Assembly: GCF_003675325.1 (NCBI RefSeq)
Contig: NZ_CP033073.1
Location: 1 to 64,000, forward strand
DNA from: Streptomyces dangxiongensis
GTDB taxonomy: Bacteria > Actinomycetota > Actinomycetes > Streptomycetales > Streptomycetaceae
DNA length: 64,000 nucleotides
Direction of reading: 5' to 3'
Below, piece after piece: positions 1 to 64,000 of this stretch (positions are counted from its first letter, which is position 1; each line of letters starts with the position of its first letter). The position numbers were made by a program, and so were the translations under genes. Below the pieces are notes generated by a model. It had not been told where the DNA came from. It worked only from the letters and a program-made list of their open reading frames with translations, and did not search any database.

Positions 1-1119
1 GTGGCTCTCGTCGGTGGCGTCGGCGTAGACGCCGATGGAGCGTTTCCAGCGGATCACGGCCAGGACGGCGTTGAGTGCGTTCAAGTCGGCGGTCTGGATG
101 TTGCGTGCGTAGGCGTCGCCTTCGGGCGCCGGCTGGGGGATGCGGTGACGGGCTGTGTCTCGGCGGCCCGGGAGGCTGGTGGTGACGCGCAGGAGTCCGC
201 TCAGGCGGCCGTCGATCTCTTCGATGCCCATGCCGACGTCGATGAACGGTACTTCGTGGGCTTCGAGCCAGTCGATGATCACCGGTTTGCTTGCGGCGTC
301 GTCGGAGGCGAGGAACACGAATGTCGCGCTTTCGAGGAGGTCGAGGTTGTCCTCGTCGAGGTACTGCGCACACGCGGATACCCCTCGGTGCATGTTGGAG
401 TAGACCAAGGCAAAGTGGGCGGCCTTGTTGGGGCGTTCGCGCAGGGTGTCGAGAGTGGGGGCGCCGGGGGCGCGGAAGGCGTTGTGGTTGTCGAAGGTGT
501 CGCCGTCGATGAGGAGGATCGAGTCGACCTCGGTCTTGGCGATCTGGTCGAGGATGTAGGTTCCGCTGCCGCCGAGGCCGACGATCACAATGCGGTGGCC
601 TCGGAAGCGGCGGTTGACGGCCGCGATACCGGCGCGGGAGGTGGCGGTGTCACGGTAGGCGAAGGGACTGTCGTCGACGATCTCCTGCCACGCCGCGCCG
701 GGGGTGGGAGTGGCCGTGAAGTCGAGGGCTTGCGCCTGGGCGGCGATGATCCTGGCGTACGCGGTGATCTTCGTGTACTCGTCGGGGTAGCCATCGGGAC
801 CGGGTTTGGCCGAGAGCATGAAGTTCGCCTGCATGCCCTCGGCGATTACCCGGGTCTCCGGATTGACGAGGGTTAGACGGCGGCCGTGCTCATCGCAGGG
901 AGTGGAGCCGCCGAACCAGATGCGGTGATCAGTGCCGGAGACCAGGTGGTCTCCGCTGACGGTCATGGGGTAGGCGAGGAAACCGTGGTCGACGGTGCGG
1001 TTCTCGGTGGCATAGGGGATGTGCCGGACGATGATGTGGCCGGCGTGGAGGACGACGTCGTAGCCATCGTCGAGGAGGCGGGACAGGTCCGGGTCACGAG
1101 CGAGAAGTACGGTAGACAT
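1..1119 (-). CDS. ThiF/E1-like adenylyltransferase, partial at window edge
   Basis: The reading frame is open from an ATG at 1119 to the first base of the window, so only the first 373 residues are seen. Residues 1-170 form an N-terminal region of the kind found in front of ThiF domains in multiubiquitin-linked proteins. A Rossmann fold then begins with GLGGSG at about residues 181-186 and LLIDGD about 20 residues later, as in ThiF/MoeB/E1 enzymes that adenylate the C-terminus of a ubiquitin-like protein. The start overlaps the end of the upstream multiubiquitin gene by 26 bases, so the two are co-transcribed and probably translationally coupled. E1 activity toward that partner is inferred. 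Catalytic Cys, E2 or JAB regions would lie outside the window. Confidence 0.85.
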   Translation of the reverse strand, partial: MSTVLLARDPDLSRLLDDGYDVVLHAGHIIVRHIPYATENRTVDHGFLAYPMTVSGDHLVSGTDHRIWFGGSTPCDEHGRRLTLVNPETRVIAEGMQANFMLSAKPGPDGYPDEYTKITAYARIIAAQAQALDFTATPTPGAAWQEIVDDSPFAYRDTATSRAGIAAVNRRFRGHRIVIVGLGGSGTYILDQIAKTEVDSILLIDGDTFDNHNAFRAPGAPTLDTLRERPNKAAHFALVYSNMHRGVSACAQYLDEDNLDLLESATFVFLASDDAASKPVIIDWLEAHEVPFIDVGMGIEEIDGRLSGLLRVTTSLPGRRDTARHRIPQPAPEGDAYARNIQTADLNALNAVLAVIRWKRSIGVYADATDESH

Positions 1120-1351
1120 CGAAGATCATCCCCTCCTTCACCCGGACGCTGTGGCCGGCCGTGAGGCTGCCCGATCCGTGTCCGTCGCGGCCGCGGCTGT
1201 ACTGAACTGTGTAGGTGTCCTGCTCGTTCGGCTGCTGGCCGGGGTAGGCCAGGGCGACGGCCTGCTCGTAGGTGATCTCCTTGGTCTCCCAGGTGTGGGA
1301 GCGGGTGTTGACGATGATCGTGACGGGCTTGGGCCCGCGGTCCTGCGTCAT
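1094..1351 (-). CDS. Multiubiquitin domain protein
   Basis: A small protein of 85 residues from the ATG of MTQDRG; an upstream in-frame ATG at 1372 would add seven residues. It matches the multiubiquitin/ubiquitin-like beta-grasp family by its N-terminal strand VTIIVNTR, the central ITYEQAVALAYPG segment, a YTVQYSRG strand and the end KEGMIFDVYRTSRS. In this family one or more ubiquitin-like folds are encoded beside E1-like ThiF proteins, and some such operons act against phage. Only one domain is present. It ends in RTSRS rather than a Gly-Gly tail, so processing or a different conjugation chemistry would be needed. It is the first gene of the minus-strand operon and its promoter lies in the divergent region shared with the XRE gene. 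Confidence 0.85.
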   Translation of the reverse strand: MTQDRGPKPVTIIVNTRSHTWETKEITYEQAVALAYPGQQPNEQDTYTVQYSRGRDGHGSGSLTAGHSVRVKEGMIFDVYRTSRS

Positions 1352-1394
1352 GGCGTTCCTCCTGTCGCGCACACGGTGACGCGAAAGTGCATCA

Positions 1395-1450
1395 CTGCTC
1401 GAAATGTCGAGCAGTTACACTGTACCAGGGGTGATCGAAAAGTCGAGCAG
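1395..1450. promoter_or_regulatory. Palindromic operator between divergent ubiquitin and XRE operons
   Basis: A perfect 8-bp inverted repeat, CTGCTCGAAATGTCGAGCAG, spans 1395-1414. A second copy of its right part, TCGAAAAGTCGAGCAG, lies at 1435-1450, about four helical turns on. The sites sit in the roughly 120-bp gap between the multiubiquitin start and the XRE start. Binding by the adjacent XRE regulator is inferred from position and symmetry. Confidence 0.7.
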
Positions 1451-1471
1451 TGACGAAAATCGGGGACAGGC

Positions 1472-1852
1472 ATGAGTGAGAGTCCGACCGTGGACGTGCA
1501 GGCCCTGCATGGGGCGCTGGATGCGGCACGCATCGAAAAGGGGCTGTCATGGCGACAGCTCGCCAAGGACCTCGGGGTGAGCGCCTCGACCATCTCCCGT
1601 ATGGCCAACGGGCTGAAGCCGGACGTCACCGCATTCGCAGCCATGACGACGTGGCTGCGCATGCCAGCGGAGACCTTCTACGTAACAACCCGTGACGGAT
1701 CCGTCCGGGAAGAGCCTGAGCTGGTGGCGTCACTCGTTCCCCTACTGCGGGCGCGCAGCGATCTCAGCGGCGACGACGTTGCGTACCTCGAAGAGGTGAT
1801 CAGCGCCGCGGCCCGGCGGTTCCGCGCCGAGCGTGAATCCCGGAGCCACTGA
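1472..1852 (+). CDS. XRE-family transcriptional regulator
   Basis: A 126-residue protein with an N-terminal Cro/C1-type helix-turn-helix at about residues 10-65 (SWRQLAKDLGVSASTISRMANG is the recognition region). A C-terminal segment rich in charged residues follows. A GGGGACAGG ribosome site precedes the ATG. Its end overlaps the GTG start of the ImmA/IrrE gene by 20 bases, the usual arrangement of an XRE repressor with a metallopeptidase that inactivates it. It probably represses itself and the divergent multiubiquitin operon through the palindrome upstream. Confidence 0.88.
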   Translation: MSESPTVDVQALHGALDAARIEKGLSWRQLAKDLGVSASTISRMANGLKPDVTAFAAMTTWLRMPAETFYVTTRDGSVREEPELVASLVPLLRARSDLSGDDVAYLEEVISAAARRFRAERESRSH

Positions 1853-2420
1853 GTTGCGCTGGACGCAGGCGCTGATGCGTGAGGTCGCGCAGGAGGAACG
1901 CGCCGGGCTGAGTTTGGGTCCCCTCGACCCCCTCGATCCCTACGCCCTCGCCGAGGAGCACGGAATCAAGGTGTACACCCTCGAGGGTCTGCTGAGGTTC
2001 GAGTTGCGAGACGAGGCTCTCAGCCACTTCACCGTGCAGAGCTCCTCGTCCTGGTCTGCCGCTCTGGTGCCTCTCGGCAGTGCGCGAGTGATAGTGGAGA
2101 ACGAGTCCCACAAGCTCGTCAGGCGTCGCTCCAACATCGCCCACGAGCTCGGGCACCACCTGCTGGAGCACTCCTTCGACGGTGTGGTGCTCGGCGAGGA
2201 CCACAATCGCCAGTTCGACCCCGTGCAAGAGAAGCAGGCCACCTTCATGGCCGGCGAACTACTGGTTCCGCTCATCGCAGCACAGCGCATGGCCTACCGC
2301 GGCTGGGACAACGAGCGTGTGGCCAACACCTACGGAGTCAGCGAGCAGTTCGCTCAAATGCAGATGAAGGGACCGCGGGTTCGGGCCGAGCGGGCCGCCA
2401 GGAAGTATGGGTTCGCCTAA
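1833..2420 (+). CDS. ImmA/IrrE-family zinc metallopeptidase
   Basis: A 195-residue cytoplasmic protein with the HExxH zinc motif in IAHELGHHLLEH (about residues 104-114). The downstream EKQATFMAGELLVP region supplies the third ligand typical of the family. ImmA-type peptidases cleave or inactivate a partner XRE repressor to switch on a mobile or defence locus. The GTG start lies inside the end of the XRE gene, so the two are coupled. With the divergent multiubiquitin/E1 genes it looks like the control half of a regulated defence-like locus; that role is inferred. Confidence 0.9.
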   Translation: MNPGATELRWTQALMREVAQEERAGLSLGPLDPLDPYALAEEHGIKVYTLEGLLRFELRDEALSHFTVQSSSSWSAALVPLGSARVIVENESHKLVRRRSNIAHELGHHLLEHSFDGVVLGEDHNRQFDPVQEKQATFMAGELLVPLIAAQRMAYRGWDNERVANTYGVSEQFAQMQMKGPRVRAERAARKYGFA

Positions 2421-2603
2421 CCTCTTCAGACCTCGACGGGGCAGAGGCTCACTCCATGCCGCGACCTCGGTTCGAAACCGAGGTCACGGGACGGCGTCCG
2501 AGGGCCGCCCGGCTGAAGTGGTGCCCGTCGCCGTTGTAGTGGGCAACGCTGGCCGGCGCCTGTTGCGGCGGCCGCGGCCCGGCCTCAGGCCCCACTCCGT
2601 GGG

Positions 2604-2799
2604 ATTTTGCCGCCCGACCGTGTCCTCCTTGAGACCGATGGCCCGTTCGCCCGTCACAACAGGCACCCCGCTCGACCGGCAGACCTCCGACGTCGTCGCC
2701 CGCCTCGCCACCTGCTGGGCGCTGACACCCGAACAAGCCGCCCGGCACATCTGCGGCAACCAACAGCGTTTCCTCGGCGCCACTGGACTTCCCCAATGA
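2604..2799 (+). pseudogene. TatD-family (QatD-like) hydrolase C-terminal relic
   Basis: The last 65 or so residues of a TatD-type metal-dependent hydrolase are recognisable in two frames. One frame gives PPDRVLLETDGPFARHN, with the conserved ETDGP metal site. A shift at about 2655-2662 then leads to TGTPLDRQTSDVVARLA and a C-terminal helix ending in NQQRFLGATGLPQ. The N-terminal three quarters is missing and no start is present. TatD-like proteins occur as QatD in the four-gene Qat anti-phage system, which fits the neighbourhood, but the other Qat genes are absent here. The rest of 2421-3014 shows no gene. Confidence 0.6.
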
Positions 2800-3014
2800 C
2801 CGCAGCGTCAAGCGCCTCCTACGCCCCGTTCCTCACGGTCGCGGCTGGGCGCTGAGCAACCACAGCGTGGGAATCCGAGCGGACCAGTAAGCGCGAAGGT
2901 CACTGGTGCGGGCCTCGGGTGGCGCCGCACCGATCGCCCTTGGGCGGTGGGTCGCCTCAGTGGCTGTCTATCTCACCTGGTGGTCGCCCGGAGGGAGGAT
3001 GAAAGGGTGCAGTC

Positions 3015-3779
3015 ATGCCTCTCATGCAGCCTTTCGCTTCCGATTGGGACCGCCCGGCCTCGCAGGACTCCGAACAGTGGAACTGGCTCGCGGTCGAAAT
3101 AGCCGAGATCCGGCGATGTGCCGAGGCAGGCGACCAAGCACACGATCGCCTTGCCCTCCTCCTGGACCATCTAGTCGAGGTGATCATCGGCCGTGAGGTC
3201 AACGCCCAACTGGCCTTCCAAATCCCCGACAGCACCATCGAAGAGATGTGGAAGTTCCGTGACAGCGGCGGGCAGCTCGACGGACAGCTGAGTCAGCTGA
3301 TCGACCAGCATGTAGGCCCGGACCGACGGGCAAAGATGGACAACCATCTGGACCAGAAGACCAAGTTCCTGAGGCAGCGGGGCGTGCTGACGGACCACGA
3401 ACGCGACGTACTCGACCGGCTGCACGAATACCGCAACGCGGCCTACCACCGCGACACCCTGGAACCCGACCTGATCGCAGACCTCGTACTGGCCTACCGG
3501 GTGTTGGCGGACGAACTCCTCAGCCGACACAAACCGATCGCCTGGGTCATGGCTTCATCGGACCCCGCCCCCATCGTGACGCCACACCAGCTTCGGGGCC
3601 GCCTGGCCGAAGGCGTCGACATCGATCTCACATCGATGGCCCGCCGGTTCCACGACCACGCTGCGAAGCGAGTCCAGGCTGTCTCCACAGCCGTCGCTAC
3701 CGCCCAACAACTCCTCGGCTCCAAAAGCTCCGGTGAAACGGCCGTGGCCCCGCGGATGACGACATGGCGCGTATGCTGA
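3015..3779 (+). CDS. HEPN-like hypothetical protein
   Basis: A 254-residue mainly helical protein that I cannot assign to a named family. Around residues 139-146 it has HEYRNAAYHRD, which fits the R-N-x-x-x-H catalytic pattern of HEPN ribonucleases. Flanking helices are rich in Leu, Asp and His. HEPN proteins are common in toxin-antitoxin and anti-phage loci, consistent with the genes upstream. The last 20 or so residues are low quality and the next frame (3764-3988) continues as a plausible helical tail, so a frameshift near 3760-3775 may have cut the protein. Confidence 0.6.
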   Translation: MPLMQPFASDWDRPASQDSEQWNWLAVEIAEIRRCAEAGDQAHDRLALLLDHLVEVIIGREVNAQLAFQIPDSTIEEMWKFRDSGGQLDGQLSQLIDQHVGPDRRAKMDNHLDQKTKFLRQRGVLTDHERDVLDRLHEYRNAAYHRDTLEPDLIADLVLAYRVLADELLSRHKPIAWVMASSDPAPIVTPHQLRGRLAEGVDIDLTSMARRFHDHAAKRVQAVSTAVATAQQLLGSKSSGETAVAPRMTTWRVC

Positions 3780-3988
3780 CCGGCCTCAGCGACACAGCCA
3801 AACACCTGGCCTCCTGGACGAGGCAGGCAGAGGGGTTGAAGTCCAAGACCTCGTCACTCACCGGCCTGATGGTGCCGTTCCTCAACCTGGACCGAGCCCT
3901 GAGCCGTATCGAACCGTCCGTCAAGCGCCTCGACATGATCCAAGACTGGTGGGAACAGCGTCGGATCGATGACCTCAGGGGCAAGTAG
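3764..3988 (+). CDS. Short helical protein or displaced C-terminus of the HEPN-like gene
   Basis: A 74-residue frame starting at an ATG that overlaps the previous gene by 16 bases. It is predicted to be helical, with repeated Leu and Ile and a C-terminal WWEQRRIDDLRGK. It has no recognisable domain. It could be a separate small gene coupled by overlap. Alternatively it may be the true C-terminus of the HEPN-like protein, displaced by a single-base change, since the upstream frame degrades exactly where this one begins. Confidence 0.4.
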   Translation: MARMLTGLSDTAKHLASWTRQAEGLKSKTSSLTGLMVPFLNLDRALSRIEPSVKRLDMIQDWWEQRRIDDLRGK

Positions 3989-4318
3989 CGCCATACCCAA
4001 ATGCACACACGGGCCGGCCTGCGGCGGACTCGCCACGATGGTGCTGCCTGCCGTGCCGATCGATAAGGAACGGGCATCCGATGTCCCGGCCGACCACGCC
4101 CTGAACCGCCGCACAGCACACCGCTCGCAGCCACGTCTCCCCCAACACGGCCGCTGCCCCTACACACACCGCATAGCTCGACAAACACGCCCAGCCCTCA
4201 CCATCAAGCGGGCCCTCACCGTGATCGTCAGTTGATGGAGTACGCCCTGACCCCACCCCTGGAAACGCGCGTCCTAACAAGCGAAGTCGTCTGGGGAAGT
4301 GCCGCAAATCTGTTCTGG

Positions 4319-4353
4319 CTGGTGCCACTATCTGCCAGCAACTGGTGCCACTA
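4319..4353. repeat. Pair of 12-bp direct repeats upstream of tniB-like gene
   Basis: CTGGTGCCACTA occurs at 4319-4330 and again at 4342-4353, a 23-bp period, each followed by a related GCCAG. Spaced short repeats at an element end are typical of transposase-binding sites in Tn5053/Tn7-like transposons, and these lie just before the truncated TniB-like gene. They may mark a surviving end or a deletion scar. The rest of 3989-4430 shows no convincing gene on either strand. Confidence 0.4.
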
Positions 4354-4430
4354 GACGCCAGTAGGCCGAACTAGGATCTCACCAGGTCAGGGCACATGGT
4401 CAAGGAATCCGGTGGTGGCAGAGAAGCGAC

Positions 4431-5054
4431 GTGCGGCCCCTGGCACCAAGAAGACACTTCACACTCGGCATCCCCGTCACCACCCGCATGACCACCGCAC
4501 AGATCACAGGCGCTGTCTGCCACACCTACACCGCGGCCAGGGTCAAGCTCGTGCTGATCGACGAAATCCACCGCCTCAACCCGCGCACCTCCACCGGCGC
4601 CGAGGCCGCCGACTGGCTCAAAGACCTCACCGAACGCGTCCCCGCGACGTTCGTTTACGCCGGCATCGACGTCACCGCCAGCGCCGTATTCTCCGGGGTG
4701 CGCGGGGCACAACTGGCCGGGCGGGCCTCCCTGATCGACTGCGGGGCGCTGCCCGCCCGCGCCGGCGAACGCGAACCGTTCCGCGAACTGATCGCCGCCC
4801 TGGAAGCTGCCCTCGACCTCACCTCGCACCGGCCGGGCACCCTGCCCAGGCTGGCGCCCTACCTGCACGAACGGACCGCCGGACGGATCGGCAGCCTGGC
4901 CCGCCTGATCCGCCAGGCCGCCATCGAAGCCATCCTGGACGGCCAAGAACGCATCACCAAACCACTGCTGGGCACCATCGCACTCGACCACCTCGCCGAA
5001 GAGCACTACCGGCCCCGCACCCCCAAACGCCGCGCCCGGCCCGCCGACCGGTGA
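4431..5054 (+). pseudogene. TniB/TnsC-like AAA+ ATPase, N-terminally truncated
   Basis: The 207-residue frame carries the second half of a transposition ATPase. It has Walker B in LVLIDEIHRLN, a sensor region TFVYAGIDV, and the lid helices ending TAGRIGSLARLIRQAAIEAI. The Walker A P-loop and everything before it are absent. The apparent GTG start gives an unrelated short leader, so the gene looks deleted at its 5-prime end and cannot bind ATP normally. Its stop overlaps the GTG of the TniQ gene. TniB-like proteins select target DNA and activate the transposase in Tn5053/Tn7-type elements. The matching transposase gene is not present upstream. Confidence 0.7.
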
Positions 5055-5959
5055 CCGCCCCACCGCGCCCCGCTCTACCAGTCGGCAGCATGTGGCCCAC
5101 CCCGCCCGGCGCCCTGCACGTGAGGCCGCTGCCCCGCGAGGCCACCGCCTCCTACCTCACCCGCCTCGCAGCCGCCTACCACCTCAGTGCCACCCAACTC
5201 CTGGACGGCCTGCACATCACCGCCACCGGCACCCCAACGGGCCCGCCCGCCACCGACATCCACCTCAGCAACGAAGCCGCCCGCCGCCTGTCCGACTTCA
5301 CCCGCATCCCGCCCGCACACCTCGCCCGCGCACTGCCCCGCCGGCCCCCGCCCGCCGCCATCGGCACAGCCGGCACGGCAATCGCCCGCTGGCAGCCTGT
5401 CCAGCCCGCGGTGCAGCCGCTGCCTGCGTGCACCGCCTGCACCGCTCACCGCGCCCCGCATCAAGCCGTCGCCGCATGGATCCACCCGGCACCCGACCTG
5501 CCCCGGGCTCTCATCTGCACCCGCCACCAGCAAGCCTCAAGCGACCCCAGACAGCGCACCCCCCTCGACATCCGCTCACTGCCCGAACTCACCCATGCCC
5601 GCCGTACCACCCGCCGCTCACCGACAGCGGCCTCCCTGAGCTGGGCATCGACGATCACCACCCGCTGGTACGACCACCACCAACACCTCCACCAGCGCTG
5701 GCACACCCGCCTCCACCGGCTCCGCACCGCCAACCCCCACCTCGCCTCAGGCCCGGCCTCCCCCGCCCTGACCTGCCGCAGCCTGATCACCTACCCCGAG
5801 ACCCTCACCCTCGCCACAGCCCTCGACCGCCTGCCCCCGCACCCCCTGACCCGCACCCAGCAGACCGCCTTCCTCCACGACCTCGCCGACCGCCTCCACC
5901 TGCCCCGCCTCGCACCCGCCGACCACGACCTGCTCTGGCAACGCCTGGCAACCCGCTGA
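5051..5959 (+). CDS. TniQ-family transposition protein
   Basis: A 302-residue Pro/Thr/Arg-rich protein with the TniQ N-terminal core: LPREATASYLTRLAAAYHLS, then LSDFTRIPPAHLARALP, then a Cys/His zinc motif around CTACTAHRAPHQAVAAW and LICTRHQ. TniQ/TnsD proteins direct target-site choice together with a TniB/TnsC ATPase. The GTG start overlaps the end of the truncated TniB-like gene in the classic GTGA form, which decides the start. As the ATPase is broken and no transposase is seen, this is probably a stranded part of a former element. Confidence 0.7.
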   Translation: MTAPPRPALPVGSMWPTPPGALHVRPLPREATASYLTRLAAAYHLSATQLLDGLHITATGTPTGPPATDIHLSNEAARRLSDFTRIPPAHLARALPRRPPPAAIGTAGTAIARWQPVQPAVQPLPACTACTAHRAPHQAVAAWIHPAPDLPRALICTRHQQASSDPRQRTPLDIRSLPELTHARRTTRRSPTAASLSWASTITTRWYDHHQHLHQRWHTRLHRLRTANPHLASGPASPALTCRSLITYPETLTLATALDRLPPHPLTRTQQTAFLHDLADRLHLPRLAPADHDLLWQRLATR

Positions 5960-6909
5960 ACCAACCCACAAACCCGTACCGCCCTGACCTCAGCAGACCG
6001 GCCGACACGTCCTCGTACCTATAGGCGCGCCAACCACCCTGCGCAAAAACCGCCGCCGCACCCAGCTCACTGCGCAACACCGAACAACCAGCTCAACCCA
6101 CCAATCCACCGGCCCCGGACACCCGACCCCGCGTAGACCTCACCCACAGAGCAGACCCACCGCCCAGCACAACTGAGCAACACCAAGCCACAACCAAGAT
6201 CATTAAGTAACCACGACAGCTACGCCACAGCCACCATGCGCTCGCCGCGTCCAGCGCGGCGCGGACGGCCAGGGCGCGGGCGGCGTCGTCCTGGCCCGGG
6301 TAGTGCGGTACCTGAGTAGCACGCTGGCCACGCACCGGGCCGGCGCGAGCGGCGAGCAGCAAGGGGCAGGACCACGAGCCAGCCGCGGGCCGGGGAGCCG
6401 ATCACCGGACAGCGGCCCGGCAGCCGGACGGCAGACGCCGGACAAGCCGTCGAGCCCTCAGATCGGAAGCCGAGCGCCAGCCTTGGTCGAGGGCACGTGG
6501 CACCGCGCCCGGGCGGTGCCCGCAGCTGAGGCAGGTGCCGTCACACCGGGACTGTGACGGCCAAGCCGGGGCGTCCGTACCGGGGGGAGACTCACGACCC
6601 CGCGCCGAACCCTGGACATTGGCGGGCGCGCCGGAGAGGAACGGCCCTAACACCGGCCCGGCCACGGGATCTAGACGGGCGTCTAATAGCCCAGGCTCTA
6701 GACCCGGGGGTACGATGCGGAGGACTCACCGCAACACAAGTGGCCAATGGGCACGCCGTCCCGGAGAAGGCCACGAGGGGCCCGACGCCGGGGGCAACCG
6801 GCAACGGACCCCTCGCGGGGAGTACTGCAGTCACCGGGCCCGGCCGTCCAACTCGCGGCCGGGCTCACTGCTGAGCACGACCTTGCGGCGGGGTTATCCG
6901 GCTTTCTGG
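5960..6909. other. Gene-poor stretch with a small palindrome
   Basis: I see no convincing gene in these 950 bases on either strand; the short open frames have no family signature or ribosome site. At 6672-6685 there is a perfect palindrome, TAGACGGGCGTCTA, with a further TCTAGAC about 15 bp on, which could be a regulator site facing 6710 onwards. The stretch is probably decayed DNA between the transposition relic and the next genes. Confidence 0.4.
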
Positions 6910-7029
6910 TCATGACCAGAAAGACCGCAGTACGTCGATGGCAACGACGATCACAGGTGCCCAGTCCACGAACGCCTGGCGCAAGGCCAGGACATGTTCG
7001 TAACAGATGCAGTGCTCGTGCTGGCCCAT
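6910..7029 (-). CDS. Putative 39-residue small protein
   Basis: From the ATG at 7029 the frame encodes 39 residues with a Cys/His-rich start (MGQHEHCICYEH) and a hydrophobic tail (DWAPVIVVAIDVLRSFW). A GTGAGG ribosome site sits five bases upstream of the ATG. The composition resembles a small membrane-associated or metal-binding peptide. I do not recognise a family and there is no operon partner, so it could be chance. Confidence 0.35.
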   Translation of the reverse strand: MGQHEHCICYEHVLALRQAFVDWAPVIVVAIDVLRSFWS

Positions 7030-7075
7030 CGGTGCCTCACCCCACATAGCCCCAAAAAAGCCCTTGGGGAAGGGC

Positions 7076-7097
7076 CCTTGTCCCTGAGCGGACAAGG
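7076..7097. terminator. Hairpin, possible terminator
   Basis: CCTTGTCC (7076-7083) and GGACAAGG (7090-7097) form a perfect 8-bp stem with loop CTGAGC. It directly follows a second small hairpin in AAGCCCTTGGGGAAGGGC. It lies upstream of the small minus-strand frame and could end transcription from either side. Confidence 0.4.
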
Positions 7098-7327
7098 CGC
7101 TTCGGGGGGCCCGTGTGGTGAAGCAGCACTAAGCATAGGGCAGTTGGGAGTTGTTTCAGGGGGAGGGCTCACAACTTGTGGGCTGGTGTAGCCATCCAAC
7201 CACTAGATGTGGGGATTGCCTCATGGACCGAGGCAGATACGCGTGTCGCAGCGGCTGAGTGGCCGGCGACTGCTGGAGATGCCAGGTAAGACAGCTGTCT
7301 TCCCCCGTCAGTCGAAGCGAGGAGACG

Positions 7328-7360
7328 CCCTGTGGGAGACGTTGAACGCCTCCCACAGGG
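7328..7360. terminator. Strong hairpin, possible bidirectional terminator
   Basis: CCCTGTGGGAG (7328-7338) pairs perfectly with CTCCCACAGGG (7350-7360) around an 11-base loop. It lies just beyond the 3-prime end of the truncated membrane-protein gene on the minus strand, where a terminator is expected. The rest of 7098-7483 shows no gene. Confidence 0.5.
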
Positions 7361-7483
7361 GGGCAGTGCCTACGGTCCCACCACTACATGTGGTGTTTGC
7401 GAGTGACGAAGATGTACGTCTTTCCGCTCGTCTTCCGCCCACCGCCGGACGTCGAACCCGATCGGGGCGACCCGGCCATCGCG

Positions 7484-7697
7484 CTATCGGCGGGACAAGG
7501 CGAGGGCAAGCGTCACGACCAGGGTCACGCCTGCGAGCGCCGTTCCCAGGGGAGCGCCCAAGGACGGGTGCCGCCAGGTCAGGTAGGCGAGCCCGACGAA
7601 GACGAGCAGGATGACGAGCGCCAAGATCAGAATCAGCAGGGACCAGACCGCGCGGTTCGGCGCCGGGGGGCCCTGAGAATGCGGCTCCCGGGGGGGT
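7484..7697 (-). pseudogene. Small membrane protein truncated by an IS element
   Basis: The frame ends at 7484 and encodes about 70 residues with two hydrophobic segments, AVWSLLILILALVILLVFVGLAYL and LGTALAGVTLVVTLALAL, split by TWRHPSLGAP. No start codon exists before the frame runs into the terminal inverted repeat of the IS256-type element at 7698, so the 5-prime end was lost on insertion. The family is not recognised; it resembles short two-helix membrane proteins of actinomycetes. Confidence 0.5.
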
Positions 7698-9067
7698 CTG
7701 TCAAACGAGCGGTGTAACTGGGTTGTTGGAGTTACTGGCGGGCTGCAGAGAGGCGGCCGTCGAAGGTGATGTCGAAGGCATTGAGTGCGGTCTTCCAGCG
7801 CATGGTCCAGCGGGCTTGTCCCTTGCCGGTGGGGTCCAGGGACATGATGGCCATGTAGACGCACTTCAACGCGGCCTGCTCGTTGGGGAAGTGCCCGCGG
7901 GCCTTGACTGCCCGCCGGATCCTGGCGTTGACGGACTCGATCGCATTCGTGGTGCAGACGATGCGGCGGATCTCGGTGTCGAAGCGGAGGAACGGCGTGA
8001 ACTCCTCCCATGCGTTCTCCCAGAGCCGCACGATCGCCGGGTATTTCTTGCCCCAGGCGTCGGCGAACTCGGCGAACCGATCAAGTGCGGCCTCCTCGGT
8101 TGCCGCGGTGTAGACGGGCTTGAGGACACGCGCGATCTTGTCCCAGTCCTGGCGGGCGGCATAACGAAAGGAGTTCCGCAGCAGGTGGACCACGCAGGTC
8201 TGGACCGTGGTGCGGGGCCAGACGGTCTCGACCGCGTCGGGCAGGCCCTTGAGTCCGTCGCAGACCAGCATCAGGACGTCGTTGACACCGCGGTTCTTGA
8301 TCTCGGTGAGGATGTGCATCCAGTGCTTGGCGCCCTCGCCGCCGTCGCCGGCCCACAGCCCAGGATGTCCCGCCGGCCCTCGACAGTGACCGCCAGGGCC
8401 ACGTGAATGGGCCTGTTGGCTACCGCGCCGTCACGGATCTTCACGTGGATGGCGTCAATGAAGATCACGGGATAGACGGCGTCGAGGGGCCGGTTCTGCC
8501 ATTCGGCCATGCCGTCGAGGACCTTGTCGGTGATCGTGGAGATCGTCTGGCGGGACACCTCGGCTCCATAGACCTCGGCCAGGTGGGCCTGGACCTCGCC
8601 GGTCGTCAGGCCCTTCGCCGCGAGCGAGATGACCATCTCGTCCACGCCGGACAGACGCTTCTGCCGCTTCTTGACGATCCTCGGCTCGAAGCTGCCTTCC
8701 CGGTCGCGGGGCACGGCTATCCCGACAGGGCCGACGTCGGTAAGGACGGTCTTGGCGCGGGTGCCGTTACGCGAGTTGCCGCCGTTCTTCCCGGCCGGAT
8801 CGTGCTTGTCATAGCCGAGGTGGTCGGTGATCTCACCCTCCAGAGCGGACTCCAGGAGCCGCTTGGTCAGCTGCTGCAGCAGCCCGCCCTCGCCGGTCAG
8901 CTGGAGGCCTTCGGCCTGAGCCCGGCCCACCAACTCGTCAATCAGCCGATCGTCCACAGACTTCGCCGGCACCGCCTCAGACGGCGCGACGGGTTCAGCC
9001 TCGGTCATGTTGTTGCTGGTCATCGATGCATCTTCCATGATCGGGAGTTACACCGAACGTTTTACAG
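7698..9067 (-). mobile_element. IS256-family insertion sequence
   Basis: Near-perfect 22-bp terminal inverted repeats bound the element: CTGTCAAACGAGCGGTGTAACT at 7698-7719 and the reverse complement of CTGTAAAACGTTCGGTGTAACT at 9046-9067. The roughly 1.37-kb interior is filled by a mutator/IS256 transposase read from the minus strand. I find no matching 8-bp target duplication outside the repeats, so flanking DNA has probably rearranged since insertion. Broken genes lie on both sides: a membrane protein at the left and an argR fragment to the right. Confidence 0.8.
7732..9038 (-). pseudogene. IS256-family (mutator-type) transposase, frameshifted
   Basis: The first frame (start at 9038) gives the N-terminal 230 residues, including LTKRLLESALEGEITDHLGY and the first catalytic Asp in VIFIDAIHVKIRDG. 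The second (to 7732) resumes at MHILTEIKNRG and covers the rest, including VCDGLKGLP with the second Asp and the C-terminal IRRIVCTTNAIESVN with the catalytic Glu. The join near 8355-8362 lacks one base: restoring one base in CTGGGC-TGTGGG recovers the usual RDILGLWAGDGGEGAKHW. IS256 does not normally use frameshifting, so the copy is inactive or the base was missed in sequencing. Confidence 0.85.
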
Positions 9068-9331
9068 TCCCGATCCTGGACATGAACGCGCTGCGGGAGG
9101 TGGGCGTTGACCGGGTGCAGGAGCCCGGGGTGCCTCTTTCACGAGTCGCCATCGCGGGAAGAGGCAGTCCGCCCGCGGGATCCCGCCGAGGCCGGCGTCC
9201 GGCGCCCCCCGGAGGGGCGAGCTGCGGACCATCGGACGTGCGGGCCGTCGTGAGCGCCGGCGCTGCCGGATCCGGTCCGGCGTGCTCGCGTGGGTGTTGT
9301 TGCATGACTTCGGTCAGGCGGCACAGGCAGC

Positions 9332-9454
9332 GAGCTGCACGACATCCTGGGCACCATCGCGGGTGAGGACACCCTGATGCTGATCAGCCGGAACCCGGAC
9401 GGCGGGCAGGCGCCGGCGGACCATCTGCTGCGGCTGGCGCAGAACGGGCGCTGA
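9332..9454 (+). pseudogene. argR: Arginine repressor C-terminal relic
   Basis: Forty codons end at 9454 and match the C-terminal oligomerisation and arginine-binding domain of Arg[21 protein letters not shown] followed by [16 protein letters not shown]. The DNA-binding N-terminal domain is absent and the sequence upstream to the IS element is unrelated. The gene is a fragment. The rest of 9068-9331 shows no gene. Confidence 0.7.
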
Positions 9455-9494
9455 CCCGCGTGCGGGCCCGGAGCATGCGGCGGACAATGGGAAT

Positions 9495-10139
9495 GTGATC
9501 TTCCGCCGCCGGCGAGCAATCTCCGGGCGGCGGCCGGCCGTATACAGAGGTGTGTCGGGTTTCCGGTTCCCCGTGGGCCGCCTCCCGGACGAGGCTTTGT
9601 TGTCCGGGCTGGCCACCGGCGACCCGGAACTCGCCGTCGCCTTCGTACGGAGGTTCCAGCACAGGGTTTTCGGCGTCGCCATGACGGTCATCGGCGACCG
9701 GCAGATCGCCGAGGACATCGCACAGCAGACATTCGAACGCGCATGGCGTCATGCGCAGATCTACGACTCGCGCCGCGGCTCGGTCACGACCTGGCTGACG
9801 ACCATCGCGCACAACCTCGCCGTCGACGCCGTCCGCGCGCGGCGGACGGAGCCGGTGGCACCCGAAGATCTCGACGCGCTGGTCGGCGCCGTCACCGAGA
9901 CCCCCGAGCGGTGGGCGCTGGCCGACGAGGCCTCCTCCCAGCTGCGGGCCGCCGTGGCACGGCTGCCACGGGGGCAGGCCCGTGCCCTGGTGATGGCGGG
10001 CATCTACGGAATGACGGCCCAGCAGATCGCCGACCTGGAGCAGATCCCGCTGGGCACCGCCAAGACACGGATCCGGGCGGCGATGGCAAAGCTGCGGACC
10101 ACACTCGGGTCTCCGAACCGAGGCGACCATGTCCAGTGA
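9495..10139 (+). CDS. ECF RNA polymerase sigma factor
   Basis: A 214-residue sigma-70 family protein of the ECF type. Region 2 lies at about residues 40-110 (FVRRFQHRVFGVAMTVIGDRQIAEDIAQQTFERAW). Region 4 at about 150-205 carries the helix-turn-helix GMTAQQIADLEQIPLGTAKTRI. It would direct RNA polymerase to a small regulon and is normally held by its anti-sigma factor, encoded by the overlapping next gene. The GTG start is chosen because it gives the longest sensible N-terminus; a GTG at about 9552 is also possible. Confidence 0.9.
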   Translation: MIFRRRRAISGRRPAVYRGVSGFRFPVGRLPDEALLSGLATGDPELAVAFVRRFQHRVFGVAMTVIGDRQIAEDIAQQTFERAWRHAQIYDSRRGSVTTWLTTIAHNLAVDAVRARRTEPVAPEDLDALVGAVTETPERWALADEASSQLRAAVARLPRGQARALVMAGIYGMTAQQIADLEQIPLGTAKTRIRAAMAKLRTTLGSPNRGDHVQ

Positions 10140-10902
10140 CGCGAATTGCGAGAAGCTGCGGGAACACGGCGCAGAGCTGGCCCTGGGCGTGCTCTCCGGC
10201 CGCGAGCGGGCCGAGGCGTTCGCCCATCTGGACCGGTGCGCGGACTGCCGGGAGTACGTCGAGCACCTGACATTGGTCGGCGACGGGCTGATCGGGCTGC
10301 TGCCGGACCGCGAGCCGCCCCTGGGCTTCGAGACCCGGGTGGGGCGCGCGCTGATCCGGGACGCCGCGGCACAGGAGCCGCGCCCGCCCGCGCGCGCGTC
10401 CGGCCGCCTGCCCACCGGCCGGCGCGGCCGCGGCCACCGGGCCCGGCTGCGGCTCGCGTCGATCGGGGCCGCCGCGGCGGTCGCCTGCGGGCTCGCCGGC
10501 TGGGGGATCAGCACCGCCGTGCAGGAGGTCACCGCATCGCCCCCCGCCGCCTCCGTGAGCGAGCCGATGCTGGTCGGAGACCTGACCTCGGCCGCGGACC
10601 GCGGGCAGCCCGTCGGCGAGGTGTACGCCCATCCCGGTACCTCCGGCTGGCTGTTCGTCTCCGTCGATCTCGACGGCCGGGGCACCCGGTACAGCGGCAG
10701 GGTCATCTGTCTCCTGGAGCACGCGGACGGCACGACCGTCCGGGTCGGTGACTTCGCCGTGCGGGACGGTCGCGGCGACTGGGGTGCGTCGGCCGCCGTC
10801 GACACCGCGGCGGTCTCCGGTGCCCGCCTGACCTCCTCCGACGGCACCGTCATCGCCACGTCCCGGCTGCAGGTCGGCCGCGTCGTGACGCCGGTGGACT
10901 AA
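10129..10902 (+). CDS. Zinc-binding anti-sigma factor, membrane-anchored
   Basis: A 257-residue protein that overlaps the sigma gene by 11 bases. The N-terminal ZAS domain has HLDRCADCREYVEHL with the HxxxCxxC zinc motif. A single membrane helix (RLRLASIGAAAAVACGLAGWGIS) at about residues 105-125 is followed by a beta-rich extracytoplasmic domain of about 130 residues. Such proteins bind and silence the partner ECF sigma factor until a signal outside the cell or a redox change frees it. Co-transcription with the sigma gene is clear from the overlap. Confidence 0.9.
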   Translation: MSSDANCEKLREHGAELALGVLSGRERAEAFAHLDRCADCREYVEHLTLVGDGLIGLLPDREPPLGFETRVGRALIRDAAAQEPRPPARASGRLPTGRRGRGHRARLRLASIGAAAAVACGLAGWGISTAVQEVTASPPAASVSEPMLVGDLTSAADRGQPVGEVYAHPGTSGWLFVSVDLDGRGTRYSGRVICLLEHADGTTVRVGDFAVRDGRGDWGASAAVDTAAVSGARLTSSDGTVIATSRLQVGRVVTPVD

Positions 10903-10913
10903 AAGGCCCGGCG

Positions 10914-10956
10914 CCGCCCCGCCACGGCCTCAGCAGGCCTCAGCAGGGCGGGGCGG
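10914..10956. terminator. GC-rich hairpin between convergent genes
   Basis: CCGCCCCGCC (10914-10923) and GGCGGGGCGG (10947-10956) form a perfect 10-bp stem. It lies between the end of the anti-sigma gene and the end of the kinase gene, overlapping the last codons of the latter. A repeated CCTCAGCAGG fills the loop. It is a likely bidirectional terminator. Confidence 0.5.
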
Positions 10957-11884
10957 GCAGTGCCGAGCGCAGAGCGGCGGCCAGTTCGTCGACGGCGGGC
11001 CGGGACGAGGGATCGGCCCGCAGGCAGGCGTCGACGGCGCCGGCGACAGCGGACGGCAGGCGCCGCCGGGAGCCGATCGGCGGGGCGCTCCGCTCCAGCT
11101 GCGGATACCACTCGCCGGTGCTGCCGGTGCTCTCGCAGGCCCCCTCACGCCGCTCACGCCGCTCGTGCCCCGTACCCGGCCCGTCGCCGTTCTCGCCGTT
11201 CTCGGCGCTCGCGGCCCTCGCGTGGTCGTCGTCGCGGGCGAACGGCACGTCACCGCACGCGACCTCGAACAAGGTGATGCCGATGCCCCACACGTCGGCC
11301 GCGGCCGTCAGCGGCCCTCCCCGGGCCTGCTCCGGAGCGAGGTAGCCCCGCGTGCCCACCCCGGCGGGCGCGGGCCCGGGGGGCCGCGCGACACTCAGGT
11401 CCAGCACCTTCGCGTGAGCGCAGTCCACCACCACGTTGGACGGCTTGACGTCCAGGTGCAGCAGGCCCCGGCCGTGCAGGTAGTGGATCGCGGAGCACAG
11501 CTGCACCCCGAGCAGCGCCACGTCGGCGGCGCCCGGCCGGCGCCGCAACCGGTGCACGAGGTGGGACAGGGTCTCACCGGTCAGCGTCTCCAGCACGACG
11601 AGCGGTTCGGGCGACTCGAAGGTCTCGTAGGCCCGGGTCAGATGCGGATGGGTGAACTCCCGCAACCACCCGCCCTCCCGCAGCAGCCGCTCGCGCAGCC
11701 GCTTGTCGTCCCGGCGGTCGGGCCGCACGGTCTTGATCACGCACCGGCAGGCCCGTTCCTCGCTCCAGGCGTCGTAGACGTCCAGCCAGCCCGTGCGCGT
11801 CAGATGCGCCAGCACCTCGTAGCCCGGAGCCGGTTCCGCGCCCGGTGCGAGGGCGGCGGGCCGCCGCGGGGCGCAGGCGCTCAC
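10940..11884 (-). CDS. Serine/threonine protein kinase-like protein
   Basis: A 314-residue soluble kinase-fold protein without the usual C-terminal sensor domain. The glycine loop is degenerate (VLAHLTRTGWLDVYDAW). The ATP lysine is present in CVIKTVRP, the catalytic loop reads HLDVKPSN and the metal site is replaced by LDLSVARP instead of DFG. An APE-like motif (YLAPEQARGG) and the C-lobe are intact. The GTG start overlaps the ABC transporter stop in GTGA form. Loss of DFG suggests reduced or altered activity. It sits last in an operon with an exporter and a His-rich peptide, so it may act in modification or control of that peptide; this is inference. Confidence 0.8.
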   Translation of the reverse strand: MSACAPRRPAALAPGAEPAPGYEVLAHLTRTGWLDVYDAWSEERACRCVIKTVRPDRRDDKRLRERLLREGGWLREFTHPHLTRAYETFESPEPLVVLETLTGETLSHLVHRLRRRPGAADVALLGVQLCSAIHYLHGRGLLHLDVKPSNVVVDCAHAKVLDLSVARPPGPAPAGVGTRGYLAPEQARGGPLTAAADVWGIGITLFEVACGDVPFARDDDHARAASAENGENGDGPGTGHERRERREGACESTGSTGEWYPQLERSAPPIGSRRRLPSAVAGAVDACLRADPSSRPAVDELAAALRSALPAPPC

Positions 11885-13716
11885 GACGGCACCGGCCGCA
11901 TGGCCGCGGACCCGCTCGCGGCGTTCAGCCGGTGGAGCCGGGCGTACGACCCGCCCTGCCGCAGCAGGTCGTCGTGGGTGCCGTACTCGACGACCCGGCC
12001 GCGGTCGAGCACCGCGATGTGCGTGGCGTCGCGGACGGTCAGCAGGTTGTGGGAGATCACGATGGTCGTCCGCCCGGCCATGAGCCGCCGCAGCGGGTCC
12101 ATGATCCGCCGCCCCGACCGGACGTCCAGCCCGCTGGTCGGTTCGTCCAGGAGGAGCACCGGCGCGTCCCTGTTCATCGCGCGGGCGATCGCCAGGCGCT
12201 GGCACTGTCCGCCGGAGAGCGTCCGGCCCCGCTGGCCGACCATCGTGTCGTAGCCCTGGGGCAGATGTTCGATGAAGTCGTGCGCGTCCGCCGCGCGCGC
12301 CGCCGCGACGATCTGCGCCTGCGTCGCCTCCGGCCGGCCGTAGGCGATGTTGTCCCCTACGGTGCCCTGGAAGACGAGCGTCTCCTGCAGGACCACCGCG
12401 ACGTTCTCCCGCACGTCGGACAGACGCAGGTCGCGCAGGTCGGTCCCGTCGAGGCGGACCGCTCCCCGGTCGGGGTCGTAGAAGCGCAACTGCAGCTTGG
12501 CCACCGTCGACTTGCCCGCGCCGCTCGCCCCGACCAGCGCCAGCGTCTGCCCGGCCGCGACCTGCAAGGACACATCGGACAGGGCCCAGGACGAGGTGCC
12601 GGGATAGCGGAAGCCGACGCCGTCGAACTCCACGTCGCCCCGCGCGCGGCCGACCGGCCGGGCGCCCGCGGCCTCGACGACCTGCGGCCGCTGGTCCAGC
12701 AGTTCGATGATCCGTTCGGCGGAAGCGGAGGCGGCGTAGAAGACGGTGCCGAGGCGCGAGAGGCCCCGGACCGGGCTGTAGAGCTTGCCGATCAGCGCGA
12801 GGAAGACCAGCAGCCCGCCCAGTGTGAGCTGCCCCTGGGCGAGCTTCCAGGTGCCCAGGCCCATGACCGCCAGGCCGCCCGACACCTCGATCATCTCCAC
12901 GACGGGTCGGTAGACGGCGTGGATCCGCGCCGAGGCCATCACCGCGTGGAACCGGCCGAGGTTCTGCGCACCGAACCGGCGCTGCTCCCATTCCTGCCGG
13001 TTGTACGCCTGCACCAGGGCCACGTTGCCCAGCGTCTCCTCGGCGATCGCGCTGATCGAACCGCTGCGCCGCCTGCGTTCCCGGGACGCCTTCTTGATCA
13101 GCCGCGAGAAGTGCCGGGCCGCACCCCAGAACATCGGCACGATGGCCAGGGCCAGGAGGGTCAGGTCCCACTGCAGGTAGAACAGCAGGCCGAGGAAGAC
13201 GCCCAGCTGGATCACGTAGTAGAGGGCGTCCGCCACGCCCGAGAGCAGGAACGTCTCGACCGAGTCGACGTCGCCCGTCACCCGGGAGAGCACGTCCCCC
13301 AGCCGCCGGCGTTCGAAGAATCCGAGCGACAGCCCCTGGACGTGCCCGAAGACGGCGGAGCGGAGGGTGAGCAGGAAGCGTTCGCTGACCCAGGTGGACG
13401 TCACGTCGTCGGCGAAGCCGAGAACGCCGGAGCCGACGACGAGGCCCAGGTAGGCCGGAGCGAGCCACAGCAGTGGCCCGAGGTCACGGGGGACGAGCAC
13501 GTCGTCCACCACGATCTTGAAAAGCCATATCTCCCCGGCGTCGATGGCGGGGCCGATCAGGCTGAAGAGGACCACGGGAACGAACCAGCCGCGGCCCCCG
13601 CGGGTGTACGGCCAAAACCGCCGGAACACCTCGCGCGGCGCCACCGGCGGCGGGGCCGCGACCACGGCGTCCGACGCCTCACCCACCGTCAGCAGACGCC
13701 GAAGGCCGTACGCCAT
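11881..13716 (-). CDS. ABC exporter, fused permease and ATPase
   Basis: A 611-residue half-transporter. The type 1 exporter membrane domain covers about residues 40-320 with six hydrophobic segments. The nucleotide-binding domain follows with Walker A GASGAGKST, signature LSGGQCQRLAIARA, Walker B VLLLDEPTSGLD and H-loop VISHNL. The coupling region FERRRLGDVLSRVTGDVD is typical of lipid, drug or peptide exporters. It has no C39 peptidase domain, so it does not itself cleave a leader. It follows the His-rich 58-residue peptide by 86 bases and overlaps the kinase gene, suggesting export of a product made or regulated by these neighbours. Confidence 0.93.
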   Translation of the reverse strand: MAYGLRRLLTVGEASDAVVAAPPPVAPREVFRRFWPYTRGGRGWFVPVVLFSLIGPAIDAGEIWLFKIVVDDVLVPRDLGPLLWLAPAYLGLVVGSGVLGFADDVTSTWVSERFLLTLRSAVFGHVQGLSLGFFERRRLGDVLSRVTGDVDSVETFLLSGVADALYYVIQLGVFLGLLFYLQWDLTLLALAIVPMFWGAARHFSRLIKKASRERRRRSGSISAIAEETLGNVALVQAYNRQEWEQRRFGAQNLGRFHAVMASARIHAVYRPVVEMIEVSGGLAVMGLGTWKLAQGQLTLGGLLVFLALIGKLYSPVRGLSRLGTVFYAASASAERIIELLDQRPQVVEAAGARPVGRARGDVEFDGVGFRYPGTSSWALSDVSLQVAAGQTLALVGASGAGKSTVAKLQLRFYDPDRGAVRLDGTDLRDLRLSDVRENVAVVLQETLVFQGTVGDNIAYGRPEATQAQIVAAARAADAHDFIEHLPQGYDTMVGQRGRTLSGGQCQRLAIARAMNRDAPVLLLDEPTSGLDVRSGRRIMDPLRRLMAGRTTIVISHNLLTVRDATHIAVLDRGRVVEYGTHDDLLRQGGSYARLHRLNAASGSAAMRPVPS

Positions 13717-13802
13717 GGCAGTGTTCCTCGTGGATCGACATGGATCGACGGCGAAGCGGGCCGGGTTCTTGGTTCTCCGGTCCGCTCAGCCTTCGTGCGG
13801 GG

Positions 13803-13979
13803 TCAGTACCGGTTGTTGTCGTGGTGGTCACCGTGCCCGTGACGGCCGCCGTGGTCGCCGCGGCCCTCACGGTCACCATGTCCGTGACGCCCGCCGTTGC
13901 CGCTGCGGTCGTCGTTGTTGGACGTGTCGTTCCCGTGGTCGCGGTGCCTGGCGGGCATGAGGTTGCTGAAGATTGCCAT
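13803..13979 (-). CDS. His/Asp/Gly-rich 58-residue peptide
   Basis: The gene has a strong ribosome site (AGGAGGAAAGC) before its ATG and encodes 58 residues. The first 14 (MAIFSNLMPARHRD) look like a short leader. The rest is almost only His, Gly, Asp, Arg and Asn, with repeated GRHGHGD units (twice) and a DHHDNNRY end. No Cys is present. It is the first gene of an operon with an ABC exporter and a kinase-like protein. It may be a metal-binding peptide or a ribosomally made precursor; neither function can be shown from sequence alone. Confidence 0.65.
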   Translation of the reverse strand: MAIFSNLMPARHRDHGNDTSNNDDRSGNGGRHGHGDREGRGDHGGRHGHGDHHDNNRY

Positions 13980-14109
13980 GGCTTTCCTCCTGAAACTTGC
14001 AGCACTTGGGATACGCCTCAGAACAGAATTTGGATTGCCCTCCGGGACAAAAGTGAAAAAAATAGGCGACGTCGGTTCTGTCGTCTCAGCCGGGCCGCGC
14101 CGCCAGCCC

Positions 14110-14346
14110 CCGGTGCACCGCACCTCGTCGCCCCCCCCGGGATCAGCAGCGCCTCCACGCCGGGCAGTGACTCCAGCCCCGCCGGCCAGGCCCGCGATCC
14201 CATCGCGAACGCCGCGCTCCCCCAGCAGTCCACCCAGGCCAGCAGGGGCCCACCACCCTCACCGAGACCAGGCCGGTCACCGCCGGCCTGCCCGTACGCG
14301 GATCCACGATGTGCGCGCCCCGCTCCGCCGTACCGGACGTAGCCAC
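14110..14346 (-). pseudogene. ApbE-like FAD:protein FMN transferase relic
   Basis: The C-terminal end of an ApbE family protein is visible in two frames: VATSGTAERGAHIVDPRTGRP, the conserved Thr/His region, then after a frameshift LAWVDCWGSAAFAMGSRA and LESLPGVEALLI. The N-terminal two thirds is missing. It is a dead fragment about 130 bases upstream of the His-rich peptide gene. Confidence 0.65.
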
Positions 14347-14375
14347 CGACCGCCGCCCTCGCCTGCGTCCCCTCC

Positions 14376-14664
14376 ATGCAGTCCCTGCCCGCCCACGCCA
14401 CCGCCGCCACCGTCAGCGGCGGGTACGTGCGGTGGCTGTACCACAAGGTCAGGACCCACGATCTGCGCCGCACGCTCACCAGGCTGGACGGAGCAGGAGC
14501 AGAACGAGGTCGCCGCGCTGCGCGAGCGGGAACGCGACCTCACCACCGCGATCACCACACACGCCTCCTGGAACGACGTCGCAGGACCCGAACGGCTCGA
14601 TGCCCACTCCCAGCTCAAGCACGCCCTCGCACGCAAGGACCCCGAGGGCCAGGAAGCGGCGTAG
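14376..14664 (+). pseudogene. Hypothetical protein relic, C-terminal fragment
   Basis: Two overlapping frames make one plausible C-terminus. VSGGYVRWLYHKVRTHDLRRTLTRLD in one frame continues, after a shift near 14490, as EQEQNEVAALRERERDLTTAI and ends HALARKDPEGQEAA. The helical, charged character suggests a real protein fragment but I cannot name the family. Its 5-prime end runs into the ApbE relic, so both look like deletion remnants. From 14665 to 15035 I see no gene. Confidence 0.4.
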
Positions 14665-15035
14665 CCGTGGCCGACACGCCACCCGGGCCCGGAGCCACCA
14701 CCCATCACCGTGGCCCTCCCCGACGGGGCAGGAATTCCCCAGGGATCGGAGAGTGGCACGCCGGCCGAGAATCACAAAAACGCAACACAACAGCACTACC
14801 AGCAGCCTAACTGGCACCACACGTGCCGCACCACCACCTAAGCGGACGACAGACGTGCCCGCGTGCGAGCGTGAACTCCCGACGGGCGTGGTCTCCCAAG
14901 TCCCCCGGTAGTCCATGATTCCCCTCCGTGTCCGGTCGGCGTCCCCGCGGCTAGGGTCACCGGAAGATCACCAAGGGCGCCCTCCGCCGTCGCCCTCTTC
15001 CCCCTCTTCCGACGACCACGAAAACGAGGAGCCCC

Positions 15036-15800
15036 ATGCGTCGACTCGTCGGCCGCACCGCCGTCATCACTGGTGCCGGCAGCGGCATCGGCCTCGCCAC
15101 CGCCCGCCGCCTCGCCGCCGAGGGCGCCCACGTCGTCTGCGGCGACATCGACGAGCGGGCCGGGGAGGCGGCCGCCGAGGCCGTCGGCGGCACCTTCGTC
15201 AAGGTCGACGTCACCGACCCGGAAGAGGTCGAGGCGCTCTTCCGCACCGGCTTCGAGACCTACGGCTCCGTCGACATAGCCTTCAACAACGCGGGCATCT
15301 CGCCGCCCGAGGACGACTCCATCCTCACCACCGGCCTGGAGGCGTGGAAGCGGGTCCAGGAGGTCAACCTCACCTCCGTCTACCTGTGCTGCAAGGCCGC
15401 CCTGCCCTACATGCGGCGCCAGGGCAGGGGCTCCATCATCAATACCGCCTCGTTCGTGGCCCGCATGGGCGCGGCGACCAGCCAGATCTCGTACACCGCC
15501 TCCAAGGGCGGCGTCCTCGCGATGTCCCGCGAGCTCGGCGTCCAGTTCGCCCGCGAGGGCATCCGCGTCAACGCCCTCTGCCCCGGCCCCGTCAACACCC
15601 CGCTGCTCAAGGAGCTGTTCGCCAAGGACCCGGAGCGGGCCGCGCGGCGGCTCGTCCACATCCCGGTGGGCCGCTTCGCCGAGGCGGACGAGATCGCGGC
15701 GGCCGTCGCCTTCCTCGCGAGCGACGACTCCTCGTTCGTCAACGCCACCGACTTCCTGGTCGACGGCGGCATCTCGGGCGCGTACGTGACTCCGCTGTAG
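15036..15800 (+). CDS. Short-chain dehydrogenase/reductase
   Basis: A 254-residue classical SDR. The NAD(P)-binding TGAGSGIG is near residue 13, NNAG is in the fourth strand, and the catalytic Ser-Tyr-Lys appears as NTASFVA then YTASKGG. An acidic residue after the second strand (GDIDERAG) points to NAD preference. A GAGGAG ribosome site precedes the ATG. Close relatives are annotated as 3-oxoacyl-ACP reductase or glucose dehydrogenase-like; the substrate cannot be read from sequence. It stands 39 bases before the phospholipase D-like gene and is outside the NRPS cluster. Confidence 0.9.
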   Translation: MRRLVGRTAVITGAGSGIGLATARRLAAEGAHVVCGDIDERAGEAAAEAVGGTFVKVDVTDPEEVEALFRTGFETYGSVDIAFNNAGISPPEDDSILTTGLEAWKRVQEVNLTSVYLCCKAALPYMRRQGRGSIINTASFVARMGAATSQISYTASKGGVLAMSRELGVQFAREGIRVNALCPGPVNTPLLKELFAKDPERAARRLVHIPVGRFAEADEIAAAVAFLASDDSSFVNATDFLVDGGISGAYVTPL

Positions 15801-15839
15801 GCAGACGCGGGCAGAACCCCGGGACGGAGAACAATCACC

Positions 15840-17063
15840 ATGGTCAGAACCGGGGAGTCGCTCCCGGCAGCGCCCCTGCCCGGCGCGCGGTCCGGCCCCC
15901 GGGCCGCCCAGGACCGCGCCCGGCGCATCCGCCGCCGTCTGGAGCGTCTCCTCGGCGCCCCCATGACGGACCACAACCAGATCCTCCCCCTGCGCAACGG
16001 GGACGAGATCTTCCCGGCCATGCTCGGGGCCATCCGCGCCGCCCGCCGGACCATCGATCTCGTGACGTTCGTGTACTGGCGCGGGCACATCGCCCGGGAC
16101 TTCGCGGAGGCCCTCGCCGAACGGGCCGCCGCGGGCGTCAGGGTCAGGCTGCTGCTCGACGGCTTCGGCAGCCGGCTCATCGAGCGGGCCTGCCTCGCCC
16201 GGATGACCGCCGCCGGGGTGGACGTGGCCTGGTTCCGGGCGCCGCTGCGGCTGTCCCCCTTCAAACAGAACCACCGCTGCCACCGCAAGGTCCTCGTCGT
16301 CGACGAGACCACCGCCTTCACCGGCGGCGTCGGCATCGCCCAGGAATGGACCGGCGACGCCCGGCACACGGGGGAGTGGCGCGAGACCCACTTCCGGGTA
16401 CGGGGACCCGCCGTGGACGGCCTCGCCGCCGCCTTCTCCCAGAACTGGGCCGAATGCCACGACCGGCTCTTCGACGAGCGTGACCGGTTCATGGACCAGT
16501 CGTCCGCCGGCCGCTCGGCGGTGCAGGTGGTGCGGGGCTCGGCCGGCATCGGCTGGCAGGACATACGGACCCTGCTGCGGGTGGTGCTCGAATCCGCCGA
16601 GGAACGCGTCAGGCTCACCACCGCCTACTTCGCGCCCAACGACGAATTCGCCGGACTGCTCGGGGCCACCGCGCGCCGAGGCGTCGAGGTGGAGCTCCTG
16701 GTACCGGGCCGGCACACCGACAAGGCGGTGTGCCGGCAGGCAGGCCGGCGCCTTTACGCGGGCCTGCTCGACGCCGGCGTACACATCTGGGAATACGGGC
16801 CGACGATGATGCACGCCAAGGTGCTCACCATGGACGGCACGCTGTCGGTGATCGGCTCCGGCAACCTCAACCGGCGCTCCCTCGACCACGACGAGGAGGT
16901 CATGCTCGCCGTCCTCGACGAGGAGCTGGTCGCCGTCCTCGACGCACACTTCGACCAGGACCGGGCGGTGAGCGAGAGCATCGCCCCGGGGACCTGGGCC
17001 GCCCGTCCCTGGTCGCACCGGCTCAAGGAGCGCTCGGTGGTGCCCGTACGCCGGTTCCTCTGA
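15840..17063 (+). CDS. Phospholipase D-like / cardiolipin synthase-like protein
   Basis: A 407-residue PLD-superfamily protein with both HKD motifs: HRKVLVVDETTAFTGG near residue 143 and HAKVLTMDGTLSVIGSGN near 323, each supplying the catalytic His, Lys and Asp. Members transfer a phosphatidyl group to an alcohol, for example to make cardiolipin, or hydrolyse phosphodiesters. No N-terminal membrane helices of the usual cardiolipin synthase are visible, so it is probably peripheral. It is the second gene of a two-gene unit with the SDR and is followed by a strong hairpin. Confidence 0.88.
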   Translation: MVRTGESLPAAPLPGARSGPRAAQDRARRIRRRLERLLGAPMTDHNQILPLRNGDEIFPAMLGAIRAARRTIDLVTFVYWRGHIARDFAEALAERAAAGVRVRLLLDGFGSRLIERACLARMTAAGVDVAWFRAPLRLSPFKQNHRCHRKVLVVDETTAFTGGVGIAQEWTGDARHTGEWRETHFRVRGPAVDGLAAAFSQNWAECHDRLFDERDRFMDQSSAGRSAVQVVRGSAGIGWQDIRTLLRVVLESAEERVRLTTAYFAPNDEFAGLLGATARRGVEVELLVPGRHTDKAVCRQAGRRLYAGLLDAGVHIWEYGPTMMHAKVLTMDGTLSVIGSGNLNRRSLDHDEEVMLAVLDEELVAVLDAHFDQDRAVSESIAPGTWAARPWSHRLKERSVVPVRRFL

Positions 17064-17074
17064 GGAAGCCGTGC

Positions 17075-17102
17075 GTCCCGTCCCCAGAACCGGGGACGGG
17101 AC
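17075..17102 (+). terminator. Rho-independent-type hairpin after the PLD gene
   Basis: GTCCCGTCCCC (17075-17085) and GGGGACGGGAC (17092-17102) pair perfectly over 11 bp with a 6-base loop. It starts 12 bases past the stop of the PLD-like gene. There is no U-tract, as is common in high-GC actinomycetes. Confidence 0.7.
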
Positions 17103-17203
17103 CGGGGCCTGGCTGGTGGCGTGTCACGCAGCCTCGGCCGGGTGACAAGCCCCTAGTACTGCAACGGTCTATGCCGTGACTGTCGGCCAGGTCGTTCGTT
17201 GAT

Positions 17204-17404
17204 GTGGTTATGGGTGGGGACCTTGCTGATGTCAGGCTGTGGGCGGGTGAGTTGGACCGGTTGCAGGAGCGGTTCGTGCATCGGTTCAACAGGACTGAGC
17301 CGCGGGAGACGGCGCTTGCCTACATGCGAGGGCTGATCGCTCCGCTGGAACGGAAGAACGGCTGGGTGCGCCACGAGGCGCTATGTGACCGAGTGGAGGT
17401 GTGA
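17204..17404 (+). pseudogene. IS701-type transposase N-terminal fragment
   Basis: The 66 residues resemble the N-terminus of IS701 transposases: LADVRLWAGELDRLQERFVHRF and RETALAYMRGLIAPLERKNGW. The frame then stops, and none of the DDE catalytic region follows. The fragment lies just before the IS5-type element and is probably left over from an older insertion. Confidence 0.55.
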
Positions 17405-17523
17405 GACCTCTACCGCCGGGCCGTCGCAACGGCCGGGTAGAAGCTGAGGGCAGTCCGGGCCGGGGAACGCCGGTGAGGATGGGAAGCAGTTCTGACAACG
17501 CCAGGACGGCGCGGAACTGCTAG

Positions 17524-18430
17524 AGCGTGTCTCTTTGATGGATTGGTCAGTTGATCGGATGTGTCTGTCCGATTAGTGATCACCGATGCGATGTGGGACC
17601 GGATCGAGCCGCTGATGCCGGCCGATCCGGTCCGCGGGCGGCGTTGGGCCGATCACCGCCGAACGCTCGAGGCCATCGCGTGGAAGTACCGCACCAACTC
17701 GCCCTGGCGAGACCTTCCCGACGAGCTCGGCTCATTCCAGACCGCTCACAAACGGCTGATCAGATGGGCCGTCGACGGCACCTGGGAGATGATCCTCGCC
17801 GCTGTCCTGGCGGCAGCGGACGCCGATGACGACCTCGACTGGACGGTGTCGGTGGACTCCACGGTCGTGCGGGCCCACCAGCACGCTGCCGGAGCACGCA
17901 AAAGGGGGCGACGCGCCCGGGAGAGCCCGCCGATCACGGGCTGGGACGCTCGCGCGGCGGGCTGAGCACCAAGGTCCACCTGGCCGCAGACGGCCACGCA
18001 CGACCCCTGGCCTTCACACCGCAGGCCAAGCAGGTGACGCACCCGCCTTCGAGACGTGATGTCCCGCATCCGCGTACCTCGTCCCGGCCCGGGAAGGCCC
18101 AGGACCCGGCCCCTGGCCGTCCTGGCCGACCGCGCGTACTCCTCACGCGCCATCCGCGCCCACCTGCGGCGCCGGGGCATCCGTGCTGTCATCCCGCAGC
18201 CGTCCGACCAAGTCGGCCACCGTCTACGGCGAGGCCGACTCGGTGGCCGTCCGCCCGGCTTCGACAGCGAGGCATACAAGCAGCGCAACAGTGTCGAGCG
18301 GTGCATCAACCGCCTCAAGCAGTGGCGCGGCCTGGCCACACGAACCGACAAGCTCGCGATCGCCTACCAGGCCGCACTCCACCTCGCGGGCATCCTCATC
18401 TGGAGCCGACGCTGACCAAAGAGACAGGCC
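17524..18430 (+). mobile_element. IS5-family insertion sequence, copy 1
   Basis: The element is bounded by short inverted repeats (AGCGTGTCTCTTTG at the left and the reverse complement of GGCCTGTCTCTTTG at the right). CTAG lies on each side, at 17520-17523 and 18431-18434, as a target duplication. The single gene inside is a DDE transposase in shifted frames. A truncated inverted second copy lies about 0.65 kb downstream. Confidence 0.75.
17561..18415 (+). pseudogene. IS5-family transposase, frameshifted
   Basis: The N-terminal part (17561-17965) has the DUF4096-like region MWDRIEPLMP and the first catalytic Asp in WTVSVDSTVVRAHQHAAG. The following parts lie in other frames: LSTKVHLAADGHARPLAF, then from 18056 IRVPRPG through LAVLADRAYSSRAIR with the second Asp, and RNSVERCINRLKQWRG with the Glu. 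Some IS5-group elements use one programmed frameshift. Here at least two changes are needed, including one near 18050, so this copy is probably inactive. Confidence 0.8.
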
Positions 18431-18434
18431 CTAG

Positions 18435-18886
18435 ACGCCTCGGGTCCGGCAAGCAAGGCCAGAAGGCGTACGAAAAGGAATCCGTGTAAAGCCCCGTAAG
18501 TCTTGTCACCGGGCTCCAATTGGCGGAAATGGGCCCGGGGTGCAGTGCGTGACCGTTCGCTTCGGCAGGGGCGGTCAATTCCGAAGCCGGTCTCCAACTG
18601 CCGGTGGGGAGGCCACGCTGAAGGTCTGCGGCGTAGGCGTGGTGATGCTGCCGGGGTAGTAGCGGGACGCCGGCCTGGCCGATCTGCACATGGTGAACGT
18701 GGGAACCGCCTGCGGTCGCCCTTCCCCTCCGGACAGCCGGTCCGGCGAGGAGGGCTGGCCCGTTGCCGGCTGAGGGCCGCAGGGGGGACGGAGGCCCCGC
18801 AGTAGTCCGAGCGAGGAAAGCTCCGTGCACGGCGAAGGGGGCCAGCAAGTCGGCAGGGAGGATGCTGCAATGCCGGGAGGCCGCCG
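18435..18886 (+). ncRNA. Group II intron ribozyme, 5-prime part
   Basis: This non-coding stretch precedes a group II intron reverse-transcriptase start. It contains motifs typical of bacterial group II intron RNA, notably GGTGAACGTGGGAACC at about 18691, plus several GC hairpins. I did not fold it, and the exact 5-prime splice site is not clear. The intron is incomplete because its 3-prime half is cut off by the inverted IS5 copy. Confidence 0.5.
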
Positions 18887-19084
18887 GTGAATACCGACGC
18901 GCTGGAGTTCGCGCTGCCCAAGGCCGAGCGCCGGGTACTGGAGATGCAGACCAAACTGCACTGTTGGGCGACCGACGATCGTGATCGGCGGTTCGATGAC
19001 CTGTTCGATCTCGCTGCCGATCCCGCGTTCCTGCTGGTCGCGTGGGATCGGGTGAGGAGGAACAGGGGCGCTCGCTCGGCCGGA
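18887..19084 (+). pseudogene. ltrA: Group II intron reverse transcriptase/maturase, N-terminal fragment
   Basis: The first 66 residues of an LtrA-type intron-encoded protein are present: LPKAERRVLEMQTKLHCWA, RRFDDLFDLAADPAFLLVAWDRV and RRNRGARSAGV, which is where RT domain 0/1 begins. The frame is then interrupted at the junction with the truncated IS5 copy. No RT catalytic YADD region remains, so the intron cannot move by itself. Confidence 0.7.
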
Positions 19085-19809
19085 GTGTGGCTGCCCCGTC
19101 GCAGACGGTGGCCGGTCTGGTCCGAAGGCTGCGGGATGACCGCGCGGATCTGTCGGCGGCGCAGGTGGCCGTGGATCGCGCGGGATGAGTAGGCGCGGTC
19201 GGCCAGGACCGTGATGGGGCGGGTCCGGGGCCGGCCGGGGCCGGTTCTCGGCACCCGGATGCGGGCCATGACCGTCTCGAAGGCGGGCGCGTCGCCGGCC
19301 TGGCCGGCTGTGACGGCCAGAGCCAAGGGCGCCGCGCGTGGCTGTCCGCGGCGAGGCGGATCTTGGTGCTCAGCCCGCCGCGGGAGCACCCGAGTGCGTG
19401 GTCGGCCGGCTCGTCGCGGCCTTCGGACCCTTTTTGAGTGCTGGCGGCGTGCTGGTGGGCCCGGACGGCGGTGGAGTCCACCGACACGGTCCAGCCGATG
19501 TCGTCGACGGCGTCCGCTGCCGCGAGGACGGCGGTGAGGATCTTCTCCCAGGTGCCGTCGACGGCCCACCTGATCAGCCGCTTGTGGGCGGTCTGGAACG
19601 AGCCCAGCTCGTCGGGCAGGTCCCGCCAGGGGGAGTTGGTGCGGTACTTCCACGCGATGGCCCCGAGCGTGCGGCGGTGGTCGGCCCACCCCCGTCCGCG
19701 AACCGGATCGGCCGGCATCAGCGGCTCGATCCGGTCCCACATCACATCAGTGATCACTGATCGGACAGGCACATCCGATCAACTGATGAGCCCACCAAAG
19801 AGACACGCC
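19085..19809 (-). mobile_element. IS5-family insertion sequence, copy 2, truncated and inverted
   Basis: The right end carries the inverted repeat CAAAGAGACACGCCC with CTAG just outside (19810-19813). The transposase reads inward on the minus strand from 19772. The element is closely related to copy 1 but is cut at about 19085, where it meets the group II intron fragment. Its transposase keeps MWDRIEPLMP, the first Asp region WTVSVDSTAVRAHQHAAS and, in another frame, ITVLADRAYSSRAIH, but the last part with the catalytic Glu is missing. Confidence 0.7.
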
Positions 19810-20406
19810 CTAGCGGTCCAGGGCGTTGCCCAGGATGCGGTCCGCGATGCCGTTCCGCAGGGAGGCCACGGGCGAACTGTCCGGCTTGTGCAGGGCCTGC
19901 TCGCGGAAGCAGTCGAGGAACTCCCCCGCGATCCCGAGCCGCGGCCAGCGCTTCAGCACCTCCGCCTTGAACTCCGTCGGGAAGTCGTCCGTGTGCCGCC
20001 CGGATATGTCCATGCTGGTCGACCGCTCGAGAAGGAAGCCCTCCGGGTCGGCGGCCACGTCGACCTCGTCCAGCATGTGCGCGACGACCGCCTCCACCAG
20101 GCGCTCGCGCCGCGGCACCGGCCAGCCGGCCCCGGCGCCGTACACCCACGCCACGTGCCCGCTCGCGTGGTCGAAGCCCACCGTGCGGTTGTCGAACTCG
20201 CTCACCAGGCCGATGTCGTGGAACATCGCGGCCACCCACATCAGTTCGGGGTCGAAGCCGATGCCGTGCTCGGAGCCGTAGGCCGCGGCCCAGACGTAGG
20301 CGCGGACCGAGTGGTTCAGCAGCGCCGGGGAGCAATACGCGCGGGCGACCTCCAGAGCCCCCGCGCAGGCGGGGGTGTCCGGGATCTTCGGGATGTCATG
20401 AGTCAT
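19810..20406 (-). CDS. HD-domain protein, cyanamide hydratase-like
   Basis: A 198-residue soluble HD-superfamily metalloprotein. HSVRAYVWA gives the first His, MFHDIGL the HD pair, and HASGHVAW plus VVAHMLDEVD further ligands. The arrangement recalls HD proteins grouped with cyanamide hydratase (cyanamide to urea) rather than nucleotide phosphohydrolases, though this is from general pattern only. The ATG at 20406 is preferred over an upstream start that gives a Pro/Ala leader. It is divergent from the first cluster oxygenase, sharing a gap with an operator palindrome. Its position next to a HypE/HypF pathway makes a nitrile- or cyanamide-related job worth testing. Confidence 0.6.
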   Translation of the reverse strand: MTHDIPKIPDTPACAGALEVARAYCSPALLNHSVRAYVWAAAYGSEHGIGFDPELMWVAAMFHDIGLVSEFDNRTVGFDHASGHVAWVYGAGAGWPVPRRERLVEAVVAHMLDEVDVAADPEGFLLERSTSMDISGRHTDDFPTEFKAEVLKRWPRLGIAGEFLDCFREQALHKPDSSPVASLRNGIADRILGNALDR

Positions 20407-20478
20407 GGGCCGAGTATCACCCGGGTCCGCGGCCCCGGCCGGTGCCGCTGGCATTCACCTGACGTGGCCGGGACGGCT

Positions 20479-20496
20479 GTCAGGAGGATTCCCGAC
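20479..20496. promoter_or_regulatory. Cluster palindrome, copy 1
   Basis: GTCAGGAGGATTCCCGAC, one of six related 18-bp near-palindromes in this cluster. It lies 91 bp before the first Fe/2OG oxygenase gene and 72 bp before the divergent HD-domain gene. It is likely an operator for a shared regulator. Confidence 0.6.
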
Positions 20497-20587
20497 ACCA
20501 CAGGAGCACCGCGGTTGACCACATTGGACGGGTGGACCGCCGAGGGTCCCGCCCACCCGCCGCCCCCACCGCCGAGGAGTGCTCAGC

Positions 20588-21610
20588 GTGGCCCCTCCTG
20601 TGACCGTCTCCGAGCGCCGGGAGATCGCGCGCCTTCTCTTCGAGTCCGCCCGCGACCTGGGCCGGGCCGGCGTCGTCGCCGATGACTTCCTGAAGCCCAT
20701 GCGGCCCCACGTCCCCGAGGACGTGCTCGCCGCGCTGCGCCCGCACCTCCGGCAGCCCGACCGCCGCACCGGGGTCAGCACCATCCCCGGTCTCCTCGCG
20801 GAGTTCGACGGCATGGAGCCGACGCCGGTCCGCTGGGGCCTGCCGCAGACCGAGCGGACCCGCACGCTCGATCTCGCCCTGACCGTCGTCGCCTTCGCGC
20901 TCGGTGAGCCGTTCGCGTGGGCCGGACAGCAGGAGGGCCGGCTCGTGCACGACATCGTGCCGACGCCCGGATCCGAGGACAAGCAGGTCGGGGCGAGCAG
21001 CCTCACCACCCTGGAGTGGCACACGGAGGACTCCTTCCACCCGGAGCGGGCGCAGGCGCTGATGCTGTACTGCGTCCGCAACCCCGACGGGGTGGGCAGC
21101 CGGGTCTCCTCGATCCGTGACACCGGCCTGTCCGAGGAGCGGCTGGACATCCTACGCCGCCCCGAGGTCGTAATCCTGCCGGACGACTCCTACCCCGCCA
21201 CCTGGAAGGGGCGGGACTGCGGGACCGGGCAGGGCGGGGTGCGCACCGTGTGGGACGCGGAGGACGGACCGTGCGTCCGCTACGACCCCGCGTACTCGCG
21301 CTTCCTCACCGACGACCCGGACTTCCACGAGGCGTACAGGGCGCTCGGCGAGGCCCTGGAGAAGAGCAGTGTCACCGTCGGGATCGAACCCGGCGACATC
21401 CTGCTGATCGACAACGACCTCGCCGTCCACGGGCGGGCCCCGTTCCGCCCGAGCTACGACGGCACGGACCGCTGGTTGAAGCGGCTCCAGCTGCGGTTGC
21501 CCCGCCCCCGGCCCGCAACCGAGGCGGCGGAGACGGGCTACGGCCAGCGGCCCCTGAACGTCGGCGCCCCCGGCACCGTCGCAGCCCCCGGTACCACCGG
21601 CACCGTGTGA
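20588..21610 (+). CDS. Fe(II)/2-oxoglutarate oxygenase, VioC/AsnO-like amino acid hydroxylase
   Basis: A 340-residue TauD/clavaminate synthase-fold enzyme. The metal ligands are His and Glu in LEWHTEDSFHPERA and a distal His in DNDLAVHGRAPF. A 2OG-binding Arg follows in RWLKRLQLR. The EWHTED form is that of the VioC/OrfP/AsnO group, which hydroxylates the beta carbon of free or carrier-bound Arg, Asn or related residues. The GTG at 20588 is chosen because GAGGAG lies eight bases before it. It is the first gene of the plus-strand unit leading to MbtH and the first NRPS. It probably makes a beta-hydroxy amino acid building block; the substrate is not predictable here. Confidence 0.88.
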   Translation: MAPPVTVSERREIARLLFESARDLGRAGVVADDFLKPMRPHVPEDVLAALRPHLRQPDRRTGVSTIPGLLAEFDGMEPTPVRWGLPQTERTRTLDLALTVVAFALGEPFAWAGQQEGRLVHDIVPTPGSEDKQVGASSLTTLEWHTEDSFHPERAQALMLYCVRNPDGVGSRVSSIRDTGLSEERLDILRRPEVVILPDDSYPATWKGRDCGTGQGGVRTVWDAEDGPCVRYDPAYSRFLTDDPDFHEAYRALGEALEKSSVTVGIEPGDILLIDNDLAVHGRAPFRPSYDGTDRWLKRLQLRLPRPRPATEAAETGYGQRPLNVGAPGTVAAPGTTGTV

Positions 21611-21614
21611 GCTC

Positions 21615-21632
21615 GTCAGGGGAAGTCCCGAC
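21615..21632. promoter_or_regulatory. Cluster palindrome, copy 2
   Basis: GTCAGGGGAAGTCCCGAC begins five bases after the first oxygenase stop and lies 65 bp before the MbtH gene. It suggests separate control of the MbtH-NRPS unit. Confidence 0.6.
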
Positions 21633-21696
21633 AATACAGCCGCCGCCGCAGCGGACAGGTTGGACCGGTCGTCACAACCTGCTGGAGGTCCACACC

Positions 21697-21915
21697 GTGC
21701 TTGCTGATCCGGGGTCGGAGACGACCCATCTCGTGGTCATCAACGAAGAGTTGCAGTACTCGATCTGGCGTGCCGACGCCGGACTCCCGCCCGGTTGGAC
21801 CGCCGAGGGCACCTCGGGCACGCGCGAGGCGTGCCTGGCGCACATCGACGCCGTCTGGACCGACATGCGGCCCCTGAGCGTGCGCCGGGCCATGGAACCG
21901 ACTCCTTCCGCCTGA
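21697..21915 (+). CDS. MbtH-like protein
   Basis: A 72-residue member of the MbtH family, which binds A domains and is often needed for their folding and activity. Family marks are HLVVINEELQYSIW, LPPGWTAEG, and CLAHIDAVWTDMRPLS with the invariant Trp and DMRP. The GTG start is fixed by GGAGG nine bases upstream. It is 27 bases before the first NRPS gene. As the only MbtH protein in the window it may serve several A domains of the cluster. Confidence 0.93.
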   Translation: MLADPGSETTHLVVINEELQYSIWRADAGLPPGWTAEGTSGTREACLAHIDAVWTDMRPLSVRRAMEPTPSA

Positions 21916-21942
21916 CCGTTCACGATCGAGGAGAGACCTTCG

Positions 21943-25280
<3,338 letters not shown>

Positions 25281-25288
<8 letters not shown>

Positions 25289-26160
25289 CGTCTCCCGGCG
25301 CACCTTCCTGCGCGACGCCTCACGCGTCCCCCCGGGTGGCGCCTCGCACCGGGCCGCCACCGGCACGCCGACGCCGTCCGGCCCCGCCGAGCCGTGGCTG
25401 CGGCGGTTCCGGCCCGGCGGGCCGGTCGCCGTCCGGCTGATCTGCCTGCCGCACGCCGGCGGCTGGCCGGGCTACTTCCGTCCCTGGTCCACGCTGCTGC
25501 CCGCCTACGTCGACCATGTGGCCGTGCACTACCCGGGGCGGGAGAGCCGCGACGACGAGCCCTGTGTGACCGCCATGGACGCGCTGGCCGACGCCGTCAC
25601 CGAGGCCGTCGAACCGCTGCGGGACCTGCCGCTGGTGCTGTTCGGCCACAGCATGGGCGCCTCGGTCGCCCACGAGGTGGCGCTGCGCCTCCAGCGGACG
25701 GGGGCGCCCCCGGCCCACCTCGTCGTGTCGGGGCGCCAGTCCCCCACCCTGCCGCGGGTCACCTCTTACCACCTCGCCGACGACACCACCTTCCTCGCGC
25801 ACATCCGCCGGCTCGGCGGCATCCCGGATAAGGTGCTCGACCATGCCGAGCTGCGGGACCTGATCCTCGGCCCGCTGCGCAGCGACTACCGGCTCATCGA
25901 ACGGTACGAACCGAGTTCGCTCGAACCGGTCGAGGCGCCGCTCACGGTGATGTGGGGCACGGAGGATCCGCACTGCTCGGAGGAGGGTGCCTTCGCCTGG
26001 CGGGACGTCGCGGGGCGCGGCTTCTTCCCGCTCCCCTTCCCCGGCGGCCACTTCTACCTCTCGGACGACCACGCGGGACCGGTCGCGCACCTCGTGCGGC
26101 TGGTCTCCGCCGTGGCCTCCTCCTCACCGCGGCACACCGTCTTCCAGGAAGAAACATCGA
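25281..26160 (+). CDS. Type II thioesterase, reading in frame into the next oxygenase
   Basis: An alpha/beta hydrolase of the NRPS type II thioesterase family, which clears misprimed carrier domains. The nucleophile is in LFGHSMGAS, the acid in TEDPHC and the His in GGHFYLSDD. GTG at 25281 overlaps the NRPS stop by eight bases. There is no stop codon before the next gene: the frame continues through HTVFQEETS into the oxygenase ATG at 26161. The product could therefore be a thioesterase-oxygenase fusion or two proteins made by internal initiation. The N-terminal 45 residues are unusually long for the family. Confidence 0.88.
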
Positions 26161-27213
26161 TGAACGACGCAGCGGCACCGACCGGCACAGCAGTACCCAC
26201 CGACCCGCCCCCGGCGGCCGACGCGGCCGTCGAGATCCGCACAGACTGGCGGGCCGGCAGCCTGCCGGCCCTGGTCCGGGCCGGGGCCCCCGGCACCGAT
26301 CTCGCCGCCTGGCTGGCCGGCCACCGGGAAACCGTGGACCGGCTCGCCCACGAGGCCGGCGCCGTGCTCTTCCGGGGGTTCGACGTCACCGATGACAAGG
26401 GCTTCCGCGGAATGCTGGACGCCGTCTCCTCCCGGGTCCTGGACTACGGGGAGCGGTCCTCGCCGCGCAGTGAGGTCTCCGAGGGCGTGTACACGTCGAC
26501 GGAATACCCGGCGGACCAGCACATCCTGCTCCACAACGAGCAGTCGTACACGGAAAACTGGCCGCTGCGGATCGTCTTCTTCTGCGAGCGCGCGGCCACG
26601 AAGGGCGGCCGCACGCCGCTCGCCGACTCGCGCCGGGTGCTGGCCGGGCTGCGGCCGGAGACGGTCGAAAAGTTCGAGCGGCTCGGGGTGCGGTACGTCC
26701 GCAACTACCTGCCGGGCATCAGCCTGTCGTGGCAGGAGGCGTTCCAGACCGAGGACCCGGCGGAGGTGGAGGCGTACTGCGCCCGCGCCGGGATCACCGC
26801 CGAGTGGGTGGACGAGGAGCAGCTGCGCACCCACCAGGTGCGCCCGGCCGTGCACCGGCACCCGGTGACCGGGGAACGCACCTGGTTCAACCACGCGCAC
26901 TTCTTCCACGTCTCCTCGCTGCCGGAGGAGGTCAGCGAGGGGCTGCTGGCGGCGGTGGAGCCGGAGGACCTGCCGTACAACACGTACTACGGGGACGGCA
27001 CGCCGATCGAGCCGGAGACGCTCGACGAGATCCGGTCCGTCCTCGACGCCGCGACGACCGGTTTTCGACTGGGAGTCCGGTGACGTCCTCCTGGTCGAGA
27101 ACATGATCACCGCACATGCCCGTGAGCCCTTCGAGGGGCCGCGCCGAATCCTCGCCGCGATGGCGGACCCGGTCGGCGACCTCGCGGGACGGACGGCGGA
27201 GGGGGAGAAGTGA
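26161..27213 (+). CDS. TauD/SyrP-like Fe(II)/2OG oxygenase, one apparent frameshift
   Basis: About 350 residues from the ATG preceded by GGAAGAAACATCG. Metal ligands are His and Glu in LLHNEQSY, and the distal His in NMITAHAREPFEG followed by the 2OG Arg in RRILAAM. The NxxSYxxNWP pattern and TGxRTWFNHAHFFH place it with SyrP and AmbC/D enzymes, which hydroxylate amino acids, often on a carrier protein. The frame breaks at about 27060, where ACCGGTTTTC has one base too many; the rest of the domain continues in the next frame to 27213. Its stop overlaps the GTG of the next oxygenase. Confidence 0.85.
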
Positions 27214-28207
27214 CGACCAGCGAACTGACGGACTTCCCGGGGGCGCGCACCGAGCCGCTCGACGACGAGCCGTTTCTGCTCAAGCTGACGGCGGCGGAGC
27301 CGGGGACCCCGCTCGGCCCCTGGATCGACGCTCACCGGGAGCTGCTGCTCACCGCCCTCGACCGCTGCGGAGTGCTGCTCTTCCGCGGCTTCGACGTGCC
27401 GGACCCGGACGCCTTCGGGCGGGCGGCGAGGGCCTTCTCCCCCGAGCTGCTGGGCTATCTGGAGCGGGCGGCGCCGCGCAACGAGGTCGCCGACAAGGTC
27501 TTCACCTCCACGGAGCTCAGCGAGGAGCAGTGGATCCCCTCTTCCACCACGAGATGAGCTACGCGCACAACTGGCCGAGCCGCCTGTACTTCTACGGCGA
27601 CCGGCCCTCCGCCACGGGTGGTGCGACCCCGGTGGCCAGTGAGCGCCGCGTCTTCCCGAAGATCCCCGCCGAGGTCCGGGAGCGGTTCCAGCGGCACGGC
27701 GTGCGATACATCCGCAATTACGGGCCCGACCTGGACATCCCGTGGCAGGAGGTCTTCCAGACCGGTGACCGGGCCGTGGTAGAGGCGTACTGCGAGCAGT
27801 CCCGCACCGCCTTCGAGTGGACCGGGAACGACGGTCTGCGGACCGTGTCGCGACGGCAGGCGCTCGCCGAGCACCCGCGCACCGGCGAGACCGTCTGGTT
27901 CAACCACGCCCACCTCTTCCACACCTCCAATCTGCCCGCCGAGGTCGCCGAGGTCCTCATCGGCGAGTACGGCCTGGAGGGCCTGCCGCGCAATGCCTAC
28001 TACGGCGACGGCGAGGAGATCGAGGACGAGGTGATGGTCCTGATCCGCGGACTGTACGAGGAGGCTGCCGTGAGCTTCCCGTGGCAGCGCGACGACGTGA
28101 TGGTCGTCGACAATTTCCTGGCGACGCACGCCCGGGAGCCGTTCCGCGGCGACCGGCGCATCCTCGTCGCCATGTCCGATCTGTACGTGGCCCCCGGCCA
28201 CCACTGA
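27210..28207 (+). CDS. Second TauD/SyrP-like Fe(II)/2OG oxygenase, one apparent frameshift
   Basis: A paralogue of the preceding gene, about 332 residues when joined. The first part (27210-27557) has GVLLFRGFDVPDPDAF. After a missing base near 27538 in ATCCCCTCTTCC the frame resumes as PLFHHEMSYAHNWP, with the His and Glu metal ligands. The end has NFLATHAREPFRGDRR with the distal His and Arg. The overlap with the previous stop and the sequence likeness suggest a tandem duplication. Two SyrP-like enzymes side by side suggest two hydroxylations or successive steps on one residue. Confidence 0.85.
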
Positions 28208-28229
28208 ACGACCTACCGCTGGAGGCAGC

Positions 28230-29177
28230 ATGCGTATCCGGACGGTCGCGGAGGCCGAGGCCGGCACGGTCGCCGGTTTCCTCGTGGACGAGCCGGTCAG
28301 CTGGATCACGGGCGAGCGGTTCCGCCAGGAGTACTCCGAGCGGCACTTCCGCCCGGAGTGGACCTGGATCGCCGAGAACGATGAGGGGCGGATCGTCGCG
28401 CGCGCCCTGTGGTGGGGCAAGTCCGACAGCGAGCACCCGGTCGCTCTGGACTGCCTGCACGTCCTCGGCTCCGTCGAGGACCGGGCCGGGCTCGCCGCGG
28501 AGCTGCTCGCCGCCGGGCACACGGCGTTCGAGCGGGCCGGCGCCAAGGGACGCCCGCAGTACAACATCTCGCTGGAGAACGGCTGGCGCGAGCGGCCCGA
28601 GGTGGCGGCGGCGGTGGCCTGGCGGAGCGAGGCGGCCCGTCGCGCCGGGCTGACCGAGGAGGTCGAGCGGCTGCGGTACGAGTGGACCCCCGGGGCGGGC
28701 CTCCCGGCACCCGCCACCCGGCTCGAATTCCGCCCCGACAGCGACGACGAGGCGTTCCTCGAGGCCTTCAAGCAGATCGCCGTCGGCAGCCTCGACATCG
28801 CGACCCTGCGCGAACTGCCGGTGCTCGGCGCGGACCGGCAGGCCCGCGAGGACCTGGAGTTCTACCTGAGCTGCCCCGGCAAGCGGGAGTGGTGGCGTCT
28901 GGCGTACACGCCGGAGGGCGAGCTGGCCGGCATGGCCATCCCGTCGGCGACGCCGTACAACCGCAACGTCGGCTACCTCGGCGTGGTGCCCGCGATGCGC
29001 GGGCGCGGCTACATCGACGAGGTGCTCGGCGAGATCACCCGGCTGCACGCCGCTGACGGGGCGGAGCTGATCACGGCGACGACGGACACCACGAACACGC
29101 CGATGGCCGCGGCCTTCGAGCGGGCCGGATACGCCAACACCGAGATCAGGCTGGTCTTCGAGGCCCCGGCGAGCTGA
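28230..29177 (+). CDS. GNAT-family acetyltransferase
   Basis: A 315-residue protein with two GNAT-like halves. The C-terminal half has the acyl-CoA loop in VGYLGVVPAMRGRGYIDEVLGE (RGRGY gives the Q/RxxGxG/A motif) and ends with FERAGYANTEIRLVFE. The N-terminal half is a degenerate copy, as in double-GNAT antibiotic acetyltransferases. It could acylate the product, a precursor amine, or provide self-resistance; the sequence does not decide. It closes the plus-strand unit and is followed by a strong terminator. Confidence 0.85.
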   Translation: MRIRTVAEAEAGTVAGFLVDEPVSWITGERFRQEYSERHFRPEWTWIAENDEGRIVARALWWGKSDSEHPVALDCLHVLGSVEDRAGLAAELLAAGHTAFERAGAKGRPQYNISLENGWRERPEVAAAVAWRSEAARRAGLTEEVERLRYEWTPGAGLPAPATRLEFRPDSDDEAFLEAFKQIAVGSLDIATLRELPVLGADRQAREDLEFYLSCPGKREWWRLAYTPEGELAGMAIPSATPYNRNVGYLGVVPAMRGRGYIDEVLGEITRLHAADGAELITATTDTTNTPMAAAFERAGYANTEIRLVFEAPAS

Positions 29178-29263
29178 CGGGTGGCCCCGCGGGGGAGCGA
29201 CGAGAAGGGCGGCCCCGTCCTCCTGGCGGGGATGCCGATGGCGCATTCGGGGCCTGGCGTGAT

Positions 29264-29302
29264 GTCGGCCTTCCGGACCCGGTTGTGGTCCGGAAGGCCG
29301 AC
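29264..29302. terminator. Perfect 16-bp hairpin between convergent genes
   Basis: GTCGGCCTTCCGGACC (29264-29279) and GGTCCGGAAGGCCGAC (29287-29302) are exact complements around a 7-base loop. It lies between the GNAT gene and the free-standing A-domain gene, which converge here. It is a clear bidirectional terminator. Confidence 0.85.
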
Positions 29303-29447
29303 GTCGTCGTTCTGGGAGGGCACAGGTGCCGATGCGTCCGCGGGAGGCGGGGCGAAGTGACCCGGACCCCGGATCGACCAACGGCATCACACCGGCTGGG
29401 ACGGGACCGACCGCCCTTCGGCGTTCCTTCGCGTTCCCCCGGCGGCG

Positions 29448-31007
29448 TCAGGCGCGGTGGCCGGTGCGGGCGGCGGCCCGCTGGTCGACGGCCTTCTGCA
29501 GGAGCTGCCGGTCGAGCTTGCCCGAGGGGGTGAGCGGCAGGCCGCCGACGACCTCGAAGCGGTGCGGAACCATGTACGTGGTGAGCCGGGTGGCGGCGTG
29601 CGCGCGCAGCCCGGCCGGGTCGAGCCTGGTACCGGGGCGGGCGGGGACGAGCAGCGCGAGGAGCCGGCGGGTGTCGGTGTCGGTGCCCTCCACCACGACG
29701 GCCGCCTCCCGGACCTCGGGGTGGGCGCGCAGCACGCTCTCGATCTCGCCGAGCTCGATCCGGAAGCCGCGCAGCTTCACCTGCTGATCGTTGCGACCCA
29801 GATACTCCATCTCGCCGTCCGGCAGCAGCCGGGCCAGGTCGCCCGAGCGGTAGCCGGTCTCCTCCGCCGGGTCTCCGGCGGCGGCGGTGAAGCGGGCGGC
29901 GGTCAGCTCGGGACGGTTCAGATAGCCGTGTGCCACCCCTGCCCCGTACACCCAGATCTCGCCCGGCTCGCCCTCGGGGACCAGCTTGCCGTCGTCGTCA
30001 CGCAGGTCGATGCGGAGGTGGGGCAGGGCGGTGCCGATCGTGGCCGGCCCCGTGCCCGCGAGTTCCTCCGGGGTGAACTCCTTGAAGGTGGCGTGCACGG
30101 TGGTCTCGGTGATCCCGTACATGTTGACCATCCGGGGCGGCGCCCCGAGTCCGCGGACGAAGGCGCGGACGACGTCGATCTGTGCTGCCTCGCCGCCGAA
30201 GACGACGTACAGCAGGGGCAGTTCGGGGGCGCCCGCGTCGGCGTGGGCGTGCACCAGGTGCTGGAAGACGGAGGGCACCATGTTGAGGACGGTGACGGCC
30301 TCGTCCTGGAGGAACCTGAGGAGGCGGGCGGGCTCCTGGGCGGCCTCCTGGTCCACGATGACCACGGTCGCGGCACCGGCCCACGCCCCCCACATCTCCC
30401 ACACGGACAGGTCGAAGCTGGTGGAGTGGAAGAGGGACCAGCGGTCGTCCGGGCCGAATGCGAACAGCGGCAGGGCGCCCCTGATCAGGGACAGGACGTT
30501 GCCGTGGGTGACGACGCAGCCCTTCGGCAGGCCGGTGGAGCCGGAGGTGTAGATGACGTACGCGGCGTCCTCCGGCCCGGGGGCCGCCTCGTCCTCGTCG
30601 GCGGGGGCGCGTTCGCCGAGGCCGACCGCGGTCAGGTCCCGGGCCACCTGCTCGGGCAGCGCGGACGCGTCGCCGACGACCAGACCGACCGCGGCGTCCC
30701 GCACCATGTGCAGCAGCCGCTCCGTCGGATAGGCGGGGTCGAGCGGCACATAGGTGCCGCCGGCCTTGAGGACGGCGAGGACGCCGACCGGGAAGGCGGC
30801 GGTCCGCTCGTTGACGATGCCGACCAGATCGCCGGGGGCGACGCCCCGCTGCCGCAGGACCCGGGCCAGCCCGTCCGACTCACGGTCCAGCTCGGCGTAG
30901 GTCAGCCGGCGCTCGCCCTGCGCGACGGCGGTCCGGCCGGGGTGGAGCCGGGCCACCTCCCGGAAGAGTCCGGGCAGCGAGGAGGGCGCCGATATCGGGA
31001 CGGACAC
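29448..31007 (-). CDS. Free-standing NRPS adenylation domain
   Basis: A 519-residue amino acid adenylating enzyme with no carrier or condensation domain. Motifs are YVIYTSGSTGLPKG, FDLSVWE, NMYGITETT, YRSGDLARL and the final Lys in LTPSGKLD. Hand-read specificity residues are DLWNVGMVH-K, close to the threonine code DFWNIGMVH-K, so it may load Thr or a beta-hydroxy amino acid. The GTG start has AGGAG seven bases upstream, 78 bases after the FAAL-NRPS gene. That neighbour ends in a PCP preceded by a useless A-domain relic, so this protein most likely charges that PCP in trans. Confidence 0.9.
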   Translation of the reverse strand: MSVPISAPSSLPGLFREVARLHPGRTAVAQGERRLTYAELDRESDGLARVLRQRGVAPGDLVGIVNERTAAFPVGVLAVLKAGGTYVPLDPAYPTERLLHMVRDAAVGLVVGDASALPEQVARDLTAVGLGERAPADEDEAAPGPEDAAYVIYTSGSTGLPKGCVVTHGNVLSLIRGALPLFAFGPDDRWSLFHSTSFDLSVWEMWGAWAGAATVVIVDQEAAQEPARLLRFLQDEAVTVLNMVPSVFQHLVHAHADAGAPELPLLYVVFGGEAAQIDVVRAFVRGLGAPPRMVNMYGITETTVHATFKEFTPEELAGTGPATIGTALPHLRIDLRDDDGKLVPEGEPGEIWVYGAGVAHGYLNRPELTAARFTAAAGDPAEETGYRSGDLARLLPDGEMEYLGRNDQQVKLRGFRIELGEIESVLRAHPEVREAAVVVEGTDTDTRRLLALLVPARPGTRLDPAGLRAHAATRLTTYMVPHRFEVVGGLPLTPSGKLDRQLLQKAVDQRAAARTGHRA

Positions 31008-31084
31008 GATGGTGCTCCTTACAGGTGCGTGGCAGCGGTACGGGACGAGCGGGGGCGGTATGAGCGGGGTGCCGCCCCCGCCGC

Positions 31085-34000
31085 TCAGCGCAGCAGGTCG
31101 GCGATCTCTTCGTCGGAGAGCTGCTCCAGCTCGTCGAGTGCGGTCTCCAGGAAGGCGTCCTCGTCGGTGGCCGTGTCGGTGTCCACGCCGGCCTCCGCAC
31201 CGGCGTCCTCGCGCAGCCGGGCGGCGAGCTTCTCGACCGTCAGCCCGGTCCGCAGCAGCTCGCCGAGAGGTACCTCCGTGCCGAACGCGGACTGGATGCG
31301 GACCGCGATCCGGGCGGCCTGCAGGGAGTGGCCGCCCAGCTCGAAGAAGTCGTCGGTGACGGACACCTCGGGCAGGCCCATGACCTCGCACCACAGGGCG
31401 GCGAGGCGGCGTTCCGTCTCGTCGCGCGGGGCGACGAACTCCCGGTCCTCGCCGAAGGCGTCGAGGACCTCCAGGACGAAGCCCTCCCCCGCGCCGTCCG
31501 GGACCGTCCCGGCGGCGGCCCCGGTCCGGGCGTCGGACCAGTCGAGGACGGCAGGGAGGGACCGCTCGGGCAACCATGCCGAGAGGAAGGCACGCAGCTC
31601 ACCAGGGTCGGGCCGGTCCCCGCCCGCGGGTTCGAGGAGGGCGGTCAGCCGCGGGCCGCCGTCGGTCAGGATCTCGACGGAGGCCGAGGCGACCGCCGGA
31701 TGGGCCGCCAGAAGGGCGGCGACATGGCCGGGAAGGACCCGGTGGCCGCCGATCTCGGTCGCTTCCCCGGTCGGCCCCAGCTCCGTGACCGAGCCGTCGG
31801 CGGTGCGCCGCGCGAGCGTCCCCGTGGGGTGGGCGTCGGGGCCGGCCGTCCACAGCTCGCCGGGGACTCCGGCGGGCACGGGGCGACCGGAGGCGTCGGC
31901 GACGAACCGCCCGTGCTCCGCGCCTGCCGCACGGGCCCGTTCCTCGGCGGCGGGGGACAGCAGCGGCAGCCGGGACAGGGGCGTGTCGGGCGCGTCCGGT
32001 ACGGCGTCGACGAGGGCCGCGAAGGCGTCGAGGAGGTCCCGTACGGTCCGCTCGGCGAACAGGTCGGCGGCGTACAGGGCATGTCCGGCGAGGCTGCCGT
32101 CCGGCCGCTCGGTGAGGTGGAGGCTCAGCTCGAACTGGGCACCCGGGGAAGGCAGTTCGAAAGGTTCTGCGCTGACTCCATGGGCTTCCCAGGGCTCCAG
32201 CGGCAGGTTCTGGAGCGCGAGGCACACCCGGACGAGGGGGGCGCGCGGACCGGCCGGGGCGGTGTCGCCGGCCAGTTCCACGATCCGCTCCAGGGGCACG
32301 TCCTGGTGCGGGTGGGCGGCGAGGCAGGCGGCGCGGGCACGGGCGATGAGCTCCGCGAAACCGGGGTCGCCGGCCGCGTCGACGCGCAGCGGCAGGGTGT
32401 TGACGAAGAGCCCCACCCGGTCGGCGGTGCCGGGCCTGTGGCGGCGGGCCGCGGGAGTGCCGATGACGAGGTCCCGTTGGTCGGTCCACCGGGCGAGCAC
32501 GGCGGTCAGGCCCGCGAGCAGCACCATGTAGGGCGTGGCCCGGTGCGCGGCGGCCAGGTTCCGCAGCCGCGCCACGGCGGCGGGGGCGAGGGCGAAGGGC
32601 AGCGCGGCGCCGTTCCACAGGTGCCTGGGGAGCGGCAGATCGGCGGGGAGCGTGACGGCGCCCGCACCGGCCAGCTCCCGTGCCCAGTACGCCTCGGCGG
32701 CCGGGTCCGGATCCGGCCCGGCGGGCAGCGGGCCGGCCGTCGCCGGTCCGGGGGTGTCCGGGTCGAGGTACAGCTCGCCCAGTTCGCGCTGGAGGACGCC
32801 GAGCGACCAGCCGTCCACGGCGATGTGGTGGACGGCCATGCCGAGGTACCAGTCATCCGGTCCCGCGTGGACGAGGACCGCGCGCAGCAGAGGCCCTTCG
32901 GCCAGGTCGAAGGGTTCCCGGCCGAGCTCCTCGACGGCCCGCACGGCGCGGCGTCCACGCTCTTCGAAACCGGAGGCGTCGGTGACGTCGAGGAGCGGGA
33001 GCGGCAACGCCGCCGGAGGCCGTACGGTGGCGCGCGGTACGCCGTCGGGGCCGGGCGCGAAACCGGTGCGGAGCGCCTCGTGGCGGTCGGCGAGCGCGGT
33101 CAGGGCGGACCTCAGACGGTCCGGGTCGACCGGTCCGCTCATCCGTACCCCGCCGACGATGTGGTAGGCGCCGCCCGCTCCCATACGGTCGAGGAGCCAC
33201 ATCCACTCCTGGCCGCGGGTGACGGCCGCCGGGCCGTCGGCGGACCGTGCCCCGGAGGAGTCCGCGGCCGGGGTCGGCGCAGGGGGCGGTGTCGGTGCCG
33301 GGGTGGCCTCGGTGGTGCCGGGCCCTCCCGCGGCCAGGGCGGCGGTCGTCCTGGGGGTGGCCTCGTCCAGCAGGTCGGTGAGCGGCACCGTGACGCCGTG
33401 AGCGGTGTGAAGCGTCTCTGCGAGCCGGACCGCGCGCAACGAGTCCAGGCCGAGCGCGACCAGCGGGACGTCAGGGGACAGCCGGCCGGCCGGGAGGTCG
33501 AGTGCGGCGGCGATCGAGGCCACGGCGGCGGGATCGCCCCACTCCTCCTCGGCGGCGGGGGCGGCCGGTCCGGTGCTCCGGCCGCCGCGGGCGACCGGAG
33601 CCAGGGCGTCGGTGAGCCAGAGCTCGCGGGTGGCGCCGCGCCGGATCTTGCCACTGGTGGTGCGGGGGACGGCGCCGGGGCGGACGAGGACGACCTCGTG
33701 CGGGGTCACGCCGTGGGCGGTGCCGACGGCGAGGGCCACGGCCGCCAGGACCTCCTGGGTCCGGTCGGCGTCGAAGCCCCGGACGACCTCGTGGACCAGG
33801 ACGACGTGCTCCTCACCGGCGCGCTCCACGGAGAAGGCGGCGGACCGGGTCGGCCGGATCAGCGGGTGAGCGGCCTCGGCTGTGGCCTCCAGGTCCTGCG
33901 GATAGTGGTTGCGGCCCCGGACGATCATCAGGTCCTTGACCCGGCCGGTGACGAAGAGCTCACCGTCGTGGAGGAAGCCGAGGTCGCCGGTGCGCAGGAA

Positions 34001-35320
34001 CTCCCGGCCGGGGTGGGTGTCGAGGCGGGCCCGGAAGGTCTGCTCGGTCTGCTCGGGCTGCCGCCAGTACCCGGCGGTGACGGTGGGGCCGGAGACCCAG
34101 AGCTCGCCCACCCGGCCGGGCGGGCAGGGCGCGCCGACGGCGGTGTCGACCACGACCACGAGGTCCTCGCTCTGCGGGGTCCCGCAGCCGGTGAGCCGGA
34201 CGGTGGAACGCGCGACCGTGGAGCCCCCGAAGTCTCCGGGGGTCTCCCGTGCCTCACCCGATTGAAGGGCGTCGCGGTCGAGTTCGAGGACGCGGGGCGT
34301 TCCGCGGGAGGGCGTTCCGCCGGTGACGAAGAGGGTGGTCTCCGCCATGCCGTAGCAGGGGTGGAAGGCGGAGGGCCGAAAGCCGCTCGGGGCGAATGCC
34401 CCGGCGAAGGTCTCCAGGGTGGCGGGCCGCACCGGCTCCGCGCCGGACAGGGCGTGCTGCCAGGCCGAGAGGTCAAGGAGGGCCCGTTCCTCCTCGGTGC
34501 TGCGCCGCACGCATTCGAGGTAGGCGAAGTCGGGAGCGGCGGAGACGGTGGCGCGGTGCCGGCTCATCGCCTCCAGCCAGCGCAGCGGCCGGCGCAGAAA
34601 AGCCATGGGGGCCATGAGGGTGCAGGGGAAGCCCGCGTACAGCGGCTGGAGGATGCCGCCGATCAGGCCCATGTCATGGTAGGGCGGCAGCCAGCTGACG
34701 CCCTCGGATCCCTCGTGGGTGCCCAGGGCGCGACTGATGGCCGCGGAGTTGTGCACGAGGTTGTCGTGCCGGACCATCACGCCTTTGGGGGTGCCGGTCG
34801 AGCCGGAGGTGTACTGGAGGAAGGCCAGGTCCTCGGGGGCTGGACCGTCCCAGTCGGCCTCGGCGGGGGCCCGCGGGGCCTCCTCGACGGCGAGCCAGTC
34901 GAGGGAGCCGTCGGCGAAGGCGGGGTACTGGGCGCGCAGCGAGGCGAGCCCGGCCCCGTCACCGAGGACGAGCGTGGCGCCCGCGTCCCGGGCGGTCGTC
35001 AGGACGCCGTCCGCGCCATGCTTCCCGGCGGGCAGGTACTGCGGGACGGCGACGGCCCCCGCGTACAGGCAGCCGAGGAAGCCGGTCACATAGTCGGCGC
35101 CGGGCGGGAAGAGGAGCAGAACGCGTTCCCCGCGCATGCCCCGGTCGAGCAGGGCGGTGGCCACCGCCCGGGCGCGCCGGTCGAGCTCGGCGTAGTCGAC
35201 GGAGCTTTCCTCCTCGCCGTCCTCCAGGAACCTCAGCGCGGTGCGGTGCGGAGTGCTCCGCGCACGGTCCCGGAGGACGTCGACGAGGGTCCGGCCGGTG
35301 GGGTCGGTCTGTGTCTGCAC
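31085..35320 (-). CDS. FAAL-ACP-C-(A relic)-PCP lipopeptide starter synthetase
   Basis: A 1,411-residue starter protein. Residues 1-590 are a fatty acyl-AMP ligase (FLQYTSGSTGTPKGV, WLPPYHDMGLIGG, CYGMAETTLFVTGG and a FAAL-specific insertion). A carrier domain follows (LVALGLDSLRAVRL). The condensation domain has HHIAVDGWS. Next come about 120 residues resembling only the C-terminal subdomain of an A domain (VPGELWTAG, TEIGGHRVLPGHV) with no ATP-binding core. A PCP (DDFFELGGHSLQAARI) and an acidic tail end the protein. GTG at 35320 is chosen over a longer Pro/Arg-rich extension. The product should begin with a fatty acid on an amino acid supplied by the free A domain. Confidence 0.92.
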   Translation of the reverse strand: MQTQTDPTGRTLVDVLRDRARSTPHRTALRFLEDGEEESSVDYAELDRRARAVATALLDRGMRGERVLLLFPPGADYVTGFLGCLYAGAVAVPQYLPAGKHGADGVLTTARDAGATLVLGDGAGLASLRAQYPAFADGSLDWLAVEEAPRAPAEADWDGPAPEDLAFLQYTSGSTGTPKGVMVRHDNLVHNSAAISRALGTHEGSEGVSWLPPYHDMGLIGGILQPLYAGFPCTLMAPMAFLRRPLRWLEAMSRHRATVSAAPDFAYLECVRRSTEEERALLDLSAWQHALSGAEPVRPATLETFAGAFAPSGFRPSAFHPCYGMAETTLFVTGGTPSRGTPRVLELDRDALQSGEARETPGDFGGSTVARSTVRLTGCGTPQSEDLVVVVDTAVGAPCPPGRVGELWVSGPTVTAGYWRQPEQTEQTFRARLDTHPGREFLRTGDLGFLHDGELFVTGRVKDLMIVRGRNHYPQDLEATAEAAHPLIRPTRSAAFSVERAGEEHVVLVHEVVRGFDADRTQEVLAAVALAVGTAHGVTPHEVVLVRPGAVPRTTSGKIRRGATRELWLTDALAPVARGGRSTGPAAPAAEEEWGDPAAVASIAAALDLPAGRLSPDVPLVALGLDSLRAVRLAETLHTAHGVTVPLTDLLDEATPRTTAALAAGGPGTTEATPAPTPPPAPTPAADSSGARSADGPAAVTRGQEWMWLLDRMGAGGAYHIVGGVRMSGPVDPDRLRSALTALADRHEALRTGFAPGPDGVPRATVRPPAALPLPLLDVTDASGFEERGRRAVRAVEELGREPFDLAEGPLLRAVLVHAGPDDWYLGMAVHHIAVDGWSLGVLQRELGELYLDPDTPGPATAGPLPAGPDPDPAAEAYWARELAGAGAVTLPADLPLPRHLWNGAALPFALAPAAVARLRNLAAAHRATPYMVLLAGLTAVLARWTDQRDLVIGTPAARRHRPGTADRVGLFVNTLPLRVDAAGDPGFAELIARARAACLAAHPHQDVPLERIVELAGDTAPAGPRAPLVRVCLALQNLPLEPWEAHGVSAEPFELPSPGAQFELSLHLTERPDGSLAGHALYAADLFAERTVRDLLDAFAALVDAVPDAPDTPLSRLPLLSPAAEERARAAGAEHGRFVADASGRPVPAGVPGELWTAGPDAHPTGTLARRTADGSVTELGPTGEATEIGGHRVLPGHVAALLAAHPAVASASVEILTDGGPRLTALLEPAGGDRPDPGELRAFLSAWLPERSLPAVLDWSDARTGAAAGTVPDGAGEGFVLEVLDAFGEDREFVAPRDETERRLAALWCEVMGLPEVSVTDDFFELGGHSLQAARIAVRIQSAFGTEVPLGELLRTGLTVEKLAARLREDAGAEAGVDTDTATDEDAFLETALDELEQLSDEEIADLLR

Positions 35321-35605
35321 GGTCTCACTTCCAAAGGGGCCGGTCCGGGGCCGGGCACCGACGGGGCGGGAAACTTCGAGCCGGGCGGGTGGACCCGGAG
35401 GGGCCGGCGGGTGCCGCCGGGGCGGGGTACGGCCGCCTCGGCGAACGGCTCGGGGGACACCTCCGCGAACAGCGGAAGCTCGGGCAGCGGGCACAACAGC
35501 TCCTGTCCCGGGTGGGACGTCCACCCTGACTCGCCCTGTTGCATGGCGCGGTCGGGGAGCGCCCGGGTGCCCGCGGAGCCGGAGCCGGAGGCGGGCCCGG
35601 GGTGG

Positions 35606-36352
35606 TCATCCGAGGGTTCCGACGGTCCGGAGCGGGTCCGCGCCCGGGGCCGTAACGGCGGCGGGCCGGGCGCAGGCCGCGACGAAGGCGGCGAAGAGCT
35701 CGTCGTCGCCCGAGACCTCGGGGTGCCACTGCACGCCGAGGACGAACCGCTTGGCGGGGTCCTCGGCGGCCTCGACGACGCCGTCGTCGCTGCGGCCGGT
35801 GACGGTCAGCAGGCCCGGGTCGGCGACGGCCTGGTGGTGATGGGAGTTGGTGACGGCCCGCGGTCCGTACACGGCGGCGGCCCGGCTGCGCTCGGTGAAG
35901 CGGACCTCGTGGCGTCCGAACTCGCCCTCGCGCGGGCAGTGACCGGTGTGCCCGACGACATCGGGCAGGTGCTGATGGAGCGTGCCCCCGTGGACGAGGG
36001 CGAGGAGCTGCAGGCCGCGGCAGACGCCGAGGACCGGCAGGTCCAGGTCGAGCGCGGTGCGCAGCAGCAGGAGTTCACCGTGGTCCCGGTCGGGGCGGGG
36101 GGTGTCGGAGGCGGGGTGCGGTTCCTGCCCGTAGTGGGCGGGGTCGATGTCCGCGCCGCCGGTCAGGAGCAGTCCGTCGAGGCGGTGCAGGACGTCGGCG
36201 TCGAGGTCGTCCGGCGGCAGGACCACCGGGCGGCCACCGTTGTCGGCGATCCCGCGCACATAGGACTGCTGGACGACGGTGGCGTCGGTGTCCCAGATGT
36301 TCCAGCGGGCCCGGTCCCGGTAGGCGGCGATGCCGATGACGGGGCGGCTCAT
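35606..36352 (-). CDS. Class I glutamine amidotransferase-like gamma-glutamyl hydrolase (peptidase C26)
   Basis: A 248-residue PuuD-like enzyme. The nucleophile Cys is in VLGVCRGLQLL, and the His and Glu in VQWHPEVSGDD; LLLTGGADIDP is the oxyanion-side motif. PuuD and relatives cleave a gamma-glutamyl-amine bond, removing a glutamyl group put on by a glutamine-synthetase-like ligase. Such a ligase lies at 53436-54800 in the same cluster. It is the last gene of the operon with SHMT-like, HypF, HypE and isochorismatase-like proteins. Role in unmasking an amine is inferred. Confidence 0.9.
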   Translation of the reverse strand: MSRPVIGIAAYRDRARWNIWDTDATVVQQSYVRGIADNGGRPVVLPPDDLDADVLHRLDGLLLTGGADIDPAHYGQEPHPASDTPRPDRDHGELLLLRTALDLDLPVLGVCRGLQLLALVHGGTLHQHLPDVVGHTGHCPREGEFGRHEVRFTERSRAAAVYGPRAVTNSHHHQAVADPGLLTVTGRSDDGVVEAAEDPAKRFVLGVQWHPEVSGDDELFAAFVAACARPAAVTAPGADPLRTVGTLG

Positions 36353-36383
36353 GGGGGTGCTCCCAGGGGTCGTCGTGGGTGGG

Positions 36384-37697
36384 TCAGGACGCGTGGGCGC
36401 CCAGGGCGCGACCGGCCAGGGCGAGGGAACGATCGAGGAGGGCCGCGGCCTCGGGCAGCGCGGCACCGAGCGGGGTGCGGGCCCCCCGCAGGGCGGCGAC
36501 CCGGTCGGCGAGGCCGGCGGCGGGCCGTTCGTCGCGGACGGCGGCGGCGAAGACGTCGGCGAGCTCCGGCAGGTCCTCCTCGGTGAGGCCCTGGTACGCG
36601 GCTTCATTGAGGCCGATGCGCATGCCCTGGCCGGTGAAGCCGGGCAGCCCGGCCATGAAGTTGACCTTGAGTCCGGCGGCGTAGAGCCGATCGCTGGCGA
36701 GGCCGGGGGCGATGCCGTCCCGCTCGGTGTCGAGCCAGAGCTGGTGTCCGGCGGTGTAGCCGCGGTCGGCGGCGCAGACGGTGAGGCCGCGCCCGGCGAG
36801 GAGTCCGGCGAAGGAACGGGTGTGCCCGACGACGGCCCGCGCGTAGGCGGGGCCGAACTCCTGGAACTCCAGGAGGGCCATGCCGAGGCTGAGGGTGGCG
36901 CCGAAGTGGTGGCTGCTGACCAGGTAGTCCTGGGTCTCCCGGATGCGCTTTTCGATGTCGGCGTCGCGGGTGAGGATCAGCGCCTTCTGCGGGCCGGGGA
37001 AGGTTTTGTGGGTGGAGCCGCCGAAACTGTCGGCGCCCGCGTCCAGGGGGTTGGGGAAGACTCCGGCGAGGACGAGGCCCATCCAGTGGCTGGCGTCGAC
37101 GTGTACGAGGGTCTCGGGGGACGCCTCGCGGACGACGCGGACCAGGGCGGCCACGTCGATGGGGAAGAGGCAGTGGGACTGGTCGACGTAGACGAGTGCG
37201 GGCCGCACCCGGCGTAGCAGCTCGGCGGCGTGGTCGAGGTCGAGCGAGTGCGGGTCGGGGCCGCGGAGGAACTCGACCCGCTGGCCGAGCCGCTGGGCGA
37301 CGCTGGGGGTGGCGTAGTGGCCGCCGTTACCGGGGCCGACGGTGACGACGGTGGAGCCGGGGTCGCCGCCGAGGGTGGCCAGGGCGAGGGTCATCGCGTT
37401 GAGGCCGCTGAGCGGGCGCACGGACACGTAGTCGGCCCTGCCGAGGCGTTCCAGGAGCGGGATGGCGACGTCGGTCTCGATGTCGCGCAGGCTCTGGGCG
37501 CCGCGGAAGTGCCAGCGGTCGGGGTCGTCGGTCTCGTTGAAGAAGTAGCGGTGGTACGGGTCCAGGAGCATGGGCAGCTTGGCCAGTCCGGACATGGCGT
37601 TCTCGGACGGCACGAGGCTCAGCGTCCGTGCGGCCGTCTCCTCGTGCTCCGCGAGTAGCTGGACAACGTCGCTGAGGGTGATCTTAGCTGGGGCCAT
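36384..37697 (-). CDS. SHMT-like PLP enzyme (aldolase/transaldolase type)
   Basis: A 437-residue fold-type I PLP enzyme of the serine hydroxymethyltransferase family. The Schiff-base lysine is in FGGSTHKTFPGPQ, the cofactor Asp region is LVHVDASHWMG and the N-terminal substrate Glu region is LSLVPSENAMS. It is compatible with aldol addition of glycine to an aldehyde, or with transaldolase chemistry like that of fluorothreonine and related enzymes. The ATG has AAAGGAACGCCG before it and lies 11 bases after hypF. The position between HypF and the C26 hydrolase argues for a precursor role, probably making an unusual beta-hydroxy amino acid, rather than housekeeping one-carbon metabolism. Confidence 0.85.
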   Translation of the reverse strand: MAPAKITLSDVVQLLAEHEETAARTLSLVPSENAMSGLAKLPMLLDPYHRYFFNETDDPDRWHFRGAQSLRDIETDVAIPLLERLGRADYVSVRPLSGLNAMTLALATLGGDPGSTVVTVGPGNGGHYATPSVAQRLGQRVEFLRGPDPHSLDLDHAAELLRRVRPALVYVDQSHCLFPIDVAALVRVVREASPETLVHVDASHWMGLVLAGVFPNPLDAGADSFGGSTHKTFPGPQKALILTRDADIEKRIRETQDYLVSSHHFGATLSLGMALLEFQEFGPAYARAVVGHTRSFAGLLAGRGLTVCAADRGYTAGHQLWLDTERDGIAPGLASDRLYAAGLKVNFMAGLPGFTGQGMRIGLNEAAYQGLTEEDLPELADVFAAAVRDERPAAGLADRVAALRGARTPLGAALPEAAALLDRSLALAGRALGAHAS

Positions 37698-37708
37698 CGG
37701 CGTTCCTT

Positions 37709-40174
37709 TCATCGTTCGTGCGCGGCGGGCTGCGCGGGTACCGTCCCGGAGGACCGGCCGGAGCGGGCGGCCGCGACCATCACCTGGCCCAGGGCGATGC
37801 CGCCGTCGTTGGTGGGGACCAGGCGGTGGGCGTGTGCGGACAGGCCGGCGGCGCGCAGTTCGAGCAGCGAGTTGACGAGCAGGAACTCGTTGAGGAAGAC
37901 GCCCCCGGAGAGGACGACCCGGTCGGTGCCGGCGGCCCGGCACTCCTCGGTGCCCCGGTCGCGGACGAGTCCGACGACGGCCGAGTGGAAGCGGCGGCTG
38001 ATCTCGGCGGTGCCGAGCCCAGCGGTGAGGTCGGCGGCGATCGCCCGGATCACCGGCCGGAAGTTGATCTCGGTGGTGTGCTCGCCGGGGGCGGAGTCGG
38101 CGGCGGGTGCGAAGGCGAAGGCGTACGGCTCCGCGAGAGCGAGGTCGCGGCCGAGGAGTCCTTCGAGTTCGATGGGGCCCTGGGCCTCGTACTCCGCGCG
38201 TGAGCAGACGCCGAGGAGGGCGGCGACGCCGTCGAAGAGGCGGCCCATGCTGGAAGCCGGGGGCGCGTTCACGCCGCGGCGGGCCATCGTGGCGTACACG
38301 TGCCGTTCCTGCTCGGTGAGTTCACCGAGGACGGGGAAGGCGGCGAGGACCGCGTCCGCCTCGTGTCCGAAGGCGTCGAGGGCCAGGGCGTAGGCCGTGC
38401 GGATCGGTTCGTGGACGGCCTTGTCGCCGCCGAGCAGCGGGATGTGGCGCAGCCGGGCGGTGCGGCGGACCTCGGTGTAGTCGCCGAGCAGGAACTCGCC
38501 GCCCCAGATGGTGCCGTCGGTGCCGTAGCCGGCGCCGTCGAAGACGACGCCGAGGGTGGTGCCCTCGATCCGGTTCTCCGCCATGCAGGAGGCCATGTGG
38601 GCGTGGTGGTGCTGCACCGCGACCACCTCGGCACCCTCCTCCGCCTCGGCGAGGATGTGCGAGCGGAAGGAGGGGTGCAGGTCGCAGGCGATGAAGCGGG
38701 GTTTCAAGCCGTACAGTTCGGCGAGGTGGACGGCGGTCTGCCGGTGCGAGGCGAAGGTCTCGTCGTTCTTCAGGTCACCGATGTGCTGGCTGACGTACAC
38801 CTCGTCGCCGGAGCCGAGGGCGATCGTCGTCTTCAGCTCGGCGCCGTAGGCCAGAACCGGCTCGGGGAGCGTGTCGACCGTCACCGGGTACGGGGCGTAG
38901 CCGCGCGAGCGGCGCAGGAAACTGATGACGGGCTCGTCGAAGCCCGGGTGGTCGGTGCAGCGGACCACGGAGTCGTCCACCCGTATGTGGATGTCCCGGT
39001 CGTGGTGGAGAACCAGGTCGGCCACCTCGAAGAGCTGGGCGAGCGCGTCCTCGTTGCGGTGGACGATCGGATAGCCGGAGACGTTGCCGCTGGTCATCAC
39101 GAGGACGTCGAGTGCGGGGTGGTCGAGCAGCAGGTGGTGCAGCGGCGCCGAGGGCAGCATGACGCCGATGTTCGGGTTGCGCGGGGCGACGGCCTCGGGC
39201 AGGGCGCCGGGCGCCTTGCGCAGCAGGACGATCGGCCGGGCCGGGGACTGGAGCAGTTCGGCTTCGGCCGGGCCGTGGGCGGCGATCCGGCCGACCGTGC
39301 CGAGATCCTCGGCCATCACCGCGAAGGGCTTGGAGTCGCGCTTCTTGCGGCGCCGCAGCCGGGCCACGGCCCCGGCGTCGCGGGCGTCGACGGCCAGGTG
39401 AAAACCGCCGACGCTCTTGACGGCGACGATCCGGCCGGCGGCGAGCGCCTCGACGGCCGCGGTCATGGCCGCGTCCGCCTCGGCGAGGACCCCGTCCGGA
39501 GGACCGGACAGGGTGACCTGGGGCCCGCAGGCCGGACAGGCGTTGGGCTGCGCGTGGTACCGGCGGTCGCCCAGGTCCTCGTACTCACGCCGGCACTCCT
39601 CGCACATGACGAAGGAGGTCATGGTGGTCTGCGCCCGGTCGTATGGCAGGTCCCGGATGATCGAGTACCGGGGACCGCAGTGGGTGCAGTTGGCGAACGG
39701 GTAGCGGTGGCGGCGGTCGCCCGGGGCGCGCACCTCGGCCAGGCAGTCCGGGCAGACGTGCGAGTCCGGGGGGACGATCGTCCGGGCGTCGCCGCCCCGG
39801 ACGCTCTCCCGGATGGTGAAGTCCGCGGGCGCGTCGGCGCCCGCGGACGTCTCCTCGACCCGTACCTCGTTCACCCGGGCGAGCAGGGGCGCCCGGTCCC
39901 GCAGGGCACGGGCGAAGGCGGTCAGAGGCTCGGGGGTCCCGTACACCTCGGTGAGGACACCGAGGGAGTCGTTGAGCACCCATCCGGTGAGTCCCAGCTC
40001 GTGGGCGAGCGTGTGGACGAAGGGGCGGTAGCCGACCCCCTGCACGACGCCCTCGACCCTGATGAGCCACCGCTCGGACGGGCCCGGCCCCGTGCCGCCG
40101 GCGACGCGGGTGTCACCGATCGCTCCGGTCCCGACGGGCCCGCCGATCTCCCTGGCGGAGTTCTCCGACCGCAT
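37709..40174 (-). CDS. hypF: Carbamoyltransferase HypF
   Basis: An 821-residue full-length HypF. The acylphosphatase domain has VQGVGYRPFVHTLA. Two zinc fingers follow, CPDC-x18-CTHC and CEEC-x18-CPAC, then a YrdC domain (KSVGGFHLAVDA, KRDSKPFAVM) and a Kae1-like domain with the metal site VQHHHAHMAS, VFDGAGYGTDG and VLSGGVFLNE. HypF splits carbamoyl phosphate, makes carbamoyl-AMP and transfers the carbamoyl group to the C-terminal Cys of HypE. All domains look intact. The ATG is 18 bases after the HypE stop. No hydrogenase structural or other maturation genes are present in the window. Its use in an NRPS cluster is unusual. Confidence 0.93.
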   Translation of the reverse strand: MRSENSAREIGGPVGTGAIGDTRVAGGTGPGPSERWLIRVEGVVQGVGYRPFVHTLAHELGLTGWVLNDSLGVLTEVYGTPEPLTAFARALRDRAPLLARVNEVRVEETSAGADAPADFTIRESVRGGDARTIVPPDSHVCPDCLAEVRAPGDRRHRYPFANCTHCGPRYSIIRDLPYDRAQTTMTSFVMCEECRREYEDLGDRRYHAQPNACPACGPQVTLSGPPDGVLAEADAAMTAAVEALAAGRIVAVKSVGGFHLAVDARDAGAVARLRRRKKRDSKPFAVMAEDLGTVGRIAAHGPAEAELLQSPARPIVLLRKAPGALPEAVAPRNPNIGVMLPSAPLHHLLLDHPALDVLVMTSGNVSGYPIVHRNEDALAQLFEVADLVLHHDRDIHIRVDDSVVRCTDHPGFDEPVISFLRRSRGYAPYPVTVDTLPEPVLAYGAELKTTIALGSGDEVYVSQHIGDLKNDETFASHRQTAVHLAELYGLKPRFIACDLHPSFRSHILAEAEEGAEVVAVQHHHAHMASCMAENRIEGTTLGVVFDGAGYGTDGTIWGGEFLLGDYTEVRRTARLRHIPLLGGDKAVHEPIRTAYALALDAFGHEADAVLAAFPVLGELTEQERHVYATMARRGVNAPPASSMGRLFDGVAALLGVCSRAEYEAQGPIELEGLLGRDLALAEPYAFAFAPAADSAPGEHTTEINFRPVIRAIAADLTAGLGTAEISRRFHSAVVGLVRDRGTEECRAAGTDRVVLSGGVFLNEFLLVNSLLELRAAGLSAHAHRLVPTNDGGIALGQVMVAAARSGRSSGTVPAQPAAHER

Positions 40175-40191
40175 CCCTGCTCCCCGTCCTC

Positions 40192-41223
40192 TCAGCAAAG
40201 GCGCGGGAGTTCCGCGCCCTTGAGTTCCTCGATCTCGCTGATCCGGCCGTCCGTGCCGACCATCTCGACGGCCTTCTCGGCCCGCTCGGTGATCTCGCCG
40301 ATCAGCACGGCCCGGCGCCCGTACTCGTGCGCGTGCAAGGTCTCCAGCACGGCGTCGACGGCGTCCGGGGCCACGAACAGCGCGAGGCAGCCCTCGTTGG
40401 CGGCGTTGATGGGGTCGATGCCGAGCATGTCGGCGGCCATCCGCGTCTCGTGGTCGATGGGCAGCGCGCTCTCCTCGATACGCACCGCCCGCCCGAGCGC
40501 CGACGAGTACTCGTGGAGGACGGCGGAGAGGCCGCCGCGGGTCACGTCCCGCATGGAGCGGACCGCACCGGCCGGGACCTTGTCGCGGAGGCTGTCGATC
40601 ATGCCGTTGAGCGGGGCGCAGTCGCTGACCACGCGCTGCTCGAAGCCGAGACCCTCGCGGACCGAGAGCAGGTGGATGGTGTGGTTGCCGATCGGGCCAC
40701 TCAGGATGATCCGGTCGCCGACCTCCACGTCGGTCATCCGCTTCGGCTCCTCGTGGAAGACGCCGATGCCGGTGGTGTTGAGGAAGATGCCGTCGGCCTC
40801 GCCCTCACCGACGACCTTGGTGTCGCCGGCGACGATCTTCACGCCGGCCTCGCGGGCGGTGTCGCGGATCGAGACCAGGGCGCGGTGGAGCTGTGCGATG
40901 GGCAGCCCGGTCTCCAGGATCATGGCCAGGGTCAGGTAGAGCGGCTGGGCACCGACGACCGCGAGGTCGTTGACGGTGCCGCAGACCGCGATCTTGCCGA
41001 TGTCGCCGTTGCCGAAGAACGGCGGGTCGACGACAAAGGAGTCAGTGGTCATGGCGATCCTGCCGACCGAGATCGGCAGCACCGCGCTGTCCTCCATCTC
41101 GCCGATGTAGACGTCGCCCAGGACGCCCACGACGAACTCGACGAGTTCCCGGCTGAGCCGGGCCCCGGTCCCATGGTCGAGGACGATGTGCTGATCCAGA
41201 AGGGATTCCGTGCCGGTGCTCAA
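40192..41223 (-). CDS. hypE: Carbamoyl dehydratase HypE
   Basis: A 343-residue AIR-synthase/PurM-fold protein. It has MTTDSFVVDPPFFGNGDIG, NDLAVVGAQPLYLTLA and MRDVTRGGLSAVLHEY, and the decisive C-terminus ELPRLC, where the last Cys accepts the carbamoyl group. HypE then dehydrates the thiocarboxamide with ATP to a protein-bound thiocyanate, the source of CN in [NiFe]-hydrogenase. The TTG start is chosen from GGGAG six bases upstream; no better ATG exists. It directly precedes hypF. As HypC and HypD are missing, the CN group must go to some other acceptor here, or the pair serves a hydrogenase encoded elsewhere. Confidence 0.93.
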   Translation of the reverse strand: MSTGTESLLDQHIVLDHGTGARLSRELVEFVVGVLGDVYIGEMEDSAVLPISVGRIAMTTDSFVVDPPFFGNGDIGKIAVCGTVNDLAVVGAQPLYLTLAMILETGLPIAQLHRALVSIRDTAREAGVKIVAGDTKVVGEGEADGIFLNTTGIGVFHEEPKRMTDVEVGDRIILSGPIGNHTIHLLSVREGLGFEQRVVSDCAPLNGMIDSLRDKVPAGAVRSMRDVTRGGLSAVLHEYSSALGRAVRIEESALPIDHETRMAADMLGIDPINAANEGCLALFVAPDAVDAVLETLHAHEYGRRAVLIGEITERAEKAVEMVGTDGRISEIEELKGAELPRLC

Positions 41224-41297
41224 CCAAGCTCCCAAAATCGGTGCGTACGTACGGTGCGGGGCTGCCGTGCGGCAGCGCGGCCGAGGCCGCGGGGCCG

Positions 41298-41882
41298 TCA
41301 GGGGACGAGGAACTCCTTGCGCGGCAGGTCCTTGTCGGAGTCGAGGAGGGCGATGATCTCCTCGGAGGTGGCGATGGTGGCGCAGTAGCCGTCCATCCAC
41401 TCCAGGGCACGGGTCTTGTCCTGCTCGCGGGCGGAGACGACGCAGTCGCTCGGCACCCAGACCTTGTAGCCGCGGAAGAAGGCGTCGGCGGCGGTGGTCT
41501 GGACGCAGATCTGGCTCTGCATGCCCGTGATGATCACGGTCTCCACGCCGAGGGCCTGGAGGCGCTCGTGCAGGTCGGTCTCGTAGAAGCCGCTGTCCTT
41601 GTTCTTCTCCAGGACGATGTCGCCCTCGTCGAGGAAGGCCGGGACGATCGCGGCGCCCTCGGTGCCCTGCTGCACCGGAAGCCAGCCGTCGTAGCGCTCG
41701 GCGATCGGGTCGTCCGGCAGGTTGATCAGCTGCAGGTGGACGACGTGGTGGCCGCGCTCGCGCATCGCCTTCAGGAACCCCGAGAAGGCCGGCGTCGCCG
41801 CGTCGACGGCGTCGATGCGCTCCTGGTTCTTGTTGATCAGGTCGGCCTGGAGGTCGTTGGTGAGGACGGCGATCTTACTCAT
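41298..41882 (-). CDS. Isochorismatase-family cysteine hydrolase
   Basis: A 194-residue cysteine hydrolase with the family triad: Asp in VLTNDLQADL, Lys in VLEKNKDSGFY and Cys in GMQSQICVQTTAADAF. Members cleave amides and carbamoyl groups (nicotinamidase, N-carbamoylsarcosine amidase, ureidoacrylate hydrolase) as well as isochorismate. The ATG has CGAGGAG just upstream. It heads the operon that continues with hypE and hypF, with a cluster palindrome about 90 bp before it. In this context action on a carbamoyl, urea, amide or nitrile-derived group is likelier than on isochorismate, but the substrate is unknown. Confidence 0.9.
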   Translation of the reverse strand: MSKIAVLTNDLQADLINKNQERIDAVDAATPAFSGFLKAMRERGHHVVHLQLINLPDDPIAERYDGWLPVQQGTEGAAIVPAFLDEGDIVLEKNKDSGFYETDLHERLQALGVETVIITGMQSQICVQTTAADAFFRGYKVWVPSDCVVSAREQDKTRALEWMDGYCATIATSEEIIALLDSDKDLPRKEFLVP

Positions 41883-41972
41883 GGGTCTCCTCGGAGGGCG
41901 GTGGACGATACGAGGGCTTGTACGCGCCTCACGGTCGGAACGAAGGTCCCGCCGGCACAGCGTCCGGCAACA

Positions 41973-41990
41973 GTCGGGGGAACCACTGAC
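41973..41990. promoter_or_regulatory. Cluster palindrome, copy 3
   Basis: GTCAGTGGTTCCCCCGAC on the minus strand, about 90 bp before the isochorismatase-like gene that leads the hypE-hypF operon. It is the most divergent half-site set among the six. Confidence 0.5.
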
Positions 41991-42010
41991 GGGTGGGGGT
42001 GCCGGGCGGT

Positions 42011-45000
42011 TCAGCGGAGGGCTGGGGCGGTGGGGTCCGCGGCCATCGCCGCGATCACCTCGTGGAACTCGGCGGCGAGTTCCTCGATCCGATCGGGCGA
42101 GAACAGGTCGTCGCGGCAGATCCACACGGTGTGTGGGCGGGTGCCGCCGTGCCGCAGCCGGACGCTCAGCGGCCGGTAGGCGTACGGGAAGGGCGGAGTG
42201 AGGGGCTCCACGCGCAGCCCGCCGCCCTCGAGCCCGGCGCGCACCTCCTCCTCGGTCGTGAACTGCACCCGGAAGAGGCGCCCGAGCAGCTCCGGGTCCG
42301 GGAGGTGGGGCTCCAGGAGGTGGGGCGGCAGCTCGTGCCGGGCGAAGCCCTCACGGGTGGCCTCCTCGACCCGGTCCAGGACTCCGGCATAGGTGGGATC
42401 CCCCGACAGGTCGACGCGGATGACGACGTCGTTGGAGAAGTCGGCCACGAGGTCCTGGACGTCGGTGGTGTCGCGGTACGAGACGGGGGTGCGCAGACAG
42501 ATGTCGCGCTGGCCGGACCGGCGGGCGAGGAGCAGCTGGAAGGCGGCGAGACCCACGGTGTTGAGGGTGGTGCGGCGCCGGGCCGTCAGCCGGGACAGAG
42601 CTTCGAAGACCGGCTCGGGCATGGCGATGTCCACGGCCCGGCCGAGCTGCCGGGGGGCGTCTGCCGGGACGCGGTCGGAGGGCAGGACGACGGGTTCGGC
42701 CCCGGCCAGCCGGTCGGTCCAGTACGCGGTGAGCTCATCGCCCCGCGGCCCGGCGACCAGCTCGCGGTGGCGCCGGGCGAACTCGGCGAATCGGGTGGGG
42801 AGTCCGGGCAGCCTGTCGCCCTCGCCGAGGTAGAGCGCCCACAGGTCGCGAACGAGGATCTCCAGGGTGCGCCCGTCGCCGACCATGTGGTGGAGGACGA
42901 CGAGGACCGCGTGGTCGTCGGGGCCGAAGCGCAGCAGCCGCATCCGTACGGGCGGAGCCGACGCCAGGTCGAAGGGGCGGTCGACCTCCGCGCGGACGAT
43001 GTCCGGGTACGCGTGGGGTTCGGCGTCCGCGGTGTCCAGGGGCAGGCGTACGGAGGGGGCGACGATCTGGGTGAGGTGTCCGTCCTCGATCCGGTAGGTG
43101 CTGCGGAGGGTCTCGTGCCGGTCCGCGAGCGCGTCCCACGCGGCGCGCAGCCGTTCGGTGTCGAGCGGTCCGTACAGCCGGACACCGGCGGTGAGCAGGG
43201 GGGCGGTCCGCTCGGGGGAGAGCGAGTCCCACAGGCCCTCCTGCGCGAGGGAGGCCCGGAACCGCAGCTCCCCTCCTTCCGGCGCGGAGGAGGCCCCGGC
43301 GGCCTCTGCGGCCCCGGCGGTCTCTGCGGCTCCGGCCATCCCGGCGAGGAGGTTCTCCTCGTGGCGGACACGTCCGGGGGACGGGGCGGTGCCCGGCGGC
43401 TCCTCGGGGGTGCCGGGGCCGGCGAGCCGCCGGTAGACGGTGGCGGAGACGGCGGCCACCGTGAAGTCGCGGTACAGATCGTCCCGTACCGAGATCTCCA
43501 CGGGGAAGGCGTCCCGCAGCCGCGCCGCGAGCCGGACCGCGGTGAGGGACTGACCGCCCAGGTCGAAGAAGTTGTCGTGGACACCGACCTCCTCGCTCCC
43601 GTCGAGCAGCTCGGCCCAGATCCGGGCCACCTCCCGCTCGATCGGGGTGCGGGGCGGGACGAACGGCGCGGGAAGCTCGTCCTCCGGCGGGGCGGCGCCC
43701 GCCTCGGGGAGGACCGGGGTCTCGGGGAACGCGGGAAGCTCGTCCTCCGGTGCGACGGCCGCCAGCAGCTCCGGCAACGGCAGCTCCGGCAGCCGCGCCG
43801 CCCGGGCGTACAGCTCGCCGAGGTGGCGGGCGAAACGCTCGGCGGCGGCCTGGCCGAACAGCGCGGTGTCGTACTCCAGGACCGCCTCGTACCCGCCGCC
43901 CACCGGCCGGACGTCGAGCACCAGACCGGCCTTCGCGGTCGTCACCGGCGACGGCAGCAGCTCCATGGTGAGCCCCGCGACCCGCCAGCTCGCCGGACGG
44001 GGCGACTGGAGCACGAACATCGCGCCGGACGCGAGGCGTTCGGCGCCCGCCCCGCCGTGCCGCCGCAGCTCCTCCACGGCCCGCTCGAACGGCAACTCCC
44101 GCCGGTCGAAGTCGTCCAGGCAGCCCGCCCGGACCCGGTCGAGGAGCGCGGAGAAGCCGGGGGCGCCGGACAGGTCGGTGCGCAGCAGCAACGGATTGAC
44201 GAAGTAGCCGACGAGCCTTTCCAGTTCGGGCCGGTCACGGCCCTCGGTGGGAGAGACGACGGTGATGTCGTCCTGCCGGAACCAGCGGGAGAGCAGCGCC
44301 TGGTACCCCGCGAGGAGCACCATGAAGGCGGTCGCTCCTCGATGGTACGCCAGCTTCTCCAGAGCGCGGGCAGTGACGGCAGGCAGCGTGAAGTGGTGTG
44401 CGGCGCCCCGAGGTCCGCCGTCCGGGACTTGTCCCGTCGCGGGCGTGAACGGCAGCGGGACCACGCCCGCGAGCCGCTTTGCCCAGTAGCCGGTCAGGGA
44501 CTCCAGGTGGTCGCCGCTGAGCCGGTCGCGCTGCCAGACGGCGAAGTCGGCGTACTGGATGGGGAGTTCGTCGTACTCCGGCTCGACTCCGGCGACCCTG
44601 GCCGCGTAGCCGAAGGTGAGTTCCTCCAGGAGGACGGCCGAGGAGGTGGCGTCGGTGACGATGTGGTGGACAGCGAGGACCGCGAGGTGCTCCTGGGGCG
44701 CGAGGCGCAGCAGGTGGAAGCGGAGCAGCGGCCCCTCGGCGAGGTCGAACGGACGGTGGAGCAGTTCGTGGACGGCGTCCGGTATAGCCTCCACGGCGAG
44801 TTCACGCACGGGAACGTCGAGGGTCAGCCGGGGCAGCACGACCTGTGTCAGGGTGTCGCCCCTCAGCTCGAAGACGGTCCGCAGGGACTCGTGCCGGTCG
44901 ACGACCGCGTCGAGGGCCCCGGTCAGGGCGGGCACGTCGAGCGCGCCGGTGAGCCGGAAGACCGCAGTGACGTGCTGGGCCGAGTCCTCACGGGCCAGCC

Positions 45001-45064
45001 GGCTCCGCAGCCACAGACTGTGCTGCCCCAGTGACGCGGGCCCCGCCCACGGTTCGTCAGCCAT
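42011..45064 (-). CDS. NRPS C-PCP-C protein without adenylation domain
   Basis: A 1,017-residue protein. The first condensation domain has HHIVTDATS, with the catalytic second His and Asp. A carrier follows (NFFDLGGQSLTAVR, about residue 500), then an acidic/Ala-rich linker and a second condensation domain with HHMVGDGRT. No A domain is present, so the carrier must be loaded by a separate enzyme. The terminal C domain has no downstream carrier in the same protein. It may pass the chain to another protein, or release it by attack of an amine or alcohol. The gene is divergent from the 2OG oxygenase at 45353 and shares that promoter region. Confidence 0.9.
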   Translation of the reverse strand: MADEPWAGPASLGQHSLWLRSRLAREDSAQHVTAVFRLTGALDVPALTGALDAVVDRHESLRTVFELRGDTLTQVVLPRLTLDVPVRELAVEAIPDAVHELLHRPFDLAEGPLLRFHLLRLAPQEHLAVLAVHHIVTDATSSAVLLEELTFGYAARVAGVEPEYDELPIQYADFAVWQRDRLSGDHLESLTGYWAKRLAGVVPLPFTPATGQVPDGGPRGAAHHFTLPAVTARALEKLAYHRGATAFMVLLAGYQALLSRWFRQDDITVVSPTEGRDRPELERLVGYFVNPLLLRTDLSGAPGFSALLDRVRAGCLDDFDRRELPFERAVEELRRHGGAGAERLASGAMFVLQSPRPASWRVAGLTMELLPSPVTTAKAGLVLDVRPVGGGYEAVLEYDTALFGQAAAERFARHLGELYARAARLPELPLPELLAAVAPEDELPAFPETPVLPEAGAAPPEDELPAPFVPPRTPIEREVARIWAELLDGSEEVGVHDNFFDLGGQSLTAVRLAARLRDAFPVEISVRDDLYRDFTVAAVSATVYRRLAGPGTPEEPPGTAPSPGRVRHEENLLAGMAGAAETAGAAEAAGASSAPEGGELRFRASLAQEGLWDSLSPERTAPLLTAGVRLYGPLDTERLRAAWDALADRHETLRSTYRIEDGHLTQIVAPSVRLPLDTADAEPHAYPDIVRAEVDRPFDLASAPPVRMRLLRFGPDDHAVLVVLHHMVGDGRTLEILVRDLWALYLGEGDRLPGLPTRFAEFARRHRELVAGPRGDELTAYWTDRLAGAEPVVLPSDRVPADAPRQLGRAVDIAMPEPVFEALSRLTARRRTTLNTVGLAAFQLLLARRSGQRDICLRTPVSYRDTTDVQDLVADFSNDVVIRVDLSGDPTYAGVLDRVEEATREGFARHELPPHLLEPHLPDPELLGRLFRVQFTTEEEVRAGLEGGGLRVEPLTPPFPYAYRPLSVRLRHGGTRPHTVWICRDDLFSPDRIEELAAEFHEVIAAMAADPTAPALR

Positions 45065-45153
45065 CGGTCAGTCCTCCTGGGGAGAGCGGTGTACGCGGGA
45101 TGCACGGCCACGCGTACGCGGCCGCCGCCGGTGACCGGCCGGTTCCGGCTCAC

Positions 45154-45207
45154 TGCCGGTCCTGGTCACCGCCGGTCCTGATGCCGGTCCCGGTCACCGC
45201 CGGTCCC
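45154..45207. repeat. Two 26-bp direct repeats in a divergent promoter region
   Basis: TGCCGGTCCTGGTCACCGCC plus GGTCC at 45154 onward recurs at 45182 onward with one change, a 28-bp period. A shorter related piece lies just before. The repeats sit between the C-PCP-C gene and the oxygenase at 45353. They may be regulator sites or a recent tandem duplication. Confidence 0.5.
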
Positions 45208-45263
45208 GAAAAGCGCCGCCCGCGGGCCCGCGTCATCGTGTCAGGGCCCACCGGGCCGCAGCT

Positions 45264-45281
45264 ATCGGGAGTTCTCCCGAC
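45264..45281. promoter_or_regulatory. Cluster palindrome, copy 4
   Basis: ATCGGGAGTTCTCCCGAC, with a perfect 7-bp inverted repeat TCGGGAG/CTCCCGA. It lies 72 bp before the oxygenase at 45353 and about 200 bp before the divergent C-PCP-C gene, so it could control both. Confidence 0.65.
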
Positions 45282-45352
45282 TCACCGCCCCCTGGCCCCC
45301 TTGGTCAGCATCAGGTGTCCGGAGGGCCGGCCTCACATCTCAGCGAGGGGAT

Positions 45353-46096
45353 ATGCACACCATGTCGGAGAAGACCGCAGCGCCCGATCCGTCGGCGGCC
45401 ACCGCGTCGGCGGAGCTGGCGGGGCAGGGCTGGCACCTGCAGAGCGCGGACACCGTGTCGCGGCTGCTGGGCGTCGGCGACGCCGAATGGGCGGCATACG
45501 CGGACCACTGGGACGACCTCGTCCTCGACACGTACATGAAAGACGGCGGCACCTACCGCAACCGGCGCTACGGGCACTTCCGGCTCGATGCCGACGGGCT
45601 GACCCGGCTGGCGCACGGCCCCTACCGCCAGGAGTCGGCGGTCAACCCGCTCAACGGCGGGATCGACCGGCACTTCGAGCCGCTGACCGACGGCTTCCTC
45701 GCCAACCCCATCACCGACGGTGTCGTGCGGATGCTCGGCGAGATCTTCTCCGCCGCCGAGGGCATCGGCGCCTGGGACGTGAAGCTGCACCCCTTCCGCA
45801 TCGTCACCAGTGCCGCCCAGGTCGGCAAGCCCGCCCCGCAGGGCCGGCACCGGGACGGCTCCACCTTCGTGACCTCGCTGCTCGTGCGCCGGAACAACGT
45901 GGAAGGCGGCGAGAGCTCTCTGTACAGCGACGACGACGAGTTGCTGTTGCGCTCGACGCTCTCCCGCCCCGGCGACCAGCTACTCGTGGACGACCGGCGG
46001 CTGCTGCACGACGTCACCGCGCTGCGGGCCGTCGACCCCGCTCTGCCGGCGTACCGGGACGTGCTGATCGTCGACTTCGACCGCCTGCCCGCCTGA
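45353..46096 (+). CDS. 2OG-Fe dioxygenase family protein (IDO-like amino acid hydroxylase)
   Basis: A 247-residue enzyme of the 2OG-Fe dioxygenase family typified by isoleucine 4-hydroxylase, distinct in fold details from the TauD-like enzymes upstream. The metal motif is HRDG in QGRHRDGSTFVTSLLV with the distal His in RLLHDVTALR and a 2OG Arg soon after. Such enzymes act on free aliphatic amino acids. The ATG at 45353 is close to GAGGGG; ATG at 45362 gives better spacing and is equally possible. It begins the plus-strand unit that continues to the second C-A-PCP module. Confidence 0.85.
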   Translation: MHTMSEKTAAPDPSAATASAELAGQGWHLQSADTVSRLLGVGDAEWAAYADHWDDLVLDTYMKDGGTYRNRRYGHFRLDADGLTRLAHGPYRQESAVNPLNGGIDRHFEPLTDGFLANPITDGVVRMLGEIFSAAEGIGAWDVKLHPFRIVTSAAQVGKPAPQGRHRDGSTFVTSLLVRRNNVEGGESSLYSDDDELLLRSTLSRPGDQLLVDDRRLLHDVTALRAVDPALPAYRDVLIVDFDRLPA

Positions 46097-46199
46097 CCGG
46101 CGCCCCACCGGCCCCGCAAGCCCGGCACAGCCCACCGGCCTCGGCACCCCCCGGGCCTTCCGCCCGACTGCGCCACCCACGACCGATGACGGAGGCTCC

Positions 46200-49100
46200 A
46201 TGAATCGCCGGGACGAACTGCGGCGTGTCCTCGACGACATGACGCCTGCCCAGCGGGCGAAACTCGCCCGCCACCTCGCGCAGCGCCGGGAACAGCGGGG
46301 CGAGACCGCCCTTCCGATACTGCCCCGCACCGACGGCGCCGGACGCTTCCCGGCCTCCCCCGGCCAGGAACGCATCTACTTCCTCCACGAACTCGACCCG
46401 GACGCCCGGGCCTACATCATGCCGGTCGTCGTCCGGCTGCGCGGCCGGCTCGACGAGACGGCCCTGGCCGAGGCGCTGCGGGCGGTGGTGCGCCGCCATG
46501 AGGCGCTGCGCACCGGCTTCGAGGCCGACCCGGCCCTCGGCATGGTCGCACAGGTCGTCCGGCCCGCCGACGGGGCCGCGATCGAGCTCCTGACGGGGAC
46601 GGCACGGGAGGACGAACTCCCCCGGCTCATGGAGGAGCTGGTCCGGCCCCGCTTCGGCCTGGCGAAGGACCTGCTGCTGCGGGCCGCGCTGTGGCGGACG
46701 GAGGGCACCCCCGGCGAGACTCCGGATGGGGCCTGGACCCTCGGGCTCGTCCTGCACCACATCGTCGCCGACGGCTGGTCCCTCGGTGTGCTCGTGAAAG
46801 ACCTCGCCGCCGCCTACACGGCCCTGGTCACGGACGGAACCGGCGCGGCGCTGCCGTCCGGACCCGGCGCGCAGTACGCGGACTTCGCCGCCTGGCAGCG
46901 GGAGTGGCTCGCCGGTGACGGGCCCGCGCCCCAGCGCGCGTACTGGCGCAAGGCGCTCCGGGGCGCGCCCGTGCTGAGTGTCCCGGGCGACCGGGTCCCC
47001 CCGGCGCAGCGGACCTTCGACGGCTCCTCGGTTCCGCTGCCCCTGCCCGCACCGCTGGAAGCCGCGCTGACCCGGGTCGGCCGCGAGGAACAGGCCACGC
47101 TCTTCATGGTGCTGCTCGCCGCGTACGCGTACGTGCTGCACCGATGGTCCGGCGAGGACGACGTCGTCGTCGGCACCCCGGTCGCCGGTCGCGGACTGCC
47201 GGAGACCGAGACCATGTTCGGCTTCTTCGTGAACACACTCGCCCTGCGGGTGGACCTCGCCGGGGCCGGCACCTTCCGGGAGCTGGTGCGCCGGGTCCGC
47301 GACGTGTGCCTCGAGGGCTTCGCCCACCAGGACCTGCCCTTCGAGCAGGTCGTCCAGGAACTCGACGGCGACCGGAAGGGCGGCCGCTCGAACCTGGTCA
47401 ACGCCCTGCTCACGCTGACGAACGTGCCACTCGGACCGCTGCGGCTGCCCGGAGTGGAGGTCGTCGTCCCCGAGCAGCCTCGCTCCGGCACCGATCTCGA
47501 TCTGAGCCTGGAGTTCACCCCCGTCGACGGCGGCGGCCTGGAGGGCTGGCTGATCTACTCGACCGACCTGTTCGAGCGGTCCACCGCCGAGCGGATCGCC
47601 GGGGCCGTCCGCCAGGTGCTCGACACCGTCGCCGAGGCCCCCGCCGGGCTTCCCCTGCACGCGGTCCCCGTGATGACCGACGCCACCCGCGAAGAGCTGC
47701 TCCACCGCACCAGCGGCCGCGCCACCGCCCCGTACCCGGGCCGGCCACTCGCCGACTGGTTCAGCGACCGCGTCGACGAGGCCCCGGACCGCACCGCCCT
47801 GGTGGTGGACGCCGCGGGCGCCGACCCCGCCGCCTGCGAGACTCTCGGCTACGCGGAGCTGGACGCCCGCGCCAACCGACTCGCCCACTGGCTGCGGCGT
47901 AGCGGCCTCGCCACGGAGGACCGGATCGGCATCTACCTGGACCGGGGAACGGAGCTGGTCACCGCGATCCTCGGCGTCCTCAAGGCCGGCGGCGTGTGTG
48001 TCCCGCTCGACCCCGACCACCCCGAGGACCGGCTCGCGGGCCTGGTCGACGACTGCCGGCCCCGGTTCGTCCTCACCGATACCGAACGTGCCGGGCGTTT
48101 CCACGCCCTGCCCGGCAACGGCGGCCCCGACGTCGTCGCCCTGAACGCGCTCGGCACCGCCCTGGACGCCGAGCCCGCGACCCGGCCCGAGGTGCCGATC
48201 GCACCCATGGGCGCCGCGTACATGCTCTACACCTCCGGCTCCACGGGCCGCCCCAAGGGCGTCGTCCTCACCCACCACGGCCTCGGCAACCGGTTGCGCG
48301 GCATGTGCGACGCGCTCGCCTTCACCCCCGACGACACCGTCCTGCACAAGAGCACCATCAACTCCGACCCCGCCCTGTGGGAGCTGCTCGTCCCCCTGTT
48401 CTCCGGGGCCCGGGTCGTGCTCGCCCTGCCGGGCCGCAACACCGAACCGGCCTATGTGCACGATGTCCTGGCCCGCCACCGGGTCACCGCCTGCGACTTC
48501 GTCCCCTCGCTGCTGCACCCCGTGCTCGCCCGGCCCGGCTTCGCCGAGGCCGCCGCCGACCTGCGCGTCCTGCTGTCCGGCGGCGAGGAACTTCCCCCGG
48601 ACCTGGCCACGAGAATCCTCACACTGGTTCCCGGGGTCGAACTGTACAACTGCTACGGGCCGACCGAGGCCAGCCTCGACGTCGCCGTGCAGCGGGTCAC
48701 GCTCCCCGTGACCGGCCCGGTGCCGATCGGCGCCCCCGTCACCGGCGCGGAGCTGTACGTCCTGGACGAACGCGGCCGTCTCCAGCCACCCGGCGTCCCC
48801 GGCGAACTCCTGATCGGTGGCGTCCAGATCAGCCGCGGCTACCTCGGGATGCCCGGCCGGACAGCCGCCAGCCACGTGCCGCACCCGTTCCGCGCCGGCG
48901 AGCGGCTCTACCGCACCGGCGACCTCGCCCGCTGGCGGAGTGACGGCGCCCTCGACTACCTGGGCCGGATCGACCGTCAGGTCAAGATCCGCGGCTATCG
49001 GGTCGAACCGGGCGAGGTCGAGACCGCGCTCCGCGCCCACCCTGCCGTCGACCAAGCCGCCGTCGCGGCCCGGCCGCGCCCCGAGGGCGGACACGTACTC

Positions 49101-49631
49101 GCCGCCTACCTCACCCTCGTCCCCGGTACGGCGGACGCCCCGGCGCCCGAGGCGCTGCGCCGCCACCTCGCCGGCCGGCTGCCGACGCCGATGCTGCCGT
49201 CCTCTTTCACGGTCCTGGACGACCTCCCGCGCAACGCCAACGGCAAGACCGATCTGCTCAGGCTCCCCGCCCCCGCCGAGGCTGCCTCACGCCGGGCCGA
49301 CCGGGTCTCGCCGAGCGGCCCGCTGGAGACGGTGCTCGCCGGCATCTGGGCGCAGACTCTCGGGCAGGCCGAACTCGGTGTCGAGGACGACTTCTTCGAC
49401 CTCGGCGGACACTCCCTGATGGCCACGCTCGTGGTCTCCCAGGTCCGCGAGCTGTTCCGCGTCGAGTTGCCCCTGCACTTCTTCATCCAGGCGCCCACGA
49501 TCGCCGCGCTCGCGCGGATGGTGCGCGCCCAGGGCATCGAGGCGGGGGTCGACACCGACCGCGTCGCCGAACTCGTGCTCCAGGTCCAGCGGATGTCCTC
49601 CGGCGAGGTCACCGCCCAGTTGCGGGACTGA
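46200..49631 (+). CDS. NRPS module C-A-PCP
   Basis: A 1,143-residue intact module. The condensation domain has HHIVADG at 186-192. The adenylation domain (about 520-1030) shows LYTSGSTGRPKG, YNCYGPTEA, YRTGDLARW and the Lys of NANGKTD. The carrier has DDFFDLGGHSLMATL and a short tail. The A4 motif is unusual: SDPALWE instead of FDxSxWE. Hand-read specificity residues are DPWDLGCLD-K, which I cannot match to a known amino acid. The substrate may be the non-standard residue made by the HypE/HypF or oxygenase genes. The gene is followed directly by the exporter (one base between stop and ATG). Confidence 0.93.
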   Translation: MNRRDELRRVLDDMTPAQRAKLARHLAQRREQRGETALPILPRTDGAGRFPASPGQERIYFLHELDPDARAYIMPVVVRLRGRLDETALAEALRAVVRRHEALRTGFEADPALGMVAQVVRPADGAAIELLTGTAREDELPRLMEELVRPRFGLAKDLLLRAALWRTEGTPGETPDGAWTLGLVLHHIVADGWSLGVLVKDLAAAYTALVTDGTGAALPSGPGAQYADFAAWQREWLAGDGPAPQRAYWRKALRGAPVLSVPGDRVPPAQRTFDGSSVPLPLPAPLEAALTRVGREEQATLFMVLLAAYAYVLHRWSGEDDVVVGTPVAGRGLPETETMFGFFVNTLALRVDLAGAGTFRELVRRVRDVCLEGFAHQDLPFEQVVQELDGDRKGGRSNLVNALLTLTNVPLGPLRLPGVEVVVPEQPRSGTDLDLSLEFTPVDGGGLEGWLIYSTDLFERSTAERIAGAVRQVLDTVAEAPAGLPLHAVPVMTDATREELLHRTSGRATAPYPGRPLADWFSDRVDEAPDRTALVVDAAGADPAACETLGYAELDARANRLAHWLRRSGLATEDRIGIYLDRGTELVTAILGVLKAGGVCVPLDPDHPEDRLAGLVDDCRPRFVLTDTERAGRFHALPGNGGPDVVALNALGTALDAEPATRPEVPIAPMGAAYMLYTSGSTGRPKGVVLTHHGLGNRLRGMCDALAFTPDDTVLHKSTINSDPALWELLVPLFSGARVVLALPGRNTEPAYVHDVLARHRVTACDFVPSLLHPVLARPGFAEAAADLRVLLSGGEELPPDLATRILTLVPGVELYNCYGPTEASLDVAVQRVTLPVTGPVPIGAPVTGAELYVLDERGRLQPPGVPGELLIGGVQISRGYLGMPGRTAASHVPHPFRAGERLYRTGDLARWRSDGALDYLGRIDRQVKIRGYRVEPGEVETALRAHPAVDQAAVAARPRPEGGHVLAAYLTLVPGTADAPAPEALRRHLAGRLPTPMLPSSFTVLDDLPRNANGKTDLLRLPAPAEAASRRADRVSPSGPLETVLAGIWAQTLGQAELGVEDDFFDLGGHSLMATLVVSQVRELFRVELPLHFFIQAPTIAALARMVRAQGIEAGVDTDRVAELVLQVQRMSSGEVTAQLRD

Positions 49632-49632
49632 G

Positions 49633-50904
49633 ATGACTTCCGGACGATTCGCACCCGGCTTCCGCCGCCTGTGGGCGGCGACCTTCGTCTCGGGGCTCGG
49701 CGACGGCTCCCGGCTGGCCGCGCTCGCTGTCCTCGCGGCGACCCTCACAGACGATCCGCTGGAGGTCGCCCTCGTCACCGTCGCCGCCCGTGTGCCCTGG
49801 GTCCTCGTCGGGCCTTTCTCGGGGGCCCTCTCCGATCTGCTGCCACTGTGGCGCACGATGTGGCTGTGCGACGTGGCACGGGCGGCGGTGATGGCTCTCC
49901 TCGTCGGGCTGCTGCTCACCGGACACGCCTCCATCCCGGTCCTGGTGGGCGTGTCCTTCGTCCTCAGCTCGATCGAGACGCTCGCCGAGAACCTGGCGCA
50001 GGCCGCCGTCCCCGAGGTGACCGGCACGGCCCCGCTGGAGACCGCCAACAGCCGGATCATGGGCGGCCAGCTCGTCGCCACCGAGTTTCTCGGCGCCCCG
50101 CTCGGCACTGCCCTGTTCGTGCTGACGGCGGCGCTTCCCTTCGCCGTCGACGCCGTCACCTTCGCGCTCGCCGCCGTGCTCGTGATGACCGTACGGCCCG
50201 CCCACGCCTCCGCCCGGGAGCGACCGGAGGCGGCCCGGCCCGGCGAGGTGTGGCGGGGCGCGGCCGAGGGCGCGCGCTGGCTGTGGCGCCACCGCACCCT
50301 GCGCACGATGTGCTTGCTGGTCGGCGTGCTGAACTTCTGCATCGTCGCGGTCATGGGCATCGCCGTGCTGTACGCGGTGAAGATCCTGCACATCACGCCC
50401 GGGGCGTACGGGACGGCGCTCGTGGTCATCGGCGCGGGCGGTCTCGCGGGGGTGCTGCTCGCGCCCCGGTGTGTCGCGGCACTCGGCCGTGGCGGCACGC
50501 TCAAGCTGGCCTTCGGGCTGTGTCCGGTCCCCTTCCTGATCGCCGGTCTCGCCTCCCACCCCCTGCTGGCGGGCGGCGGACTGCCCCTGGTCGGCGCGAG
50601 TGTGTCGTTGGCGACGGTGGTCACCACCTCGGTACGCCAGGAGGTCATCCCGCCGCTGCTGTTCGGCCGGGTCAACGGCGCGTACCGGCTCATCGTGAAC
50701 GGTCTCTCCCCGGTCGGCGGATTCGTCGGCGGCGTCGTCGCCGGCGCCTTCGGGCTGCGTGCCCCGTTCCTGCTTTCCGGAGCCGCCCTGACCGTGGCCG
50801 CGGTGGTCGCCCTACGGGGCCGCTTCGCGACCGGGACCGGGCCCCCCACCGGTGCCGCCCGAAAGAAGCCCGCCGCGACACGGCAGAACGGGAGAAAAGC
50901 ATGA
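49633..50904 (+). CDS. MFS exporter
   Basis: A 423-residue membrane protein with about 12 hydrophobic segments, like the enterobactin-exporter type of the major facilitator superfamily. The N-terminus FRRLWAATFVSGLGDG and the loop FSGALSDLLPLWRTMWLCD correspond to family motif A. A cytoplasmic loop (ARERPEAARPGEVWRGAAEG) separates the halves. It is tightly coupled to the NRPS upstream and overlaps the M28 peptidase by four bases. Export of the finished peptide or its precursor, with self-protection, is the likely role. Confidence 0.9.
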   Translation: MTSGRFAPGFRRLWAATFVSGLGDGSRLAALAVLAATLTDDPLEVALVTVAARVPWVLVGPFSGALSDLLPLWRTMWLCDVARAAVMALLVGLLLTGHASIPVLVGVSFVLSSIETLAENLAQAAVPEVTGTAPLETANSRIMGGQLVATEFLGAPLGTALFVLTAALPFAVDAVTFALAAVLVMTVRPAHASARERPEAARPGEVWRGAAEGARWLWRHRTLRTMCLLVGVLNFCIVAVMGIAVLYAVKILHITPGAYGTALVVIGAGGLAGVLLAPRCVAALGRGGTLKLAFGLCPVPFLIAGLASHPLLAGGGLPLVGASVSLATVVTTSVRQEVIPPLLFGRVNGAYRLIVNGLSPVGGFVGGVVAGAFGLRAPFLLSGAALTVAAVVALRGRFATGTGPPTGAARKKPAATRQNGRKA

Positions 50905-53384
50905 CCCCCGACCACACCGAGCCCTCCCCGTCCGCCACGGCCGAGCCGGAGTCCGGTGGACCGGGCGGCGGCGGGGCGGGCCGGACAGCGCCGGGCCCGG
51001 TACGACGGCGGCCCCCGTGGCGGGCCCGGTGGGCGTCCTTCCTCGTCGCCGGCCTCGCCGTGCTCGTCGCCGTGGCCGGCCTCGCCGGGGTCCTCACCGT
51101 GCCCGCTCCCGCCCCGGCCGACGCCCCCGCGGGGGCGTTCTCCGCCGGGCGGGCCGCCGCCACCGTCGAGGAGATCTCCGCCGCCCCGCACCCCGTCGGC
51201 AGCACGGAGCACGACCGGGTACGGGACCACCTCGTCGCGGAGCTGAGCGCGCTGGGACTGCGCCCGGAGGTCCGGTCCACGGTCTCCGCCGACACCGGCA
51301 ACGGGGCCGCCATGGTGGCCCGCGTGGAGAACGTGTACGCCTCCCTGCCGGGCACCGCGCCGACCGGCCGGGTCCTGATCGTGGCCCACTACGACTCCGC
51401 CGAGGTCAGCCCCGGCGCGTCCGATGACGGCATCGGCGTCGCCACGATCGTCGAGGTGGCGCGGGCCCTCACCACGGGAAGGGCCCCCCGCAACGACATC
51501 GGCTTCCTCCTCACCGACGCGGAGGAGCCCGGCCTCATGGGCGCCCGCGGCTTCACCGCCGCGGGCGGCGGACTCGGCGACCCGGCCGGGACCGTCGTCC
51601 TCAACCTAGAGGCCCGGGGCACCTCGGGCCCGGTGGCGATGTTCGAGACGGGCAAGCACGCGGGCGCGCTGCTGCCCGCCCTGACGGACCGCGTCCCCGT
51701 GGCGACCTCACTCGCCACCGCCGTCTACGAGATCCTGCCGCAGGACAGCGACTTCACCGTGCTCCGCGACGCCGGCGCCACCGGTCTCAACTTCGCGGTC
51801 CTGGACGGCTCCGCCTCCTACCACACCCCGCTGGACTCGGCCGACCGCGCGGACCGGGGCAGCCTCCAGGACATGGGGTCGGTCGTCCTCGCCGCCACGA
51901 GAAAGCTCGCGGCGGCCGACCTGCGACAGGTCCGCGAGAGCTCCGACGCCACCTGGTTCACCCTGCCGGGCCTCCTCGTCCGCTATCCGGCCGCGCTCGT
52001 GCTGCCGCTCGCGCTGCTCGCCGCCGCCGGGCTGACCGCCCTGCTCGCGTTCGCCCGGCGCCGCGGCACCGTACGGCTCCGGACCGTGGCGGCGGTCACG
52101 GCTGGCGTGCCGGGGCCGCTGCTGCTCGCGGCGGGCACCGGCTACGCCGCCTGGGAGGCGATGCTCCTGGTCCGGCCACACTACGCGGGCTTCAGCCTGG
52201 GCGCCCCGTACCGGGGCGGGCCCGCCGCCGCTGGTCTCGCCCTGTTCGCCGCCTGTCTGGTGCCGCTGTGGGCCCTGCGGGGCCGGCGCCGCGCCCGCGG
52301 GGCGGTGGAGACGGCGCTCGGGGTGCTCGTCTGGTTCACGCTGCTCGCCCTGGTCACCGCCGTCGCCGTGCCCGGCGCTTCGTACCTCTTCGTGTGGCCC
52401 GCCCTGACGGGCCTGGCGGGGGTGGCGGCGGCGCTGCGGCTGCCCGGGGACAGCCCGGGGGCGCCCGCGCTGTGCGCGCTGCCGCTCATCCCGGCGGCGG
52501 CGCTGATGCTGCCGGTCGCCGCGCTGCTGTTCTCCGCCGTGGGCCTCGCGCTCGCCTCGGTCCCGCTGGTCGTCGTGGTCCTCGCACTGCTCCCGGCCGC
52601 ACCGCTGCTGCCCGGCGGGCGACGGCTTTCGAAGGAGCCGCCGGCCGCGGAAGGACGGACGGACGGACAGCCGACGCGAACCGGCGGGGCCCCTCGGCGC
52701 CGGCGTCTCCTCATGCCCTGCGCGGGGCTGCTCCTCGGCGTCGTGCTCATCGTGGGCGGCCTCGCGGCGGACGGCGTCGACGCCCGCCGCCCCAGTCAGG
52801 TGAGCCTGCTCTACGTACTGGACGCGGACACCGGCCGGGCCCTCTGGGCGAGCACGGGCCTGGGCACCCACCCCTGGGCCGACCGGCTGGTCGACGAGCA
52901 CCACGCGCACCTCGAGGACGGTTTCCCGAACCTGGTCCGGCCCGAGTGGAGGACCGGCACCGCCCCGGCCGCGCGCGTGTCCCGGCCCACGGCACGGGTC
53001 CTGTCGACGGAACGCGCGGGTGACACCCGTACCGTACGCCTGCGGCTCGGCACCGAGGACGGCGCCGCCTCACGTCTGATGCTGTACGCGGACACCACGG
53101 GCACGACGGTGACCGAGGCCCGGGTGGAGGGCGTACATGTGCCGGGCGGCACCAACCGACCGACCGCCACGGGCCCGTGGAAGTGGGGCCTGATCCAGGT
53201 CGCCCCTCCGGCGGACGGCGTCGAGGTCACCCTCACGGTTCGGGGCACCGCCCCGCTGAGGCTCCGTCTGGTCGCGGAGACCCCGGGGCTGCCGGCCGCC
53301 GCGCTGGGCGAGAAGCCCGCCACCGTCAGCTGGTCGGCCGACTGGTCGGCGCTCACCCTGGCGGCACGGGCGTTCACGATCTGA
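50901..53384 (+). CDS. Membrane-anchored M28 family metallopeptidase
   Basis: An 827-residue protein. One membrane helix near residue 45-65 precedes an M28 catalytic domain with the zinc ligands in VAHYDSAEVSPGASDDG, TDAEEPGLMGARGF and SYHTPLDSAD. About eight more hydrophobic segments and a C-terminal extracytoplasmic beta-rich region of about 200 residues follow. This resembles Fxna/ERMP1-like aminopeptidases. The active site would face the outside. Overlap with the exporter (ATGA) suggests it trims an N-terminal residue after export, or acts in resistance. A similar chromosomal-type protein could also be a passenger. Confidence 0.88.
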   Translation: MTPDHTEPSPSATAEPESGGPGGGGAGRTAPGPVRRRPPWRARWASFLVAGLAVLVAVAGLAGVLTVPAPAPADAPAGAFSAGRAAATVEEISAAPHPVGSTEHDRVRDHLVAELSALGLRPEVRSTVSADTGNGAAMVARVENVYASLPGTAPTGRVLIVAHYDSAEVSPGASDDGIGVATIVEVARALTTGRAPRNDIGFLLTDAEEPGLMGARGFTAAGGGLGDPAGTVVLNLEARGTSGPVAMFETGKHAGALLPALTDRVPVATSLATAVYEILPQDSDFTVLRDAGATGLNFAVLDGSASYHTPLDSADRADRGSLQDMGSVVLAATRKLAAADLRQVRESSDATWFTLPGLLVRYPAALVLPLALLAAAGLTALLAFARRRGTVRLRTVAAVTAGVPGPLLLAAGTGYAAWEAMLLVRPHYAGFSLGAPYRGGPAAAGLALFAACLVPLWALRGRRRARGAVETALGVLVWFTLLALVTAVAVPGASYLFVWPALTGLAGVAAALRLPGDSPGAPALCALPLIPAAALMLPVAALLFSAVGLALASVPLVVVVLALLPAAPLLPGGRRLSKEPPAAEGRTDGQPTRTGGAPRRRRLLMPCAGLLLGVVLIVGGLAADGVDARRPSQVSLLYVLDADTGRALWASTGLGTHPWADRLVDEHHAHLEDGFPNLVRPEWRTGTAPAARVSRPTARVLSTERAGDTRTVRLRLGTEDGAASRLMLYADTTGTTVTEARVEGVHVPGGTNRPTATGPWKWGLIQVAPPADGVEVTLTVRGTAPLRLRLVAETPGLPAAALGEKPATVSWSADWSALTLAARAFTI

Positions 53385-53435
53385 CGCCCGCGTCCCAGGG
53401 GTGGTCCGCCGATGACGGCGCCGGGCCCCGGGCGC

Positions 53436-54800
53436 TCACAACCGCTCGAAGCCTCGGCGCAGCTCCCAGTCGGTCACGGCGGCGTCGAAGGCGGCCACCT
53501 CGGTCCGGGCCATGTGTGCGTAGTGCCGCACCACCGGCTCGCCGAAAGCCGCCACGGGCAGCTCCGCCGACTCCCACAGGGCGAGCGCCTCCCGCAGCGC
53601 GCCCGGCACCCGGGGCGCGTCGGACGCGTAGGCGTTGCCCTGGAAGGGCTCGTCCAGGGAGAGCCCGCGGTCGATCCCGTCAAGCCCTGCCGCGATGAGC
53701 CCAGCGACGGCGAGGTACGGATTGACGTCGCCGCCCGGGACACGGTGCTCGATCCGCAGCGAGGAGCCGTGCCCGGCGAGCCGCAGGGCACAGGTCCGGT
53801 TGTCGACGCCCCAGGTCACGGCGGTGGGGGCGAAACTGCCGGGCTGGTAGCGCTTGTAGGCGTTGACGGTGGGCGCGAAGAGGAGGGTGAGGTCGCGAAC
53901 GGCGGCGAGCTGCCCCGCGAGGAACATCTCGCCGATCCGCGAAAGCCCGTACGGTCGGTCACCCGCGAACACGGGTTCGCCGTCCTCGCCGCGCAGCGAG
54001 ATATGGATGTGGCACGAGTTGCCCTCGCGCTCGTCGGGCTTGGCCATGAAGGTGATGCTGTGCCCCTCCTGCGCGGCGATCTCCTTGGCGCCCGTCTTGT
54101 AGAGCGTGTGGTTGTCACAGGTGGTCAGGGCGTCGGCGTACCGGAAGGTCACCTCGTGCTGGCCGAGGTTGCACTCGCCCTTGGACGCCTCCACGTACAT
54201 GCCCGCCCCGGCCATCTCGGTACGGACGCGGCGCAGCAGCGGCTCGGTCCTGGACGTGCCGAGGACGGAGTAGTCGACGTTGTAGCCGGTGGCCGGGCGC
54301 AGCCCCCGGTACCCGCGCTGCCACGCCTCGTCGTACGAGTCCTGGTACAGCACGAACTCCAGCTCGGTGCCGACCATCGCCCGCAGCCCCCGCACGGCGA
54401 GACGGTCGGTCTGCGCCTTCAGGATCTGGCGGGGCGAGACGGCGACGGGCGGGCCGTCGGGCAGGGCGAGATCGGCGAGCGCGAGGGCGGTGCCGGGCTG
54501 CCAGGGGATCAGCCGCAGGGTGGAGAGGTCGGGCAGCAGCCGGAAGTCCCCGTACCCCTGCTCCCAGGAGGAGTTCGCGTAGCCCTCGACGGTCCGCATC
54601 TCGACATCGACGGCGAGCAGGTAGTCGCAGCCCTCGGCCCCGTGGGCGAGCACGTCGTCGAGGAAGAACTCGGCGGAGAACCGCTTCCCCTGGAGTCGGC
54701 CCTGCATGTCGGTGAAGGCCAGGACGACGGTGTCGATCTCGCCCGCGGCCACGCGGGCCTTGAGTTCGGCCGGGGTCAGCATGCCGCGTCGGCGTGCCAT
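53436..54800 (-). CDS. Glutamine synthetase-like gamma-glutamyl ligase
   Basis: A 454-residue class I glutamine synthetase fold. It has a beta-grasp N-terminus (VVLAFTDMQGRLQGKRF), the metal-binding VGTELEFVLY and EASKGECNLGQHEVTF, the ATP region EGNSCHIHISL and the glutamate-binding RIEHRVPGGDVNPYLA. It is closer to the GlnA2/3/4 and PuuA type that glutamylates amines than to true glutamine synthetase. The ATG follows GGAGACCCCC. It has its own operator pair upstream. With the C26 hydrolase at 35606 it could form an add-and-remove gamma-glutamyl protection cycle. Confidence 0.88.
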   Translation of the reverse strand: MARRRGMLTPAELKARVAAGEIDTVVLAFTDMQGRLQGKRFSAEFFLDDVLAHGAEGCDYLLAVDVEMRTVEGYANSSWEQGYGDFRLLPDLSTLRLIPWQPGTALALADLALPDGPPVAVSPRQILKAQTDRLAVRGLRAMVGTELEFVLYQDSYDEAWQRGYRGLRPATGYNVDYSVLGTSRTEPLLRRVRTEMAGAGMYVEASKGECNLGQHEVTFRYADALTTCDNHTLYKTGAKEIAAQEGHSITFMAKPDEREGNSCHIHISLRGEDGEPVFAGDRPYGLSRIGEMFLAGQLAAVRDLTLLFAPTVNAYKRYQPGSFAPTAVTWGVDNRTCALRLAGHGSSLRIEHRVPGGDVNPYLAVAGLIAAGLDGIDRGLSLDEPFQGNAYASDAPRVPGALREALALWESAELPVAAFGEPVVRHYAHMARTEVAAFDAAVTDWELRRGFERL

Positions 54801-54882
54801 GGGGGTCTCCTTGGGGTCGGGCGGGGAGGGGAAGGGAGGGCGCGGGGTCCTCGATCGTGGCAAAAGGCCCTCGGTGCCAGGA

Positions 54883-54900
54883 GTCGGGGGAATCCCTCGC
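54883..54900. promoter_or_regulatory. Cluster palindrome, copy 5
   Basis: GTCGGGGGAATCCCTCGC, 83 bp upstream of the glutamyl-ligase start on the minus strand. It is 41 bp from copy 6, nearly four helical turns, so two dimers could bind on one face. Confidence 0.55.
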
Positions 54901-54923
54901 CCGCCCGGACAGGGGTGGTACCA

Positions 54924-54941
54924 GTCGGGGAGTCTCCCGAC
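54924..54941. promoter_or_regulatory. Cluster palindrome, copy 6
   Basis: GTCGGGGAGTCTCCCGAC, the most symmetric copy, in the divergent gap between the glutamyl ligase and the second thioesterase (starts at 54800 and 55106). The rest of this 305-bp gap has no gene. Confidence 0.7.
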
Positions 54942-55105
54942 TTCAGGGGGCCGCCGGACCGGCGGATCATGCAGGAATGCCGGCAGAGGGCCGACAGGCC
55001 GGCCCGACCGCCCGAACCACCACCGGGAATCACCGTCCGGGAAGCACTGCCCCGGAACCAGCGCCCGGAACCACCGCCCCGAACCCCGCCCGGAACTGGA
55101 GAGAC

Positions 55106-55822
55106 ATGCCGAGCACCACCATCCTGTGCTTCCCGCCCGCCGGCGCGGGGCCGAGCTTCTTCAGGCCGTGGACCGCGCACGGGACGGACCTCCGGATCGA
55201 GCCGGTGGAGATCCCGGGCCGGGAGAAGCGCTTCGGCGAGCCCGAGCACACCGACATGGACGCCCTGCTCAAGGTCATCGTCCCCGAACTCCTCGCCACC
55301 GTCGCCGGATCGGAGCGGGTCGTGCTCTTCGGCCACAGCTTCGGCGCGGTGCTCGCGTACGAGGCGGCCCGGACCATGCTGGAGCGGGAGCCCGGCCTCG
55401 GTCTGACCCTCGTCGCCAGCGGCTCCACCCGCCCGGGCGTGGCACGCGGCGGCCGGATCACCGGGCTGCCCGACGACGAGTTCGTCGAGGGCGTCCAGCA
55501 GATCGCCGGCTACCGCCATCCGGCTCTGGACGAACCCGAGTTGCGCGAGCTGCTGCTGCCGCCGCTGCGGGCGGACGTGGCGATGCACGAGGGCCATGTG
55601 CACGACGAAAGCACCCCACCGCTGTCCGTTCCCGTCGTCGCGGTGCGCGGCGCCGACGACGAGATGGTCTCCGCCGAACAGGCCGGTGCGTGGCGGGAGA
55701 TCACCACGGGCCGGTTCCGGATGACGGAGATCGAGGGCGGGCACATGTACCTGGTCGACGCCTGGCGACCGCTGCTCGACCTGATCGCCGGGCTGCCGGA
55801 CGCCCCGGAACCTTCGGCATGA
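55106..55822 (+). CDS. Type II thioesterase
   Basis: A 238-residue alpha/beta hydrolase. It has FPPAGAGPSFFRPW near the N-terminus, the nucleophile elbow LFGHSFGAVLAYE, an acid in RGADDEMVS and the catalytic His in IEGGHMYLVD. It is the second type II thioesterase of the cluster and is closer to the usual length than the first. It removes wrong acyl groups from carrier domains or may help release. CTGGAGAGAC precedes the ATG, and the stop overlaps the SDR start. Confidence 0.93.
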   Translation: MPSTTILCFPPAGAGPSFFRPWTAHGTDLRIEPVEIPGREKRFGEPEHTDMDALLKVIVPELLATVAGSERVVLFGHSFGAVLAYEAARTMLEREPGLGLTLVASGSTRPGVARGGRITGLPDDEFVEGVQQIAGYRHPALDEPELRELLLPPLRADVAMHEGHVHDESTPPLSVPVVAVRGADDEMVSAEQAGAWREITTGRFRMTEIEGGHMYLVDAWRPLLDLIAGLPDAPEPSA

Positions 55823-56649
55823 GCGGGCGCCTGGAGGGCAGGAAGGTCCTCGTGACCGGCGCGGCCCGGGGTGTCGGCCGGGCCTGTGCCACGGCCTTCG
55901 CGGCCGAGGGGGCCGATCTGGCCCTGGTCGACATCGCGGCCGACATCCCCGGGGTGCCGTACCCGCTCGCCTCGCCCAGCCAGCTCGACCACACGGCGGC
56001 GCTCTGCCGCGCGGCGGGCGCCTCCGTCCTCGTCCTGACCGCGGACGTCCGCGAACCGGCCGACGTGGACCGGGTGGTGGCCGAGACCACCGGGCGGTTC
56101 GGCGACATCGACGTCCTCGTCAACAACGCAGGGATCGTCGGCCCGTCGGGCCGGATCGTCCACGAGGTCACGGAAGAGGACTGGGCCGTGATGCTGGCGG
56201 TCAACCTCACCGCGCCCTGGCGGCTGACCAAGGCGGTGGGTGCGGCCATGGTCCGCAACCGCGGCGGCAGCATCGTGAACATCGCCTCCACGGCCGGGCT
56301 CGTCGGCTACCGCAACTTCGCGGGGTACGTGGCCTCCAAGCACGGTCTGGTCGGACTGACCAAGGCCGCCGCGCTCGACTACGCGCCCTACCGGGTCCGG
56401 GTCAACGCGGTGTGTCCCGGCTCCATCCGGGACGGTGGGCCGAACGAGGGCGTGATGCTCGCCGAGATCGGGCGCAGCCTGGGCATCACTCCCTCCGAGC
56501 AGGAGGACGCGTTCCTCACCCAGCAGCCCACGAACGCGCTGGTGGAGGCGGAGAGCGTGGCCGCAGCCGCGCTATGGCTTGCCTCCGACGAGGCGCGGCA
56601 CGCCACGGGCAGCGTCATCACGGTCGACGGCGGCTACAGCATCCGCTGA
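55819..56649 (+). CDS. Short-chain dehydrogenase/reductase of the cluster
   Basis: A 276-residue SDR with TGAARGVGRA, DVRE, NNAG, the catalytic Ser of IASTAGL and YVASKHG. A long loop between the second strand and the DVRE motif (IPGVPYPLASPSQLDHTAAL) resembles mycofactocin-type or nicotinoprotein-like SDRs, which may hold their cofactor tightly. The ATG overlaps the thioesterase stop (ATGA), so it is part of the same unit. It may oxidise a hydroxyl made by the oxygenases or supply an aldehyde; unknown. Confidence 0.88.
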   Translation: MSGRLEGRKVLVTGAARGVGRACATAFAAEGADLALVDIAADIPGVPYPLASPSQLDHTAALCRAAGASVLVLTADVREPADVDRVVAETTGRFGDIDVLVNNAGIVGPSGRIVHEVTEEDWAVMLAVNLTAPWRLTKAVGAAMVRNRGGSIVNIASTAGLVGYRNFAGYVASKHGLVGLTKAAALDYAPYRVRVNAVCPGSIRDGGPNEGVMLAEIGRSLGITPSEQEDAFLTQQPTNALVEAESVAAAALWLASDEARHATGSVITVDGGYSIR

Positions 56650-56756
56650 CCCCGAGCCGTCGCCGGACCACTGCCCCAGGCCCCCGCACCACCGCCCCGC
56701 CCGCACCGCCGGAGGCATCCGGCACCCGAACCACCCGTGCCGTCTGGAGTCACCCT

Positions 56757-59624
56757 GTGTCCGTAGCCCCGGTCCCCCTCCCCGAGTCCTCCACGCCGCC
56801 CTGCCATGCGGTGGTGCACCGGCTGCCCGCCGGCCTGACCGTGGCGGACTGCCGTGCCCGGCTGCGCGAGTCCGCGGCGGACGGTGCCACGGCCGGACCG
56901 GCGGCCGAGGAGCCCCCGCGGGTATGGGCCGAGCCGGTCCCGGGACCGTCCGACGGCCCGCTCGCCGCGCGGCGCCGACAGCGCGAGACCCGCACCGGGA
57001 TCAGCCCCTCCGCCGCCTCCCCGCTCCGGTTGACCGTGCTGGAGTACGCGGACGGGGTACGGGACCTGGTCGTGGCCGCCCGCGCCGACCACGTCGGGCG
57101 CCGGGAGCTCGACCGGACAGCCGGAACGGTCCTGCGGGGCATGCCCCCGTACTCCGGGGGCGAGGAACACGGCTTCGTCCCCAAGGGGGCGGTACGGGCC
57201 GATGCCGACGGCCTCGTCGCGCTCGCCCCGATGACGCTGCCGGCCCCGCGGGGAACCGGACGGGAGGCGACCGGACCCGACCCGGCCCGGCTGCTGACGG
57301 CAGCGCTCGCCCTCGTACTCGCGCGGACGCTGGGCGACCGGGATCCGGTCCTGGACGTCAGCTCCCCCTCGGGCGCCTTCGCCGTACCCGTCTCCGCCCT
57401 GGACGAGGACGCCCAGGTCACGGCTTTCCTCGCGGCCGCGCACACGGACACGGACACGGACACGGACGGTGACAGCATCCGCGTCCGTCTGCAGCTCGAC
57501 GCCGCCCCCGCCGCAGAGGGTCTCCTCCTCTACGCCCCGCCGCTCTGCGCCCCACACGCTCTCACGCTCCACGCCGCCCCGGACGCCGACGGCTGTCTCG
57601 TCCTGCGCGGCTGGTACCGGCCCGAGGAATTCCCCGCCGCACTCGCCGCACAGTGGGGCGCGCTCCTCGCCACGGCCGCCGACGGCCTGGCCGGAGCCGC
57701 CCCGGACGCCACAGCGGCCGGGGTGGAGCTGCTCGGCCCGGCGCGGCGGCGCGAGGTCCTGGAGCTCGGCGGCCTCGGCCGCAAGGGCCCGGCGCCCCGG
57801 CTGACCATCCCCGAACTGGTCCGTTCCCGCGCCGCCGAGACCCCGGACGCGATCGCGCTGACCGACGGCGACACCCACCTCAGCTACCAGGAGCTGCTCG
57901 CCCGGGCCGAACTGACGGCCCGGGCGTTGCGCGGGATCGGGGTCCTCCCCGGCGACCGGGTCGGCGTCTGCCTGGAGCGCACGGCGGACCTGGTGGTGTC
58001 ACTGCTCGCCGTGCTCGTCACGGGCGCCGCCTATGTCACGCTCGACCCCGCATATCCGGCCGACCGGCTCGCCTACACCGCCGAGGACGCCGGACTGGGC
58101 GTCGTCCTGGTGGACGACGAGGCGGCCGCGCAGGACGGCCCGTTCGCCTCGCGGGTCACCGTGTCGCCCCAGACGCTCCTGGAGCGGGCCGCCACCGCCC
58201 CAAAGGCCCCGGCCCGGTCGGCGGACCCCGATGCTCCGGCGTACGTCATCTACACCTCGGGCTCCACGGGACGCCCCAAGGGCGTGGTCGTGCCGCACCG
58301 CAATGTGGCGGCCCTGATCGCCACGACCGGTGAGGACTTCGCATGCGGCGCCGAGGACACGTGGGCCTGGTTCCACTCGGCCGCCTTCGACTTCTCGGTG
58401 TGGGAGATCTGGGGCGGACTGGCCACCGGCGGCCGGGTCGTGGTGGTTCCGTACTGGACCTGCCGCTCCCCCCGCGACTTCCGCGAGCTGCTAGTACGCG
58501 AGCGGGTCACCGTGCTGAACCAGACGCCCTCCGCCTTCGCCCGCCTCATCGACCTGGAACGCGAGGAGGCGGTGCTCGGCTCCGTGCGCCTGGTGATCCT
58601 GGGCGGCGAACCGCTCGACCCGGCCCGGCTCCTCCCCTGGTTCGACGCCCACCCCGAGTCCGCGTGCCGAGTGGTGAACATGTTCGGCATCACCGAGACC
58701 ACCGTGCACGTCACGGCCCGAACCATGACCCGCGAGGACGCGCTGACCGGGAACCGTTCAGTGGGCCGAGCCATCCCGGGCTGGTCGGTGCGGATCCTCG
58801 ACGGGAGCCGCAGGCCCCTGCCGCCGGGCGTACTCGGAGAGATCGCGGTGGCGGGCGACGGCCTCGCCCAGGGCTACCTGGAGCGGCCCGAGCTGACGGC
58901 CCAGCGCTTCGTCACGGCCCCCGTGGACAGCACGCGCCTGTACCTCAGCGGAGACCTGGGGATGCTGCGTCCCGACGGGGAGCTGGAGCACCACGGGCGC
59001 ATCGACTCCCAGGTGCAGCTGCGCGGCCACCGCGTCGAGCCGGACGAGATCCGGCACGTGCTGCTCGGCCACGAGGCGGTGCGGGACGCCGCCGTGGTGG
59101 TGGCGCGGAAGGAGGGCGACGAGGACGCCGCCCGGCTCGACGGCTATGTCGTGCTGAGGGGCGGGGACGCACGTGAGATCCGGCGGCACGCGGCCCGCAC
59201 CCTGCCGGAGTACATGGTGCCGAGCGTGGTCGCGGTGCCGGAGATCCCGCTCACGGTCAACGGGAAGACGGACGTGGTCCGTCTCGCGGCACTGGCCGCC
59301 GAGGCCGTGCCGCAGCCCCCGGCGGTGCCTCCCGTACCGGAGACACGGGAGGCACCGGCGGCCGGCGCGGAGGCCCCCGAGAAGGACCTCGACGCGCTTG
59401 TGCTGGCCGCGTGGCGGACGGTCCTGGGGACCGACGCCACCGCCGAGGAGGATTTCTTCGACCTCGGCGGCAACTCCCTGCTGGCGCTACGGGTGTGCCA
59501 CGCGCTGCGGGAGGCCGGCCTCGCGGCCGGGGTCAGGGACATCTACCAGTTTCACACGGCGGCGGGCCTGGCCGCGGAACTCCGCCGGCGTGCCCGGCCC
59601 GAGGCCGGGGGCGGCGGGTCGTGA
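56757..59624 (+). CDS. NRPS A-PCP protein with degenerate C-like N-terminus
   Basis: A 955-residue protein. The first 330 or so residues show remnants of a condensation domain C-lobe but no HHxxxDG, so it should not condense. The adenylation domain has VIYTSGSTGRPKG, FDFSVWE, NMFGITETT, YLSGDLG and the Lys of LTVNGKTD. Hand-read specificity residues are DFWNIGMVH-K, the standard threonine code. The carrier has DFFDLGGNSLLALR. Residues TDTDTDTDGD come from a hexamer DNA repeat. GTG at 56757 is taken from the GGAG before it. The protein could load Thr for the A-less C-PCP-C protein or for hydroxylation on the carrier by a SyrP-like enzyme. Confidence 0.9.
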   Translation: MSVAPVPLPESSTPPCHAVVHRLPAGLTVADCRARLRESAADGATAGPAAEEPPRVWAEPVPGPSDGPLAARRRQRETRTGISPSAASPLRLTVLEYADGVRDLVVAARADHVGRRELDRTAGTVLRGMPPYSGGEEHGFVPKGAVRADADGLVALAPMTLPAPRGTGREATGPDPARLLTAALALVLARTLGDRDPVLDVSSPSGAFAVPVSALDEDAQVTAFLAAAHTDTDTDTDGDSIRVRLQLDAAPAAEGLLLYAPPLCAPHALTLHAAPDADGCLVLRGWYRPEEFPAALAAQWGALLATAADGLAGAAPDATAAGVELLGPARRREVLELGGLGRKGPAPRLTIPELVRSRAAETPDAIALTDGDTHLSYQELLARAELTARALRGIGVLPGDRVGVCLERTADLVVSLLAVLVTGAAYVTLDPAYPADRLAYTAEDAGLGVVLVDDEAAAQDGPFASRVTVSPQTLLERAATAPKAPARSADPDAPAYVIYTSGSTGRPKGVVVPHRNVAALIATTGEDFACGAEDTWAWFHSAAFDFSVWEIWGGLATGGRVVVVPYWTCRSPRDFRELLVRERVTVLNQTPSAFARLIDLEREEAVLGSVRLVILGGEPLDPARLLPWFDAHPESACRVVNMFGITETTVHVTARTMTREDALTGNRSVGRAIPGWSVRILDGSRRPLPPGVLGEIAVAGDGLAQGYLERPELTAQRFVTAPVDSTRLYLSGDLGMLRPDGELEHHGRIDSQVQLRGHRVEPDEIRHVLLGHEAVRDAAVVVARKEGDEDAARLDGYVVLRGGDAREIRRHAARTLPEYMVPSVVAVPEIPLTVNGKTDVVRLAALAAEAVPQPPAVPPVPETREAPAAGAEAPEKDLDALVLAAWRTVLGTDATAEEDFFDLGGNSLLALRVCHALREAGLAAGVRDIYQFHTAAGLAAELRRRARPEAGGGGS
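57441..57467. repeat. Hexamer tandem repeat within the NRPS gene
   Basis: The unit ACGGAC is repeated about four times in phase with the reading frame, encoding alternating Thr-Asp. It sits in the degenerate N-terminal part, where length change would be tolerated. Confidence 0.7.
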
Positions 59625-59655
59625 CCGTCCTGGGGCGTGACCGCCCACCCCGCTC

Positions 59656-61992
59656 TCAGGAGACGGCCCGGGAGCTGAGGCCCGTCCGGGCGTCCACGCC
59701 GGTACGGGAGAGCGGATCGCGGTGGTCGTAGGAACGGCCGACGCAGGCGGCGACCTCGGCGCGGGAAGCGACCGCCAGCTTCTTGAAGATCCGGCCGAGG
59801 TGCGTCTCCACCGTCTTCTGGCTGACGACGAGCGCACGGGCGATCTGGCTGTTGGTCCGCCCATTGCTCACCAGGACGGCGATCTGGAGCTCCCGCTTGC
59901 TCAGTACGTCGAGCGCGTCGGCCGCCGCCACCTCGCCCCCGAGCACGGTGAAGCGCCCGATGCCGCTCCGGCCGGGGCCGGAGGCGAGCGCCGCGTGGAT
60001 GCCCTCGGACCGTTCCCGCAGGTACGGGCTGTCGGTACGGCGGGCCGCCGCGACCGCGACGGAGGCGTGCCGTACCGCGCCGTGCGGGTCCCCGACGCCC
60101 GACTCGACCCGGGCGAGCGCCCCCGCGAAGAGCGGGACCACGCTGTGGAAGCGCCGGCCCTCGGCCATGCTGAGGCCGCGTTCCAGATGCCCGATCGCCA
60201 CCTCGGGCCGCTTCAGCTCCGCCTCGGCCCGGGCCAGCCAGATCAGCCCGTCCAGGTGCTCGACGAGGTCGTCGTCCCGCAGCGGGGCGAGCAGCCGGGC
60301 TGCGGCCTCCGTCTGGGCCCGCGCCCTGGCCACCGTGCCGCCGCTCTCGCGAAGCCCTGCCATCGCACTGAGCGCGTGGACCCGCACCTGCTCACCGGTC
60401 GGCAGGGCCTCGACCAGGCCGAGAAGTTCCGCCACCGGCTCGGCAGGCACCGGCCTGTCCAGGTGGAGGGTGCAGGACACCCAGTCGGCAAGCAGCTCGG
60501 CCCGCTCCACGGGGCCGAGGCCGGGCGCCGAGCGCACGGCCGTGGCCAGTTCACGCTCGGCCACATCCGCCTCGCCGAGCATCCGCCGTGCCCAGGCCGT
60601 CCACAGCAGCGCCTCCACGGCATGGGCGTGGGAGGCGGCGCTCCCGCCCACGCGCTGGAGCACTTCCAGGCTGCGGCCGAGCTGGCCGGAGAGGGCGAGT
60701 GCGCTGCCCAGGACGGTCGTGGCCCAGGCCTCGTCGCCGCCCGAGTCGCCGATGGTCAGCGCGGTCTCGGCCCAGGCGCAGGCGTCCATGGCGTCCGTCC
60801 ACCGGTGCCCGGCGGCCGCGTCGAGCAGGAGGCGGCTGGTGCGGCTGTCCTCGCCCGCGATCTGGAACTGCAGGTGTTCCGCGAGCCGGACGTCGTCGGT
60901 TCGCTGCCGGGCGAGCAAGCGCGCGGCGCGGGCGTGTGCGCCGAGCAGCCAGCCGGGGCCGGCCGACTGGTGGGCGGCGGCCCGGAGCAGGGAGTTGCTG
61001 AACCTGAGGTGCCGGGCATTCGCGTCGGCCTCGAAGATGTCCTGTCCGGCGAGTTCGTCGATCGCCGTGTGCAGTTCCTCGTCGTCGACCTGGGAGACGG
61101 CTTGCAGGACGTTGAGGCTGAACGGTTCGTCCAGGATCGCGGCGGCGCGGGCCACCCGCCAGCCCAGCGGTGACAGGGCGTGGAAGTCTCGGAGCACTTC
61201 GGCCAGGGCCTCCACGGGCAGGTTGGTCCTGGAGGGCCACTGGGGATGCAGCGGAAGCCGCATCGCGGCGAAGGCCTTGAGGAGCCCGGGGTTGTGATCC
61301 GATTCCTCCAGGAGCAGCGAGCTCTGCACCCGGCTGATGTCCTCCGGCAGCAGGGCTCCGGCTTCTTCGGCGGAGAGCCGGGGCGGTGCGACCCGGCGGG
61401 CCTGGCCGTCCCGTACGACCTCGTTGAGCACGGTGTGCAGTTGGAGGCTGCTCTGGCGCGGCCGATGTGCCAGAGCAAGCAGCACGGTTCCGCGCGGGGG
61501 ATGGCGCACGAGGTGTTCCAGGAGCTCCAACGAGCCCTCGTCGGCCCAGTGCACGTCGTCCAGGACCAAGAGCAGACCGCGCGAGGACGCGGCCTCCTCG
61601 AGAAGCCCGCGTACGGTGCGGAAGTTCTGGTACCGGAGGACCGGGTCGTCCCGCAGCTCGGCCGTCCCCTCACCAAGCCCCAGCAGTCCGTCGAACGCGC
61701 GCCTGGCCCACTCCTCCTGCCCTTCCTCCCGCGTCTCGACACCACCCCTGGTCAGGAGGTCGTCCATCACGCCGAGGAACAGTCCGAAGGGGGGCCGGGC
61801 CGACGAGGGCTGCACGGCCGCGCGTCCGACGGCGACCCGCCAGCCGCGTTCCTCCGCCTCGTCGGCCAGCCGGGCAAGCAGGGTGCTCTTCCCGGTCCAC
61901 CGGCCACCGGTCACCTCGAGGACGTGGACCGAGGGCGCCGGATCCAGCAGCAAATCAGTCACATCGACAGGCAATCCCGATATTTCAGACAT
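59656..61992 (-). CDS. LAL-type LuxR family transcriptional regulator
   Basis: A 778-residue large ATP-binding LuxR regulator. Walker A is TGGRWTGKSTLL near residue 28 and Walker B is LLLVLDDVHWAD near 168. A long helical TPR-like middle follows, and a C-terminal LuxR helix-turn-helix, LSKRELQIAVLVSNGRTNSQIARALVVSQKTVETHL. The ATG has GGGGGAACGCTT upstream. LAL proteins are frequent pathway activators in actinomycete clusters and often bind GGG/CCC palindromes. It converges with the last NRPS gene and is the only clear cluster-linked regulator, so it is the prime candidate for the six palindromes. Confidence 0.93.
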   Translation of the reverse strand: MSEISGLPVDVTDLLLDPAPSVHVLEVTGGRWTGKSTLLARLADEAEERGWRVAVGRAAVQPSSARPPFGLFLGVMDDLLTRGGVETREEGQEEWARRAFDGLLGLGEGTAELRDDPVLRYQNFRTVRGLLEEAASSRGLLLVLDDVHWADEGSLELLEHLVRHPPRGTVLLALAHRPRQSSLQLHTVLNEVVRDGQARRVAPPRLSAEEAGALLPEDISRVQSSLLLEESDHNPGLLKAFAAMRLPLHPQWPSRTNLPVEALAEVLRDFHALSPLGWRVARAAAILDEPFSLNVLQAVSQVDDEELHTAIDELAGQDIFEADANARHLRFSNSLLRAAAHQSAGPGWLLGAHARAARLLARQRTDDVRLAEHLQFQIAGEDSRTSRLLLDAAAGHRWTDAMDACAWAETALTIGDSGGDEAWATTVLGSALALSGQLGRSLEVLQRVGGSAASHAHAVEALLWTAWARRMLGEADVAERELATAVRSAPGLGPVERAELLADWVSCTLHLDRPVPAEPVAELLGLVEALPTGEQVRVHALSAMAGLRESGGTVARARAQTEAAARLLAPLRDDDLVEHLDGLIWLARAEAELKRPEVAIGHLERGLSMAEGRRFHSVVPLFAGALARVESGVGDPHGAVRHASVAVAAARRTDSPYLRERSEGIHAALASGPGRSGIGRFTVLGGEVAAADALDVLSKRELQIAVLVSNGRTNSQIARALVVSQKTVETHLGRIFKKLAVASRAEVAACVGRSYDHRDPLSRTGVDARTGLSSRAVS

Positions 61993-62130
61993 AAGCGTTC
62001 CCCCACGCATGCAAGAATTCCGCCAATGGGTGGTAGGCGGCTTGGAGTTGACGGTACAACGGATGTGTTCTCGATGATCACAGAGGGGCAGGGGTGTTGA
62101 AAAGCCCTGACGATCTCGCAAATGTGCTGG

Positions 62131-62275
62131 TCAGGCGATGCTCAGAAGGTCGAGTGGGCGAGCGAAGGACTCGCAGGACGTACGGCGGAGGCCGACGGCG
62201 ATGGTGCGGGGCCCGGCGGTGCGGAGGCCGTTGATCGCCAGGTCCCGCGAGGTCGCTGTGTTCTCCGGGCCGTGA
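62131..62275 (-). pseudogene. ISAs1/IS4-like transposase C-terminal relic
   Basis: The minus strand gives SRDLAINGLRTAGPRTIAVGLR and then SFARPLDLLSIA before a stop at 62131, like the C-terminal tail of ISAs1-type transposases. Nothing of the catalytic core remains. It lies about 140 bp upstream of the LuxR start and marks the right edge of the cluster. Confidence 0.45.
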
Positions 62276-62324
62276 CCTGTGCGGACCCGGGAGGCGTCCT
62301 CGGTGAAGGTGGTGCCGCGGACGG

Positions 62325-62380
62325 GTGTCCTGACCTGGGGGTTCTGGCCTGGGTGTCCTCGTCTGGGTGTCCTGGTCTGG
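62325..62380. repeat. Degenerate 12-16 bp tandem repeats
   Basis: Four adjacent units close to GTGTCCTGGTCTGG occupy this stretch, the last two differing by one base. It lies in the gene-free region 61993-62841, which otherwise shows only the transposase relic. The function is unknown; it may come from an old mobile element. Confidence 0.6.
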
Positions 62381-62841
62381 GGGTCTCTGCCGGAACCGCG
62401 CAGAGGCCCTGCTGTCCCCCACCCCGGGGAACGGACCGGAACCCGGGAAGGGGGTTCTGGTACAGATCTTGAGAGGTCCTTTTAATCGGCGAAGTCTTCC
62501 TGCTCTCAACTCGTTCCGGTGTCGAGGTGTGACATGCGAGGCCTTGGTGCACCAACGTGGCCGGTGGGAGTCGGCGCGAGCCCGCATTGCCGGTCCTATC
62601 CAATGAGGCCTGTTTCGCTCCACGAGGTACCCATACCGGCGATTATTCTCACCGTGCCGCGCACGAACCCGATACACGCGAGGCGCGAGTGCGGCACCGA
62701 GGTGCGTGAAGCGGTGCAAACCAGATGAAAACGACCTCTGACTGTCGTGTCACGTCGAAGAGGGCGTCGCGTCCACACACCGAGGGGATCGGCAGCAAAA
62801 AGCCGCGGCGATGCCCCATACAGGGCGGGTAGCAATTGACG

Positions 62842-63315
62842 ATGTCGACTGAAGCCCTTGACCCAATCGAACGTCTCTTGGCCGAGCGAGCTTGCGAGCG
62901 TCTGATCGTCGAGTTCGTGCGCCGCCTTGACCTGGGAGATCCGGGCAGCGTCGCGGACCTCTTCACGCCTGACGGGGTGTGGGAGTGGCCTCACGGCGAC
63001 CGCAGGGTGGAGGGGCGTGAGGCGCTCCGCCGCTACTTCGGTTCGCGACCCAAGGACCGGCTGTCACGGCGCATGTCGACGAACATCTTGGTCACGGTGA
63101 ATTCTGCGTGGGCGGCCACCGCCACCTCTTACTTCGCCACTTACCGGGTCGACGGCTATACCGACGGCATGGTGCCCCCGACGCTCCCCGCGAACGTGGG
63201 CCACTACGAGGACACGTTCCGGAAGGTCGAGGACACCTGGTTCCTAGCCAACCGGGTCACGCTCCTGCCATTCGGCGGAGAGACGGTGCGTCTCAGCCAC
63301 CCCGACCAATCATGA
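62842..63315 (+). CDS. SnoaL-like / NTF2-fold protein
   Basis: A 157-residue protein with the cone-like NTF2 fold pattern: ERACERLIVEFVRRLDLGDPGSVADLFTPDGVWEW, EGREALRRYFGSR, and a C-terminal GHYEDTFRKVEDTWFLANRV. Related proteins are polyketide cyclases, dehydratases and ring-cleavage small subunits, and many bind hydrophobic ligands without known role. The ATG is preferred to a TTG two codons earlier. It stands alone between transposon relics, with GC content slightly lower than the cluster, so it is probably not part of the NRPS pathway. Confidence 0.8.
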   Translation: MSTEALDPIERLLAERACERLIVEFVRRLDLGDPGSVADLFTPDGVWEWPHGDRRVEGREALRRYFGSRPKDRLSRRMSTNILVTVNSAWAATATSYFATYRVDGYTDGMVPPTLPANVGHYEDTFRKVEDTWFLANRVTLLPFGGETVRLSHPDQS

Positions 63316-63494
63316 CTGTGGGGCCCAACCCGGCTATGTCCGTCCGGCGCCATCGCGCTGGCCCGGCGACTTCACCGCGAACCCACGGATCCGACGTTGC
63401 GAGGCACGGCGACAGCCCCTCGCGTACCTCGTGCGGGTGAACGGATAGTCGTACTGCTGCGGCGGTTGAGGACGGGCTTGGACGATCGGCCACC

Positions 63495-64000
63495 GTGGCA
63501 CGGGCGCCGATGGACCTTGATGAGTCGGTTGAGCACTGGACGCTGCTGAAGGACGAGCAGACGCTCGTGGCGGGCAAGCGAGGTGCGACGAGACTGGGCT
63601 TCGCCGTACTGCTGAAGTTCTACACGCAGTACGGTCGGTTTTCCCCGGGGCCGGTTCGAGCTGCCGGGCGAGGCCGTGGCGTTCGTCGCGCGGCAGGTGC
63701 AGGTGCCTGCGTCCGAGAGGGGGGCGTACGAGTGGACCGGCCGGAGGATCGAGTACCACCGTGCGCAGATCCGCGGGCACCTGGGCTTCCGTGAGTGCAC
63801 TGTTGCGGAGGCGGACAAGCTGATGGCCTGGCTGGCCGAGCACGTCGCGTGCAAGGAACGGCGGCCGGAGCAGGTGCGGGTGGATCTGTTGGCCCGCTGT
63901 CGTACGCGGTGCATCGAGCCGCCCGCCCCGGGGCGGTGCGACCCAGCGGTAACCCGCCCTGAACGGGCGGCCGGCTGTACCGGGCCGAGCGCCCTGTGTC
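63495..64000 (+). pseudogene. tnpA: Tn3-family transposase N-terminal region, frameshifted
   Basis: The first frame reads EHWTLLKDEQTLVAGKRGATRLGFAVLLKFYTQYGRF, the DUF4158 start of Tn3 transposases. A change near 63636-63655 shifts to FELPGEAVAFVARQVQVPAS, then YEWTGRRIEYHRAQIRGHLGFRE and ACKERRPEQVRVDLLARCRTRCIEPP. After about 63915 the match fades. The window ends before any catalytic region, so the extent is unknown. It is most likely an inactive remnant bounding the cluster on the right. Confidence 0.75.

Follow-up and report, generated by a model that had tools for sequence, protein, structure and literature searches.

What are HypE and HypF doing inside an NRPS gene cluster? Both are described as hydrogenase maturation proteins that make the cyanide of [NiFe]-hydrogenase. 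In that role, HypF uses carbamoyl phosphate and ATP to form carbamoyl-AMP and then carbamoylates the last cysteine of HypE, which converts the carbamoyl-cysteine to HypE-S-CN by an ATP-driven dehydration. In the window (the whole 64-kb stretch of DNA that was analysed), the two genes belong to what looks like a single operon of eight genes within an NRPS cluster. The genes of this region are as follows.

29448..31007, minus strand: stand-alone A domain (PF00501) with code DLWNVGMVH, which we take to be threonine-like
31085..35494, minus strand: NRPS with acyl loading (presumably FAAL-type), T, C, remnant of an A domain, T (PF00501, PF23024, PF00668, two PF00550; T motifs)
35606..36352, minus strand: peptidase C26 / gamma-glutamyl hydrolase type (PF07722, 200 bits), coming after the SHMT-like gene
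36384..37712, minus strand: SHMT-like PLP enzyme (PF00464); alternative start 37697
37709..40174, minus strand: HypF, about 821 aa, with acylphosphatase, zinc-finger, YrdC and Kae1-like domains (TIGR00143; Pfam; PDB 3vth, 565 bits)
40192..41223, minus strand: HypE, 343 aa, ending ELPRLC, the last Cys being the cyano-carrier cysteine (TIGR02124; PDB 3vti_C, 255 bits)
41298..41882, minus strand: IsoC, isochorismatase-fold cysteine hydrolase, third member of the triad (PF00857, 122 bits, over cut-off)
42011..45064, minus strand: NRPS C-T-C without an A domain (PF00668 in two stretches, PF00550), first gene of the apparent operon
45353..46096, plus strand: 2OG-Fe(II) dioxygenase (PF10014), in the divergent set
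46200..49631, plus strand: NRPS C-A-T (Pfam domains)
49633..50904, plus strand: MFS transporter (Pfam)
53436..54800, minus strand: glutamine-synthetase-like ligase (PF00120, 321 bits); start by inspection of the translation
56412..59624, plus strand: ORF with A-T, code DFWNIGMVH, presumably threonine-like; ORF bounds, start provisional

The first-pass annotation had described a full-length HypF with all of its domains and a HypE ending in PRLC, and profile matches and translation agree on both points. The HypF ORF spans 37709-40198 on the minus strand, with the ATG at 40174 as its likely start. The protein matches the TIGR00143 equivalog at 731.9 bits (cut-off 466.1), and all five Pfam domains are above cut-off: acylphosphatase, two zinc-finger stretches, YrdC and both Kae1-like subdomains. 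Likewise, HypE matches the TIGR02124 equivalog at 412.2 bits (cut-off 251.6) and has the terminal Cys; its likely start, a TTG at 41223, gives a protein of 343 aa, the same length as an identical protein that was found. The cysteine hydrolase, SHMT-like enzyme and C26 hydrolase described for the operon are also present, with NRPS genes flanking on both sides. The cluster has FAAL-type acyl loading together with the C, A, T and TE domains of lipopeptide-type NRPS systems, so the suggestion of a lipopeptide holds as far as the FAAL-type loading enzyme, and beyond that enzyme a lipopeptide product is not supported.

A hydrogenase does exist in this genome, at a single hydrogenase/Hyp locus 7.5 Mb from the window. 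That locus holds its own HypF, HypC, HypD, HypE and HypA along with hydrogenase subunits, and therefore the window pair is the second HypE/HypF set of the genome. Between the two sets, HypE is 41-42% identical and HypF 45%. In own-genome searches, the only HypD, HypC and HypA lie at 7.51 Mb and the large-subunit matches at 7.516-7.518 Mb; none of HypA, HypC, HypD or the hydrogenase large subunit has a match inside the 64-kb window, just as the first-pass annotation had stated. That annotation had also named a complete hydrogenase set lacking its own hypE and hypF as the finding that would speak against it, and the distant locus carries both genes.

A block with hypE-hypF beside NRPS and SHMT-like genes also occurs in other genomes. 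The window gene order recurs in the 14 NRPS-type loci examined (type A), where the triad proteins are at least 63% identical to those of the window. Because of this recurrence, the arrangement is not due to chance. The SHMT-like gene adjoins HypF in all 14 of these loci, a presence that is partly due to selection since the SHMT-like protein served to find these loci; the C26 gene is present in 13 of 14, and the FAAL query matches at 45% or more in 10. Searches of 11 named genomes that carry the block turned up no other HypE, no HypD and no full hydrogenase large subunit in six, and five, like the window's own genome, also have hydrogenase. In S. fructofermentans, a Streptomyces with the block, the searches detected no hydrogenase. 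The existence of a second set in the window's genome and these six genomes bear out the earlier proposal that the pair has been redirected from hydrogenase to gene clusters for small molecules.

What stays constant across loci is a cysteine hydrolase. All 29 loci with a HypE of the window kind contain the triad of IsoC, HypE and HypF. They span several cluster types, one of them a small amino-acid-type cluster in which an aminotransferase accompanies the triad, and two phyla (Actinomycetota and Pseudomonadota); IsoC was near none of seven comparison HypE loci. In 24 of the 29 triads, the IsoC gene immediately precedes that of HypE on the same strand, at a distance of up to about 200 bases. In a set of 72,556 plasmid records, an IsoC match of at least 44.7% occurs in 10, and these are the same 10 that have a full-length HypE match of at least 55%. 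IsoC is thus the constant third partner of HypE and HypF, a point missed in the first-pass annotation. A part for the SHMT-like enzyme in the cyano chemistry fared less well: its gene is absent from the examined stretch in 15 of 29 triads, and close relatives of the enzyme (62-64%) occur in two genomes that lack a HypE of the window kind. The SHMT-like enzyme is separable from the triad, and its candidacy as an obligatory cyanation partner is weakened because each occurs without the other.

Hydrogenase partners are scarce around the triads. By tblastn, HypC was found at 0 of 29 loci, HypD at one (P. sabiae) and hydrogenase subunits at one (P. phymatum), and record annotation adds HypC-family genes at the P. 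sabiae and P. phymatum triads. Two Paraburkholderia triad loci adjoin hydrogenase genes. As a set, the triads fall outside [NiFe]-hydrogenase maturation as defined by the partners HypC and HypD and by a hydrogenase, be it close by or elsewhere in the genome.

The HypE proteins themselves tell a similar story. Published accounts give the C-terminal motif of hydrogenase HypE as PRIC (PR(I/V)C) (PMC12130793, PMC4506123), and one describes it as essential for cyanide delivery, with the proposal that it threads into HypD (PMC12130793). The window HypE does not end in PR(I/V)C: its tail, PRLC, is found in 29 of 29 triad HypEs, whereas 17 of 17 hydrogenase-type HypEs end in PRIC. In the HypE tree, the 17 PRIC rows split off from the remaining rows at 100/100 on a branch of 0.89. 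The window pair does have much in common with the [NiFe] HypF-HypE pair, including a full-length HypF, a HypE over the family cut-off, a terminal Cys and adjacent genes, and 57 HypE positions, the final Cys among them, are invariant in both groups. The triads differ in that no more than 2 of 29 loci have HypC or HypD close by, the tail is PRLC and not PRIC, the cysteine-hydrolase partner is constant, the surroundings are mostly biosynthetic clusters and a 100/100 branch lies between the two groups. It is nearly certain that triad HypE and HypF are separate from hydrogenase.

IsoC has its closest solved chain in 3eef, which is related to N-carbamoylsarcosine amidase (74.5 bits). It shares its fold and Asp-Lys-Cys positions with the N-carbamoylsarcosine amidase / biuret hydrolase family, but it is linked to HypE and HypF and scores under the cut-off of each of the four NCBIfam models listed (biuret hydrolase, 56.6 versus 370 bits). 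Asp10, Lys93, Cys126 and Cys167 are invariant in all 29 triad loci. The first three are presumably the catalytic residues of the cysteine-hydrolase fold, whereas the position in 3eef that aligns with Cys167 is Gly.

We propose that HypE and HypF of the window are dedicated to generating cyanyl groups independently of hydrogenase, and that IsoC replaces HypC-HypD and hands the cyano group on to a small molecule. We give this reading a probability of roughly 55%. HypF would form carbamoyl-AMP from carbamoyl phosphate and ATP and load the carbamoyl group onto the last Cys of HypE, and HypE would dehydrate this carbamoyl-Cys in an ATP-dependent step to HypE-S-CN; we infer both steps from the conservation of domains and residues. 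IsoC would then receive or position the PRLC tail. It might accept the cyano group on its Cys126 through thiol-cyano exchange and would pass this group to a small-molecule nucleophile to give a cyanamide or nitrile that is perhaps elaborated further. In the window, the cyano group would go to a building block, or to a carrier-bound residue, of an NRPS product that is probably acylated. We consider transfer of a cyano rather than a carbamoyl group likely, and we put forward IsoC as the cyano receiver more tentatively, guided by gene linkage and invariant residues. The residues for dehydration in T. kodakarensis HypE are presumably Lys134 and Glu272; we found no printed confirmation of these numbers, and our reading does not depend on them. 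Conserved HypE residues alone do not prove dehydration.

Several other readings fit parts of these data. IsoC might instead let HypE-S-CN react with ammonia, water or a thiol and so set free cyanamide, cyanate, thiocyanate or cyanide, a small product common to the triads that each cluster would use or export differently. The hydrolase fold that it shares with carbamoylsarcosine amidase and biuret hydrolase would suit such a reaction, as would the minimal operons of Citrobacter and Salmonella, which show only LysR, IsoC, HypE, HypF, a HAD phosphatase and an MFS transporter. However, the amino-acid-modifying enzymes around many triads suggest a specific acceptor, and we regard free release as unlikely. 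We give slightly less credence to the use of HypE purely as a carbamoyl carrier, with IsoC as a carbamoyl transferase that makes ureas or carbamates. The best PDB match of IsoC, an N-carbamoylsarcosine amidase relative, points that way, and many antibiotics bear carbamoyl groups, but the same published account describes carbamoyltransferases that are independent of HypE (PMC6022934). Moreover, HypE retains its 57 invariant positions across triad and hydrogenase types.

About equally doubtful is a direct transfer, in which HypE gives the cyano group to a nucleophile bound to a carrier or to PLP, such as one on the window cluster's SHMT-like enzyme, and IsoC hydrolyses a later cyano or carbamoyl intermediate. 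Relatives of the SHMT-like fold make glycine carbanions, and the gene's position next to HypF in every type A locus would agree with this, allowing for how those loci were found; the separability described above, with IsoC and not the SHMT-like enzyme as the constant partner, argues against it. The last alternative, in which the window genes are a spare maturation set and continue to supply HypC-HypD for the hydrogenase of the genome, draws on the hydrogenase of the window's own genome and on the two Paraburkholderia triads beside hydrogenase genes. It is largely refuted by the deep tree split, the PRLC tail, the constant IsoC and the six of 11 block-carrying genomes in which no HypD and no full hydrogenase were found, and we rejected it as very improbable given those genomes. 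Cross-talk with hydrogenase is possible in five of the 11 named genomes and in the window's own, since these also have hydrogenase.

Our preferred reading, transfer of the cyano group through IsoC, may extend beyond the window. The triad could be a general mobile cyanation module that moves the HypE thiocyanate by way of a cysteine-hydrolase-fold transferase to organic nucleophiles, giving nitriles or cyanamides, although we put this at a little under even odds. We know of no nitrile pathway like it, the aldoxime, AetD and ToyM types included. The presence of the triad in small-molecule clusters, in several cases in genomes without a detected hydrogenase, suggests that cyanide bound to a protein may serve bacteria in making natural products. 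HypE and HypF persist in genomes that yielded no hydrogenase, and there they have an altered delivery tail and a constant partner that is new to them. Should organic molecules indeed receive the cyano group, this would be a new enzymatic route from carbamoyl phosphate to C-N triple bonds; PRLC HypE together with IsoC would be a genome-mining handle for undiscovered nitrile or cyanamide compounds, and the triads would be a natural experiment on what cyanide delivery requires of the HypE tail.

A related arrangement was reported by decRiPPter, which noted a Streptomyces cluster that has homologues of hypE and hypF beside an ATP-grasp ligase but lacks other hyp genes, as does the window locus, and whose authors suggested a novel function for the two (PMC7794033). 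They took that cluster as a candidate RiPP cluster, and the published passage describing it names no cysteine hydrolase, NRPS context or mechanism (PMC7794033). Apart from this remark, literature searches on HypE/HypF or cyano natural products yielded no HypE/HypF natural-product pathway or known compound. A further comparison is offered by the O-carbamoyltransferases of antibiotic clusters, which we take to be of the TobZ/GdmN type. These have YrdC-like and Kae1-like domains, as HypF does, but they carbamoylate hydroxyls, carry the two domains in reverse order and are without acylphosphatase and zinc-finger domains (PMC6022934).

The triad looks rare, because IsoC was matched at E 1e-38 in only 2 of the 396 genomes of the phylum-wide sample, the window's own genome and one other, and the sample thus brought no further cluster context. 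The Citrobacter operon had no match in E. coli genomes by megablast, a mode that needs roughly 85% identity. The minimal Citrobacter and Salmonella operons are without an obvious acceptor-making enzyme, and a freely released small product fits them as well. A profile built from 18 relatives of the SHMT-like enzyme matches 4uqv (SHMT) at 188 bits and 7k34 (labelled 'threonine aldolase', which we take to be a transaldolase) at 151 bits, and the S-T-H-K columns of the PLP lysine motif are invariant in the 18 aligned rows. Finally, the Rhizobium triad operon encodes an ABC transporter together with a substrate-binding protein, a combination that might point to import instead of export.

HypF and HypE, recognized in the first-pass annotation of the window, are indeed genuine, intact and full length. 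Their starts were chosen by ribosome-binding-like sequence:

40192-41223, minus strand, HypE
37709-40174, minus strand, HypF

These are the third and fourth genes in a minus-strand run of eight, whose order is C-T-C NRPS, an isochorismatase-fold cysteine hydrolase (IsoC, 41298-41882), HypE, HypF, an SHMT-like enzyme, a C26 hydrolase, FAAL-T-C-T NRPS, and a stand-alone A domain. The short gaps at the chosen starts (74 bases between IsoC and HypE, 17 bases between HypE and HypF) suggest that the eight genes form a single operon. A divergent plus-strand set encodes a 2OG-Fe oxygenase, a C-A-T protein and an MFS transporter. Two of the A domains in the window have specificity codes that we take to be threonine codes. 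The NRPS protein at 31085-35494 contains an apparent A-domain remnant between C and T, and the stand-alone A domain beside it may load this protein in trans.

The window is the initial 64 kb of an 8.09-Mb contig, and the first-pass annotation had noted that it lacks hydrogenase genes. A hydrogenase is present in this genome, far from the window, with its own HypE and HypF. The single locus, at 7.51 Mb on contig C2, encodes both hydrogenase subunits (large and small) together with HypF, HypC, HypD, HypE and HypA. Identity to the window proteins is 41% for its HypE and 45% for its HypF. Therefore, the window pair is not the only HypE/HypF pair available to the hydrogenase.

The arrangement of hypE and hypF beside NRPS and SHMT-like genes, which the first-pass annotation had proposed to seek in other actinomycetes, proved to be recurrent. 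Among 391 Streptomycetales genomes, six (including the source of the window) carry an SHMT-like protein matching at 70% or more, and HypF adjoins its gene in all six. When a named genome collection was scanned with an alignment of 18 SHMT-like proteins, 34 loci were found, of which 11 (L042-L051 and L056) include HypE and HypF; neither was seen within the stretch compared for the other 23. Together with L034, L139 and the window, these 11 form a set of 14 NRPS-type loci (type A), some of which are close kin (e.g., L044 and L139). IsoC, HypE, HypF and the SHMT-like protein occur in all 14, C26 in 13, and a match of at least 45% to the FAAL query in 10, although absences are weak because most stretches span only ~20 kb.

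In six of the 11 named genomes (Streptomyces albicerus, S. fructofermentans, S. fragilis, Streptomyces ISL-36, Nocardiopsis ansamitocini and Actinophytocola xinjiangensis), the sole HypE is that of the type A locus and HypD was not found. The hydrogenase large subunit gave zero matches in four of the six and a partial, below-cutoff match in S. fragilis. The match in A. xinjiangensis exceeds the cutoff (35.4 versus 25.8 bits) and covers only profile positions 1-67 of 508; we read it as a complex I relative, because in other genomes short matches of this sort occur alongside the true subunit. Some of these assemblies are drafts, but completeness is given as 100% for the genomes matched to S. fructofermentans and S. 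fragilis. The remaining five genomes carry a second HypE, HypD and the large subunit.

The triad of IsoC, HypE and HypF also occurs outside NRPS clusters. The window HypE matches 228 of the 391 Streptomycetales genomes at E 1e-50, with identities falling into tiers of 79-100% (six genomes, SHMT-like gene present), 69-71% (six), 55-56% (three), and then 48% or less. The triad is encoded at each of the nine middle-tier loci, and no SHMT-like gene was found in their 14-20 kb stretches. Four of them (L124, L125, L128 and L129) have in common a class III aminotransferase of the diaminobutyrate type, a GNAT protein, and a protein with a weak, below-cutoff haem-oxygenase-like match; an MFS transporter is also encoded in L124, L128 and L129, as is an M20-type amidohydrolase. 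L126 and L127 carry an ATP-grasp amino acid ligase, and L130-L132 carry an arginase-like enzyme and a DUF3865-like protein (below the Pfam cutoff; named as in the S. clavuligerus record), with a nitroreductase in L131. A 486-aa protein lies downstream of HypF in S. clavuligerus-type clusters (L130 12915-14369, L131 5574-7031, L132 6191-7648, L137 15744-16853); searches of Pfam (L130 and L131 copies) and NCBIfam (L131 copy) found no matching family.

Eleven plasmid records carry a triad-kind HypE, one of them partial. All seven examined (Streptomyces NBC_01361, Paraburkholderia sabiae, P. phymatum, S. clavuligerus, Citrobacter, Salmonella and Rhizobium) encode the triad. The same 10 records rank top in the IsoC and HypE searches, and NBC_01591, the partial-HypE record, is not among the best 25 plasmid matches listed for IsoC. 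At the two Paraburkholderia loci, the aminotransferase and GNAT proteins are 36-37% and 47-50% identical to their Streptomyces counterparts, and in P. sabiae a 36-residue stretch matches the haem-oxygenase-like gene. A compact set of LysR, IsoC, HypE, HypF, HAD phosphatase and MFS genes is found on Citrobacter freundii (L135 10326-17233) and Salmonella diarizonae (L136 4047-11101) plasmids and is perhaps a minimal form of the system.

We compared 29 triad loci (14 type A, L139 included, nine middle-tier and six plasmid), picked by SHMT-like or HypE similarity without regard to IsoC, with seven other loci (L003, L133 and L140-L144), of which L140 has a cysteine-less HypE-like gene and the others have HypD. 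IsoC is present in 29/29 triad loci versus 0/7 comparison loci. In 24 triad loci its gene immediately precedes HypE on the same strand, at a distance of ~200 bases or less; it is divergent and ~1 kb away in four, and ~12 kb away in one (L050, type A). By tblastn, HypC was found in none of the 29, HypD in one (P. sabiae) and hydrogenase subunits in one (P. phymatum). Record annotation lists HypC-family genes at both Paraburkholderia loci and, next to the P. phymatum triad, a hydrogenase operon that carries a separate HypF, HypB and HypA. A second invariant IsoC cysteine, Cys167 (window 41382-41384), is present in all 29 triads and aligns with a glycine in the solved relative 3eef.

A HypE tree of 49 rows (29 triad, 11 labelled hydrogenase and nine with unlabelled context) has a branch (100/100, length 0.89) that sets apart 17 rows: the 11 hydrogenase rows and six unlabelled rows ending in PRIC. 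Among these six, L091 is the only one with a wider stretch (L133) examined, and HypD is present there. The tree is unrooted, so the rows on the triad side need not form a clade. Cluster types are intermixed, with type A requiring three changes. Triad rows end in PRLC (29/29), and the rows beyond the branch end in PRIC (17/17); passages in two papers present PRIC, or PR(I/V)C, as a motif that every HypE shares and that is essential for delivering cyanide to HypCD (PMC12130793, PMC4506123). Further triad-typical positions, numbered on the 331-residue matched part, are A325 (28/29; replaced by E or D in the hydrogenase kind) and G59-N60 (P-G in the hydrogenase kind). Three long-branch HypE-like rows without the terminal cysteine (L140, L092 and L104) fall, with unsure placement, on the triad side. 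Might these be HypE proteins used without a cyano carrier? The L140 gene (11917-12936) adjoins a crotonyl-CoA carboxylase/reductase in a polyketide-type cluster.

By default, triad HypF and HypE would be expected to form HypE-S-CN, because both proteins retain their domains and 57 HypE positions are invariant across the triad and hydrogenase kinds. IsoC retains Asp-Lys-Cys and belongs to a fold family whose cysteine attacks amide-type carbons. Its thiol could attack the HypE protein thiocyanate and so move the cyano group onto IsoC, from which a nucleophile could then take it. We infer that IsoC may be a partner that replaces HypCD, a role that such a transfer would fit. The aminotransferase, ATP-grasp ligase and GNAT genes of other triad clusters suggest amino acids as cyano acceptors. 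A passage of the decRiPPter paper describes a cluster in which hypE and hypF accompany an ATP-grasp ligase and suggests a novel function (PMC7794033); it is the sole direct forerunner found in a literature search whose scope excluded most subscription papers and all preprints, and a published pathway may thus be missed.

A part for the SHMT-like enzyme in the cyanation step was not adopted, because the constant part is the triad, whereas the SHMT-like and C26 genes make up a second module that can be separated from it and that, in Nonomuraea sediminis and Herbidospora, is present without triad-kind HypE. An SHMT-like relative (50%) in L061 (9069-12597) is flanked by a TauD oxygenase and a pyrimidine phosphorylase, an arrangement that resembles that of the transaldolases of nucleoside antibiotics. 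Another, in Clostridium cibarium (L057 8042-11290), lies beside a BadF-type ATPase and a dehydratase-activase-like protein.
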